Of a DNA stretch of 43,049 nt, positions 1 to 43,049 are shown piece by piece (positions within the stretch are counted from its first letter, which is position 1; each line of letters begins with the position of its first letter). Location: NCBI GenBank assembly GCA_947629535.1, contig CANREC010000006.1, positions 1 through 43,049 on the forward strand, read 5' to 3'. The position numbers and the translations under genes are program-made. The notes under the pieces are model-generated. The model ran no database searches. It worked only from the letters and a program-made list of their open reading frames with translations, and was not told where the DNA came from. Source of the stretch: an uncultured Clostridia bacterium. GTDB taxonomy: Bacteria; Bacillota; Clostridia; Christensenellales; Borkfalkiaceae.

Positions 1-60
1 GATTCTTCGCTATCGCTCTGAATGAGCACAGGGCCCGCAGTTCATGCAGAGCGTAGCGAT
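1..60. repeat. Intergenic repeat fragment (CTGAATGAGCACAGG)
   Basis: GCTCTGAATGAGCACAGGGCCCGC near the left edge recurs at about 469-493 on the other side of the peptide/antisense RNA locus. A diverged copy (CAGAATGAGCACA) lies at 24111-24123. The two near copies flank the toxin-antitoxin-like locus like a direct repeat. They appear related to the dispersed CATCCTGAG family seen elsewhere in the window. Confidence 0.5.
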
Positions 61-100
61 GCATCCCAGCAAACGGGCGGAACAACATCATTCAAACCTA

Positions 101-129
101 TTGACAGCATACATTCAGTATGTTATAAT
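101..129 (+). promoter_or_regulatory. Promoter of the 35-aa peptide mRNA
   Basis: A consensus sigma-A promoter is visible: TTGACA at 101-106, a 17-base spacer and TATAAT at 124-129. Transcription should begin near 136, so the mRNA would start with a purine-rich AAGCAACAAGGG. It drives the small peptide gene at 218. Confidence 0.85.
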
Positions 130-217
130 ATCAATAAGCAACAAGGGCTCCTGCCCGGCGGTTGGCTCCTTTGGGGGGGAATATTACGGATATTTCCAAC
201 AAAGGGGGTGAACGCGT

Positions 218-325
218 ATGAAGGATCTCTACGAAATTCTCCTGCGACTGACAGAGCTGATCGAACAGCTCTCCGTGTTGCTTGAGAACATTGAGTACAT
301 CGCAATCAAACGCGCAAAAAAATAA
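218..325 (+). CDS. 35-aa peptide, putative type I toxin (Fst/par-like locus)
   Basis: A 35-codon reading frame starts at ATG 218 behind a strong Shine-Dalgarno (AAAGGGGGTG, 201-210) and ends in TAA at 323-325. The peptide begins MKDLYEILLRL, is rich in Leu/Ile alternating with Glu, and ends KRAKK, so it reads as an amphipathic helix rather than a clear transmembrane span. It has its own consensus promoter 80 bases upstream, a structured leader, and a terminator hairpin starting at the stop codon. An antisense RNA covers its 3' untranslated region. This layout matches type I toxin-antitoxin loci of the Fst/par and holin-like families, in which the toxin is a peptide of about 30 residues. The start MKDL also resembles Fst as I remember it. 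The toxin function is inferred from the layout, because the peptide lacks the usual hydrophobic core. Confidence 0.7.
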   Translation: MKDLYEILLRLTELIEQLSVLLENIEYIAIKRAKK

Positions 326-363
326 CCGCCCAAGGCGCTGTCATGCTTTGACGGTTATTTCTT
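316..363. terminator. Shared bidirectional terminator of peptide mRNA and antisense RNA
   Basis: The stem AAATAACCG (320-328) pairs with CGGTTATTT (352-360), with a further inner pairing of 331-335 with 346-350. On the plus strand the hairpin is followed by a short T-rich run. On the minus strand it is followed by seven Ts (316-322 read in reverse). It can therefore end both converging transcripts. Confidence 0.8.
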
Positions 364-406
364 GATAACTCGGAGCTGACCGCTATGCAGAGTCAACCCT
401 TGTTGT
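316..406 (-). ncRNA. Putative antisense antitoxin RNA
   Basis: A minus-strand transcript of about 90 bases is predicted from the promoter at 413-441 to the shared terminator at 316-363. It contains no reading frame with a ribosome site. It is fully complementary to the 3' end of the peptide mRNA. Its first 35 bases also closely copy the 5' leader of that mRNA: CAACAAGGG, then CTGC, then CGGTnnGCTCC occur in the same order in both RNAs (139-169 plus; 405-372 minus). Both RNAs can therefore pair at two separate places, as in par of pAD1. The RNA itself is predicted, not observed. Confidence 0.7.
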
Positions 407-412
407 GTCTTT

Positions 413-441
413 ATTGTAGCACACATTCTCTTATATGTCAA
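413..441 (-). promoter_or_regulatory. Promoter of the antisense RNA
   Basis: On the minus strand TTGACA (436-441), a 17-base spacer and TACAAT (413-418) form a near-consensus promoter. It points at the peptide gene, with the start expected near 406. No coding sequence lies in front of it before the terminator, which supports a non-coding product. Confidence 0.85.
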
Positions 442-514
442 GGGTTTGTGTGCTTTTTCTTCCCGCTCCGCTCTGAATGAGCACAGGCCCCGCCGTTGGG
501 GATGTGTTCTGACC

Positions 515-1237
515 TCACCCGACCTTCTTACCGATCAACTCAAAGGCGGAAAAGTCGGTCAAGTCGTAGCGGAGAGGGGAGACGGAGATATGTCCCGTCA
601 TGGTCGCGTCTGTGTCGAGCGAGAGGTCCCGCGTGCCCTCATACAGGCACTTGAGCCTCGGCTTGATCGTCCCGTCGGGCTGAAAATCAAACTCATCCGT
701 ATAGATCGCGGGGCCCATTTTGGTGAGCAGGATCTCATCCCCGCTTTCGGGAAAGTTGACGTTGAGGATGTCCGCAAAGTCAAACATGTGCTCGCGCTGT
801 ATTTTCTCATACACGCGTTCGATGTTCCTTGTCGCATTCTCAAAGGAGAGGAACGCGGCGGAGAAGGCGATGGACTTGACGCCGCAGATGGCGGCCTCAT
901 AGCAGGCCGCGACGGTGCCCGAGTAGTGGATATCCCCGCCGAGGTTGGGCCCGCAATTGATGCCCGAGATGACGAGGTCGAACTGTTTTTTCATGCCGAG
1001 AATGGCGACGCGGACGCAGTCGGCGGGGGTGGAATCGACGCTATAGGCCTCGATCCCCTCAAAAAGACCGCTCTTTTTGACTTCATAGCATTGGTGGATC
1101 TCGATGGAATGGCTCTTTGCGCTCTGTTGGACCTTGGGGGCGAACACAGTGACTTCGCCCTTTGTCCTCGCCCATTCCACGAGGAGTTTGAGCCCTTCGG
1201 CCTCGATGCCGTCGTCGTTTGTCAATAATATCTTCAT
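515..1237 (-). CDS. surE: 5'/3'-nucleotidase SurE
   Basis: This 240-residue protein is a SurE nucleotidase, which removes phosphate from nucleoside 5'- and 3'-monophosphates with a divalent metal. The N-terminal MKILLTNDDG holds the metal-binding Asp-Asp pair. SGIN-CGPN-LGGD and SGTVAACYEAA follow in the usual SurE order, and NVNFP lies in the C-terminal half. I place the start at ATG 1237, which overlaps the upstream stop as ATGA and has GAGG upstream. The TTG two codons earlier is less likely. The overlap indicates translational coupling to the DHH phosphoesterase, and the three genes form one nucleotide-hydrolysis operon. Length is typical of the family. Confidence 0.95.
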   Translation of the reverse strand: MKILLTNDDGIEAEGLKLLVEWARTKGEVTVFAPKVQQSAKSHSIEIHQCYEVKKSGLFEGIEAYSVDSTPADCVRVAILGMKKQFDLVISGINCGPNLGGDIHYSGTVAACYEAAICGVKSIAFSAAFLSFENATRNIERVYEKIQREHMFDFADILNVNFPESGDEILLTKMGPAIYTDEFDFQPDGTIKPRLKCLYEGTRDLSLDTDATMTGHISVSPLRYDLTDFSAFELIGKKVG

Positions 1238-2214
1238 AGCCAACCCTCGTGTGTGGATTTATATTCTTTGAGAAGGGCGTCGGCGTCCTCGATGCACCGC
1301 TGCATCTCCTCGACGGAAAAGACCGTCGCGCCCGCCGCCATGTTGTGCCCGCCGCCGTGATACTTGATGGCGAGGTCGTTGATGCCGAGGAATCTCGATC
1401 TGAGCCGCACGCGGATGTTGCCCTTTTCGACATTGTCGATGAACGCCACCCAGATGAGACTTCCGCGGATCTTGCTGAGGTCCCCGACGACGTCGCTCGC
1501 CGCCTCGAGCGAGAGCCCGAATTTCTCCTGCACGGCCCGATCCATATAGATATACGCGACGCCGTTTTCGGTGATGCGGATGTGGTCATAGACATACGAC
1601 TTGAGCCGCAGTTTTTGGATATCTTCCGTATAGAGATCGGCGAACAGCCTTTCATAGTCGACGCCGCAGTCGAGAAGGGCCCCCGCAAGGCGCATGGTCT
1701 CGCCCGTGACGCCTTCAAAGCGGAATCTCCCGCTGTCCGTCACCATGCCCATATAGATGAACGCGGCCGCCTCCGGGGTCATCTTGAGCCGATCTTTGAA
1801 CGTGACATAGAAGTCCGCGATCATCTCGCACGCCGACGAGCGGAAATCTTCCACCCAATTGATGTCGCCGTACGGGTCTGCCTCGATGTGATGGTCGATC
1901 TTGATCATCTCCTTTGCCTTGTCATAGTTGGCATTGGAGATGCGCTTGCGCGTTCCCGTATCGATGACGATGAGGAGCGCGTCCCTGTAAATTTCCTCCG
2001 AAACGTTGTCCTCTCCGCCGCAAAAGGCGAGATATTCCGAAAAATCGTCATCGCAGAGATAGATATTTTTCTCGGGATATGTATCGCGCAAAAGCTTGCA
2101 AAGGCCCTTCGTCGAACCCACCGCGTCACCGTCGGGACGGATGTGTCTTGAGATGATGATCGTGCTATAAGTCTCGATTTTTTGCAAGATCTTTGCCTTG
2201 ACGTCCTCGTTCAT
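1234..2214 (-). CDS. DHH-family phosphoesterase (NrnA-like), copy 2
   Basis: The 326-residue protein has the complete DHH/DHHA1 signature: HIRPDGDAVGS near residue 24, a DTG around residue 86, the DHH triad around residue 107, GMVTDSGRF in the middle, and the C-terminal DHHA1 motif GGGHNMAAGA. This is the architecture of NrnA-type enzymes, which degrade nanoRNAs and dephosphorylate 3'-phosphoadenosine 5'-phosphate. Whether this copy acts on nanoRNA, pAp or cyclic dinucleotide products (pGpG, pApA) cannot be read from sequence. It overlaps the upstream paralogue and downstream surE by ATGA at both ends, so all three are co-translated. It is a diverged tandem duplicate of the gene at 2211-3149. 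Confidence 0.92.
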   Translation of the reverse strand: MNEDVKAKILQKIETYSTIIISRHIRPDGDAVGSTKGLCKLLRDTYPEKNIYLCDDDFSEYLAFCGGEDNVSEEIYRDALLIVIDTGTRKRISNANYDKAKEMIKIDHHIEADPYGDINWVEDFRSSACEMIADFYVTFKDRLKMTPEAAAFIYMGMVTDSGRFRFEGVTGETMRLAGALLDCGVDYERLFADLYTEDIQKLRLKSYVYDHIRITENGVAYIYMDRAVQEKFGLSLEAASDVVGDLSKIRGSLIWVAFIDNVEKGNIRVRLRSRFLGINDLAIKYHGGGHNMAAGATVFSVEEMQRCIEDADALLKEYKSTHEGWL

Positions 2215-3149
2215 TCCGCACCTCCTGCCAAGAGATCCAGATCGCTCAAAAGCGCCATGGCCGTCTCTTTATCGGGCACGGTGCACCCGCTGGCCTTCTT
2301 GTGTCCGCCTCCGCCGTACTTGACGGCGATGGGGTTGATGTTGTAGCGGTTGGAGCGGATCTCGACGTGTACGCCGTCGTCCGCCTCGGTGAAATTCACC
2401 CAGACGAACACGCCCTTGATGTCGTGCATTAGGCTGACCATTCCCGAAGAGACCACGGGCGCCGCGTCGCTGTTTTCGGGCAAGTCCTCTTTGGCCGTGT
2501 AGATATAGGCGACGCTGTGCTCGGTGAATCTGATCTTGTGCATGTTGTCGGCCTTCTCGATGATCTTGGAAAAATCCTCGGCATAGAGGTCGTAGTAGAG
2601 ACGGTTGAGGTCGATGGGCTGGGAGAGAAGGAAGGCGGCAAGTTCGAACGTCCTCGCCGTGACGGAATCAAAGACGAATCTCCCGCTGTCCGTCACCATG
2701 CCCATGTAGAGATAGGTCGCAGAGTTTACGGAAAGCTTGAGTTTCATCTCCCTCGCGAACCATGCCACGAGCCCGCACGCGCTCTCGCACGAGCTCTCCA
2801 CGACGTCCACGTCGCAGATGTTCTCACAGTAGATGTGATGGTCAAAGCGTAGCGTTTTTTCGGCCGTCTTGTATCTCTCGTCGCAGATGAGGCGGGAAGA
2901 GCCGCAGTCAAGGACGATCGCAAGCGCACCGCGGTAGGTCTCGTCGGGGATCTCGTCCATCGGAATGTCGATGAAGGGGAGGCGCGTCGCGATATCGCCG
3001 ACCATATAGACCTTTTTCTCGGGGAAATTGTCCTTGATGAGAAAGTAGAGGCCGATCTGGCTGCCCATGGCGTCCCCGTCGGGATGCGCATGGCGATGAA
3101 TGACGATCGTATCGTACTTTTTGATGAGTTTGAATGCTTCTTTGAACAT
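2211..3149 (-). CDS. DHH-family phosphoesterase (NrnA-like), copy 1
   Basis: The first gene of the minus-strand operon encodes 312 residues with HRHAHPDGDAMGS near residue 18, DCG, DHH near residue 103, GMVTDSGRF, and the DHHA1 motif GGGHKKASG near the C-terminus. All metal ligands expected for a DHH phosphoesterase are present, so it should be active. The ATG at 3149 has GGGAG a few bases upstream and a consensus promoter at 3178-3206. It shares layout and many motif residues with the next gene, so the two are tandem paralogues that may have split their substrates. Its promoter is back-to-back with that of the HAD/guanylate-kinase fusion, which suggests coordinated control of nucleotide turnover. 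Confidence 0.92.
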   Translation of the reverse strand: MFKEAFKLIKKYDTIVIHRHAHPDGDAMGSQIGLYFLIKDNFPEKKVYMVGDIATRLPFIDIPMDEIPDETYRGALAIVLDCGSSRLICDERYKTAEKTLRFDHHIYCENICDVDVVESSCESACGLVAWFAREMKLKLSVNSATYLYMGMVTDSGRFVFDSVTARTFELAAFLLSQPIDLNRLYYDLYAEDFSKIIEKADNMHKIRFTEHSVAYIYTAKEDLPENSDAAPVVSSGMVSLMHDIKGVFVWVNFTEADDGVHVEIRSNRYNINPIAVKYGGGGHKKASGCTVPDKETAMALLSDLDLLAGGAE

Positions 3150-3177
3150 GTGTGTCTCCCTTTTGCTGAAGTTTTAT

Positions 3178-3206
3178 ATTATACCATATTCGGGGCCTTT
3201 TGTCAA
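3178..3206 (-). promoter_or_regulatory. Promoter of the DHH-DHH-surE operon
   Basis: On the minus strand TTGACA (3201-3206), a 17-base spacer and TATAAT (3178-3183) match the consensus exactly. The -35 box lies only nine bases from the -35 box of the divergent promoter at 3216-3244. Confidence 0.85.
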
Positions 3207-3215
3207 CCTTCGGGC

Positions 3216-3244
3216 TTGACAATTGCCCGATTTTCAAGTATAAT
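3216..3244 (+). promoter_or_regulatory. Promoter of the HAD/guanylate kinase fusion gene
   Basis: TTGACA at 3216-3221, 17 bases, and TATAAT at 3239-3244 match consensus. Transcription would start near 3251, which rules out upstream in-frame starts and fixes the start codon at 3275. Confidence 0.85.
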
Positions 3245-3274
3245 GTCATTTACGAAACATTGCGAGGAAAAGTT

Positions 3275-4381
3275 ATGAGAAAATACAGGATCCGTATCGG
3301 TCTCGACGTGGACGATACGCTCTATGAATGCAATTCCTATGCCGTAGACATCATCAATCGGCGTCACCCCGATGAGGAACCCATCCGCATCGAGGACATC
3401 AAGACGTGGGGCGGGGACGAACGCCACGGCGACGAGCGGATCGCCCTCTATTCGGACCCCGAGTTCGTGCGGACGCAGCCCATCACCCCGGGCGCACAGG
3501 AATTTGTCAGGAAACTTTCGGAGATCGGAGACGTATTCTTCATCACCGCCGTCCCCGCGCGCGTCATGAGCGCGAGAGCAGAGCGCCTTTTGCAGGATTT
3601 CCCCGAGATCCCTTCCCGAAATATCATGATGGGGACGAGAAAGGACGTCATTTCGCTCGACATCATGCTCGACGACGGCGCACACAACATATCGAGCTCC
3701 CGCGCCGCTTACCCCGTCCTGTTCCGCAAGCCGTGGAATTCCGACCTTTCGGGCCTGCTCTCCGTCAATAGCTACGATGACTTCCTGCATTTCTGCGAGA
3801 TGGTCAGAAATTCCTTTGCCGAGAAATTCCCCGACCTCAAGAACGGGGGCGTTCTGTGCCTCGTCGGCCCGTCGGGTTCCTCCAAGACGGAGATCGCGGG
3901 CGAGCTCACCAAATTGGAGAAATTTGAGAAACCGCTCACTTCCACCACCCGTCCGCGCAGAAAAACGGAGGGCGAGGAGGCCTACCGTTTCATCAGCGAG
4001 AAACAATTCCTTGACGAGATGCGTGCGGGCAGCTACTTTGAGACGACCGTCTACAGCGGCTACCACTTCGGCACTTCGGAAAAGGACATCGACAGCATCG
4101 TCAAACGGGGACATATCGCCGTCATCCCGATCGACATCTGCGGCGCGATCACCCTCAAGAATCTGTACAGGGAACGCGCGATGCTGGTGTTTACGCGGCG
4201 GGAGAGGGCGGACGCCATCAAGAGCATCATCGGCCGCGATATCGACATCGACGACAAGACCAGACGCATCATGTCTCTCGATTTCGAGTATCGGAACAGC
4301 GAGGTGTGCGACGTTGAAGTGAATGTCGGCGACGACGTTCTTCCCGCCGTCAAGGCCATCTTGGAAATGACGCTGCAGTGA
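3275..4381 (+). CDS. HAD 5'-nucleotidase-like / guanylate kinase-like fusion protein
   Basis: The 368-residue protein joins two nucleotide enzymes. The N-terminal half is a HAD phosphatase of the 5'(3')-deoxyribonucleotidase type: nucleophile motif DVDDTLY (Asp11, Asp13), FITAVPA as motif II, and IMLDDGAHN as the acidic motif IV. From about residue 190 a guanylate-kinase-like domain begins with the P-loop GPSGSSKT (198-205). It is followed by the GMP-binding stretch TSTTRPRRKTEGEEAYRF and a lid region with RRERADAI. The usual third Gly of the P-loop (GxGKS/T) is Ser here, so kinase activity is plausible but not certain. The ATG at 3275 follows GAGGAAA and lies just inside the mapped promoter. 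It may balance removal and addition of phosphate on (d)GMP. That role is inference. Confidence 0.88.
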   Translation: MRKYRIRIGLDVDDTLYECNSYAVDIINRRHPDEEPIRIEDIKTWGGDERHGDERIALYSDPEFVRTQPITPGAQEFVRKLSEIGDVFFITAVPARVMSARAERLLQDFPEIPSRNIMMGTRKDVISLDIMLDDGAHNISSSRAAYPVLFRKPWNSDLSGLLSVNSYDDFLHFCEMVRNSFAEKFPDLKNGGVLCLVGPSGSSKTEIAGELTKLEKFEKPLTSTTRPRRKTEGEEAYRFISEKQFLDEMRAGSYFETTVYSGYHFGTSEKDIDSIVKRGHIAVIPIDICGAITLKNLYRERAMLVFTRRERADAIKSIIGRDIDIDDKTRRIMSLDFEYRNSEVCDVEVNVGDDVLPAVKAILEMTLQ

Positions 4382-4405
4382 TCCTCCGCATCCGCAAGAA
4401 GCAAT

Positions 4406-4433
4406 AAAAGACGAGCCTCGGCTCGTCTTTTTT
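4406..4433 (+). terminator. Rho-independent terminator after the fusion gene
   Basis: A perfect 12-base-pair stem (AAAAGACGAGCC, 4406-4417, with GGCTCGTCTTTT, 4420-4431) has a two-base apex and ends in a T run. It separates the fusion gene from the next operon. Confidence 0.9.
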
Positions 4434-4518
4434 ATAAAGAGACATTGACAATATATTAAAAGATCCGACAGAAGATACTTTTATCGGTCTGACCGTATCC
4501 CAAACAGGCGTAATATCC

Positions 4519-4547
4519 TTGACAAATTTTGTCGAAATATATATAAT
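4519..4547 (+). promoter_or_regulatory. Promoter and operator-like palindrome of the Hsp70-like operon
   Basis: TTGACA (4519-4524), a 17-base spacer and TATAAT (4542-4547) form a consensus promoter. The -35 and spacer are overlaid by the perfect palindrome GACAAA-T-TTTGTC (4521-4533). A second palindrome, CGGTC-T-GACCG (4485-4495), lies upstream. These are plausible repressor sites, but no regulator is identified. Confidence 0.75.
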
Positions 4548-4622
4548 AGAAACGATAACATTTTTTAACTTATTTTGTCCCTCTTCCAAGGGACGGACGC
4601 ACTTTTCGGCACATCGATATCC

Positions 4623-5156
4623 ATGAAAATTTCCAAGTTTTTAGAAAAATTCGGCAACAGTTCGCTACGGCTTGATCCCATGACCGCTCCGCTCTATGAA
4701 CGGACCTATCCGCTGCTCGCCGCGGCCCTGTCCGACCTTCCCGAAAAGACGGAGATCCCCGCGCTCGACGAGAAGTGTTTGACCAAGCTTGACGACGCTG
4801 CAGGGGCCCGTGACCGTGAGAAGGTGGGGGAGTTTCTGAAGGACATGCTCGACGCCGCCAGACTGTGGAGCGTCGAATGCGGCAACCAGTCCGACGGGCA
4901 AGCACAGGGCGCCATGCGCCGCACGCTCATCGGCAGGATCGACGTCATCCTGTCATCGGATCTCCCGGACGGCGTTAAAACTGCCTTGAAGGCCGCGCGG
5001 GAGAGCTTGCAGTCCATGTTTTTGCCGCGGAACGGGGCGCCCGTCCGCACGCTCTTTCTGAACTGCATGCGCTGTCTGGACCGCGTGGGAGCGGGCGACG
5101 GCGAAGCGGCGGAAGAGTTCTGCAAATCGATCCGACAATGGAGGGAAATGTCTTGA
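4623..5156 (+). CDS. Unrecognised helical protein, first gene of Hsp70-like operon
   Basis: I do not recognise this 177-residue protein. It appears soluble and mostly alpha-helical, with alternating charged and Leu/Ala residues, no signal peptide and no membrane span. It has a small cluster with two cysteines (NCMRCLDR) near residue 155. The start at ATG 4623 (MKISKFLEKF) is the more protein-like choice, but its ribosome site is weak. A TTG at 4575 in the same frame is the alternative. The gene lies about 70 bases after the operon promoter. It ends in a TTGA overlap with the next gene, so it is translationally coupled to it. Its place at the head of the operon suggests a regulator or adaptor, but nothing in the sequence decides this. 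Confidence 0.7.
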   Translation: MKISKFLEKFGNSSLRLDPMTAPLYERTYPLLAAALSDLPEKTEIPALDEKCLTKLDDAAGARDREKVGEFLKDMLDAARLWSVECGNQSDGQAQGAMRRTLIGRIDVILSSDLPDGVKTALKAARESLQSMFLPRNGAPVRTLFLNCMRCLDRVGAGDGEAAEEFCKSIRQWREMS

Positions 5157-5830
5157 TAAATAATATCGATTTTACAAGGTTTCGGAGCAGCTTTCTCCTA
5201 GCCCGCGTCAACGTGTCCTTGAATTATCTGCTATCCAATAACGTCAGCGATATCCGTGTACCCGACGGCTATGACGTCTATTGGCTCGACGGCATGGATT
5301 ACGAAAAGTGGGACAAGGAAAAGAAATTTACGGACATTGTCTCCATGGATAAGAAGAATAAGGCGAGGAATATCGAATTTTTGTGTGTGCGGAGAAAGTT
5401 CGACGTCGAAGTCCCCTTCGGTTTTCGGTTCCGTGAAAAATGGAGAGTGTCGGGCAGCTGCACATGCTCATTGGACGCCGAAAAGCTCCTTTATGACTTT
5501 GTGCCGAAGAGCTGGACGCTGTGTTCGTCGGACGGGCTGAATTTCGAGTTCCTCTCCGAATACTACGTCGACCCCGACGATCTCACGGCGCCCCAAAAGG
5601 GACTGTCGATCGAACTTCGCGAAAAGATCCTTCCTCTCCTCGTGGATGAATTGGAAAGTGAAGTTTTGGACGAAAATGCCTTAGGAGAGCGGGTAAGATC
5701 CGCATTCGCCGCCATCTGCTCCAAAACTGAATTTCCGAGGGCAATTACGATCGGCCATGTGCCCAAAAATTTGCGTGTGAAGGCCGCCGCACAGGAGAGC
5801 ACGGCCGCACAGGAGGGCGCAGATGATTAA
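5153..5830 (+). CDS. Unrecognised protein, possibly SPFH/band-7-like
   Basis: The product has 225 residues. I favour the TTG start at 5153, which overlaps the previous stop as TTGA and has a perfect GGAGGG seven bases upstream. The in-frame ATG at 5138 has no ribosome site. The N-terminal half is beta-rich (VPDGYDVYWLDG, then EFLCVRRKFDVEVPFGFRF). The second half is helical and ends in a low-complexity AAAQESTAAQEG tail. The order of a strand domain containing VPFG, a conserved K/R-rich strand, and a long helix is reminiscent of SPFH/band-7 proteins. No decisive motif is present, so this is a weak structural guess. There is no membrane span. It overlaps the next gene by eight bases. Confidence 0.72.
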   Translation: MINNIDFTRFRSSFLLARVNVSLNYLLSNNVSDIRVPDGYDVYWLDGMDYEKWDKEKKFTDIVSMDKKNKARNIEFLCVRRKFDVEVPFGFRFREKWRVSGSCTCSLDAEKLLYDFVPKSWTLCSSDGLNFEFLSEYYVDPDDLTAPQKGLSIELREKILPLLVDELESEVLDENALGERVRSAFAAICSKTEFPRAITIGHVPKNLRVKAAAQESTAAQEGADD

Positions 5831-8438
5831 CTTGATCAATGGCCTGATCGGCGCCGCGATGGGTGTCTTATCCGCATTCCGGGACCATGACGATCCGGAT
5901 GAAGGTATTTTCAAGAAGTGTTTTGGAACATTTCTCGAAACATACACAGAGTTTATGGGAGACGCTCTGCAGACTTTCATCAGGGACGTCAAGTACCGCA
6001 GGGACAAAAATGTCGCCCTCAAAGAGGCGATCAAGATCCTGCGGAAGAAAAATATCGACGAGGCGACGTACAGAGGGATCCTTGATGACATAAAAAATGC
6101 CACGACCGAATCAAGCCCGCGCATCGAAACGCTCATCGGGAAGATCAAGGAACGCGTCTCCAAGCTCTTCGTCAAAGAGGAGAAACGCGACGCAAGGATC
6201 CTCTGCGACATCTATGACGAGATCCTGTTCTATTTCGACTATTCCGAATATCTGTGCGAGGTGTCTCCCCAAAGATACGCGCAACTCGATGAAGAGACGC
6301 GGAAAGCCTTCGATACCCTTCTTCAGCAGACGATCGAGGCTTATGTGCGGAGCGTGTTCAACAGAAGTCTCGAGGATAACGAGAAACTTCAAGCAACGGT
6401 CATCGTCACATCGCTGAAGAATTTCCTGACCGACGAACGGTTCATCGGGCAGTTTTCCAAAGGGATCAAAAAAGAGCTCGGCGAGCGGCTCACCAATGAG
6501 ATCGGCGACCACATCATCGAAAAACTTCTCACTTATTGTTCGGTTTCGAACGGCGGAAAGCTTGAGCTCAAGGAGATCGCCCTGTCGCGCTATGCGCCCA
6601 AATACATCCTTTCCGAGTGCCCCATATGCGGGTACTATGGGGAGAGGATCTATACGAACGAGAAGAACGCGACGACCTACTGCGCCGCCTGCGGGAGACG
6701 CTATTCGGTCGAACAGTATTCCGAGCCCGAACTTTTTGCCAAAATGGACCAGATGTTCGAGTCGAACAACAGTGCGCTCGAAGCCCTGCGCGAGCTTCTG
6801 AAAATGTATCAACAAGAGGGTCAGACTTCCGCGCAAGAGATCCTGAATAAGATCATTGATCTTGGCGACACAGTCATCGAAAGTAACGCCGAGCGCTCTG
6901 CGGAAGAATTGGCGCAGTTCGAAGAGCTCCGTTCGGAACTCAAAAAGGGTCTGGAAGGCTGCGTCGCCCAACAGCACCTCGAGAGCTTGCTCCATGCACA
7001 GGAGGACAACTTCGCCGATCTGAAGGAAAGCCTCATGAAACAAGCCGCTTCCGCCGACCGTTTCAATCCCGCCATGCTCGGCATGATGAAGGAAACGATC
7101 GATCAGCTCGTCAAGGTCAGCCAAAAGGCGGACAAGCAGAGCGCAGACGTTCAGAGCATTCTGGATTCTCTCAAGGGTATCAACGATCAAAACAGATCCT
7201 ACTATGAGAGATTGAGCCAAAAGACGGAGGACATCGGCGCACAGGTCAACCAGATCCTCGAATACGAGAGAAAGGTCTTTCCCGAGATGAACGAGCAGAT
7301 GTCTACGCTCTTGGAGTACGCCCAAAAAGCCGTCACGAAGGAATCTGTGGAAGAGATGACGTCCGCTCTCGGCGGGGACGTCAAAAAGGCGATCGCCGAC
7401 GCGGGGAGAACACTTTCCGCCATCACAGAATCGAGCATGGCGCAGATCATGTCTCAGATAGACAGTATCAATGCCAAAGGACTTTCGTCGGAAGGCCTCA
7501 GCCGCATGATCAAGGACGGTGGAACGCATCTCAGCGGGCAGATCAACGGCATGCAGCGCATTTTGCGCGAACATACGGAAAACAGCAAAGAGAACTTCCG
7601 CATCATCATCTCCATGCTGGAAGACCAGCGCGTCAGCCTCATGGCGTCCGTCGGGCTTCAGATGGGGCAGGAAGAATTCAAGAAGATATATCAAGGGAAG
7701 ATCCCGAGCATGTATCTCTATGACGAGGGCCTCGGGGGAGCGTTTGCCTGTCCCTACTGCGGCGCAACCGAGCCTCGCACGCTGAACGAGGACCAATATT
7801 GCCGCTGTAATGTGTGCGGGAACAAATTCCTCGGCGTCAACCCTTCTATTTCGGGTCTGAAGATCCCCAAAGGCGAGGACATCTGGACATTCCTGCATAA
7901 GAATTTCGGCAAGCCCCGCGACGATGTGCTCTACGCCACGGACGAAAGGGTCAAAAAATGGCGTGCCGCTCACACGGCAACGATGACAGTAAGGTCGTCT
8001 AAAAAGGCCGTCGATTTCTTCGATTCATTCAAGATCGAATTTCCCTCCGCGTGGCCGCAGGATGGGTTACTGATATTGCCGGAGCTCGCGATACGTGGAA
8101 ATGCAGCCATAAAATGTACGACGATCAACCAATTGACTGTCTTTGATACAGAGACGGCATCGAAGATAAAGACCTTGATCTTCTCGGATGATTCATCAGT
8201 CGCATTTATCGGTATGGTCAGATCCGGGAATTCGAACAAATCGATCAAAAGCGATCCGTTTGCCGACTTTCCCAATATATCCACAGTCGTGATCTGCGGG
8301 AAAAATAAGAAAATTGAATTAGGAGACAGCGCTTTGGAAAACTTCAGAAAAAATCTCGGATGGGGCAACAAGCTCTACGGCGTCAATGCCGAGGACAGGA
8401 AAAACTTCTGGGAATATAAAAACGGAGAAAAAACATGA
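5823..8438 (+). CDS. Large coiled-coil protein with two zinc ribbons
   Basis: The 871-residue protein is not one I can name. It starts with a short hydrophobic stretch (INGLIGAAMGVLSAF) that could dock on a membrane. The first zinc ribbon has Cys266/Cys269 (CPIC) and Cys287/Cys290 (CAAC). Residues 300-600 are a long coiled coil with heptad Leu/Ile and Gln/Glu/Lys richness. A second zinc ribbon follows: CPYC at 643-646 and CNVC at 662-665. The C-terminal 170 residues are beta-rich, with short repeats such as IKTLIF and ISTVVICG that resemble leucine-rich-repeat strands. Stop and next start overlap as ATGA. A scaffold that positions the Hsp70-like ATPase or its clients would fit. That role is inference. 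Confidence 0.85.
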   Translation: MINLINGLIGAAMGVLSAFRDHDDPDEGIFKKCFGTFLETYTEFMGDALQTFIRDVKYRRDKNVALKEAIKILRKKNIDEATYRGILDDIKNATTESSPRIETLIGKIKERVSKLFVKEEKRDARILCDIYDEILFYFDYSEYLCEVSPQRYAQLDEETRKAFDTLLQQTIEAYVRSVFNRSLEDNEKLQATVIVTSLKNFLTDERFIGQFSKGIKKELGERLTNEIGDHIIEKLLTYCSVSNGGKLELKEIALSRYAPKYILSECPICGYYGERIYTNEKNATTYCAACGRRYSVEQYSEPELFAKMDQMFESNNSALEALRELLKMYQQEGQTSAQEILNKIIDLGDTVIESNAERSAEELAQFEELRSELKKGLEGCVAQQHLESLLHAQEDNFADLKESLMKQAASADRFNPAMLGMMKETIDQLVKVSQKADKQSADVQSILDSLKGINDQNRSYYERLSQKTEDIGAQVNQILEYERKVFPEMNEQMSTLLEYAQKAVTKESVEEMTSALGGDVKKAIADAGRTLSAITESSMAQIMSQIDSINAKGLSSEGLSRMIKDGGTHLSGQINGMQRILREHTENSKENFRIIISMLEDQRVSLMASVGLQMGQEEFKKIYQGKIPSMYLYDEGLGGAFACPYCGATEPRTLNEDQYCRCNVCGNKFLGVNPSISGLKIPKGEDIWTFLHKNFGKPRDDVLYATDERVKKWRAAHTATMTVRSSKKAVDFFDSFKIEFPSAWPQDGLLILPELAIRGNAAIKCTTINQLTVFDTETASKIKTLIFSDDSSVAFIGMVRSGNSNKSIKSDPFADFPNISTVVICGKNKKIELGDSALENFRKNLGWGNKLYGVNAEDRKNFWEYKNGEKT

Positions 8439-10021
8439 TCGCATTATTGGCAGACGAGGCGGGAAGATCATCGGCAGGCCAATGGATCACCATCGCCGTG
8501 ATCATGATCGTAACAGTGGCAGTGACAGTATTGGAGCTTTTCAAAGCGAGAAAAAACGGAGGAATCGATATGAGTAAACGAACGAAGGACAAACAGAATA
8601 AAAAAGACAAACAGAATAAAAAAGCAGAATCTGCAGAAAAAAACAAAGCGCCCACGCACGAGGGCGTGGCGTCGGAAAATACCACGAAGATGCCTGCCCA
8701 AAAGGCGCCTGCCCAAAAGGCGCCCTCCCCTTCGGAAGAGGAAAAACCGCGGATCCCCTTCGACCCCTATAAAGGCGGTCCTCGTAAGCAATTTCCGGTG
8801 ACAGAGCCCCAGGAGAGTGTAGCGCCTTCCGGACCCGAGGGCCATGACGATGCGGCGACGGAGAAGATGTCTTCCTTGCGCCCTGTTTCCGTCGAGACGG
8901 ACGAGGAGATGGTAGAGGTAGAGGAGCCCGAAACTGCGCAAGAGGAAGTCTCCGACCTCAAGCAAAATGCGTTCGTGTCCGTGCAGGAAACGCCTGATCC
9001 CGTTCAAGAAACGACGGACACAGCGCAGGAGGAAGCTCCCAAGCAGGAGGAAACTTCCAAACAAGAGGAAGCTCCCAAAAAGGAGAAAACTCCCAAACAG
9101 AAGAAAGCTCCCAAGCAAGAGAAGGCTCCCAAGCAGGAGAAGGCTCCCAAGCAGGAGGAAATTCCCGAACAAGAGGAAACACCCAAGCAGAAGGAAAAAC
9201 CCCAAAAGCCTATCGACAAAATATGGTGCAGAAAGGCGCTCAGAACTCGTGCGCACGAGCTTGAGGACGAAAACAGTAAACTACTGGACGAGCTCGAAGA
9301 GTTGAAAAGTCTCCTCGGGCTGAGAGAAGAAAAGCTTACCGAGGAGAAGGCCCGTTACAGTGATCTCGCTGCCCGTAATGAGGAATTGCAGCGGGACAAA
9401 GATTCTCTCCAAGTAGAGAACGGGCGGCTCATGAAAGAAAAAGAGGAGCAGGCCAGATCCGCACAAGAGGACAAAGAGAAACAAAACAGCGACTGGAAAA
9501 AACAGCGCGATGACCTTTTCAAGGAAAAAGAGAAATACAAAAATCAATGCGATGCCGATAATGAGAGCGAAAATAGAACCGTCAGATCCATGCAAGCGTT
9601 CCTCAAGGAGTGGAACGACGTATGCGCGGCGCTCAAGATCGACGCCGCAGTGAATACGCCCTGTACCACAGGGGATGACGTCGGCCGCATCCTCGCAAAC
9701 GAAGCCAAGAATGCGCTCGGTCCTCTGAAAACATTCTGCAAAGCGCAAGAGATCTTGCAACAGAAGTTGGATGAAGTCTCCTCGCAAATGAGTAGGCATG
9801 TCGAACTTTCCGCTCAGTCCGATTCCGACGATTATAAGACGTGGTGGCATCGGGTCGGGAATGAGTGCTATGCTTTTTTGGGGAATTTGCGTGATGATCT
9901 GAACTATCATGCCTTGATCCCCGACATCGAGCTGCATGAAAAAAATTATTTTGAGATAAAAGAAAAAATCGATGCATTCTTGGACAATATCATGAGGGAA
10001 GCATCAAACAGGAGAGGGTAA
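8435..10021 (+). CDS. Coiled-coil protein with optional membrane anchor and PKQE repeats
   Basis: The frame encodes 528 residues from ATG 8435, which overlaps the previous stop as ATGA. Residues 16-37 (WITIAVIMIVTVAVTV...) form one transmembrane helix. An in-frame ATG at 8570 has a much better ribosome site (GGAGG at 8558-8562, seven bases away) and would give a 483-residue soluble form. A disordered, charged linker follows, including a tandem repeat of the type APKQEK encoded by 18-base units at about 9029-9200. Residues 270-370 are coiled coil. The C-terminal 150 residues are helical. A long helix followed by a small helical domain, directly before an Hsp70-like gene, recalls GrpE-type nucleotide-exchange partners, but I see no GrpE motif. 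Confidence 0.82.
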   Translation: MIALLADEAGRSSAGQWITIAVIMIVTVAVTVLELFKARKNGGIDMSKRTKDKQNKKDKQNKKAESAEKNKAPTHEGVASENTTKMPAQKAPAQKAPSPSEEEKPRIPFDPYKGGPRKQFPVTEPQESVAPSGPEGHDDAATEKMSSLRPVSVETDEEMVEVEEPETAQEEVSDLKQNAFVSVQETPDPVQETTDTAQEEAPKQEETSKQEEAPKKEKTPKQKKAPKQEKAPKQEKAPKQEEIPEQEETPKQKEKPQKPIDKIWCRKALRTRAHELEDENSKLLDELEELKSLLGLREEKLTEEKARYSDLAARNEELQRDKDSLQVENGRLMKEKEEQARSAQEDKEKQNSDWKKQRDDLFKEKEKYKNQCDADNESENRTVRSMQAFLKEWNDVCAALKIDAAVNTPCTTGDDVGRILANEAKNALGPLKTFCKAQEILQQKLDEVSSQMSRHVELSAQSDSDDYKTWWHRVGNECYAFLGNLRDDLNYHALIPDIELHEKNYFEIKEKIDAFLDNIMREASNRRG

Positions 10022-10022
10022 G

Positions 10023-12002
10023 ATGGGTAGAATTCAAATTGGTATCGATTTTGGTAGTACATACACCTATGTGTATATGATGGAGACAGGATCCAACTCT
10101 CTTCAGCGTGTCGGAGAACAGGTGCTGTATGAAAATCAAGCGGGGATCCCTACAAAAATCGGGAAATACACAGATTCGGACGGGTCATTAAGGACATCGA
10201 TCGGCATGATGGCGCAGTACCGTTTCTTGAACGATAAGTTGACCCGTGCTTCTCAGCATACCTTTGAGAGACGCAATCTCAAGCGGTCTTTAAGAGAAGA
10301 GTACTCGTTGGAAAATCCTACGGGAGAGCAAGAAAGGCAATTCCAAACGGATAAAGAGGACATCACTGAATTTTTCAGACAGATCTTTCATGGGACAGAT
10401 GAGAATTTCCGAGGAAGGATCGACGAAGTGGAGAAGATCGTCTTCGGATGTCCCGCGCCGACGCCCGAGGACGCGGGAGACGAGTCCGAGGACCAGGGCG
10501 TGACGGATGAACTCTCCTATTCGGCACAATTGAAAGAGATATTGCAAGAGATCTTTCCGAATTTATCAAGTGACGCCATTATTCCGTATCCCGAGCCCGT
10601 CTTGGCGGGCTTTGCGATCATCCGTTCGCAGCTTTCGGAAGGGCCTTTCCCCGACGGCACCTATCTGTTTGTCGACTTGGGCGGCAGCACAAATGACTAT
10701 ACGATCCTTTCCGTAAAGGGCGGGGAACTGGAAAACAACAAGCCCCTCTACCACAGCACACAGGGGGGGATGGGCCCCTCCGGGTCATGGTACGATTCCA
10801 AAATGACGGACGCTGTTCCCGGCCTCACGAAATATATGGCCCAGAGAGCCAAGGAAAAGATATTCGCATCCGCCAAAAGAGACCCCACCTTCGATGACGT
10901 CGGCAATGCAATGGCCGAGATGCCTGACGGGCATCAAAAACAAGTGAAATTCCGCTATAAGAGGGAACCAGGCAGGATAGAACCTCCCGAAGATCAGGAT
11001 TGCATTTGTTGCTATTTGTGCGACGATTGTGAATTTGAAAAGTTGTATGATCAAACTGCCAGACGGGCCGCAAGGGTAGTGGAAACTGCCTTTGAGGCTA
11101 ATCCCGAGATCGTCCTCGACCGAGTGTATTTTGTCGGAGGCTCTGCGCGGATGCGTCCCCTGCGGAAACGCATCATGGATAAAATCAAAGAAACATGCGG
11201 CGATAAGCTCAGAGACGGCTCCTGTGATTATATCGGAGAGTACGGCGACAGCGCGGACGCCGTGATGGGACAGGAAAGAGAGCCGCTGACTTGCTCCAAC
11301 ATCGTCGCCTACGGCGCAGTCCTCATGGCACATGAGGGAATAGTCATTGCCCCCGATCCATTGGAGGGGATCCGATGTGCCTTTGGCAGCAAAAACGAAA
11401 ACATAATTTTTAAGGTATCTACCGAACCGCTTTCGGGCCAATTGACAGGCAAGCCTGAACATCAGATCGCTTATTTCGGAGTTAAGCATGAAAGCACGTC
11501 TGACGAACGAGATGAAAAAGGTCGCAGAACGATCAAAATATCTGTAAGCAATACCCAGAAACCGAAAAATAATCAAAAACCGGTTACTGTTTCCTACAAA
11601 CGACGTCCACAAAGTATTCCGTTTTGGATAATAGCACGTCATGGAGGCGATGATTTTCGCTATCCGAAACATGGCACCTATCAATTCCCCATTAGCGGTC
11701 TGGAATTTGTTGGGAATAAAAAGAACATCCTGAGGATCTTCTTGCTATATACGGTAGAGAGGGATTTCTATGTTCTGTTGCTTCCAAATGCCAAGAAGGG
11801 ACTTTCCGAGTATCCTAAAAATTATAGCAACACGGAACTCATAGATAACATCGATCTAAAGAACGCTCGAATTTATTCTTTACAAATGGATACACCGGAA
11901 AATGGAGAAGGCGGTAGAAAATTCACATCTAACGCAAAAAACAATTCGGATGAAATGAAACTTATCAAAGAATTCATTGATAAATGTGGGACGAAAAAAT
12001 AA
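10023..12002 (+). CDS. Hsp70/DnaK-like ATPase with Cys cluster and divergent C-terminus
   Basis: This 659-residue protein has the actin/Hsp70 ATPase core: phosphate-1 loop IGIDFGSTYTYV at residues 6-17, phosphate-2 loop FVDLGGSTNDYTI at 216-228, and adenosine loop VYFVGGSARMRPL at 368-380. It is not the housekeeping DnaK. The region after residue 450 is a beta-rich domain without the DnaK substrate-binding signature or C-terminal lid. The ATPase half also carries an inserted cluster CICCYLCDDC (327-336), which could bind metal. Its start lies one base after the preceding stop. The last third is visibly richer in A+T than the ATPase half. I infer a specialised chaperone-like or assembly ATPase served by its operon partners. 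Confidence 0.88.
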   Translation: MGRIQIGIDFGSTYTYVYMMETGSNSLQRVGEQVLYENQAGIPTKIGKYTDSDGSLRTSIGMMAQYRFLNDKLTRASQHTFERRNLKRSLREEYSLENPTGEQERQFQTDKEDITEFFRQIFHGTDENFRGRIDEVEKIVFGCPAPTPEDAGDESEDQGVTDELSYSAQLKEILQEIFPNLSSDAIIPYPEPVLAGFAIIRSQLSEGPFPDGTYLFVDLGGSTNDYTILSVKGGELENNKPLYHSTQGGMGPSGSWYDSKMTDAVPGLTKYMAQRAKEKIFASAKRDPTFDDVGNAMAEMPDGHQKQVKFRYKREPGRIEPPEDQDCICCYLCDDCEFEKLYDQTARRAARVVETAFEANPEIVLDRVYFVGGSARMRPLRKRIMDKIKETCGDKLRDGSCDYIGEYGDSADAVMGQEREPLTCSNIVAYGAVLMAHEGIVIAPDPLEGIRCAFGSKNENIIFKVSTEPLSGQLTGKPEHQIAYFGVKHESTSDERDEKGRRTIKISVSNTQKPKNNQKPVTVSYKRRPQSIPFWIIARHGGDDFRYPKHGTYQFPISGLEFVGNKKNILRIFLLYTVERDFYVLLLPNAKKGLSEYPKNYSNTELIDNIDLKNARIYSLQMDTPENGEGGRKFTSNAKNNSDEMKLIKEFIDKCGTKK

Positions 12003-12018
12003 GGGGAGGAAAAAAATA

Positions 12019-13344
12019 ATGAGTGGATTGCAATTTTCTGATTTTGATTCGGACGATTTCGATGAAATTGAGGAAATGGACGAAGAAACGAAACAGCCCG
12101 AGTCTTCGGGTAGGGAAAAAATGGATTTTGAGGATTTTTCGGATAACGAGACACCCCAAACCGACTTGAGCCCCATTTTAACCATGCTCGGCGAGCTCAA
12201 AGTGCTCGTGGAGGGCATGTCGGCGAGCAAAAACGAGGCAGATCTTGCGCCGCTCACACAGCAGCTTAACGATTTGCAGAAGAATGTCACTAGCGTCGCC
12301 GCCGCAATGGGGAAAAACGGCCCCGTCGGGAGCCTATCGGGCAAATTTGATTCCCTCGAAAGATCTTTCAAAGATGTCGCCGATGCCGTCGGTGACCAAA
12401 ACGGGGAGATGGCGCTGAAATTCGACGGAGCCATCAAATATTTTGATAAGTCTTTTCAAACCGCGAACCAAAATTTGGAGAATTTGACCAAGACTGTCGA
12501 GTACAATAAAAAGGCCACGGACGGAACGTTGGGGCAAACAAAGCAGGACATTTCTACGAAGTTCGAGGAGACCTACATCAATTTCAAGAATGAACTTTCA
12601 GACGGTCTGGAAAAGCTCCGCAGCTCGATCGAAAAGGCGTCTCAAGAACAGACTAGGTCCGCAGGGGAGCGGGAAGGGGATCTTCAAAAGAAGATCGTCG
12701 AGTGGACGGCCAAGCTCGGCATATTGACCCAAGACGTCGCTTTATTCAAGAACATATTGGCCCAAGGCCTCGGCGCGATCGAGACCAAAGTCGCGCAAAA
12801 GGTCGAAAGCACGCTGAAAACCGTCGTCCCGCAAACGATCAAAAACGACGAGATCGCCCAAAAAGTTTCCGCAGCCGTCAAGTCGACCGTCTCGCAGGAG
12901 CTTCAAACGGCCGTTTCCGCGAACTTCAAGGCGCTCAGCGATCAGATGGAGACAATGTCGCGTTCGGTCAGTGCGGCTTTGGAGGAGATCGGAAACGTCA
13001 AGGAAAAACTCGAAACGGAGATCGTCCCCCGAACGGAAAAAGCACAGCGAAAAAACAGGGAGAACACAGTCTACCTGCTTTCAACGCTGATTTTTGCAAT
13101 GGTCAGCGGACTGAACATCTTCCTCTTGATCATGGGACAGCCCGCCATGCTTACGGACCTTCGCCAGCTCTACCTTGCGGCGTTCAGTTTCGTCGCCATC
13201 TCCGTGGCAAGCGTCATTCTCTTCGGCTTCGTCAAGGCCATGGATGTGAGCCCGGAAGAGAAGAAACACTACGGCTATTACATCATCACGGCTCTTCTTT
13301 CAGCCACAGCATTTGTGCTCGCCATGGTCGCCTGCTGGGCTTAA
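12019..13344 (+). CDS. Coiled-coil protein with C-terminal membrane domain, last gene of Hsp70-like operon
   Basis: The start is ATG 12019 behind AGGGGAGG. An upstream in-frame ATG at 11977 lies inside the Hsp70-like gene and has no ribosome site. The 441-residue product begins with an acidic disordered segment (SDFDSDDFDEIEEMDEE). About 280 residues of coiled coil with methyl-accepting-like Ala/Ser/Gln composition follow, and then three hydrophobic helices at about 352-374, 384-408 and 420-439. It would sit in the membrane with a long cytoplasmic rod. I do not recognise a family. It may anchor the soluble parts of the operon's complex to the membrane, together with the long form of the 8435 gene. 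No terminator hairpin directly follows. Confidence 0.83.
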   Translation: MSGLQFSDFDSDDFDEIEEMDEETKQPESSGREKMDFEDFSDNETPQTDLSPILTMLGELKVLVEGMSASKNEADLAPLTQQLNDLQKNVTSVAAAMGKNGPVGSLSGKFDSLERSFKDVADAVGDQNGEMALKFDGAIKYFDKSFQTANQNLENLTKTVEYNKKATDGTLGQTKQDISTKFEETYINFKNELSDGLEKLRSSIEKASQEQTRSAGEREGDLQKKIVEWTAKLGILTQDVALFKNILAQGLGAIETKVAQKVESTLKTVVPQTIKNDEIAQKVSAAVKSTVSQELQTAVSANFKALSDQMETMSRSVSAALEEIGNVKEKLETEIVPRTEKAQRKNRENTVYLLSTLIFAMVSGLNIFLLIMGQPAMLTDLRQLYLAAFSFVAISVASVILFGFVKAMDVSPEEKKHYGYYIITALLSATAFVLAMVACWA

Positions 13345-13667
13345 GCGCGGAAGGGCAGGGGATAGAGCGCACAGGCGTCGGGATCCGTATATGTCCGTAA
13401 AAAATACTGCCCGTCGTCCATGGCAACGATGTAAATGGAGATGTCGCTCTGCCGCCTGCAAGAGCTTTGGATATCGATCTGAACGGTCTGGACGCTCCCG
13501 TCTGCATGTTTGCAATACACAAACACGTTGACGCTCCCCGTTATCTCAAAGATGCGGAAACAGTGCCCTTCAGTCTCTTCTCTGTTGCGGAAATCCTGTT
13601 CGCGGATGACGGGCAGTGCGATCTCCATCGGGTACCCGTTCCAAATCGTGATAAGTCCTATCTGCAT
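13341..13667 (-). CDS. Small protein of unknown function
   Basis: A minus-strand frame of 108 residues starts at ATG 13667 with AAGAGGT just upstream. It ends convergently, overlapping the stop region of the Hsp70-like operon by four bases. The product looks like a small soluble beta-rich protein (ITIWNGYP, VNVFVYCKHADGS, IYIVAMDDGQYFL) with four cysteines. Its composition is natural, unlike the competing plus-strand frames. I do not recognise it. No clear promoter is visible upstream, though a perfect short palindrome (AATAAC-A-GTTATT, 13711-13723) lies about 45 bases before the start. Confidence 0.5.
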   Translation of the reverse strand: MQIGLITIWNGYPMEIALPVIREQDFRNREETEGHCFRIFEITGSVNVFVYCKHADGSVQTVQIDIQSSCRRQSDISIYIVAMDDGQYFLRTYTDPDACALYPLPFRA

Positions 13668-13763
13668 ACATACCTCTTACAGCAAGATGTTACACGATGG
13701 GGAAACAAAAAATAACAGTTATTGTGTCATAAATTGTATTTTATGAAGGGATCTTTCCCGCCT

Positions 13764-13790
13764 GCGGGCCGTACTCGGCCCGCATTTTTC
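13764..13790 (+). terminator. Terminator-like hairpin
   Basis: GCGGGCCG (13764-13771) pairs with CGGCCCGC (13776-13783) around a four-base loop and is followed by ATTTTTC. It could end read-through from the Hsp70-like operon. Confidence 0.6.
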
Positions 13791-13791
13791 T

Positions 13792-13818
13792 ATGAAAAGA
13801 CCCTCGCGTTTGCGAGGG
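13792..13818 (-). terminator. Terminator of the YiiX-like gene
   Basis: CCCTCGC (13801-13807) and GCGAGGG (13812-13818) form a seven-pair stem with loop GTTT. On the minus strand it is followed by TCTTTTC. It lies 35 bases after the stop of the 13853-14725 gene. Confidence 0.75.
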
Positions 13819-13852
13819 CGGAAGAACAATATAGATCAATTCCCTGCGGCGG

Positions 13853-14725
13853 TCAGGTCCAAAGTTTGTCAGGGTCGAACCCGTACACCTGCACGACTTC
13901 GAGAAGGGGCGAGGCGGCGATGTCGTCGGGCGTGACGAGCGGCCCGCCCGTGGGGTCCAAATCGTACCCTGCATTCAAAAAGGACTGCCAGACGAGATGG
14001 GCGCAGTGCGTCGACGTCGGCGTCCGCCCGTCCTTGCACTGGTCCTTCGGCAGGAAAAATCCCACAAACACATTGTAGGAAAGCCCCGTGAGCGCGTTCT
14101 CGGCATCGGACGCGATCTTTGCCCGCGTCGCCGCGTCCGCGTCCTTCAGTCTGAGGACCATAAAATTCGATGATTTTTGGAACCACGCCGTGCCGCCGAC
14201 GGAGATCCTGCTGTCAACGCCGATCGCGATCGACTGGAGCAGAGATCCGCTCGGACCGTTGGTGACGAGCGCCGCATGCCCGTGTCTCCACCCGAAGAGA
14301 TGGGTCGACGACGACACGAGAATGTCTCCCGCCTCGAGCGGCACGATCGGCGCCGTGAAGTCCTTCCCCGTTTGAGGGTCTCTGAGCTTGTCGTGCGGGG
14401 TGATCGGCGTCGTGTATGCGTGATAGACCTCTCCCTCGAAAAAGAACGATTCCTGAAAGAGGGGGAGCCTTGAACGCGAAACGCTGTCCGCGCCCGCCTT
14501 GGTGAGCCCCGTCTGGCGGTAGATCGTCTCATAATCCTCATCCGTCCATTCCGCCTTCGCGATGAGAGGGGAGAGGTCGATCTTCTCATAGGAAGGAAGA
14601 ATGCGGGCGCTCCGCTCGCATACGCCGTCCGCGACCGCAAAAAAGGCGCCCAATACTGTGATGAGCATACAGAAACATGTGAACACGGCAAGCACGATCG
14701 TCCATGCCCGATATCTCTTCTCCAT
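13853..14725 (-). CDS. Membrane-anchored YiiX-like (permuted NlpC/P60) cysteine hydrolase
   Basis: The start is ATG 14725 behind AAGGAGG, giving 290 residues. Upstream in-frame starts lie within or before the promoter. An N-terminal transmembrane helix (residues about 9-31) is followed by an extracytoplasmic domain with the order typical of permuted papain-like amidases. GDILVSS comes first, then GHAALVT with His150, and near the end THCAHLVWQSFLNAG with Cys241. The closing segment GGPLVTPDDIAASP matches the YiiX/YebB group, where a similar PDDI-SP motif follows the Cys. The likely substrate is an amide bond in the cell envelope or a lipid-linked acyl group. Which of these is not visible. It is a single-gene unit with its own promoter and terminator. 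Confidence 0.82.
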   Translation of the reverse strand: MEKRYRAWTIVLAVFTCFCMLITVLGAFFAVADGVCERSARILPSYEKIDLSPLIAKAEWTDEDYETIYRQTGLTKAGADSVSRSRLPLFQESFFFEGEVYHAYTTPITPHDKLRDPQTGKDFTAPIVPLEAGDILVSSSTHLFGWRHGHAALVTNGPSGSLLQSIAIGVDSRISVGGTAWFQKSSNFMVLRLKDADAATRAKIASDAENALTGLSYNVFVGFFLPKDQCKDGRTPTSTHCAHLVWQSFLNAGYDLDPTGGPLVTPDDIAASPLLEVVQVYGFDPDKLWT

Positions 14726-14746
14726 GCGGCGCCTCCTTATAAAAAC

Positions 14747-14775
14747 AGTATACCCGCATTTTTTCATTCTGTCAA
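14747..14775 (-). promoter_or_regulatory. Promoter of the YiiX-like gene
   Basis: On the minus strand TTGACA (14770-14775), a 17-base spacer and TATACT (14747-14752) precede the start codon at 14725 with room for the AAGGAGG ribosome site. Confidence 0.8.
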
Positions 14776-14868
14776 CCGTTCGAGGGACCCGATCGGCCGC
14801 CCGTTTCATAAGATGATACCGACGGGGAGACCCGATCATTCCAATGAGGATCAAAAAGGGGACAAATC

Positions 14869-15168
14869 ATGTGTAATTCCTGTAACAACAACCTTGCAAG
14901 CATCTTGAACAACCTGTTTGGAAACGGCTGCGGCTGTAACAACAACGGCAACGGAAACGGCTGCGGCTGTAACGGCGGTTGGAACAACTTTTCCAACGGT
15001 TTCGTGAGCGGCGTCAATGCCGTGAACGCCGCCAACGGCCGCGGCTGCGGATGCAATAACAACGGCTGCGGCTGCAACAACGGTTTCGACCAGTACTACG
15101 CACAGCAGTACGCGCTCGGCCCCTATGCGCAGAACAACGGCTGCGGTTGCTGCAACTCGACATTCTGA
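14869..15168 (+). CDS. Cys/Gly/Asn-rich small protein
   Basis: The 99-residue product has very biased composition: 16 cysteines, mostly in repeated GCGC or NGCGCN units, and long Asn/Gly runs. A middle segment (WNNFSNGFVSGVNAVNAANG) and a tail with DQYYAQQYALGPYAQ separate the Cys blocks. It has no signal peptide or enzyme motif. The ATG at 14869 has AAAAGGGG upstream, and a strong terminator follows the gene, so it is a real transcription unit. Comparable Cys/Gly/Asn-rich proteins occur in spore coats and in metal-binding or cross-linked surface layers of Firmicutes. That assignment is inference. No peptide-modifying enzyme is adjacent, which argues against a RiPP precursor. Confidence 0.8.
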   Translation: MCNSCNNNLASILNNLFGNGCGCNNNGNGNGCGCNGGWNNFSNGFVSGVNAVNAANGRGCGCNNNGCGCNNGFDQYYAQQYALGPYAQNNGCGCCNSTF

Positions 15169-15184
15169 TACAAAAGACGACCTC

Positions 15185-15213
15185 GGCGCCGCGTTCCGCG
15201 GCGCCTCTTTTTT
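15185..15213 (+). terminator. Terminator of the Cys-rich protein gene
   Basis: GGCGCCGC (15185-15192) pairs with GCGGCGCC (15198-15205) around GTTCC, followed by TCTTTTTTT. Confidence 0.9.
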
Positions 15214-15218
15214 GCCAT

Positions 15219-15470
15219 CGCCCTTGGGATCCTTCGGGCTACGCCCTCAGAATGAACCCTTATCTCGCCCTCCCCCCGTTGAAGGGGGAGGGGTAGGGTA
15301 GGGGGTTGGGCAACGGATCCGAACATGCCCACCTCAGTCACCTACGGTGACAGCTCCTCCTCGGGAGGAGCCTTATCTGCTCCGTAGGTCTATGTCATTT
15401 CGAGCGTAGTCGAGAGATCTCTATTGCGGTGTAGATCCCTCGACAAGCTCGGGATGACAGTGGGGTCTTA
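15219..15470. repeat. Cluster of dispersed intergenic repeats
   Basis: This non-coding stretch between the Cys-rich gene and the YitT gene is made of repeat modules that recur elsewhere in the window. It holds GGGATCCTTCGGGCTACGCCC-TCAGAATGA, the arm pair CCCCCGTTGAAGGGGGAGGGG, a CACCTACGGTGACAG/CTCCGTAGG module, and CCCTCGACAAGCTCGGGATGACA. No gene is seen in it. Confidence 0.7.
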
Positions 15471-15525
15471 GACTGAGCAGTTGCCCCGATCCCCGCATTT
15501 ATTTTCCCTGATTTTTGATTTTCGC

Positions 15526-15554
15526 TTGCAAAAGCGGGAATCGGGTGTTATAAT
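15526..15554 (+). promoter_or_regulatory. Promoter of the YitT gene, leaderless type
   Basis: TTGCAA (15526-15531), a 17-base spacer and TATAAT (15549-15554) form a promoter. Its transcription start would fall at about 15561, only about four bases before the start codon at 15565. Confidence 0.75.
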
Positions 15555-15564
15555 ATCGTGGTCT

Positions 15565-16608
15565 ATGGCAGAAGAAAACGTCAAGAAAAAATTCACTTTC
15601 ACAAAACCGACCAAGCGGCAGGTCGAGAAGTTCCTTCTGAATCTTCTCTTCATCGTCCTCGGGAATGCGATCACGGCGGCGGGCGCTGCGTTCTTCATCG
15701 TCCCCAACGGCTTTGCCATGGGCGGCACGACGGGCCTCGGCATCTTCGTGAAGAACATGCTCAAAAACTTTACCTCGGTGGGGGAGCAATGGACGGAATG
15801 GGCGGTCCAGATCACCGTCTACACTGCCAATATCGCGCTCTTCCTTCTCGGGACCGTTCTGCTCGGCAAGAAATTTGCGGTCGCGACGGGTGCGGGGACC
15901 TTCCTCTATCCCACATTCCTTACAATATATCAACCCCTGCAGACGGCCTATAAGGAGACGTACGGCTACAACATGGGGGCGGGGGGAGACCTCGGCAGCC
16001 CGCTTCTTGCGATGCTCTGCGGCGCGCTCCTCTTCGGGCTCGGCGTCGGCCTCGTCCTTCGCGTGGGGGCGAGCACGGGCGGCACGGACATTCCGCCCCT
16101 CATTCTGAAGAAGTTCTTCAACACGCCCGTCTCCGTCTCGATGTGGTGCATCGACTTCAGCATCGTCGCGCTCAACCTCATCGCCGCGCCCCTCGAATCC
16201 GTCCTGTACGGCGCCATCATCACGCTCGTCTCCTCGGTCGTCGTCGGCAAGATCTCGCCCATCGGCATGAAACGCATTCAAGTCAAGATCATCTCCATGC
16301 ACTATAAAGAGATCAGGGACATGATCATTCTGAAGGTCAGCCGCGGCGTCACCGTGCTCTACGGCCAGACGGGTTATCTGAAACAGCCCTGCCACATGAT
16401 CCTCACCGTCATCTCATCCCGACAGCTCGTCAGACTGAAGTCGGAAGTCCAGAAGATCGACCCCAATGCCTTTATGACGATCAGTACCGTCTCCGAAGTG
16501 CGGGGGAAGGGATTCCACACCGAAGGCGTCGAATTTTTGATGCCGCAGGAGAAGGAAGTCCCGCCGCAGATGGTCAGCGACGAAACGGACGACGGACAAA
16601 GCGAATAA
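15565..16608 (+). CDS. YitT family membrane protein (DUF161 + DUF2179)
   Basis: The 347-residue protein has an N-terminal membrane domain of about six hydrophobic helices (for example LLFIVLGNAITAAGAAFFIVP and LGTVLLGKKFAVATGAGTFL). Its loop GFAMGGTTGLG is repeated later as RVGASTGGTDI. A soluble C-terminal DUF2179 domain follows (IISMHYKEIRDMI, GVTVLYGQTGY, DPNAFMTISTVSEVRGKGF). This is the standard YitT family layout, whose transported substrate is not established. The start is ATG 15565 (MAEENVKKK). Earlier in-frame codons overlap the promoter. There is no convincing ribosome site, and the promoter places the mRNA 5' end at the start codon, so translation is probably leaderless. Confidence 0.9.
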   Translation: MAEENVKKKFTFTKPTKRQVEKFLLNLLFIVLGNAITAAGAAFFIVPNGFAMGGTTGLGIFVKNMLKNFTSVGEQWTEWAVQITVYTANIALFLLGTVLLGKKFAVATGAGTFLYPTFLTIYQPLQTAYKETYGYNMGAGGDLGSPLLAMLCGALLFGLGVGLVLRVGASTGGTDIPPLILKKFFNTPVSVSMWCIDFSIVALNLIAAPLESVLYGAIITLVSSVVVGKISPIGMKRIQVKIISMHYKEIRDMIILKVSRGVTVLYGQTGYLKQPCHMILTVISSRQLVRLKSEVQKIDPNAFMTISTVSEVRGKGFHTEGVEFLMPQEKEVPPQMVSDETDDGQSE

Positions 16609-16615
16609 CTCTCAG

Positions 16616-16636
16616 CCGCCCCCGGGCGGTTTTTTT
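16616..16636 (+). terminator. Terminator of the YitT gene
   Basis: CCGCCC (16616-16621) and GGGCGG (16624-16629) form a short GC stem followed by seven Ts, seven bases after the stop codon. Confidence 0.8.
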
Positions 16637-16676
16637 GTGCATAGAAAGGCGGGGGAGCAGACCGCCCACCTTTCCG

Positions 16677-16850
16677 TCACCAATGCTCATCCTGAGGGCG
16701 TAGCCCGTGCCCCGTGTCCCACACCCGTGCCCCGCGTCCCGCCCCCGCGTCCCGCGTCCCACGTCCCGCACCCCGTGCCCCGTGCCCCGCGCCCCGCGTC
16801 ATCCTGAGCCGCCGCCGAAGGCGGCGTGTCGAAGGATCCCCTCAAACGAA
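16677..16850. repeat. Dispersed repeat halves flanking a C-rich degenerate tandem tract
   Basis: GCTCATCCTGAGGGCGTAGCCCG (16684-16706) and CATCCTGAGCCGCCGCCGAAGGCGGCG...GAAGGATC (16801-16838) are members of the window's repeat family. Between them, at about 16703-16800, lies a tract built of CCCGTGCC, CCCGCGTC and CCCACGTC variants, roughly 7 bases per unit, almost free of A. No gene or promoter is visible in this stretch. Confidence 0.75.
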
Positions 16851-16886
16851 GTCCGCCATAATTGACCAATTCTGCATTTTTGCATC

Positions 16887-16914
16887 TTGACTTTTTCTCA
16901 AAGTCTTGTATAAT
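16887..16914 (+). promoter_or_regulatory. Promoter of the LytTR two-component operon
   Basis: TTGACT (16887-16892), a 16-base spacer and TATAAT (16909-16914). An inverted repeat GACTTT-N5-AAAGTC (16889-16905) overlaps the -35 and spacer and could be an operator. Confidence 0.75.
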
Positions 16915-16934
16915 AAAAGTATAGGGGGAATAAA

Positions 16935-17642
16935 ATGATCCGTATCGCACTCGTGGACGACAACAAAAAGGATCTTGCCGTGATGCAAAAGTACTTGCAG
17001 ACCGCGCAGGAGAGCGGCGGCTATGAAGAATTTACGTTCGATTCCTTCACGAACAGCATGGAGTTCATCGAGGCCTATCACGGAAAGTATGACATCATCT
17101 TTCTGGATATCGAGATGCCCCTTCTTGACGGAATGGAAGTCGCAAAGCGTCTCCGCCGCATGGGGAGCGACAGCTGTATCGTTTTCATCACCAACATGCC
17201 GCAATACGCCGTGCAGGGGTATGAGGTCGAGGCGCTCGCCTACCTCATCAAACCCGTGCGCTTTTTTCATTTCTCCCAGCTGCTGAAACGGGCCATCGAC
17301 CGCATGAAAAAACGCAGGACAGAGGAGCGAAGCATCGTGATCAATACCCGCCAAGAGGTCAAGGTCGTGCCCTCTTCCACCATCCGTTACATAGAAGTGG
17401 AGAGCCACAACCTCGTCTTTCACACGACGGAAGGGGAGTTCCGCACCCGCGCCTCGCTCAAGGCCATCGAGGAACAGCTCGGGGGCATGAGTTTCTGCCG
17501 CTGTAACAGCTGCTATCTCGTCAATCTGCGCTATGTCGACTCCGTCGTCGGGACTACTGTTCGCGTGGGCGGGGACGAACTTCTCATGAGCCGCCACAAG
17601 AAGAAAGAGTTCGTGGAACAGTACATGAAATACACGAGGTAG
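16935..17642 (+). CDS. LytTR-family response regulator (AgrA/VirR-like)
   Basis: The 235-residue protein has a receiver domain with acidic pocket residues in ALVDDN, the phospho-acceptor Asp58 in IIFLDIEMP, a Thr/Ser position in IVFITNM, and the conserved Lys in YLIKP near residue 107. From about residue 135 a LytTR DNA-binding domain follows (SSTIRYIEVESHNLVFHT, FCRCNSCYLVNLRYV). LytTR regulators bind pairs of 9-bp direct repeats about 12 bp apart. It lies four bases before the sensor kinase gene, so the pair is co-transcribed. A matching direct repeat occurs after the operon, at 19030-19059. No autoinducer peptide gene or AgrB-type processing protease is seen nearby, so the signal is unknown. 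Confidence 0.93.
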   Translation: MIRIALVDDNKKDLAVMQKYLQTAQESGGYEEFTFDSFTNSMEFIEAYHGKYDIIFLDIEMPLLDGMEVAKRLRRMGSDSCIVFITNMPQYAVQGYEVEALAYLIKPVRFFHFSQLLKRAIDRMKKRRTEERSIVINTRQEVKVVPSSTIRYIEVESHNLVFHTTEGEFRTRASLKAIEEQLGGMSFCRCNSCYLVNLRYVDSVVGTTVRVGGDELLMSRHKKKEFVEQYMKYTR

Positions 17643-17646
17643 GGGT

Positions 17647-18963
17647 ATGTGGGAAAGGATCGTAAACTTCTTTACGGCGGACGGCTTTGCCTATGAGCTG
17701 CTGTTGTCCTTCCTGCCGCTCGTGCCACTGCTTCGGCCGAGGAAGTGGGCGGCGCTCCGCATCGCGGGGAGCGTCGTCTCTCTCATTCTGCTCGCCTGCG
17801 CGACCTATCCATACTGCGTCGGGAACAATGCCGAAACGTTCACGGCGAGCCTTTGGTACGTCGCTCTCGCCGTGCTCACCCTCGACGCCGTCTGGTTTTG
17901 CTTTCAGGGCGACCTCTGGAACGCGCTCTTCCTCTCGATGAGCGCCTACGTCATCCAACACATGCACTACCAGTTTTCCAACTTGTGGGGATATGTGCTC
18001 GGCAGATGCAACGTGCCCGAGGGCAACTGGCTCCACATCTTCACCTACTTTCTGAGCATGCTCGCCGTGTTCACCTTCTGCTATTTCTTCTTCACGCGGC
18101 GTCTCGAAAAGGAAAAGAACTTCCGCGCCAACAACATCAAGCTCCTTCTCAGCACGACGCTCATCGTGCTCGTGCTCATTGTTCTGAACCTGTTCACCGA
18201 CCGTGAGATCGAGAGGGAGAACATGGGCTCTTCCTATCTGCACCTCTGTCACATCTTCTTCGGCCTCGTCTGCGGATTCGTCCTGCTCGATTCCCTCTAT
18301 ACTAACGTCTATAACAGAAAACTCGAGGAAGATATCCGCATCATTCAGCTCCTTTGGCAGAATGACAGGCGGCAATATGAGATGTTCCGCCAGAATCTCG
18401 AGACGATGAACATCAAATACCATGACCTCAAGCATCAGCTCGGACTCATGAGCGACGCCCGCCGCAATCCCGCGGGGCAGAAGTGGATGAACGAGGCACT
18501 CGATTCCCTCAACGTCGTGAGCATGATGCAAAAGACGGGCAACGAGACGCTCGACGTCGTCCTCGTGCAGAAACACTTGCGCTGCGACGCGGCGGGGATC
18601 CAGTTCGTCACCGTCGTGGACGGCAGCCTTCTGAACAAGATGGACGACGTGGATATCTATTCCCTGTTCGGCAACGCGCTCGACAACGCCATCGAATGTC
18701 TCGAATCGACCGAGGACAGCGAAAAGAGGACGGTCACGCTCACCGTGCGCAAGGTGGGGGACATGGCCAAGATACAGGTGGAAAATTACACCCCCGCCGC
18801 CGTCAGGATCGTGAACGGTTTCCCGCAGACGACCAAGCAGGACAAACTCTCCCACGGCTATGGCGTCAAGAGCATCGCCTACATCGTCCAAAAGTACGGC
18901 GGCATCATGAATTTTGAGGCGAACGATCACAATTTCATTCTCGACATCATGATCCCGCTGTGA
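17647..18963 (+). CDS. GHKL-type sensor histidine kinase (AgrC-like)
   Basis: The 438-residue protein has about six N-terminal transmembrane helices over the first 215 residues. A coiled linker follows, with the phospho-acceptor His in NIKYHDLKHQLG near residue 261. The GHKL ATPase domain has the N box NALDNAIECLE and the glycine motif SHGYGVKSI. This is the AgrC/ComD class that pairs with LytTR regulators. The start codon at 17647 follows GGTAGGGGT, four bases after the regulator's stop. Signal binding in such kinases uses the membrane domain. The ligand cannot be told from sequence. Confidence 0.92.
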   Translation: MWERIVNFFTADGFAYELLLSFLPLVPLLRPRKWAALRIAGSVVSLILLACATYPYCVGNNAETFTASLWYVALAVLTLDAVWFCFQGDLWNALFLSMSAYVIQHMHYQFSNLWGYVLGRCNVPEGNWLHIFTYFLSMLAVFTFCYFFFTRRLEKEKNFRANNIKLLLSTTLIVLVLIVLNLFTDREIERENMGSSYLHLCHIFFGLVCGFVLLDSLYTNVYNRKLEEDIRIIQLLWQNDRRQYEMFRQNLETMNIKYHDLKHQLGLMSDARRNPAGQKWMNEALDSLNVVSMMQKTGNETLDVVLVQKHLRCDAAGIQFVTVVDGSLLNKMDDVDIYSLFGNALDNAIECLESTEDSEKRTVTLTVRKVGDMAKIQVENYTPAAVRIVNGFPQTTKQDKLSHGYGVKSIAYIVQKYGGIMNFEANDHNFILDIMIPL

Positions 18964-19029
18964 TTTTCTCACAGAAAAGTGTGAAAAAGTATGAAAATTT
19001 TTAACATTTAAGAAAAAAAGAAAAATTTT

Positions 19030-19098
19030 TGCAAATTGTGTAACAAAAAGTGCAAATTGCGCCAAAAATGTTCCGCGGACGATTTTTTCATGTATAAT
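19030..19098 (+). promoter_or_regulatory. Putative LytTR operator and dependent promoter
   Basis: Two identical 9-bp direct repeats TGCAAATTG (19030-19038 and 19051-19059) are separated by exactly 12 bp, the spacing of known LytTR sites. Eleven bases downstream is a promoter with a poor -35 (TTCCGC, 19071-19076), a 16-base spacer and a perfect TATAAT (19093-19098). A weak -35 right after direct repeats is typical of activator-dependent promoters. The binding protein is inferred from the adjacent LytTR regulator. Confidence 0.6.
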
Positions 19099-19104
19099 GG
19101 TCGG

Positions 19105-19193
19105 CAGAAGACGGGAAACGGACCATCCCTCTTCTTCATCCCCCCTTATGACGAACGCTCGCGGCACAGTTTCGCGGGTGTTCTGTTTTTTAT
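19105..19193 (+). ncRNA. Candidate small RNA or attenuated leader
   Basis: A transcript from the TATAAT at 19093 would run to a hairpin terminator. Its arms are GAACGCTCGCG (19153-19163) and CGCGGGTGTTC (19173-19183), followed by TGTTTTTTATTT. Inside, AGAAGACGGGA (19107-19117) can pair with TCCCTCTTCT (19126-19135). The only reading frame, beginning at 19097, has no ribosome site. It could be a free small RNA of about 90 bases or a terminated leader of the GH3 gene downstream. Prediction only. Confidence 0.5.
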
Positions 19194-19338
19194 TTGAAAA
19201 TTTTTTGATAATTTTGAGTAAAAAATTTCCTCGGAAAGTCTGTCAATTATGCTGTTTCGATGACACTTTACGCCACAAAAACGCAAAAAATTAACATTAT
19301 CTGTTAAAATATAAAAAAATTACGATGAGGAGGATCTC
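19194..19338 (+). promoter_or_regulatory. AT-rich region upstream of GH3 gene with TTAACA palindrome
   Basis: This AT-rich stretch has no gene. A perfect palindrome TTAACA-TTATC-TGTTAA (19291-19307) overlaps a possible -10 (TAAAAT/TATAAA around 19305-19316) about 30 bases before the start codon. GAGGAGG sits just before ATG 19339. The palindrome is a plausible sugar-responsive operator, with no regulator identified. Confidence 0.45.
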
Positions 19339-21792
19339 ATGGAGAAAAAAGAAATCGTCAAAAAGATGACGCTCCGCGAAAAGGCTGATTTTTTGACGGG
19401 CAAGGCATTTTTCAAGACCGTCGATTATCCGCAGTACGGCATCCGCGGAATGTATCTTTCGGACGGGCCTCACGGCTTAAGGAAACAGGCCGACACAGCA
19501 GACCATTTGGGTCTGCATAAGAGCATTCCCGCGACCTGTTTTCCTACGGCGTCCATCATGGCGTGCAGCTGGGACGAGGGCTTGGGGGAACGCGTCGGCG
19601 AGGCGCTCGGCAAAGAGGCGGCGTCCATGGACGTCGATATGGTCCTCGGCCCCGGGCTGAACATCAAGCGTAATCCCCTGTGCGGGCGCAATTTCGAGTA
19701 TTTCTCGGAAGATCCGCTCCTCGCGGGCAAGATGGCGGCTTCCTATGTCAGGGGCATCCAGTCGACCAACGTCAATGCCTGCATCAAGCACTTTGCGGCA
19801 AACAACCGTGAGTTCCGCCGCATGACGACGGATTCCGTCATCGACGAGAGGACCCTCCGCGAGATCTATCTGACAGGGTTCGAGATCGCCGTCAAAGAGG
19901 GGAAAACGAACACCGTCATGTCCTCGTACAACCGCCTCAACGGCGATTTCACCAACGAGAACAAGCATCTGATGCTCGACATCCTCCGCGGCGACTGGGG
20001 CTATCAAGGCGTCGTCGTCACCGACTGGGCGGGCTCCAACAGCCGTGTGGAAGGCCTCAAAGCGGGCAACGAGCTCGAGATGCCTGCCTGCAAGTACGGC
20101 GCGGACGACCTCGTCAAGGCCGTAGAGGCGGGCGAGATCCCCGAATCTCTCCTCGACGAGAGCGTGGAGCGCATCCTCGGCCTCACCGAGTTCAGCGACA
20201 GCAAACAGATCGTTCCCTTCGACGTCGAGGCTCATCATGCCCTTGCCCGCGAGTGTGCGGCAAAGGCCATGGTCCTGCTCGAAAACGACGGCGTCCTGCC
20301 CCTCAAGAAGGGGACCAAGGTCGCGCTTATCGGCGATTTCGCATTCGAACCCCGCTATCAGGGCGCTGGCTCTTCCATCGTCAATCCCACCAAGCTCACT
20401 ACGGCGCAAGAGGCGCTCAGGGAGACCGAACTTACGGTCGTTGCCGAGGAAAAGGGATTTGACCGTTTCGGTAAAAAGAAGAAGGGCCTCGCAAAGAAGG
20501 CGGTGAAAGCTGCCTATGCGGCCGACGTCGTCCTCTATTTTGCGGGTCTCGACGAGTTCTCCGAGGCCGAAGGGCTCGACAGGGAGCACATCCATATCTC
20601 CGAGAATCAGAAGGCCCTCTTGAAACACCTCGTCGCGACGGGCAAGAAGGTCGTCGTTGTCCTGTCCTGCGGCTCCGTCGTGGAGACGGGCTGGACGGAG
20701 GGCGCCGCGGCCGTGCTCTATGCGGGCCTCGGCGGGCAGGCGGGCGCGCTTGCCGTCGCGGACATTCTGACGGGCAAGACGAACCCTTCGGGCAAGCTCG
20801 CGGAGAGTTGGGTCGAAAATTATGACGATTGCCCGACTTCCACGCCCGACCTCTTCCCCGGGGAGAAGGACAGCACGCAGTACCGCGAAGGGCTCTTTGT
20901 CGGTTACCGCTACTTTACATCGGCGGGCGTCAAACCCAAATATCCCTTCGGCTACGGCCTCAGCTACACCAAATTCAACTATTCTGACATCGAAGCGGGC
21001 AGCGACGGCGTGACATTCACCGTCACCAATATCGGCGACGTCGCGGGCGACGAGATCGCACAGCTCTACGTCGGCCTTCCCGACAGCAAGATCATCCGTC
21101 CGAAGATGGAGCTCCGCGGTTTCAAGCGCGTCTCTCTCCTTCCCGGCGAAAGCAAGCGCGTGACCATTCCCTTCACGGAGAGGACATTTGCCTTCTTCGA
21201 CGTCGCCGCGAACGGCTGGCAGACGGAGAGAGGGGAGTATGACATCATGATCGGCGCCTCCTCCGAGGACATCCGCCTTGTCGCCTCTCTTGTAGTGGAC
21301 GGCATCGATCCCGAACCCACTCTCGCCAAATTCCCTTCCTATGCGGCCGCAAACATCAAGGCCGTGCCCGATGAGGAATACTTCGCGCTCCTCGGAAGGT
21401 CGATCGAAAAACCGACAGGCAAGAAGAAACGCCGCCTTCCCGTGCACGAGAACACGACGGTCGGCGACCTCAAGTATGCGAGAGGCTGGACGGGTCGGGT
21501 ATTCTCGTGGGCCATCCGTTTCGTCATCGCGGCGAGCAAGAAATTCGGCAACAAGGCGCTCGCAAATACGATGGTCATGGGCACTCTTCATCAGCCCATG
21601 CGCGGCATCGCCAAGTTCATGGGCCTCAACCGCCGCAAGATGGAAGGGCTCATCAAGATGTTCGACGGCCACTTCTTCAAGGGCCTCCACCAATTCCTGC
21701 ATAAGAGCAAGGAAGAGAAGGCCGAACTCAAGGCCGCAAAGAAACAGGCAAAACTTGAAAAGAAAAATAAAAAGGAGAAAAAAGCCGCATGA
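19339..21792 (+). CDS. Glycoside hydrolase family 3 (beta-glucosidase-like) with Lys-rich tail
   Basis: The 817-residue enzyme has the GH3 N-terminal barrel (MYLSDGPHGLR, GPGLNIKRNPLCGRNFEYFSEDP, ACIKHFAANNRE) and the nucleophile Asp229 in VVVTDWAGSN. The GH3 C-terminal domain (AMVLLENDGVLPL, SCGSVVETGW, SGKLAESW) and a fibronectin-like module (ELRGFKRVSLLPGES) follow. After about residue 690 an extra segment follows (TLHQPMRGIAKFMGL, MFDGHFFKGLHQFL), ending in a strongly basic Lys/Ala tail. There is no signal peptide, so it acts in the cytoplasm on imported glycosides. The stop overlaps the next start as ATGA, coupling it to a membrane protein, so the basic tail may contact membrane or partner. 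Substrate is inferred from family only. Confidence 0.93.
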   Translation: MEKKEIVKKMTLREKADFLTGKAFFKTVDYPQYGIRGMYLSDGPHGLRKQADTADHLGLHKSIPATCFPTASIMACSWDEGLGERVGEALGKEAASMDVDMVLGPGLNIKRNPLCGRNFEYFSEDPLLAGKMAASYVRGIQSTNVNACIKHFAANNREFRRMTTDSVIDERTLREIYLTGFEIAVKEGKTNTVMSSYNRLNGDFTNENKHLMLDILRGDWGYQGVVVTDWAGSNSRVEGLKAGNELEMPACKYGADDLVKAVEAGEIPESLLDESVERILGLTEFSDSKQIVPFDVEAHHALARECAAKAMVLLENDGVLPLKKGTKVALIGDFAFEPRYQGAGSSIVNPTKLTTAQEALRETELTVVAEEKGFDRFGKKKKGLAKKAVKAAYAADVVLYFAGLDEFSEAEGLDREHIHISENQKALLKHLVATGKKVVVVLSCGSVVETGWTEGAAAVLYAGLGGQAGALAVADILTGKTNPSGKLAESWVENYDDCPTSTPDLFPGEKDSTQYREGLFVGYRYFTSAGVKPKYPFGYGLSYTKFNYSDIEAGSDGVTFTVTNIGDVAGDEIAQLYVGLPDSKIIRPKMELRGFKRVSLLPGESKRVTIPFTERTFAFFDVAANGWQTERGEYDIMIGASSEDIRLVASLVVDGIDPEPTLAKFPSYAAANIKAVPDEEYFALLGRSIEKPTGKKKRRLPVHENTTVGDLKYARGWTGRVFSWAIRFVIAASKKFGNKALANTMVMGTLHQPMRGIAKFMGLNRRKMEGLIKMFDGHFFKGLHQFLHKSKEEKAELKAAKKQAKLEKKNKKEKKAA

Positions 21793-22883
21793 GCGATTAC
21801 ACGGTACAAGACCTTGAACAACAGTTAAAACCTCTCTCCAGCAACCCGTTTTTGGCATTCTTCCAAAAGATCTGGCGCTGGTGGCTGGGCGTATGGTACA
21901 CCTTCGCCGAGAAGCATCCCAAGCTCTCCAACCTCATCTATATGGTGTTCTTCTTCATCGTCTTTTCCGAAGGCGTCACGATCATCCAGTTCATCATCAT
22001 GACCTTCCTGCCCTATGCGTTTGAAGGCCTGTGGACGACGCCCTTCGTTTGGCCCGCGGTCGCGCTGCCGTGGAAGGATGCGGCGGGGAACGCCCTCAAC
22101 TACGCCATCTTCAACGAGCCCGTCAAGTTCCTCGACGCAGCGGGAAAAACCATTCTCGCATCCACGCAGGCGCAGGTGCAGGCGGCGCAGGCGGTCGACG
22201 GCAACGTCCTTCAGGTCGCAGGTCTCGGCAATTTCATCGCATTCGAGATCGCCGTTTTCCTCGCACAGTGCATCAACTTCCCCCTCCAGAGGAATATCAC
22301 CTACCGCTCCCACGGCAACCCTTGGTATCAGGCGATGTGGTATTTCATCGGCTGGGTGCTCGTTTCTATCTTTACCAACGCAGTTTGGGGCATCATCAAC
22401 CCGATGCTGCTGTGGTGGAACTGGAATGACGTCGTCATCGGCCTTCTGAAAACAGTCCTCACGGGCGGCGTCTCCATGGTCATCTTCTTCTTCATCTTCC
22501 TCGTCATCTTCCCCGACAACAACAAAGTCGCGGCAAGGAAGAAGGCGAAGTACGAGAAGCTCGTCGCAGCAGGCGCTCCCGCCGAGAAGATCGAGGCCGC
22601 CAAGGCCGCCTATGAGAAGGCGCAGTACGCCGCCGATCTCTCCAATGCCGAGAAAGAAGCCCACACGGCCGCCTCTCAGCTCAATTCCAAGGTCATGAAG
22701 TACTTTGCCCACGTCAAGAAGAGCGAAAAGCTCTCCGCCGACGCCAAGGATACCGAAGAGGCCAAGGCCGAGCGCGAGACGAAAGCGCAGGAACTCTTCG
22801 ACGCCGCCGCACAGGCGATCGATATCAAGAACGAAAAAGACGCGGCCTTTGAATCTGTCAAGGCACAGGCGACTGCCGAATAA
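21789..22883 (+). CDS. Four-helix membrane protein with coiled-coil tail, GtrA-like
   Basis: The 364-residue protein has about four transmembrane helices: LIYMVFFFIVFSEGVTIIQF, the stretch after LGNFIAFEIAVFLAQ, MWYFIGWVLVSIFTNAVW and VSMVIFFFIFLVIF. The second is followed by NFPLQRNITYRS, which resembles the N-(F)LLNR-(W/T)F motif of GtrA proteins that help flip polyprenyl-linked sugars. The last 120 residues are a highly charged Ala/Glu/Lys coiled coil in the cytoplasm. It overlaps the GH3 gene by four bases and precedes a glycosyltransferase, consistent with a glycan-related role. GtrA assignment is moderate and a coiled-coil tail is unusual for that family. Confidence 0.8.
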   Translation: MSDYTVQDLEQQLKPLSSNPFLAFFQKIWRWWLGVWYTFAEKHPKLSNLIYMVFFFIVFSEGVTIIQFIIMTFLPYAFEGLWTTPFVWPAVALPWKDAAGNALNYAIFNEPVKFLDAAGKTILASTQAQVQAAQAVDGNVLQVAGLGNFIAFEIAVFLAQCINFPLQRNITYRSHGNPWYQAMWYFIGWVLVSIFTNAVWGIINPMLLWWNWNDVVIGLLKTVLTGGVSMVIFFFIFLVIFPDNNKVAARKKAKYEKLVAAGAPAEKIEAAKAAYEKAQYAADLSNAEKEAHTAASQLNSKVMKYFAHVKKSEKLSADAKDTEEAKAERETKAQELFDAAAQAIDIKNEKDAAFESVKAQATAE

Positions 22884-22884
22884 G

Positions 22885-23047
22885 CGCTCATCCCGAGGGC
22901 CTTCAGGCCCGCCCCGCCTCGCCCGCACGTTCTTTATGGCGTCGAAGGGCGGCACGAGCGCCCAAAGGCGCGAAGTAAGGATCTCCTCCAACGAAGTTTT
23001 TGCCCACCCCCTTGAGGGGTGGGTGCTCCGTAGGTGACTGAGGAGGG
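22885..23047. repeat. Dispersed intergenic repeat
   Basis: Between the membrane protein and the glycosyltransferase lies GCTCATCCCGAGGGCC...AAGGATCTC, then CCCACCCCCTTGAGGGGTGGGTG and CTCCGTAGGTGACTGAGGAGGGG. All three modules recur in other gaps. The GAGGAGGGG end is the only Shine-Dalgarno-like sequence before the glycosyltransferase start, but it is about 20 bases away. Confidence 0.7.
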
Positions 23048-23067
23048 GAAATTTCACAAACAAAACC

Positions 23068-24093
23068 ATGAAATACATCACTTTTACGGTTCCCTGCTAC
23101 AATTCGCAGGAATATATGAGGAAATGTATCGATTCCCTGCTCATCGGCGGCGAGGACGTGGAGATCGTCATCGTCAACGACGGCAGCAAGGACGGTACGC
23201 TCTCCATCGCAAGGGAATACGAGGCAAAGTTCCCCTCGATCGTGCGCGTCGTCGATAAGGAGAACGGCGGCCACGGCTCGGGGGTCAACGCAGGTCTCGC
23301 GCTTGCGGAAGGGCTGTATTTCAAAGTCGTCGATTCGGACGACTGGGCAGACGAAGAGGCGTATAAAAAGCTCCTCTCTGCCATCAAACAGCATGCGGAA
23401 GAGGGGACCTCGCCCGATCTCTACATCGTCAACTATGTCTATGAGCACAGCGCGGACAACACCCGCCACTTCTCGAGATACGACAAGAAGTTTCCTGCGG
23501 AGACTTTTTGTTCGTGGAACGACGTCAAGCGTTTCCGCCTTTCGCTCATGCTCCTCATGCACGCTCTCGTCTATAAGACGTCCGTCTTGAAGGAGAGCGG
23601 CCTGCACCTTCCCGAGCATACCTTCTATGTGGACGACATCGTCTCCTACGACCCTCTGCCGTACACAAAGAAACTCTACTATCTGAACGCCGATTTTTAT
23701 CGCTATTTCATCGGGCGGGCCGACCAATCGGTCAACCTTCCCAACATGGTGAAACGGTATGAACAGATGCTCCGCGTCATGCAGGAGATGACCGACCGCT
23801 GGACGTACGGGGAGATCGCATCGCAACCCAAGGGGCTCAGAAAGTACATGTTCCACGCGCTCTCCAACTACATGCTGACGACCATGCTCTTCGTCCTCGG
23901 CGTGTATTCGAAGGAGAGAAAGGCGGCGATGAAGGCGCTCTGGAAACACATCAAGTCGCGGGACAGAAAGCTCTATCATAAGCTCCGCTACCGCACGAAC
24001 GTGGTCTTTACGATGTTCTTCCCGGGGCGGCTCAAAAGATCTATCCTCATCTTTTCGTACAGACACCTGTGCAAGAAGATCAAATTAGGGTGA
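23068..24093 (+). CDS. Family 2 glycosyltransferase
   Basis: The 341-residue protein has a GT-A fold of family GT2: FTVPCYNSQEY at the start, IVIVNDGSKDGT, a GGHGSGVNAGL motif, and the metal-binding VVDSDDW near residue 92. The C-terminal region is basic and hydrophobic and probably associates with the inner membrane surface. It would move a sugar from a nucleotide donor to a lipid or glycan acceptor. Donor and acceptor are unknown. The start codon at 23068 has no close ribosome site (CACAAACAAAACC precedes it), which is unusual among its neighbours. The gene lies between a GtrA-like protein and a sugar kinase. Confidence 0.9.
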   Translation: MKYITFTVPCYNSQEYMRKCIDSLLIGGEDVEIVIVNDGSKDGTLSIAREYEAKFPSIVRVVDKENGGHGSGVNAGLALAEGLYFKVVDSDDWADEEAYKKLLSAIKQHAEEGTSPDLYIVNYVYEHSADNTRHFSRYDKKFPAETFCSWNDVKRFRLSLMLLMHALVYKTSVLKESGLHLPEHTFYVDDIVSYDPLPYTKKLYYLNADFYRYFIGRADQSVNLPNMVKRYEQMLRVMQEMTDRWTYGEIASQPKGLRKYMFHALSNYMLTTMLFVLGVYSKERKAAMKALWKHIKSRDRKLYHKLRYRTNVVFTMFFPGRLKRSILIFSYRHLCKKIKLG

Positions 24094-24153
24094 TGGGACC
24101 TTCTCGTTCGTTCAGAATGAGCACAACATAACGATCCAATAAGGGGGAAAATT

Positions 24154-25116
24154 ATGGCAGTCAAATACTACATCGGCATCGATCTCGGCGGGATGTCCGC
24201 CAAGGCGGGAATTTTGGACGACCGCGGCGAAGTGCGCCTGAAGAAACGCTGCGTCACGAACGCGCAGGACCGTCCCGAAAAGACGGCGTGGGACCTCGCG
24301 GGCCTCGCGCTCGAGATCATGGGCGAATACGGCCTCGAGAGGGAGGACGTTCTCGCCGTCGGCATCGGCTCTCCCGGCATCATCGATTCGAGGCGGGGCG
24401 TCGTCGTCAACTGGTCCAATTTCGGGTGGAAGGACGTTCCGCTTGCCGAGATGGTCTCTTCCCACCTTGGGATCCCCGTCTTTGTCACCAATGACGCCAA
24501 TGCGGCCGCGCTCGGCGAGGCAAGGTTCGGCAGCGGAAAATCGTATGCCGATTCGGTCATGATCACGCTCGGCACGGGCGTGGGCGGCGGCATCGTCATG
24601 GACGGAAAACTTGTCGAGGGCTACCGCAGCGCGGGGGGCGAGCTCGGCCATACCGTCATCCGTCAGGGCGGCATCAAGTGCACATGCGGAAGAAGGGGAT
24701 GTTTCGAACGTTACGCCTCCGCCACGGCCCTGCAGCGGGATACCGAGGCCGCAATGCTGCGCCATAAGGATTCCCTCATGTGGAAGTATGCGCCCACGGT
24801 CAAGGACATCTCGGGCAAGACGGCATTCGAGGCCGCACGGCAGGGAGACGCCGCGGCAAAACGCATCGTCTCGAACTATATCCGCAGCCTCGGAGAGGGG
24901 ATCGCAAACATCGTCAATCTGCTCCGCCCGCAGGTCATCATCGTGGGCGGCGGGGTCTCCAACGAGGGCGAAGCGCTCCTTCAGCCCGTCAGAGAGTTCG
25001 TTTACAAGAACATTCTCGCGTCCAACGAGTACGCCCCGCTCGAGATCGTCCGTGCCTCGCTCGGCAACGATGCGGGCATGTACGGCGCCGCGGCCTACGC
25101 CATGGACAGACGTTGA
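24154..25116 (+). CDS. ROK-family sugar kinase (glucokinase-like)
   Basis: The 320-residue protein starts with the ATP-binding YIGIDLGGMSAKAGI. It has GIGSPGIID and the catalytic Asp in VTNDANAAALGEA, followed by LGTGVGGGIV. The ROK signature GGELGHTVI comes next, with the zinc-binding CTCGRRGCFE near residue 178. Together these mark a ROK glucokinase-type enzyme that phosphorylates glucose or a related hexose, rather than a ROK repressor, since no N-terminal winged helix is present. It has a good ribosome site (AAGGGGGAAAA). It would handle glucose released by the GH3 enzyme. It ends in a strong terminator. Confidence 0.93.
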   Translation: MAVKYYIGIDLGGMSAKAGILDDRGEVRLKKRCVTNAQDRPEKTAWDLAGLALEIMGEYGLEREDVLAVGIGSPGIIDSRRGVVVNWSNFGWKDVPLAEMVSSHLGIPVFVTNDANAAALGEARFGSGKSYADSVMITLGTGVGGGIVMDGKLVEGYRSAGGELGHTVIRQGGIKCTCGRRGCFERYASATALQRDTEAAMLRHKDSLMWKYAPTVKDISGKTAFEAARQGDAAAKRIVSNYIRSLGEGIANIVNLLRPQVIIVGGGVSNEGEALLQPVREFVYKNILASNEYAPLEIVRASLGNDAGMYGAAAYAMDRR

Positions 25117-25126
25117 TATCTAAAAT

Positions 25127-25149
25127 TCGCCCTTCGGGGCGATTTTTTT
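25127..25149 (+). terminator. Terminator of the ROK kinase gene
   Basis: TCGCCC (25127-25132) and GGGCGA (25137-25142) close on a TTCG tetraloop and are followed by seven Ts. Confidence 0.9.
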
Positions 25150-25158
25150 ATTTTCTGC

Positions 25159-25187
25159 TTGCATATATCAAAAAAATATGATACAAT
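25159..25187 (+). promoter_or_regulatory. Promoter of the first GH51 gene
   Basis: TTGCAT (25159-25164), 17 bases and TACAAT (25182-25187), followed by the ribosome site CAGGGGG before ATG 25214. Confidence 0.75.
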
Positions 25188-25213
25188 GAAACAAACTTTA
25201 TCAGGGGGAAAAC

Positions 25214-27547
25214 ATGAACAAAGCAAAAAAATTGCTTGCGCTCTCACTCAGCGCACTGTTGTCGCTCTCCGTTTTCGCGGGGTGCAACGGTTCGGACAAC
25301 AAGAATGATTCGGATGATACGCCAAACACGGGGACGGAAACGCCCGAGACGCCCGACAAACAGGCGCCCGTCTTTTCGGACGGACAGGCGACCGTCAAGC
25401 TCTCGGACAAGATCTACAAGAAGATCGAGGAGAAATCGGTCTCGAGCGACCTCTTCGGGCTCTTCCTCGAGGATATCAACTATGCATCGCAGGCGCTCGA
25501 TGATGAACTCATCGCCAACGGCAGTTTCGAGAGCACGACCCAAAAATCCAACAACGATCACAAGTATGCGTGGACGGCGGGAAACGGGCTCTCCATGACC
25601 TGCGAGACGGGGGAGAAAATGCTCCACGAGAACAGCCCTTACTACGCAAAGGTCTCGACGTCCGCGGGCGGCACGCTCTCAAACAAGGGATTCGACGCCG
25701 TTCCCATGTACATCCAGAGCAACAAGAATTATCTCTTCTCTGCCTTCCTTCGCGGCTATAACGGAGAGATCACGGTGAAGGCCAAGGCGGGCTCCGAGAC
25801 GTATGCGGAAAAGAACTTCTCCGTCAACGCCCCCGACGATCGGTGGATCAAGGTGGAACAGACGCTCACAGCGACAAAGACGGGCCGCGAGGGGGTTTCG
25901 TTCGAGATCTCCTTCGGGGCCGAAGATAACGAAGTTTTGCTCGACGGCGTACAGTTCGAGACGCTCGATTCCACTGCGGGCATCAAGAATTATATGTATC
26001 GGGCCATTGCCGACCTCTCTCCCGCGTTCTTCCGCTTCCCGGGCGGCTGCGTCATCGAGGGGAAGGACATGAATTCCGCCTACGACTGGAAGAATTCCGT
26101 CGGCGCGGTCAAGACGGACGGCGACGACAAGATCCCTGCGTTCACCTATACGCTCTATAAGGACGGTGAGGAGAGCGAGGCGACGACGTACGGCGAGTGG
26201 GTCACCCGCATTCCCAACGGCAACATCTGGCAGCCGGGCGGAAGATATTATCCGCACGAATACGGCATCGGTTTCTATGAATATTTCCTTCTCTGCGACA
26301 ATTTGGGCGCAAAGGCGATCCCGATCGTCAACTGCGGTCTCTCCTGCCAGACGCAGACGCCCAACGGCGCCATTGCCCTTTCGGGCAGATACGGAAAAGG
26401 CATAACCGACTATATTCAGGACGCCATCGACCTCATCGAGTTCGCCAAGGGCGATGAAAGCACCGAATGGGGCAAGATCCGTGCGCAGATGGGGCATCCC
26501 GAACCCTTCGAGATGGACTATATCGGCGTCGGCAACGAACAGTGGGATAAGTATTATTCCGATTATTACGAGAAATTCCTGCAAGACAAGTCCTTCAAGG
26601 CCGCTTTGGAAAAATACAACGTCAAGACCATCGTCGGCAACTGCACGATGTTCGAGCACTGCGAAAATCCCGCCCGTAACTCTAAAGGCGCGGCGCAGAA
26701 TGCAGCCATTGCGGCAAGGAATAAGGGGATCGTCGAGAAGATCTCCGATTACGGCGTCGTCGACCAACACTACTACGTCAACTTCACCGATTTCCTTCAG
26801 AGCACAACGCTCTATGACAACTACACGCGTCCCATCGACGATCCCGATAACTATTATGAAGTCTTTGTCGGCGAATATGCCGTCAACAGCGATGTGGTCC
26901 GTGCTCCCGTCTCCAACGAAGGCCTTCAATTCAAACAGGCCCAGAACAGCATGCTGACCGCTCTCGCCGAGGCCGCCATGATGACGGGATTCGAACGCAA
27001 CGGCGACATCGTCAAGCTCGCCGCCTACGCGCCCATGTTCGGCACGCAGAATACGGGGAACCGCCAGTGGCAGGTCGACATGATGTATTTCGACAACGAG
27101 TATGTCGTTCTTACGCCGAACTACTATGTCCAACAGCTCTTCATGAAGAATACGGGCGATTATAAGGTCGCCGCGGAACTGACGTACGCGGAAGGCGTCA
27201 CGGCGCCCAAGACGACGTATCAGGCCTTCGCCAGTCCGCAGACGCGCGAGTGCGACGACATCTTCTATGTCGCAAGCTGTGACGAGGAGACGGGCGACGT
27301 CATCGTCAAGCTCGTCAACGCGGGCGGGACTTCTCTCAAGGTCAACGTGGACTTCGCCATCGAAGGCCTGTCGGTCAAGGGCATCGCAGACGTCTGGGAA
27401 CTTTCCGCAGACGACAAGGACGCCGTCAATACGGCCGACGACGAGCCCGTCCGTCCCAAGAAGTACAAGATCGGCATCGAGGGCTCTTCCTTCGGCTACG
27501 AACTTCTTCCCTACAGCGTTACGGCTATCCGTATCCGCACCAAATAA
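25214..27547 (+). CDS. GH51-type alpha-L-arabinofuranosidase lipoprotein, copy 1
   Basis: The 777-residue protein has a lipoprotein signal ending LSVFAGC with the lipid-modified Cys24. An acidic Thr/Pro linker follows, then a GH51-type enzyme. LFGLFLEDINYA opens the catalytic unit and a carbohydrate-binding-like beta segment (residues about 110-250) is inserted. AFFRFPGGCVIEG, YDWKNSVG, YIGVGNEQW with the acid/base Glu442, and FVGEYAVN with the probable nucleophile Glu554 follow. The C-terminal 200 residues form the beta-sandwich of the family. It would act outside the membrane and release arabinose from plant-type glycans. The exact linkage is not visible. It is followed by a paralogue that shares its architecture. 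Confidence 0.9.
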   Translation: MNKAKKLLALSLSALLSLSVFAGCNGSDNKNDSDDTPNTGTETPETPDKQAPVFSDGQATVKLSDKIYKKIEEKSVSSDLFGLFLEDINYASQALDDELIANGSFESTTQKSNNDHKYAWTAGNGLSMTCETGEKMLHENSPYYAKVSTSAGGTLSNKGFDAVPMYIQSNKNYLFSAFLRGYNGEITVKAKAGSETYAEKNFSVNAPDDRWIKVEQTLTATKTGREGVSFEISFGAEDNEVLLDGVQFETLDSTAGIKNYMYRAIADLSPAFFRFPGGCVIEGKDMNSAYDWKNSVGAVKTDGDDKIPAFTYTLYKDGEESEATTYGEWVTRIPNGNIWQPGGRYYPHEYGIGFYEYFLLCDNLGAKAIPIVNCGLSCQTQTPNGAIALSGRYGKGITDYIQDAIDLIEFAKGDESTEWGKIRAQMGHPEPFEMDYIGVGNEQWDKYYSDYYEKFLQDKSFKAALEKYNVKTIVGNCTMFEHCENPARNSKGAAQNAAIAARNKGIVEKISDYGVVDQHYYVNFTDFLQSTTLYDNYTRPIDDPDNYYEVFVGEYAVNSDVVRAPVSNEGLQFKQAQNSMLTALAEAAMMTGFERNGDIVKLAAYAPMFGTQNTGNRQWQVDMMYFDNEYVVLTPNYYVQQLFMKNTGDYKVAAELTYAEGVTAPKTTYQAFASPQTRECDDIFYVASCDEETGDVIVKLVNAGGTSLKVNVDFAIEGLSVKGIADVWELSADDKDAVNTADDEPVRPKKYKIGIEGSSFGYELLPYSVTAIRIRTK

Positions 27548-27561
27548 GACAGTAAGCAAGA

Positions 27562-27590
27562 GGGCCTCCTTCGCGGAGGCCCTTTTCTTT
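27562..27590 (+). terminator. Terminator after GH51 copy 1
   Basis: GGGCCTCC (27562-27569) pairs with GGAGGCCC (27575-27582) around TTCGC, followed by TTTTCTTT. Confidence 0.88.
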
Positions 27591-27699
27591 GGGCAAGACG
27601 CTCATCCTGAGGGAACGCAGCGACCGAAGGATCCCCTCAGTATCCGCCCCTTGGGCAAGACGCTCATCCTGAGGGAACGCAGTGACCGAAGGATCCCCT
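27591..27699. repeat. Two direct copies of a 47-bp CATCCTGAG repeat
   Basis: The 47-base unit at 27591-27637 recurs at 27653-27699 with one visible change (GCAGCGACC versus GCAGTGACC). Each unit contains the palindromic core CATCCTGAG...GAAGGATC shared with repeats in other gaps. Confidence 0.85.
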
Positions 27700-27756
27700 T
27701 ATCGTCCCGAATGTTTCACTTCAAAATAAAATACTTAAAAATTTTTTCAAACAGTA

Positions 27757-27784
27757 TTGCCAAAATTTTTTTATGTGATATAAT
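27757..27784 (+). promoter_or_regulatory. Promoter of the second GH51 gene
   Basis: TTGCCA (27757-27762), a 16-base spacer and TATAAT (27779-27784). AAAGGGGGAAAG precedes the start codon at 27809. Confidence 0.7.
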
Positions 27785-27808
27785 AGAGGGCGTAAAGGGG
27801 GAAAGACC

Positions 27809-30160
27809 ATGAAAAAGATCACCAAGTTATTTACGCTCGCATTGTCGTCCGTTCTCGCACTCTCGCTCTTTGCGGGCTGCGGCGACGGCAATAACGGCGA
27901 TAAGGGGGGGAATGAAGGCGAAGGGGGGAACGGCGATGTAACGCCGTCCCTCCCCGAGCCCGATAAGACTGTCTCCGCCTTTTCCGACAAGGACGTGACG
28001 CTCTCTCTCGACGGGACAGTCAGCAAGAACCAGACCATCTCTGATTCGCTCTTCGGCGTGTTCCTCGAGGATATCAACTACGCGGGGTATCTTCTCGACG
28101 ACAACCTCATTCCGAACGGCTCCTTCGAATCTTTTTCGGACAAAAAGGCGAACTGGACGGCAAACGGGGCGACGCTCGACATCGAGAGCACGAACGGCGT
28201 TCTGAAGGACGCAGAGCATTACGGCACGCAGGGCGTCAACGCCAATTACGCCAAACTCAGCGCGACGGCGGGCGGCGGTCTGGCGTCGAAGGGGCTCACG
28301 CACCTTCCTCTCGCCGTGGAAAAGGATACCGATTACAATTTCTCCGCCTTTGTGAGATCTTCTCAGGACGCCGTTATGACGGTCTCCGTCAAGGACGGGA
28401 AGGGGACCTATCTCGAAAAGGCCGTCTCCGTCAAGGGCGGCGACAAATGGATCAAGTATGAAGAGACGATAAAATCGTCGGCCACAGTCAACAGCGGCCT
28501 CATCTTCTCGCTCTCCTTTGACAAGGCGGGCACCTACTATCTCGACGGCATCCAGCTCGAGACGACGAATGCGACGGGCGGCATCAAGCAGTATGTCTTT
28601 GATGCGATCAAAGAGCTTGGCCCCAAGTTCATCCGTTTCCCCGGCGGGTGCATCATCGAGGGAGACGGGAGCCTCGGCTCAAATACGACGGAAGTGTACG
28701 ACTGGAAGAACTCCGTCGGCGCAGTCCAGACGGGAACAAACGCGGGCGACGACGACATCCCCGCATTCACCTACACTCTCGTCAAGAACGGGCAGGAAAG
28801 CACGGCGACGACGCAGGGCGAATGGATCGCGAGACGGCAGAACGGCGACCTTTGGGGCTACGACATGGAGTACGGCGTTGGATTCTATGAATATTTCACG
28901 CTGTGCGAGAACCTCGGCGCAAGCGCGGTGCCCGTGCTCAACTGCGGCATGTCCGATCAGGGCGGCGCGGTGCCCGAGACGGGGAAGGGCAGAGAGCTCG
29001 ACGGCCGTCACGGCAAGAAGGTAGAGGACTACATTCAGGACGTCATCGACCTCATCGAGTTCGCCAAGGGCGATACGACGACGAAGTGGGGCGCTCTCCG
29101 TGCCGCGCTCGGGCACGAAGAGCCCTTCGAAATGGACTATGTCGGCATCGGCAACGAGCAATTCGGCGACTATTATACGGAATATTACGAAAAGTTTCTC
29201 CAAAGCGACGCCTTCAAGACCGCTCTTGCGAAGTATAGCGTCAAGACGATCGTCGGCAACGGCATGTTCATCACCAACTGCCAGAATGAGGATAAGCTCG
29301 CCGGCACAACGACCAAGGGCACGGCGCAGATGGCTGCCGAGGCTGCATTGGATGCGGGCGTGATCGACAAGATCTCCGACTACGGCGTGCACGACCAGCA
29401 CTACTATGTAAATTGGACGACGCTCCTCAAAAACTACGAGATGTACGACAGTTACGCCTACCCGGGCGACGATGAGTACTACGGCGTCTTTGTCGGAGAA
29501 TATTCGGCAAACACGACCGCGTCGGGCTATGAACAATACCAGAACGAGCTCATTGCCGCGCTCGCCGAGGCTGCCATGATGACGGCTTACGAAAAACACG
29601 GCAACATCATCGAGCTCGCTGCCTACGCACCCATGTTCGGCGCCGCCAATACGAGCACGAATGCCCAATACGGCGGCAATGACTCCGTGAACCAGTGGGA
29701 CGTCGACATGATGTATTATACGAACGACACGATCGTCCGCACGGCCAACTACTATGTGCAGCAGATATTCATGCACAACTTCGGCACATCCATCCTCTAC
29801 AAGTCCAAGCTCAGCTGGACGAGTGCGGAGACCTTCGATTTCCTTTCAAGCACGGGAAAGGGCCAGACCTTCAACAAGCTCTATTTGGTCACGAGCAAGG
29901 ACGCAAACGGGGATCTCCTCGTCAAGGTCGTCAATATTTCGGGCGAGCCCGTCAAGATGAATGTCGAAATTTCGAATGCGAACGGCCGCGGATTCGCCTA
30001 TGTCACCGAGCTTACGGCAAGCGATTACAAGGCAGTGAATACGCTGAAGAACGAGGCGGTCAAGCCCGTCTCCTCCTCGGTCGGTTGGTCGGGACAAAAC
30101 TTCGGCTATGAGCTCAAGCCCTATTCGCTCACCGTCCTCAGGATCCCCACGAGTGCATAA
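27809..30160 (+). CDS. GH51-type alpha-L-arabinofuranosidase lipoprotein, copy 2
   Basis: The 783-residue paralogue has the same lipoprotein signal (LSLFAGC, Cys24) and a Gly/Asn/Glu-rich linker. The same GH51-type order follows: SLFGVFLEDINYAGY, KFIRFPGGCIIEGDG, YDWKNSVGAVQ, YVGIGNEQF with Glu450 as acid/base, and FVGEYSAN with Glu564 as nucleophile. Long stretches match copy 1 nearly residue for residue (for example DYIQDVIDLIEFAKGD). The linkers and the C-terminal sandwich have diverged, so the pair may differ in substrate reach. It has its own promoter, so the two can be expressed separately. Confidence 0.9.
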   Translation: MKKITKLFTLALSSVLALSLFAGCGDGNNGDKGGNEGEGGNGDVTPSLPEPDKTVSAFSDKDVTLSLDGTVSKNQTISDSLFGVFLEDINYAGYLLDDNLIPNGSFESFSDKKANWTANGATLDIESTNGVLKDAEHYGTQGVNANYAKLSATAGGGLASKGLTHLPLAVEKDTDYNFSAFVRSSQDAVMTVSVKDGKGTYLEKAVSVKGGDKWIKYEETIKSSATVNSGLIFSLSFDKAGTYYLDGIQLETTNATGGIKQYVFDAIKELGPKFIRFPGGCIIEGDGSLGSNTTEVYDWKNSVGAVQTGTNAGDDDIPAFTYTLVKNGQESTATTQGEWIARRQNGDLWGYDMEYGVGFYEYFTLCENLGASAVPVLNCGMSDQGGAVPETGKGRELDGRHGKKVEDYIQDVIDLIEFAKGDTTTKWGALRAALGHEEPFEMDYVGIGNEQFGDYYTEYYEKFLQSDAFKTALAKYSVKTIVGNGMFITNCQNEDKLAGTTTKGTAQMAAEAALDAGVIDKISDYGVHDQHYYVNWTTLLKNYEMYDSYAYPGDDEYYGVFVGEYSANTTASGYEQYQNELIAALAEAAMMTAYEKHGNIIELAAYAPMFGAANTSTNAQYGGNDSVNQWDVDMMYYTNDTIVRTANYYVQQIFMHNFGTSILYKSKLSWTSAETFDFLSSTGKGQTFNKLYLVTSKDANGDLLVKVVNISGEPVKMNVEISNANGRGFAYVTELTASDYKAVNTLKNEAVKPVSSSVGWSGQNFGYELKPYSLTVLRIPTSA

Positions 30161-30189
30161 CGCCGACAGCGTTTGTTATAAGGGACACG

Positions 30190-30223
30190 GTCCCGCGCCG
30201 ATATGGTGCGGGACTGATTTTAT
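30190..30223 (+). terminator. Terminator-like hairpin after GH51 copy 2
   Basis: GTCCCGCGCC (30190-30199) pairs with GGTGCGGGAC (30205-30214) around GATAT. The following run TGATTTTATATT is only moderately T-rich. Confidence 0.7.
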
Positions 30224-30258
30224 ATTCCGCGGAAGGGGCGACAAAGTCTGCGGAATGC

Positions 30259-30287
30259 TTGACGGCGGCCCCAAAAACCGCTATAAT
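30259..30287 (+). promoter_or_regulatory. Promoter of the malic enzyme gene
   Basis: TTGACG (30259-30264), a 17-base spacer and TATAAT (30282-30287). The transcript would start near 30294, which supports the start codon at 30307 rather than the earlier in-frame codon. Confidence 0.8.
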
Positions 30288-30306
30288 GTTCCCGAAGGAG
30301 AAGGAT

Positions 30307-31479
30307 ATGAACTACAGAGAAGAATCTCTCAAAAAACACGCCGAGTGGAGGGGGAAGATCGAAGTCGTCTCCCGCGTCGAGGTGGACACGCGCGAGAAAC
30401 TTTCTCTCGCCTACACCCCGGGCGTGGCCGAACCCTGCCTCGCCATCCGCGACGATACCGAACGCAGTTTCGAGCTCACGAGACGGTGGAATACCGTGCC
30501 CGTCATCACGGACGGGACGGCGATCTTGGGCCTCGGCGACATCGGCCCCGAGGCGGGCATGCCCGTGATGGAGGGGAAATGCGCCCTCTTCAAGGCCTTC
30601 GGCGGCGTAGACGCCATTCCGCTCTGCATCCGCTCCAAAGATACCGACGAGATCGTCCGCACCATCGAACTTCTTGCGGGCTCCTTCGGCGGCATCAACC
30701 TTGAGGACATCTCTGCGCCCCGCTGTTTTGAGATCGAGACGCGCCTCAAAAACGACCTCGACATTCCCGTCTTTCATGACGACCAGCACGGCACGGCCAT
30801 CGTCGTTTCGGCAGCCCTCATCAATGCCGCGAAGATCGTCGGAAAGGAGATCTCCGCGCTCCGTATCGTCATCAACGGCGCAGGGGCGGCGGGCAGCGCG
30901 ATCGCAAAATTTCTCTTAAAACTCGGCGTCGGAGAGGTCATTCTCTGCGACAGAAGGGGGATCCTCTGCGAGGGGGACGCCACGCTTTCTCCCGCCATGC
31001 AGGAGATGGCAAAACTCACCAACCGCAGACGCCTTTGCGGCCTGCTCGCCGACGCCATGAAGGGGGCCGACGTCTTTATCGGCGTTTCGGGTCCCGATTG
31101 CGTGACGAAGGACATGGTCCGCTCCATGGCCAAAGATGCGATCGTGTTCGCCTGCGCCAACCCCGTGCCCGAAATTTCACGCGAGGACGCGATCGAGGCG
31201 GGGGCGGCGGTCGTCGGAACGGGCTCTTCCGAAAAACCCAACCAGATCAATAACGTCTTGGTGTTCCCGGGGCTCTTCCGCGGCGCCTTGGACGTCAGGG
31301 CGAGGGACATCAACGATGAGATGATGACCGCGGCCGCGCGTGCCATTGCCGCCTGTGTCCCCGAAGAGGAGCTCTGCAAGGACCACATCCTGCCGTTTGC
31401 CTACGATCCGAAGGCGCATGCGGCCGTTGCGGAAGCCGTCGCCGTGGCGGCGAGAAAGACGGGCGTCAACAAAATCTGA
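30307..31479 (+). CDS. NAD(P)-dependent malic enzyme
   Basis: The 390-residue protein is the short bacterial form of malic enzyme, which oxidatively decarboxylates malate to pyruvate. Visible motifs are [26 protein letters not shown] with the catalytic Lys, and [13 protein letters not shown] with the metal ligands. The dinucleotide fold [22 protein letters not shown] and [13 protein letters not shown] follow. No C-terminal phosphotransacetylase domain is present. The ATG at 30307 follows GAAGGAGAAGG. It is a single-gene unit linking C4 acids to pyruvate and reduced cofactor. Confidence 0.94.
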
Positions 31480-31496
31480 TTTTCTCTTTCAAACGA

Positions 31497-31525
31497 TTGA
31501 CGAAAGCGCCGAAAAAGGGTACAAT
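31497..31525 (+). promoter_or_regulatory. Promoter of prs
   Basis: TTGACG (31497-31502), a 17-base spacer and TACAAT (31520-31525), followed by AAGGAA before ATG 31559. Confidence 0.75.
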
Positions 31526-31558
31526 GGTAGCATAATAAAATTTTATAAGGAACGACGC

Positions 31559-32506
31559 ATGATAACTCACGGAAACGAAATCAAGCTGTTTGCGGGCAAT
31601 TCCAACCTTCCTTTGGCGAAGAAGATCGCCGAAAAGCTCAATACGAGCCTCGGGGAAGTCGAAGTTAGCAAATTTTCGGACGGTGAAACAAGCGTTCACA
31701 TCGGCGAGACGGTGCGTGGCCGAGACCTCTTTATCATCCAGTCCACATCCGCTCCCGTCAATGACAATCTGATGGAGCTCCTCATCATGATCGACGCCGC
31801 AAAGCGCGCATCGGCGGGCAGAGTTACGGCAGTCATTCCCTATTTCGGATACGCGCGGCAGGACCGCAAGGCGCGTTCGCGCGATCCCATCACGGCAAAG
31901 CTCGTTGCCGACCTGTTATCCTCTGCAGGAGCGGACAGGATCCTCACGATGGACCTGCACGCCGCGCAGATCCAAGGTTTCTTCAACATTCCCGTCGACA
32001 ATCTGCTCGGCGGCCCCACGCTGTATAATTACTATTCCGATAAATTGAGTGACGATTTCATCGTCGTCTCGCCCGACATCGGTTCCGTCAACCGTTCGAG
32101 GAAAGTGGCAGAACGCCTCGGCGTGCCTCTTGCCATCATCGACAAGCGCCGTCCGCGCGCGAACGTCATGGAAGTCATGAACATCATCGGTCAGGTCGAA
32201 GGAAAGCGCTGCCTTCTCGTCGACGACATGATCGACACGGCGGGGACCATTTGTCAGGGCGCGGAGGCCCTCGTTGAGGCGGGCGCCAAGGAGATCAAGG
32301 CGTGCTGCACGCATGCGGTCCTCTCGGGCCCCGCGCTCGAGCGGCTGGAGAGATCGCCCATCGACGAGCTCGTCATGCTCGACACGATCCATCTCCCCGA
32401 GGAGAAGATCTTGCCGAAGATGCGGATCCTCTCCACGGCAGACATCTGGGCCGCGGCGATCGAGAACGTCTATCTCGACAGGCCCATGAGCAAAATTTAC
32501 GATTGA
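31559..32506 (+). CDS. prs: Ribose-phosphate pyrophosphokinase
   Basis: The 315-residue enzyme makes PRPP from ribose 5-phosphate and ATP for nucleotide, His and Trp synthesis. It has [18 protein letters not shown] at the start and the ATP-site stretch [35 protein letters not shown] and the PRPP loop [14 protein letters not shown] follow. The start is ATG 31559, after ATAAGGAACG. Much earlier in-frame codons lie inside the malic enzyme gene and can be ignored. Length matches the class I bacterial enzyme. The order prs, pth, mfd downstream is conserved in Firmicutes. Confidence 0.97.
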
Positions 32507-32833
32507 AGTTTCGGGCATTCCTTTCTCGGGCCCGATCACGTCCCTCGCTGCCCCTTTAGGAGAAATCCTCGCGTAGCGGGGAAATGGGTTGAAACCTGCT
32601 CCCTTCTGAAGGCGACGGGCGGGGGACTTTCGCCCCGCGGACGCGCCTTGCGCGTCATCCTGAGCCGCCGCCGAAGGCGGCGTGTCGAAGGATCTCGCGG
32701 GCATTTGCTATGGCGATGGTTCGACGGGCTCTCCATGACGCGATCCGGAACGGCACCCCTTCACCCGCTACGCGTCAGCTCCCCCCGAGGGGGAAGCCTT
32801 TTTTCATATGATATCTATCTTTACGGAGAAAGC
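32507..32833. repeat. Repeat-filled gap between prs and pth
   Basis: The 327-base gap holds no gene. It includes CCCCTTTAGGAGAAATCCTCGCG, then CATCCTGAGCCGCCGCCGAAGGCGGCG...GAAGGATC (32656-32695). It ends with GTCAGCTCCCCCCGAGGGGGAAGCC (32779-32803). The middle element is almost identical to 16801-16838. No clear promoter for pth is visible. Confidence 0.7.
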
Positions 32834-33397
32834 ATGTATCTGATCGTCGGACTCGGGAATCCCGAGGAAAAATACGCAAAGACCTTCCATAACATGGGAT
32901 TTTTGGCGGCGGGGGACGCCGCCGCGGCGCTGGGCGCCAAGTTCAAGAAGAAGGAATGCGAGGCAAGCGTCGCGGAGGGCTATCTCAAGGGCGAAAAGGT
33001 CATCATCGCCCGCCCCGTGACGTACATGAATGCCTCGGGAAGGGCGGTCAAACAGCTCATCGCGAAGTACAAAGTTTCGCCGAAGGAGCTCGTCGTCATC
33101 TATGACGATTACGACCTTCCCAAGGGCCATGTGCGCATCCGTCCCTCGGGCAGCGCGGGCACCCATAACGGCATGCGTTCGGTGATCGCCGAACTCGGCT
33201 TTACCGATTTTGCCCGCATCCGCATCGGGATCAGGGACGAAGAGATCAAGGTCCCGCTCATCGATTATGTCCTCTCCGAAGTCAAAAAAGAGGACTACGA
33301 ACTCTTCACCGCCGCATGCCAAAGAGCGGCGGAGGCTGCGCTCAGTCTGGCCTCGGGCGAGGACTTCGAGCGCGTCATGACAAGATATAACGGATGA
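32834..33397 (+). CDS. pth: Peptidyl-tRNA hydrolase
   Basis: The 187-residue enzyme releases tRNA from stalled peptidyl-tRNA. MYLIVGLGNPEEKYAKTFHNMGF contains the substrate Asn and the catalytic His. RPVTYMNASGRAV, VIYDDYDLP with the catalytic Asp, and SAGTHNGMRSVI complete the family pattern. The start is ATG 32834 behind GGAGA. The long in-frame extension upstream is repeat sequence. It overlaps mfd by ATGA, so the two are translationally coupled. Confidence 0.97.
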   Translation: MYLIVGLGNPEEKYAKTFHNMGFLAAGDAAAALGAKFKKKECEASVAEGYLKGEKVIIARPVTYMNASGRAVKQLIAKYKVSPKELVVIYDDYDLPKGHVRIRPSGSAGTHNGMRSVIAELGFTDFARIRIGIRDEEIKVPLIDYVLSEVKKEDYELFTAACQRAAEAALSLASGEDFERVMTRYNG

Positions 33398-36300
33398 GTT
33401 TTTTCTCCTATGACAATTTAGGGGGCGAATTTCCGCTCCTCAAAGAAAGTCTCCGCCAAGGGCTCCCCTCGGCGGTTTTCGGCGTACCTGACGAGAGCAA
33501 ATATCTCATCGCTTCGCTCACGGAGGGGAGAGCCGTCTATGTCGCGGCGGACGCCCTCTCTGCAAAACGTGCCTATGAGGCCATCTCCGTCCTTTCGGGA
33601 CGGCGGACGGTGCTCCTTCCCGCAAAGGACGAAGTCCTGCTGTATCACCGTGCGGGTTCCAAGGACGCCTTCTACCGCAGGCTCACCGCCCTCTATGAAT
33701 GGCAGACGGGGGCGGACATCCTCGTCTGCGACGTCGAGGCGCTCGTCCAGCTCGTCCCCAAAAAGATCGAAGTCTTTCACATCGAGACGGGGAAGGAGAC
33801 GGACATGCGTGCTCTCGTTTCCGCCCTTGCGCTCGCGGGCTATGCGCGGGAGTATACCGTGGACGGGAAGGGCGCCTTCTCCGTGCGCGGCGATATCCTC
33901 GACATCTGGCCTGTCAACTGCCTTCATCCCGTCCGTATCGACTTCTTCGGGGACGACGTGGAGGCCATCAAGCCCTATGACGAGGAGACGGGGGAGAGGT
34001 ACGAAAAGCTTGAAACGCTCGACATCGTCGCGGCCACGGACGCCCTTCTTTCGGACGGAGAGGCGCCCCGCGTCGCCGCACGGCTCAAAGGGGAGATCGC
34101 GAAACTGCCCGTCGCCGTCCGCGCACGCATGCAGGCCGTCGGCGAGGAATTGGAGACGCAGAACTACATCTCGGGGTTCCTTTTGCCCCTTCTGTCTGGT
34201 TCGGGCGAATTTTTGCGCGACCTTGCGGGGAACGCGCTCATCATCCTCGACGAGGGCAAGCTCATCCGCGACAAGATCGAGGGCCTGTATCGGGAACATA
34301 TCGAGCGCTATTCTCTCCTTCTCGAGGGGGGAGAGGCGCTGCCCTGCTCCAAGGAACAGTACATTCCGTATGAGGACATCTCCTCGCTCACGGGATACCG
34401 CACGCTGGTCCTGCAGACGTTCATGGGGACGCCCTTCCTCACCGATCCGCTGAAGATCCTCAATTACAAGACGACGCCCGTGCGCCGCTATCTCAATTCC
34501 CTGAGCGACCTCGCCATAGACCTCAAAAACTGGATCCAAAACGGCTACCGCATCCTGCTCTTCTGCGGCGACAGGGAGAGGGAGGGGAAACTTCGGGAGG
34601 AACTCTCCGAGTTCTATCTTCCCTTCGCCCCCATGACGGAGCGGCTCGAGGACCTCAGGGGCGTCACGCTCCTCGGCAAGACGCTCGAACACGGATTTTT
34701 GGTGCACGACTGCAAGCTTGCCGTCATCGGCACGGGCGACCTCTTCACCAAGGCCGTCAAGGAGCGCAGGATCAAAAAGAAGAGGGGAGACCTCTTTGTC
34801 GCGCCCGAGGTGGGCGACTACGCCGTGCACGAGACGTACGGCATCGGCCGCATCACGGGCACCAAGAAGATCGAGACGACGGACGGCACCAAGGAGTATA
34901 TCGCCCTCGAATACAAGGACGGCGACACGCTCTATGTCCCCGTCGAGAACATGGACGTTCTGTCCAAATATATGGGCGGAGATTCGCCGACGCTCTCCAA
35001 GATCGGCGGCGGGGAGTTCGAACGGGTCAAGGCCCGCGTCCGCGCCTCGCTCAAGAAGATGGCCTTCGACCTCAAGGCCCTCTATGCCGAGCGGCAGGAG
35101 AAGATCGGCTATGCCTTTTCCGACTATCCAGATCTCATGGACGAATTCATCGCCGCATTTCCCTACGAGGATACGCCCGACCAGACGACGTCCTTCGAGG
35201 AGATCAAGGACGACATGTGTTCCAGAAAGGTCATGGACCGCCTGCTCGTCGGAGACGTCGGATTCGGAAAGACGGAAGTCGCGCTCCGTGCGGCATACCT
35301 CTGTATTTTGGCGGGGCGGCAGGTGGCGCTGATGTGCCCGAGTACCGTCCTCTCCGAACAGCACTTCCAGACGGCGACGGAGCGCATGAAGGATTTCGGC
35401 GTCCATGTCGCCTGCCTGAACCGTTTCCGCACCGAAAAAGAGGCCGCAAGGACGCTTGCGGACCTTGCAAACGGCAAGATCGACTTCATCATCGGCACGC
35501 ACAGACTGCTCTCCTCGGACGTCAGGTTCCGCGACCTCGGCCTTCTCATCCTCGATGAGGAACAGCGGTTCGGCGTGGAGCACAAGGAAAAGATCAAGAA
35601 TTACAAGCGGGATGTGGACTGCCTCACGATGACGGCGACGCCCATTCCGCGGACGCTCCACCTGTCCCTCTCGGGCATTCGGGACATCTCCACGATCCGC
35701 ACGCCGCCCCATGCGCGTCTGCCCGTGCAGACATATGTCGCCGAGGAGACGGAGACCCTTCTCCGCGACGCCATCCTGCGCGAGATCGCACGGAAGGGGC
35801 AGATCTTCGTCCTCTACAACAGGGTGGAGACCATCCACACCTTTGCCGCCCGTCTGCGCACTATTGTGCCCGAGGCCTCCATCTGCGTCGCACACGGCAG
35901 AATGGACCGTGCGACCCTCGAGAAGAGCGTATTCGGTTTCTACCGCGGGGAGTACGACGTCCTCGTCACGACGACGATCATCGAGAACGGCATCGACCTT
36001 CCCAACGCGAACACCCTCGTCGTCATCGACGCAGACAGGCTCGGCATTTCCCAGCTCTATCAGCTGCGGGGAAGGGTGGGCAGAAGTTCCCGCCTCGCGC
36101 ATGCCTATTTCACCTATAAGCCCGAGCGGATCATGACGGAGAACGCCTCCGAACGCCTCAAGGCCATCATGCAATTCACGGAGCTCGGCTCGGGATTCAA
36201 GATCGCCATGCGGGATCTCGAGATCAGGGGGGCGGGGAACGTCCTCGGCGCCGAACAGCACGGCCATATGGATAAAGTCGGTTACGAGCTGTATGCGAAG

Positions 36301-36780
36301 ATCCTGAAGGAAGAGCTGACGGGCGTCAGACAGGAGGGCGTGGAACTTGACATCAAGGCTACAGCCTTCATTCCCGAATCCTATGTCGAATCCCCCGCGG
36401 GGCGCATGGATTGCTACAAACAGATCGCCGAGATCCGCGACGCGGCCGACTACAAGCGCGTCTGTTCCTCGATGGAAGAGAGCTACGGTCCCATGCCGCC
36501 CGAGACGCTCAACCTTCTCGTCATCGCCCTCATGAAGGCGTACGCGATGCGGCTCGGCGTCAGAAAGCTTGCCGTCGGCAGCAAGGGGGGAAGAGTGGAG
36601 TTCGCCTCGCTCGACGCCCTCGGGAGCGAAAAAATGGCGGCGGCGATGGAGACCTTCAAGGGGAAATTCCGCCTCGAGATGACGACTTCGCCCGCTCTCG
36701 CCTTTCCTTTTTTGGGAGACGGGGGCAAAACGATGGTCCGAATGACGAAATTTTTGAAATTTGCGGCAACTTTTGCATGA
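33394..36780 (+). CDS. mfd: Transcription-repair coupling factor Mfd
   Basis: The 1128-residue translocase removes RNA polymerase stalled at DNA damage and recruits UvrA. The UvrB-like N-terminal region ends near residue 360. The RNA polymerase-interaction domain (GDYAVHETYGIGRITG, LYVPVENMDVLSKY) precedes the motor. In the motor are Walker A VGDVGFGKTEVA near residue 620, Walker B ILDEEQRFG, TATPIPRTLH, TTTIIENGIDLP, and QLRGRVGRSSR. The C-terminal domain continues to the end. Length fits the family (about 1150). The start overlaps the pth stop. Confidence 0.97.
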   Translation: MSFFSYDNLGGEFPLLKESLRQGLPSAVFGVPDESKYLIASLTEGRAVYVAADALSAKRAYEAISVLSGRRTVLLPAKDEVLLYHRAGSKDAFYRRLTALYEWQTGADILVCDVEALVQLVPKKIEVFHIETGKETDMRALVSALALAGYAREYTVDGKGAFSVRGDILDIWPVNCLHPVRIDFFGDDVEAIKPYDEETGERYEKLETLDIVAATDALLSDGEAPRVAARLKGEIAKLPVAVRARMQAVGEELETQNYISGFLLPLLSGSGEFLRDLAGNALIILDEGKLIRDKIEGLYREHIERYSLLLEGGEALPCSKEQYIPYEDISSLTGYRTLVLQTFMGTPFLTDPLKILNYKTTPVRRYLNSLSDLAIDLKNWIQNGYRILLFCGDREREGKLREELSEFYLPFAPMTERLEDLRGVTLLGKTLEHGFLVHDCKLAVIGTGDLFTKAVKERRIKKKRGDLFVAPEVGDYAVHETYGIGRITGTKKIETTDGTKEYIALEYKDGDTLYVPVENMDVLSKYMGGDSPTLSKIGGGEFERVKARVRASLKKMAFDLKALYAERQEKIGYAFSDYPDLMDEFIAAFPYEDTPDQTTSFEEIKDDMCSRKVMDRLLVGDVGFGKTEVALRAAYLCILAGRQVALMCPSTVLSEQHFQTATERMKDFGVHVACLNRFRTEKEAARTLADLANGKIDFIIGTHRLLSSDVRFRDLGLLILDEEQRFGVEHKEKIKNYKRDVDCLTMTATPIPRTLHLSLSGIRDISTIRTPPHARLPVQTYVAEETETLLRDAILREIARKGQIFVLYNRVETIHTFAARLRTIVPEASICVAHGRMDRATLEKSVFGFYRGEYDVLVTTTIIENGIDLPNANTLVVIDADRLGISQLYQLRGRVGRSSRLAHAYFTYKPERIMTENASERLKAIMQFTELGSGFKIAMRDLEIRGAGNVLGAEQHGHMDKVGYELYAKILKEELTGVRQEGVELDIKATAFIPESYVESPAGRMDCYKQIAEIRDAADYKRVCSSMEESYGPMPPETLNLLVIALMKAYAMRLGVRKLAVGSKGGRVEFASLDALGSEKMAAAMETFKGKFRLEMTTSPALAFPFLGDGGKTMVRMTKFLKFAATFA

Positions 36781-36807
36781 TTTTTCCCGAATCATCACGA
36801 AAATGAT

Positions 36808-36836
36808 TTGCACATTTTCGCAAAATAGGCTATAAT
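36808..36836 (+). promoter_or_regulatory. Promoter of the PrsA-like lipoprotein gene
   Basis: TTGCAC (36808-36813), a 17-base spacer and TATAAT (36831-36836). The leader of about 60 bases contains GTGGGGGTACCC and no strong Shine-Dalgarno directly at the start codon (GGAGCG lies 11 bases away). Confidence 0.7.
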
Positions 36837-36905
36837 AGAGTTCGTATGAAAATCGTGGGGGTACCCTGCGGCTTTCGGAATCAAAGTTAGACGGAGCGTT
36901 TTACT

Positions 36906-39008
36906 ATGAAACATAAAACAAGAGCGGCGCTTGCGATCTCCCTTGCATCGGTCATGACGTGCGGACTGTTCGCCGGGTGCGACCTCGTGACGACGGACCC
37001 CAAGAAGGACTATGAGCAGGTGATCGCCGAGGTCAACATTGCAAAGACCGATGAATTCAAGACCGATTACGCCGGATATGACTTCGATCAGGTCATCCAG
37101 ACGGAAAATATCTACAAGCGCGACATGGTCGCAAGCTTTGTCTCGAGCGGATCTTCCGTCATGAGCCAATACGGCTGGACCTATCGCGACACCTTCGACG
37201 CCATCAAGGACAGCCTCATCAACCGTCAGGTCTACGTCCAATACGCGAAGGTCTACTTCCTTTCCGCGAAGAACGACGACGGCAGCGCGATGTTCACCGA
37301 CGAGAGCGGCGCTCCCTATACGGCCGCGGGTTATAAGGCGGCGCTCACGGGCGACACCGAGCTCGACAAGACCATCCACGGCCTCGAGTACTTCCTCACC
37401 GATGAGGAAGAGGGGAAGGCGCTCTACAGCCTCCGCTCCTCTTTCAACAGTTCTCTCGATTCCATCGAAGAGACGATCATCGATGCGGACGAGGAAGAGA
37501 GCAACAGTACCACCGTCCGCACGACGCCCACGGGCATCGATACGGAAAATGAAGATTACTACGATCCCGATTACAGGATCTATACGGGCACGGAAACGGC
37601 GCTCGGCAGCTATGAGAAGGTGGAGAACTCCACGGTCTATACGCGCAAACAGGCGTATGCAAGATTCCTCACCAATATCCGCTCGAGCGGACTTTTGGAC
37701 GCGGGAGAGGACACGACGAAGGTAGAGGGGCTCAGCTACTTCAAGCGCGAACTCAAATCTGCCTATGAATCGGCTGTCATCACCAAGATGTCAGACGCCT
37801 TCGAAGAAGAGGCCGCAAAGGACGTCACCAACGAATGGCTCCAGAGCAAACTTGACACGATCGTGAAGAACCAAAAAGACGGTTTCGAGGCAGACACGCT
37901 CAGCATCGACGACGCGCTCGACGGCATGTCCGATTCTTCCTTCGTTCTGACCGCACCGCAGGCGGGCTACGGGTTCGTCATCAACATCCTTCTTCCCTTC
38001 TCCGCACAGCAGACGCAGGACCTCGGCGACGTCGAGATGGACAAGGGCGATACGCAGGGCAACAAGTTCGCATGGCGCGCAAGCCTGCTCAAGAACGTCC
38101 TCGCGACCGATCAGCGCGGCTCTTGGTTCACGGGCGAGACGGACTATTCCTACGAGGCAGAGGGCTATAAGGGCACGCTCGGCAACGAGGCCGACAGGAC
38201 CTATCTCTTCTTTGAAAACTCTCTGAGCGCGGACAAGAGCGGCGAAGGCAAGCAATACGAGGCGCTCAAGAACTATTACGGAAAATATTCCTACAACGGT
38301 AAGGTCACCAAGGACAGCGACGGGAAATATACCGTAAAACCCAACAAGATCGATATCGACCAGTTCATCGCCGAGATGGAAGACTATCTTGCAAGCGCGG
38401 GCCTCAACGTGACCAAGGGTACGCCCAAGAGCGACTACTTCACGCAGACCGACTTCTACGGTAAAGACGGCAAGGTGGATTACTCCAAGTTCGTCTATTA
38501 TGAAGGCAAGGTCAACTTCGCGGACGGATTCAAGGCGAAGGACATCTTTGTCAAGGACACTCCCGAAAATAAGGCATTCTCCGTCATCAACGAACTCTCT
38601 TTCGCATACAATACCGATACGGCAGGGCTCAATTCCTACCTCGGCTACGCGGTAACGCCTGAAAAGACGGACTTCGTCGCAGAGTTCGAATATGCGGCGC
38701 AGAAGGTGTGCGCAAGCGGCGCGGGCAGCTACATCGTCGCTCCCTCCGATTACGGCTGGCACATCATCTACTGCACCTTCTCCTTCACGGAAGGCAACAT
38801 GGAGCCCTTCGGCAATTACGATCCCGCCGATAAGGACGTAGAGGGGAGTTTTTCTAATCTCTTCTATGAGGCCCAGAAGGCGGCGGCCGTCAGCTCTTAC
38901 TCGAGCAACAAGCAGACGGACATCATCAACCGCTTTGCGGCCGTCAGCGCAACGGTCTACGAGGACCGCTACGAGGATCTCAGCGATCTCGACACTACAA
39001 ATTCCTGA
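36906..39008 (+). CDS. PrsA/SurA-like foldase lipoprotein
   Basis: The 700-residue protein has a lipoprotein signal (CGLFAGC, Cys25). A SurA/PrsA-type helical region begins with a conserved start (VIAEVNIAKTDEF... near residue 40). A long insertion rich in Asp, Ser and Thr follows, including a DADEEESNSTT stretch. The C-terminal part has SGAGSYIVAPSDYGWHIIYCTF, which matches the last strand of a parvulin (PPIC) domain. The rest of that domain is hard to see, so isomerase activity is uncertain. It is about twice the length of B. subtilis PrsA. It should act outside the membrane as a folding helper for secreted proteins. Position after mfd is common in clostridia. uppP follows 12 bases later. 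Confidence 0.8.
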   Translation: MKHKTRAALAISLASVMTCGLFAGCDLVTTDPKKDYEQVIAEVNIAKTDEFKTDYAGYDFDQVIQTENIYKRDMVASFVSSGSSVMSQYGWTYRDTFDAIKDSLINRQVYVQYAKVYFLSAKNDDGSAMFTDESGAPYTAAGYKAALTGDTELDKTIHGLEYFLTDEEEGKALYSLRSSFNSSLDSIEETIIDADEEESNSTTVRTTPTGIDTENEDYYDPDYRIYTGTETALGSYEKVENSTVYTRKQAYARFLTNIRSSGLLDAGEDTTKVEGLSYFKRELKSAYESAVITKMSDAFEEEAAKDVTNEWLQSKLDTIVKNQKDGFEADTLSIDDALDGMSDSSFVLTAPQAGYGFVINILLPFSAQQTQDLGDVEMDKGDTQGNKFAWRASLLKNVLATDQRGSWFTGETDYSYEAEGYKGTLGNEADRTYLFFENSLSADKSGEGKQYEALKNYYGKYSYNGKVTKDSDGKYTVKPNKIDIDQFIAEMEDYLASAGLNVTKGTPKSDYFTQTDFYGKDGKVDYSKFVYYEGKVNFADGFKAKDIFVKDTPENKAFSVINELSFAYNTDTAGLNSYLGYAVTPEKTDFVAEFEYAAQKVCASGAGSYIVAPSDYGWHIIYCTFSFTEGNMEPFGNYDPADKDVEGSFSNLFYEAQKAAAVSSYSSNKQTDIINRFAAVSATVYEDRYEDLSDLDTTNS

Positions 39009-39020
39009 CAATTGATTTTT

Positions 39021-39854
39021 ATGAGTATTTGGGAAGTCATTTGGAAATCTATCGTACTCGGCACGGTGCAGGGACTCACAGAGTTCCTGCCCGTTTCTTC
39101 AAGCGGACATCTCGTGTTTTTGCAGAAGGTGATGGGGTACGACATCGGCGGCGGCAGCATGACCTTCGTCAACGTCATGCTCCACTTCGGGACGCTCGCC
39201 GCCGTCTGTTTTGTTTTTTACAAGGACATTTTCGCCCTCTTCAAAAAGCCCTTCAAGACGCTGTTGATGCTCATCGTTGCGACCGTTCCCGCGGGCGTCG
39301 TGGGGCTCCTCTTCAACGATAAGATCGATGCAATGTTTTCGGGGCAGCAGGCCTTTGCGCTCCTTGCGATCTGTTTCTCGGTGACGGCGCTCCTGCTCCT
39401 CGTCTGCGAGTTCGCTGCCCGTTCGCCGAAACGCAGAGAGAGGGACCTCGGTTGGCGCAATGCCGTCCCCATGGGCTTCATGCAGGCCGTCGCGCTCTTC
39501 CCGGGTATTTCGCGGAGCGGTTCGACCATCGTCGCGGGCACGGTGAGCGGGGCAAAGACGAAGGATGTCGCCAAGTTTTCCTTCCTCATGAGCATTCCCG
39601 TCATCTTGGGAAGCGTGCTCGTCGAGCTCTACGGGTTCATCAAAGAGCCGCAATTCGCCGAAGGTGCGAACGGCGGGCTCACGATGGCGGTCGGCGTCAT
39701 CGTCGGCGTCATCTTTTCCGCGATCTTTGGCTTTCTTGCGATCAAGGCCATGCTGAAGGTCATTTCCAAGGCCAATTATAAGTGGTTCGCGCTCTATCTC
39801 ATCCTGCTCTCCGCGACCTGCATCTGGCTCGACGTCCTCGGGATCTTTGCATAA
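39021..39854 (+). CDS. uppP: Undecaprenyl-diphosphate phosphatase UppP
   Basis: The 277-residue membrane enzyme dephosphorylates undecaprenyl diphosphate so the carrier lipid can be reused in wall synthesis. It has QGLTEFLPVSSSGHL with the catalytic Glu and the SSSGH motif, then PGISRSGSTI with the Arg/Ser site, and about eight hydrophobic helices. I use ATG 39021. A TTG at 39012 in frame is possible. Neither has a convincing ribosome site, and the gene starts 12 bases after the previous stop, so translation may depend on the preceding gene. High expression often gives bacitracin tolerance in the family. Confidence 0.95.
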   Translation: MSIWEVIWKSIVLGTVQGLTEFLPVSSSGHLVFLQKVMGYDIGGGSMTFVNVMLHFGTLAAVCFVFYKDIFALFKKPFKTLLMLIVATVPAGVVGLLFNDKIDAMFSGQQAFALLAICFSVTALLLLVCEFAARSPKRRERDLGWRNAVPMGFMQAVALFPGISRSGSTIVAGTVSGAKTKDVAKFSFLMSIPVILGSVLVELYGFIKEPQFAEGANGGLTMAVGVIVGVIFSAIFGFLAIKAMLKVISKANYKWFALYLILLSATCIWLDVLGIFA

Positions 39855-39864
39855 ACACAAAAAA

Positions 39865-39890
39865 ACCTGCCATACTGACGGTATGGAGGT
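39865..39890 (+). promoter_or_regulatory. Hairpin sequestering the Shine-Dalgarno of the YjzC-like gene
   Basis: ACCT-G-CCATAC (39865-39875) pairs with GTATGG-AGGT (39881-39890) around TGACG, with one bulged G. The pairing covers the GGAGGTG ribosome site of the gene at 39899. Read on the minus strand the same hairpin is followed by seven Ts and would be a terminator. Confidence 0.65.
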
Positions 39891-39898
39891 GAAAGAGT

Positions 39899-40051
39899 AT
39901 GAGATTGAACTGCGGCGATATCTGCCCCAAAACGGGCGCATATAAAGTAGTCGATCGCGACGGCAGGACCGTCGGAAAAGTCTATGTCGGCGAGGGCGAA
40001 ACCATGCCCCCGACGCAAAAGAGCGACTGCTACTACGAGTTTGAATCTTAA
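39899..40051 (+). CDS. YjzC-like 50-aa protein
   Basis: A 50-codon gene starts at ATG 39899, seven bases after a perfect GGAGGTGA, and ends in TAA at 40049-40051. The peptide begins MRLNCGDICPKTGAYKVVD and continues GKVYVGEGETMPPTQKSDCYYEF. The pattern G-x-x-x-P-x-(S/T)-G-x-Y, then a central (V/L)x-x-G-(D/E)-x-x-PPT and a C-terminal aromatic cluster resembles the YjzC-like family of small Firmicute proteins of unknown function. Three cysteines are present. It lies between uppP and a strong terminator. Confidence 0.8.
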   Translation: MRLNCGDICPKTGAYKVVDRDGRTVGKVYVGEGETMPPTQKSDCYYEFES

Positions 40052-40069
40052 GTTCTTTAAGCTTCAGGG

Positions 40070-40100
40070 AAAACAGCGGGCAATTTGTCCGCTGTTTTTT
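40070..40100 (+). terminator. Terminator after the YjzC-like gene
   Basis: AAACAGCGG (40071-40079) pairs with CCGCTGTTT (40089-40097), extended inward by GC/GT pairs, and is followed by a T run. Confidence 0.9.
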
Positions 40101-40107
40101 CGTTCAC

Positions 40108-40175
40108 CTCCGCCCTTGGCTCCCCCTTGAGGGGGAGCTCCCGCGTAGCTGGTGAGAGGGTGTCATTCTAAATAA
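40108..40175. repeat. Dispersed intergenic repeat (GGGGGAGCTC module)
   Basis: GGCTCCCCCTTGAGGGGGAGCTCCCGCGTAGC is a palindrome with arms CTCCCCCTT/GAGGGGGAG. It recurs in variant form at 15283-15310, 23008-23025, 32786-32800 and 42820-42845. Confidence 0.7.
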
Positions 40176-40279
40176 ACGCTCCCACCACAATTTTATATTT
40201 TTCATTTTGAGCGCAAGCGAGGCCCCGTCACACCCGAGAGCAAGTCCCGCATACCTTGATAAAAAAGGGGGAAATAAGG

Positions 40280-40762
40280 GTGCTGCTTGAAAGCGTCGGG
40301 GAGGACATGAAAACGCTCCGCATCGTCACAAAAGCTTATGCGGGGCGGGATGGGGAACTCACTTCCGTGCTGCAATATGTGTTTCAATCCGTCGTGCTCG
40401 GGCAGAGGGGAGAGCGGGAACTCGCCCTTCTTTTGCAGCGCATCGCTGCCGACGAGATGCGGCATCTTCAGATCGTGGGTTCGCTCATCACCCGTCTCGG
40501 CGCTCCGCCCATCTATTCCGCCTGTCCGCCCTATCCCGTCGGGTACTATTCCGCCTCCTGCGTCAATTACGCCAAGGAGACGGACGAGATGCTCTCTGCC
40601 GACGTCGCCGCCGAGGAAAATTCCATCAAGACGTACGCGGCAATGCTCGAGGAGATGGCCAATCCCGCCGCTGCAGAGGTCGTCCTGTCGATCATGAAGG
40701 AGGAACAGGAGCACCTCCGTCTCCTTCGCCGTCATCATAAGGGCGCGACTTCTCGGGCATGA
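40280..40762 (+). CDS. Ferritin-like (rubrerythrin-type) diiron protein
   Basis: I choose the GTG start at 40280, which has AAAAAGGGGG upstream. The TTG at 40256 lacks a ribosome site. The 160-residue product is a four-helix bundle of the ferritin-like superfamily. Ligand candidates are the Glu in QRGERELALL, the ExxH in DEMRHLQI, the Glu in AAEENSIKTY, and the ExxH in EEQEHLRLL. A Pro/Tyr/Cys loop (PPIYSACPPYPVGYY) separates the pairs of helices. No rubredoxin domain is attached. A role in peroxide or iron handling, or as a spore-related ferritin-like protein, is possible. Its 3' end overlaps the convergent gene by 71 bases. Confidence 0.85.
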   Translation: MLLESVGEDMKTLRIVTKAYAGRDGELTSVLQYVFQSVVLGQRGERELALLLQRIAADEMRHLQIVGSLITRLGAPPIYSACPPYPVGYYSASCVNYAKETDEMLSADVAAEENSIKTYAAMLEEMANPAAAEVVLSIMKEEQEHLRLLRRHHKGATSRA

Positions 40763-41462
40763 ACTTCCAATACCGCACGGGCATGTAGCCACGCATCTGT
40801 TTGAGCCGCTCGCGCGAGGGGATATTTACGCTAACGTAGTACTTTTTCCAGAGTTTCTGCCATTGCATCTCGTCTGCAGAGAGCACGACTTCAGCCTTCT
40901 CCAAGGGGGCGAGGAAGGTATTTTCTCCGTCATAGACGGCCGCTTTCTTGCGCTTGACGTCATGGATGACGAAGGGGATCTGCGGCATGCGGGCGCGGAA
41001 ATGTGGCACGAGCAGATCGCAGATGTCGTTGTCGGGAGAGATGGGAGCGTACAGGGCCCCGCTCTCCGTCTGCATGAAACGGACGAATCCGTGAAAGCGA
41101 TGGATCTCAAATGAGACCCTGTGGATACATTCGGCGGCCGCCAGAGCCGCATCTTCCCCGAGCATCGTGCGCACGGGGCACTTTTTTTCTGCAATGAGAC
41201 GGAAATAGGCGAGCGCGATGTTGTCCTTGTTGGCGTCGCCGCTCCGCAGAAGGGTGTCGAGGTCGTGCATACAGTCCTTGTCAAAGGAGACGAGCCGTTT
41301 CTCGATCCTTTCCGCCCGCTCGGGATCGGTGCGCACGAACACCGTCTCCTGCCCGAGGACAAGCTGCTTGTTCCCCGTGGTCAGAAAGGGCTCGCCGTCG
41401 TGGAAAGAGAGGGCAAGCGCCGTCAGAAAGGCCTCCTTCGTGCCGTCATAAAAGTAGATCAT
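40692..41462 (-). CDS. DNA-metabolism protein of the TIGR03915 type (DUF4130)
   Basis: The 256-residue protein begins MIYFYDGTKEAFLTALALSF, as members of TIGR03915 do. Its second half (MQTESGALYAPISPDNDICDLLVPHF, then FVIHDVKRKKAAVYDG) matches the DUF4130 domain, which is found near uracil-DNA-glycosylase-like proteins. The C-terminus adds a short Asp/Gly/Pro tail. Members are nearly always encoded beside a radical SAM protein of the TIGR03916 type, as here. A role in DNA repair or modification is inferred from the family, and the reaction is not known. The start overlaps the upstream stop by four bases. Confidence 0.9.
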   Translation of the reverse strand: MIYFYDGTKEAFLTALALSFHDGEPFLTTGNKQLVLGQETVFVRTDPERAERIEKRLVSFDKDCMHDLDTLLRSGDANKDNIALAYFRLIAEKKCPVRTMLGEDAALAAAECIHRVSFEIHRFHGFVRFMQTESGALYAPISPDNDICDLLVPHFRARMPQIPFVIHDVKRKKAAVYDGENTFLAPLEKAEVVLSADEMQWQKLWKKYYVSVNIPSRERLKQMRGYMPVRYWKFMPEKSRPYDDGEGDGGAPVPPS

Positions 41463-42706
41463 AATTCCCCCGTCAGCGCCGAAAGCGCCGTCTCATTCAT
41501 GGAAAAGAGGCTCAGCTGTTCGGCATTTGCCTTCGATCCCTCGGCGGAAAGCAGTCCCCGCACGGCCGTCCCGTTTGCGCCGTAGAATTTCCCGTTTGCC
41601 GTGATGAAATGCCGCGCCCTCTTCAGGACGACGCGCATCTTTTTCAGATGTTCGAATGTAAGCTTTGTATAACGCCTTGCGCTAAGGATCCGTTGTGCGC
41701 CCCTTGCGCCGATGCCGGGGACGCGGAGAAGCATCTCGAGCGGCGCACGGTTGATCTCGACGGGAAAAAGCTCCATATGCGCAAGCGCCCATGCGCATTT
41801 AGGATCGAATTCGAGGGAAAGGTCCTCGTCGGTGGGAAGAAGTTCCTCCGCGTCGAACCCGTAAAATCTGAGAAGCCAGTCGGCCTGATAGAGTCTGTGC
41901 TCCCTGAGCGCCCCGCCCGCTGCTTCGGGCAAGAGGGGATCGTGCACGACAGGGACGTAGGAAGAGTAGTACACCCGTTTCAGCCCGTTTTTGCGGTATA
42001 AACCCTCGGACAGCCTCAGGATCATGCCGTCCCGTTCGGGCGAGGCCCCCACGATCATCTGCGTCGTCTGTCCCGCGGGGAGAAAGTGTCCCTTGCGCTT
42101 TTCGGCCTTGAAGATCTCCTTCTCCCGCTGCAGCTGCGCCATGGGGACGAGCAGACTTTTCCGATCCTTTTGCGGGGCAAGAAGTTTCAGACTGTTCTCC
42201 GACGGCAGCTCGATGTTGAAACTCATGCGGTCGGCAAAGAGGGCGGTCCGCTCCACGATCTCCATATCCGCATGGGGAATGCCTTTCACATGGATATATC
42301 CGTGAAAGCCATACTCTTCACGCAGTTTCTTCACCACAAGATAAAGCTCTTCCATCGTCTTGTTGGGAGAGATATGCACCGCCGAGGAGAGAAAGAGCCC
42401 CTCGATATAATTTCTTTTGTAAAAATCCATCACGAGGCCGCAGATGTCATCTGCCGTCGCCGTGGCGCGGGGAATGTCGTTGTCGCGGCGGTTCAGACAG
42501 TATTTGCAATTGTAGATGCAATCGTTGGAGAGCAGGATCTTGAGGAGCGAAATGCACCGCCCGTCGGGGGTAAAGGAGTGACAGCACCCCGAGGCATACC
42601 CGTTCCCGATGCCGCCTTCGTTCTTTCTGCCGCTCCCCGAAGAGGAGCAGGAAACATCATATTTTGCACTTTCCGTGAGGATCGTCAGCGTCCGTTCGTC
42701 TATCAT
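41459..42706 (-). CDS. Putative DNA modification/repair radical SAM protein (TIGR03916)
   Basis: The start is ATG 42706 (MIDERTLTILTESAKYDVS), because a consensus promoter occupies the earlier in-frame sequence. The 415-residue protein has CIYNCKYCLNR, the Cys motif for the 4Fe-4S cluster and SAM, preceded by GYASGCCHSFTPDGRC. A TIM-barrel region follows, and the C-terminal helix-hairpin-helix MLLRVPGIGARGAQRIL suggests DNA contact. The family is paired with TIGR03915 proteins and its chemistry is not established. The -10 box ends six bases before the ATG, so the mRNA should start at the A of the start codon. That makes it a leaderless gene. Confidence 0.93.
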   Translation of the reverse strand: MIDERTLTILTESAKYDVSCSSSGSGRKNEGGIGNGYASGCCHSFTPDGRCISLLKILLSNDCIYNCKYCLNRRDNDIPRATATADDICGLVMDFYKRNYIEGLFLSSAVHISPNKTMEELYLVVKKLREEYGFHGYIHVKGIPHADMEIVERTALFADRMSFNIELPSENSLKLLAPQKDRKSLLVPMAQLQREKEIFKAEKRKGHFLPAGQTTQMIVGASPERDGMILRLSEGLYRKNGLKRVYYSSYVPVVHDPLLPEAAGGALREHRLYQADWLLRFYGFDAEELLPTDEDLSLEFDPKCAWALAHMELFPVEINRAPLEMLLRVPGIGARGAQRILSARRYTKLTFEHLKKMRVVLKRARHFITANGKFYGANGTAVRGLLSAEGSKANAEQLSLFSMNETALSALTGEL

Positions 42707-42712
42707 ATCTCC

Positions 42713-42741
42713 ATTATAGCACGTCTTTATACGTTTGTCAA
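42713..42741 (-). promoter_or_regulatory. Leaderless promoter of the radical SAM operon
   Basis: On the minus strand TTGACA (42736-42741), a 17-base spacer and TATAAT (42713-42718) match consensus. Six bases (GGAGAT) separate the -10 from ATG 42706. Confidence 0.88.
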
Positions 42742-42764
42742 ACATTTGTTCGTCATATCCGTCT

Positions 42765-43000
42765 TGCTCATCCTGAGGGCAAAGCCCGCCGCCTGCTCAT
42801 CCTGAGGCGGTATCTCGCTCTCCCCCGTTGAAGGGGGAGGGGTAGGGGAGGGGGCAACGTGTTCTAAATAACGTCATGGTGAGCTTGTCGAACCATCACC
42901 GCAGTAAACGCCCCGCGAGATCCTTCGGCTACGCAACTTCGCGCCCGCTATCCCTCGACTACGCTCGGGATGACAACGGGCGCCCTCGCCGCCCTTTTGA
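42765..43000. repeat. Cluster of dispersed intergenic repeats
   Basis: This gene-free stretch holds two CTCATCCTGAGG copies and CTCTCCCCCGTTGAAGGGGGAGGGGTAGGGG (same as at 15280). It also has a GTCATGGTGAGCTTGTCGAACCATCACC element and GATCCTTCGGCTACGC, and ends with CCCTCGACTACGCTCGGGATGACAA. Confidence 0.75.
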
Positions 43001-43009
43001 TCAAACGGC

Positions 43010-43038
43010 TTGCAAAAAGGGGAAAACTATGCTACAAT
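43010..43038 (+). promoter_or_regulatory. Promoter of a gene beyond the window
   Basis: TTGCAA (43010-43015), a 17-base spacer and TACAAT (43033-43038) lie at the right edge and should drive a gene outside the window. GAGGGG at the very end may be its ribosome site. Confidence 0.7.
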
Positions 43039-43049
43039 CAATAGAGGGG

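Follow-up and report, generated by a model that had tools for sequence, protein, structure and literature searches.

The 43,049-nucleotide stretch of Clostridia DNA analysed here (the window) carries an operon, P1-P7, that, judging from genomic context, has about an even chance of representing the membrane-anchored, Hsp70-driven half of a conflict system that is divided in two and was acquired horizontally, most likely one directed against phages. By analogy, such a system would be like the Kaur-type chaperone conflict systems in logic and a member of none of those tested. A sequence-only reading had left the function among assembly, stress and defence, a range that genomic context narrows towards conflict or defence. 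The features are listed below, with identities to the copies in locus L003 of one other Clostridia genome.

4519..4547, + strand: sigma-70 promoter TTGACA-17-TATAAT, 12/12 match; core kept in L003; overlaps the near-palindrome GACAAATTTTGTC
4623..5156, + strand: P1, 177 aa; 47% identity
5138..5830 (start possibly TTG 5153), + strand: P2, 230 aa, SPFH-like fold predicted; 46% identity
5823..8438, + strand: P3, 871 aa scaffold; 56% identity
8435..10021, + strand: P4, 528 aa coiled-coil protein; 36% identity
10023..12002, + strand: P5, 659 aa diverged Hsp70-type ATPase; 48% identity
12019..13344 (ORF opens at 11977; ATG at 12019), + strand: P6, coiled coil; 31% identity
13341..13667, - strand: P7, 108 aa, convergent with P6; 70% identity, and 36% to L008

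The six tightly packed genes P1-P6 lie downstream of the single consensus promoter that the sequence-only reading had described. The two remaining promoter-like sites in 4380-13800 match 9 positions each, and since three sites are fewer than the mean of 6.3 in shuffled sequences, the weight of the promoter lies in its exactness and conservation rather than in the count. Direct reading agrees with the proposed TTGA/ATGA overlaps and gaps of 1-16 bases: TTGA at 5153-5156 joins P1 to P2, provided P2 begins at that TTG, P2 and P3 overlap by 8 bases, ATGA at 8435-8438 joins P3 to P4, and gaps of 1 and 16 bases separate P4/P5 and P5/P6, the latter with P6 starting at ATG 12019. All six proposed open reading frames were found at their coordinates, and L003, which has the six in unchanged order, shows that the genes are real. 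With P7, a seventh gene absent from the earlier reading, the conserved block extends to seven genes in the same order at 31-70% identity between different flanks, so that conservation of gene order across genomes is borne out. P7 is the best conserved of the seven and is convergent with P6 in the window, L003 and L008; it had no match in PADLOC.

P5 is the only protein of the window operon named by family libraries. It matches PF00012 at 21.0 bits (curated cut-off 20.6), the match being confined to residues 214-386, and its phosphate-1 (D9-F-G-S), phosphate-2 (D218-L-G-G-S-T) and adenosine (V371-G-G-S) motifs align with DnaK-like proteins, supporting membership of the Hsp70 superfamily and the earlier description of an Hsp70-like ATPase with three nucleotide-binding motifs. 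Although P5 shares these motifs with DnaK/HscA, the conserved hydrophobic interdomain linker of DnaK (DVTPL) was not seen in the alignment, the score against the NCBIfam DnaK model TIGR02350 is below equivalog level (12.4, cut-off 822.55), and neither GrpE nor DnaJ was matched in the six window proteins (Pfam, NCBIfam). By the linker and the TIGR02350 score, P5 does not group with the DnaK-type chaperones. A C-terminal domain different from that of DnaK, as proposed earlier, fits the sequence; the structure model (pLDDT 37.5) is too low in confidence to judge a beta-sandwich substrate-binding domain.

The partners of P5 suggest a membrane platform. The structure model of P2, of moderate confidence, has prohibitin, HflK/C, flotillin and stomatin among its top matches, together with a vault protein that we count as SPFH-type; the model resembles SPFH proteins, in line with the earlier hint. 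P3 comprises an N-terminal domain, zinc ribbon 1 (C266/C269...C287/C290), a coiled coil, zinc ribbon 2 (C643/C646...C662/C665) and a C-terminal domain, and the two pairs of CxxC motifs (starts 266/287 and 643/662) agree with the proposed zinc-ribbon, coiled-coil partner of the ATPase. Its C-terminal part also occurs in L008 and L009, and weakly in L047, its N-terminal part also in L070, and the C-terminal profile also matched an LRR protein of L069 (E 0.0064; best shuffled 0.4). By hydropathy only, P4 has a single hydrophobic segment near its N-terminus (residues 18-36) and P6 has three near its C-terminus, consistent with the two membrane proteins proposed before; the anchor of P4, however, had been called optional, a description at odds with its retention in L003, L008 and L047. 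By profile, P4 was not linked to the proteins at its position in other loci (E 0.37). For P6 the corresponding match was weak (6.7e-5), and in a separate search its best match outside the window and L003 was 0.0037, near the best shuffled ORF (0.006). The equivalence of P4 and P6 between the window and L047 is one of position and layout. No family was matched by P1 in Pfam, NCBIfam, PHROGs or PADLOC; in its N-terminal part it is similar to TM237/TM261, proteins of the AAA+/TIR module described below (hhalign with the TM261 family: E 1.6e-5, probability 79%; control family 0.3%).

In the proposed mechanism, P4 and P6 would tether coiled coils at the membrane through their N- and C-terminal anchors, SPFH-like P2 and the zinc-ribbon coiled-coil scaffold P3 would build a platform there, and ATP binding and hydrolysis by P5 would keep the assembly off, or remodel it on sensing an invader or damage to the membrane. 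The same parts could instead form an accessory machine for envelope stress or membrane quality control, in which the SPFH-like protein, the scaffold and the Hsp70 police membrane proteins with no anti-invader role, comparable in logic to SPFH/PspA-type systems. The likeness of the P2 model to prohibitin and its kin, the hydrophobic anchors, and the ClpP or ClpB-FtsH-like genes that adjoin relatives of the operon favour this alternative, which keeps perhaps one chance in four; the operon's sporadic distribution, its variable site, and the TIR, trypsin and LRR genes that are linked to its relatives and also present in the window genome argue against it.

The distribution was traced in several samples. 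P5 occurs in 0/150 other sampled genomes of the window's family, a count on which a universal housekeeping role was rejected, and 3/300 genomes in the family of G548 matched, one spurious match (G680) having been dropped. With P5 alone as query, 0/397 others in a phylum sample were matched; a single sequence misses diverged members, and this count is weak evidence of absence. P5 alone likewise had no match in collections of plasmids, phages and viral contigs, nor did profiles A1, A2 and A10 match any viral contig; against plasmids, the L008 Hsp70 gave two weak matches (2e-3) and that of L009 none. A four-row Hsp70 profile matched 237 of 347 genomes of the order at 1e-6; among the matches listed, most were partial and to DnaK-sized ORFs, and only three genomes, the window's own (G000), G987 and G908, are clearly set apart (E 2.3e-22 or better), the other matches being left out of the count. 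The G680 match in the G548-family sample was dropped for its position (E 8.3e-4; by its coordinates it falls in an ORF that we take to be PyrR-like), and G092 and G640 were dropped in other searches (E 6.9e-4; 46 model positions within a 593-residue frame). The latter two share coordinates and are probably duplicate entries for a single genome; in that case the family of G548 and that of the window would belong together. G1162 was left out because its contig ends, and the IS30 label was presumptively assigned from reading.

The insertion site is variable. The operon follows a gene downstream of which six sister genomes differ, and one sister carries a DrmA/UvrD/Hsp70 candidate defence operon at the same site. 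The variable surroundings raised earlier are thus supported; a clean empty site was not seen in the sister comparison. The operon is apparently rare and horizontally acquired.

A second module gives the operon its context. On another contig (C10), the window genome carries an AAA+/trypsin-like/RuvB-like module that includes a TIR gene, with Pfam matches to AAA (125 bits; presumably Vps4-like, from reading), Trypsin_2 (69 bits) and RuvB_N (62 bits). Its TIR domain, in an ORF that extends up to the contig edge, matches PF13676 at 31.6 bits (cut-off 28; the L048 TIR reaches 34.2 bits), and its RuvB-like protein matches bpMoxR below the cut-off (22.7 vs 27 bits); two module proteins with no Pfam match bear our provisional labels HTH and DUF. 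The protease is of the trypsin-like kind in G000, G548, G729 and G908. In G987, equivalents of P3-P4-Hsp70-P6 follow an AAA+, a trypsin-like protease and a RuvB-like AAA+ on the same strand, with LRR and TIR proteins too, and in G729 diverged equivalents follow the AAA+/trypsin-like/RuvB-like module, again on the same strand; by locus, this four-gene layout is seen in L008 and L047 and, diverged, in L009. Altogether, an Hsp70 is joined to a module of protein b, AAA and RuvB in six genomes (G729, G908, G987, G1003, G1063, G965), RuvB not being seen in the contig of G908 nor trypsin in G965. In the four beyond G987 and G729, the other equivalents are partly or wholly unrecognised: genes beside the Hsp70 match no P3, P4 or P6 profile in G908, G1003 and G1063, the checked neighbours in G1003 and G1063 have neither zinc-ribbon pairs nor P4- or P6-like hydrophobic segments, and the P4-position protein of G965 lacks a hydrophobic segment. 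The Hsp70s of G1003, G1063 and G965 were recognised only through their position beside marker b.

Marker b is present in 5/6 Hsp70-module genomes vs 0/74 family genomes without one (p 2.5e-7), and in 2/3 vs 0/74 (p 0.001) once three profile-building genomes are removed, counts that are not independent because all the genomes come from a single order or a single family. This last point favours the view that Hsp70 operon and AAA+/TIR module are each an accessory system in its own right and co-occur through common gene exchange, as does their location on different contigs in G000 (a 138-contig assembly that does not give their true distance) and in G548 (where the operon lies >74 kb from either contig end). 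The AAA+ module, moreover, often occurs with no recognised Hsp70, as in the fetched stretches of G865, G852, G1053, G671 and G685, which suggests that the Hsp70 half is optional to the module; in G771 the Hsp70 half is present and marker b absent, the contig ending inside P3. However, same-strand runs join both halves in G729, G987, G1003, G1063 and G965, weak relatives of P1, P2 and P7 lie within b-AAA modules, and a divergent P7 homolog adjoins the b-AAA-trypsin-RuvB module in L104, making independence improbable, at little better than one chance in eight. An apparatus of mobile elements or conjugation, in which the block would build or regulate an assembly that moves DNA or protein across the membrane, is slightly less probable still. 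In its favour, L047 has a TraG/VirD4-type ATPase and ClpP downstream, and L067 and L072 have homologs of them, but both are absent from the window operon and from the surroundings of L003, no relaxase was found among the proteins scanned (part of each locus), and P5, P3 and marker b have 0 matches in 72,556 plasmid records.

Among known systems, the operon has no name in Pfam, NCBIfam, PHROGs or PADLOC, upholding the earlier statement that it has no recognised counterpart, and no description was found in a literature search that covered few subscription papers. In PADLOC, the matches of the six proteins were all weak and partial, ZorA being one example (E 2.9e-4 or worse). PDC-M61B weakly matches parts of the Hsp70s of L008, L009 and L047, and also the Hsp70 of the candidate defence operon in L096, but neither P5 nor the Hsp70 of L048. 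IetAS consists of an AAA ATPase and a subtilisin-like protease. In L009, the AAA is related to that of C10, matches the IetA models of PADLOC and is followed by a serine protease gene; however, the IetA match is one of the AAA domain, the C10 protease is Trypsin_2 rather than a subtilase, there are many more genes, and the window operon has neither an IetA-type AAA nor IetS by PADLOC. Closer in logic are the GTPase-centric conflict systems with HSP70 or tubulin (DO-GTPase/GAP1; Kaur et al. 2020, PMC7159879), which, in the part of that source consulted, combine HSP70 with zinc ribbons in sets of several genes whose products are partly membrane-bound, and count TIR among their effectors. A DO-GTPase2-like protein also adjoins the b-AAA-RuvB module of G1053 (L071), at 26.7 vs a Pfam cut-off of 27 bits. 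By contrast, none of the six window proteins matches DO-GTPase or GAP1, and the SPFH-like protein, the two-ribbon scaffold and the transmembrane coiled coils have no counterpart in the consulted part of the description (PMC7159879). The MoxR-vWA-FtsH ternary systems, as far as the same part of the source describes them (Kaur et al. 2020, PMC7159879), share AAA+ chaperone logic and FtsH-type proteins, and relatives of the window operon carry a ClpB/FtsH/M41 fusion, but the six window proteins have Hsp70 in place of a MoxR-vWA match. The consulted part of PMC12458937 has no direct bearing on the operon.

Collectively, the favoured reading is that of a split conflict system, for which we infer complex formation, sensing, cross-talk between the two modules and a defence function. 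The signal from the membrane platform would be executed by the second module, with its two kinds of AAA+ protein (one RuvB-like), trypsin-like protease, LRR membrane proteins and TIR-domain protein. A bolder and rather unlikely extension, at about one chance in five, is an undescribed class of immune machine spread over two loci, in which an SPFH/zinc-ribbon/Hsp70 membrane platform licenses a separate AAA+/RuvB-like/protease/LRR-membrane/TIR-repeat executor, reminiscent, in a bacterium, of signalling by LRR-TIR receptors, with ATP driving a switch in assembly. Protein b offers a marker for locating the AAA+/TIR module in further genomes. If the reading is true, the NTP-driven conflict systems of bacteria would gain an Hsp70-centred, membrane-bound type, split over two loci and invisible to searches restricted to neighbouring genes, and it would open to experiment a case in which an Hsp70-type ATPase tied to TIR and LRR proteins serves as an assembly switch rather than a general chaperone.

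The six open reading frames (P1 to P6; 4623-13344, (+)) described by the sequence-only reading are all present, and the promoter proposed for them, TTGACA-17-TATAAT at 4519-4547, agrees with the consensus at 12/12 positions. The claimed tight junctions were also confirmed, comprising TTGA/ATGA overlaps and gaps of 1 and 16 bases:

P1/P2, 5153-5156 (+), TTGA overlap if P2 starts at TTG
P2/P3 (+), overlap of 8 bases
P3/P4, 8435-8438 (+), ATGA overlap
P4/P5 (+), gap of 1 base
P5/P6 (+), gap of 16 bases if P6 starts at ATG 12019

The G+C content of the operon bins is 0.47-0.53, compared with 0.54-0.61 in the remaining window bins, apart from bin 18001-19500 outside the operon (0.49). Across Pfam, PADLOC, NCBIfam and PHROGs, P5 is the sole operon protein above any curated cut-off (PF00012, 21.0 bits; cut-off 20.6), which supports its earlier description as an Hsp70-type ATPase. 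The family libraries give the remaining proteins no above-cut-off name: P3 (the zinc-ribbon/coiled-coil scaffold) and P6 (a coiled coil with C-terminal hydrophobic segments) showed weak coiled-coil or zinc-ribbon matches, and P1 and P2 showed none.

A scan of 84,980 species (one genome each) with exact short peptide patterns from P5, which detects close relatives only, returned a single relative, stretch L003 from a MAG labelled uncultured Clostridia (G548). L003 bears out the possibility that the six-gene order is conserved, as it carries the same six genes in the same order (47, 46, 56, 36, 48 and 31% identity for P1 to P6 in turn) and keeps the promoter core, with flanking genes that, judged by eye, are unlike those of the window. 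An ORF 5' of its operon is presumably an IS30-type transposase fragment. P5 had no match in 150 other sampled genomes of the window's family or in 397 other genomes of a phylum sample, and P3 was found in 0/150 genomes. In the family of L003 (300 genomes), three of four matches were true (G548, G771 and G729); the fourth, in G680, was dropped because it sits in an unrelated ORF. A four-row Hsp70 profile placed three of 347 order genomes clear of DnaK, namely the window's own genome (G000), G987 and G908.

A seventh gene, P7 (13341-13667, (-)), lies on the opposite strand, its stop codon overlapping that of P6, and is 70% identical to its counterpart in L003 and 36% to that in L008; it has no match in Pfam or PADLOC. 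Its upstream region (13670-13740) is conserved with L003, including the blocks AATTTATGACA and TCGTGTAA, and no standard promoter was recognised there. Direct reading of the sequence also revealed a small Cys/Gly/Asn-rich ORF of ~100 codons with CGCNNN repeats at 14869-15168 (+).

The operon is preceded by a gene encoding a fusion of 5'-nucleotidase (NT5C) with a guanylate-kinase domain (3275-4378, (+)), with full-length orthologs (79-89% identity) in 28/60 other genus genomes, plus one partial. In all six ortholog-bearing sister stretches fetched, extending 2.9 to 9.4 kb past this gene, DNA similarity to the window ends at 4335-4366, at the end of the gene, and the downstream content differs, in line with the suspected variable neighbourhood; the right-hand flank of the window could not be located in any of these stretches, and none of them shows a clean empty site. 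The operon site is variable, and in one of the six sisters it holds a candidate defence operon:

L096, 1-9297, genes for DuOB, a coiled-coil protein, Hsp70, UvrD helicase and a DrmA-like protein

The DuOB protein matches PADLOC PDC-M45A (2.5e-23), the Hsp70, different from P5, matches PF00012 (1.6e-36), and the DrmA-like protein, whose gene is cut by the stretch end, matches PADLOC DrmA (1e-65). L098 and L099 have a different set of genes in common at the site, which we take to be ordinary.

The window's own genome encodes a second module on another contig:

C10 (L049 2-8207, L057 2-5999), a-b-AAA-trypsin-LRR membrane protein-second LRR membrane protein-RuvB-TM237-TIR, then contig end

Pfam scores exceed the cut-offs for AAA (125 bits), Trypsin_2 (69), RuvB_N (62), RuvB_C (57), LRR_5 and TIR_2 (31.6; cut-off 28), with MORN repeats following the TIR domain. 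Protein a is a coil protein, and both LRR membrane proteins are of the BspA-LRR type. The operon contig (C6) starts 4.5 kb 5' of the operon, whereas C10 stops inside the module. G548 has a-b-AAA-trypsin-LRR on C8 and the operon on C2, >74 kb from both contig ends, so the two loci are truly apart there.

In six other genomes, such a module is joined to an Hsp70 gene. L047 (G987) encodes, on one strand, b, an AAA+ ATPase, a trypsin-like protease, an FtsK-gamma/LRR protein that also has a sub-cut-off TIR match, a membrane LRR protein and a RuvB-like AAA+ upstream of a zinc-ribbon coiled coil, an N-anchored coiled coil, Hsp70 and a C-anchored coiled coil, the latter four laid out as in the window; the zinc-ribbon protein weakly matches the P3 C-terminal profile (E 4.2e-5 for the full sequence and 0.0014 for the best domain, against a best shuffled match of 0.4). 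G729 has the single-strand order a-b-AAA-trypsin-RuvB-P3-like-P4-position-Hsp70-two TM proteins-H-D-ClpB/FtsH fusion, where H and D each denote a small protein that matches nothing in Pfam. In G965 (L070), the order is b-AAA-RuvB-P2-like-126 aa-P3-like-294 aa-Hsp70, and its P3-like protein aligns with P3 over the N-terminal part and zinc ribbon 1 (hhalign E 1.2e-15). The P2-like protein of G965 (E 9.4e-5, probability 59%; in another search 2.5e-4, best shuffled 0.18) is separated from the P3-like one by one small gene. G965 showed no trypsin gene; its 294 aa protein lacks hydrophobic segments, and the part after Hsp70 is unlike P6. The b-AAA-trypsin-RuvB module is also joined to Hsp70 in G1003 and G1063, and in G908 Hsp70 lies 5' of a-b-AAA-trypsin plus a TIR gene; equivalents of P3, P4 and P6 were unrecognised in these three. 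Across loci, the equivalence of P4 rests on position and layout, and that of P6 nearly so. Further links are a resemblance of P1 to the N-terminal part of the TM237/TM261 module proteins (hhalign E 1.6e-5, probability 79%; control family A10 0.3%) and a divergent P7 homolog adjoining b-AAA-trypsin-RuvB in L104 (E 1.5e-7; best shuffled 0.99).

TIR-like domains and BspA-type leucine-rich repeats occur within one protein in L103 (6820-9888, (-)), L072 (6500-9754) and L047 (3-2114), with TIR scores under Pfam's cut-off. A large fusion of ClpB-like AAA, FtsH-like AAA and M41 peptidase adjoins modules in L008 (712-3558, (-); identified by Pfam) and in L009 (12507-15383) and L103 (2334-5438, (-); both by profile). 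The RuvB profile matches the L103 protease (15700-16707, (-); 5e-5) and the trypsin profile matches the L104 RuvB-like protein (4423-6099; 1e-6). This cross-matching suggests that the two kinds of protein have an N-terminal helical domain in common, which may serve as an adaptor for assembly.

Marker b (profile A10, derived from G000, G908 and G729) co-occurs with the Hsp70 module, with p values that overstate independence because the genomes are related: it is present in 5/6 Hsp70-module genomes versus 0/74 family genomes without the module (74 of the 150 sampled; one-sided p 2.5e-7), or 2/3 versus 0/74 without the profile-building genomes (p 0.001), and the ten clear positives among 347 order genomes comprise 3/3 strong Hsp70 genomes and 7/344 others (p 1.7e-5), or, without G000 and G908, G987 as sole strong Hsp70 genome (p 0.023). 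G092, a weak row, was excluded from the order count. In G548's family (161 genomes), marker b matched in four, namely G548, G671, G685 and one weak row. G771 has an Hsp70 module without marker b, and its contig ends inside P3. No recognised Hsp70 was present in the fetched stretch around the b-AAA module in G865, G852, G1053, G671 and G685, so this module does not everywhere need Hsp70; G1053 instead encodes a DO-GTPase2-like protein (26.7 bits, just under the cut-off of 27).

The gene set of the window operon was undescribed in the literature searched. Its logic resembles that of the NTP-driven conflict systems as outlined in Kaur et al. 2020 (PMC7159879), although the defining proteins named there, DO-GTPase/GAP1 or MoxR/vWA, are missing from the operon. 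Collectively, the operon is best read as a putative half of a split conflict system, namely its membrane-bound Hsp70 part; for this system TIR, protease and site context suggest a role in defence. P4 and P6 would serve as membrane anchors of the machine, P2 and P3 as scaffold and P5 as switch, and the AAA+/protease/TIR module may act as executor.
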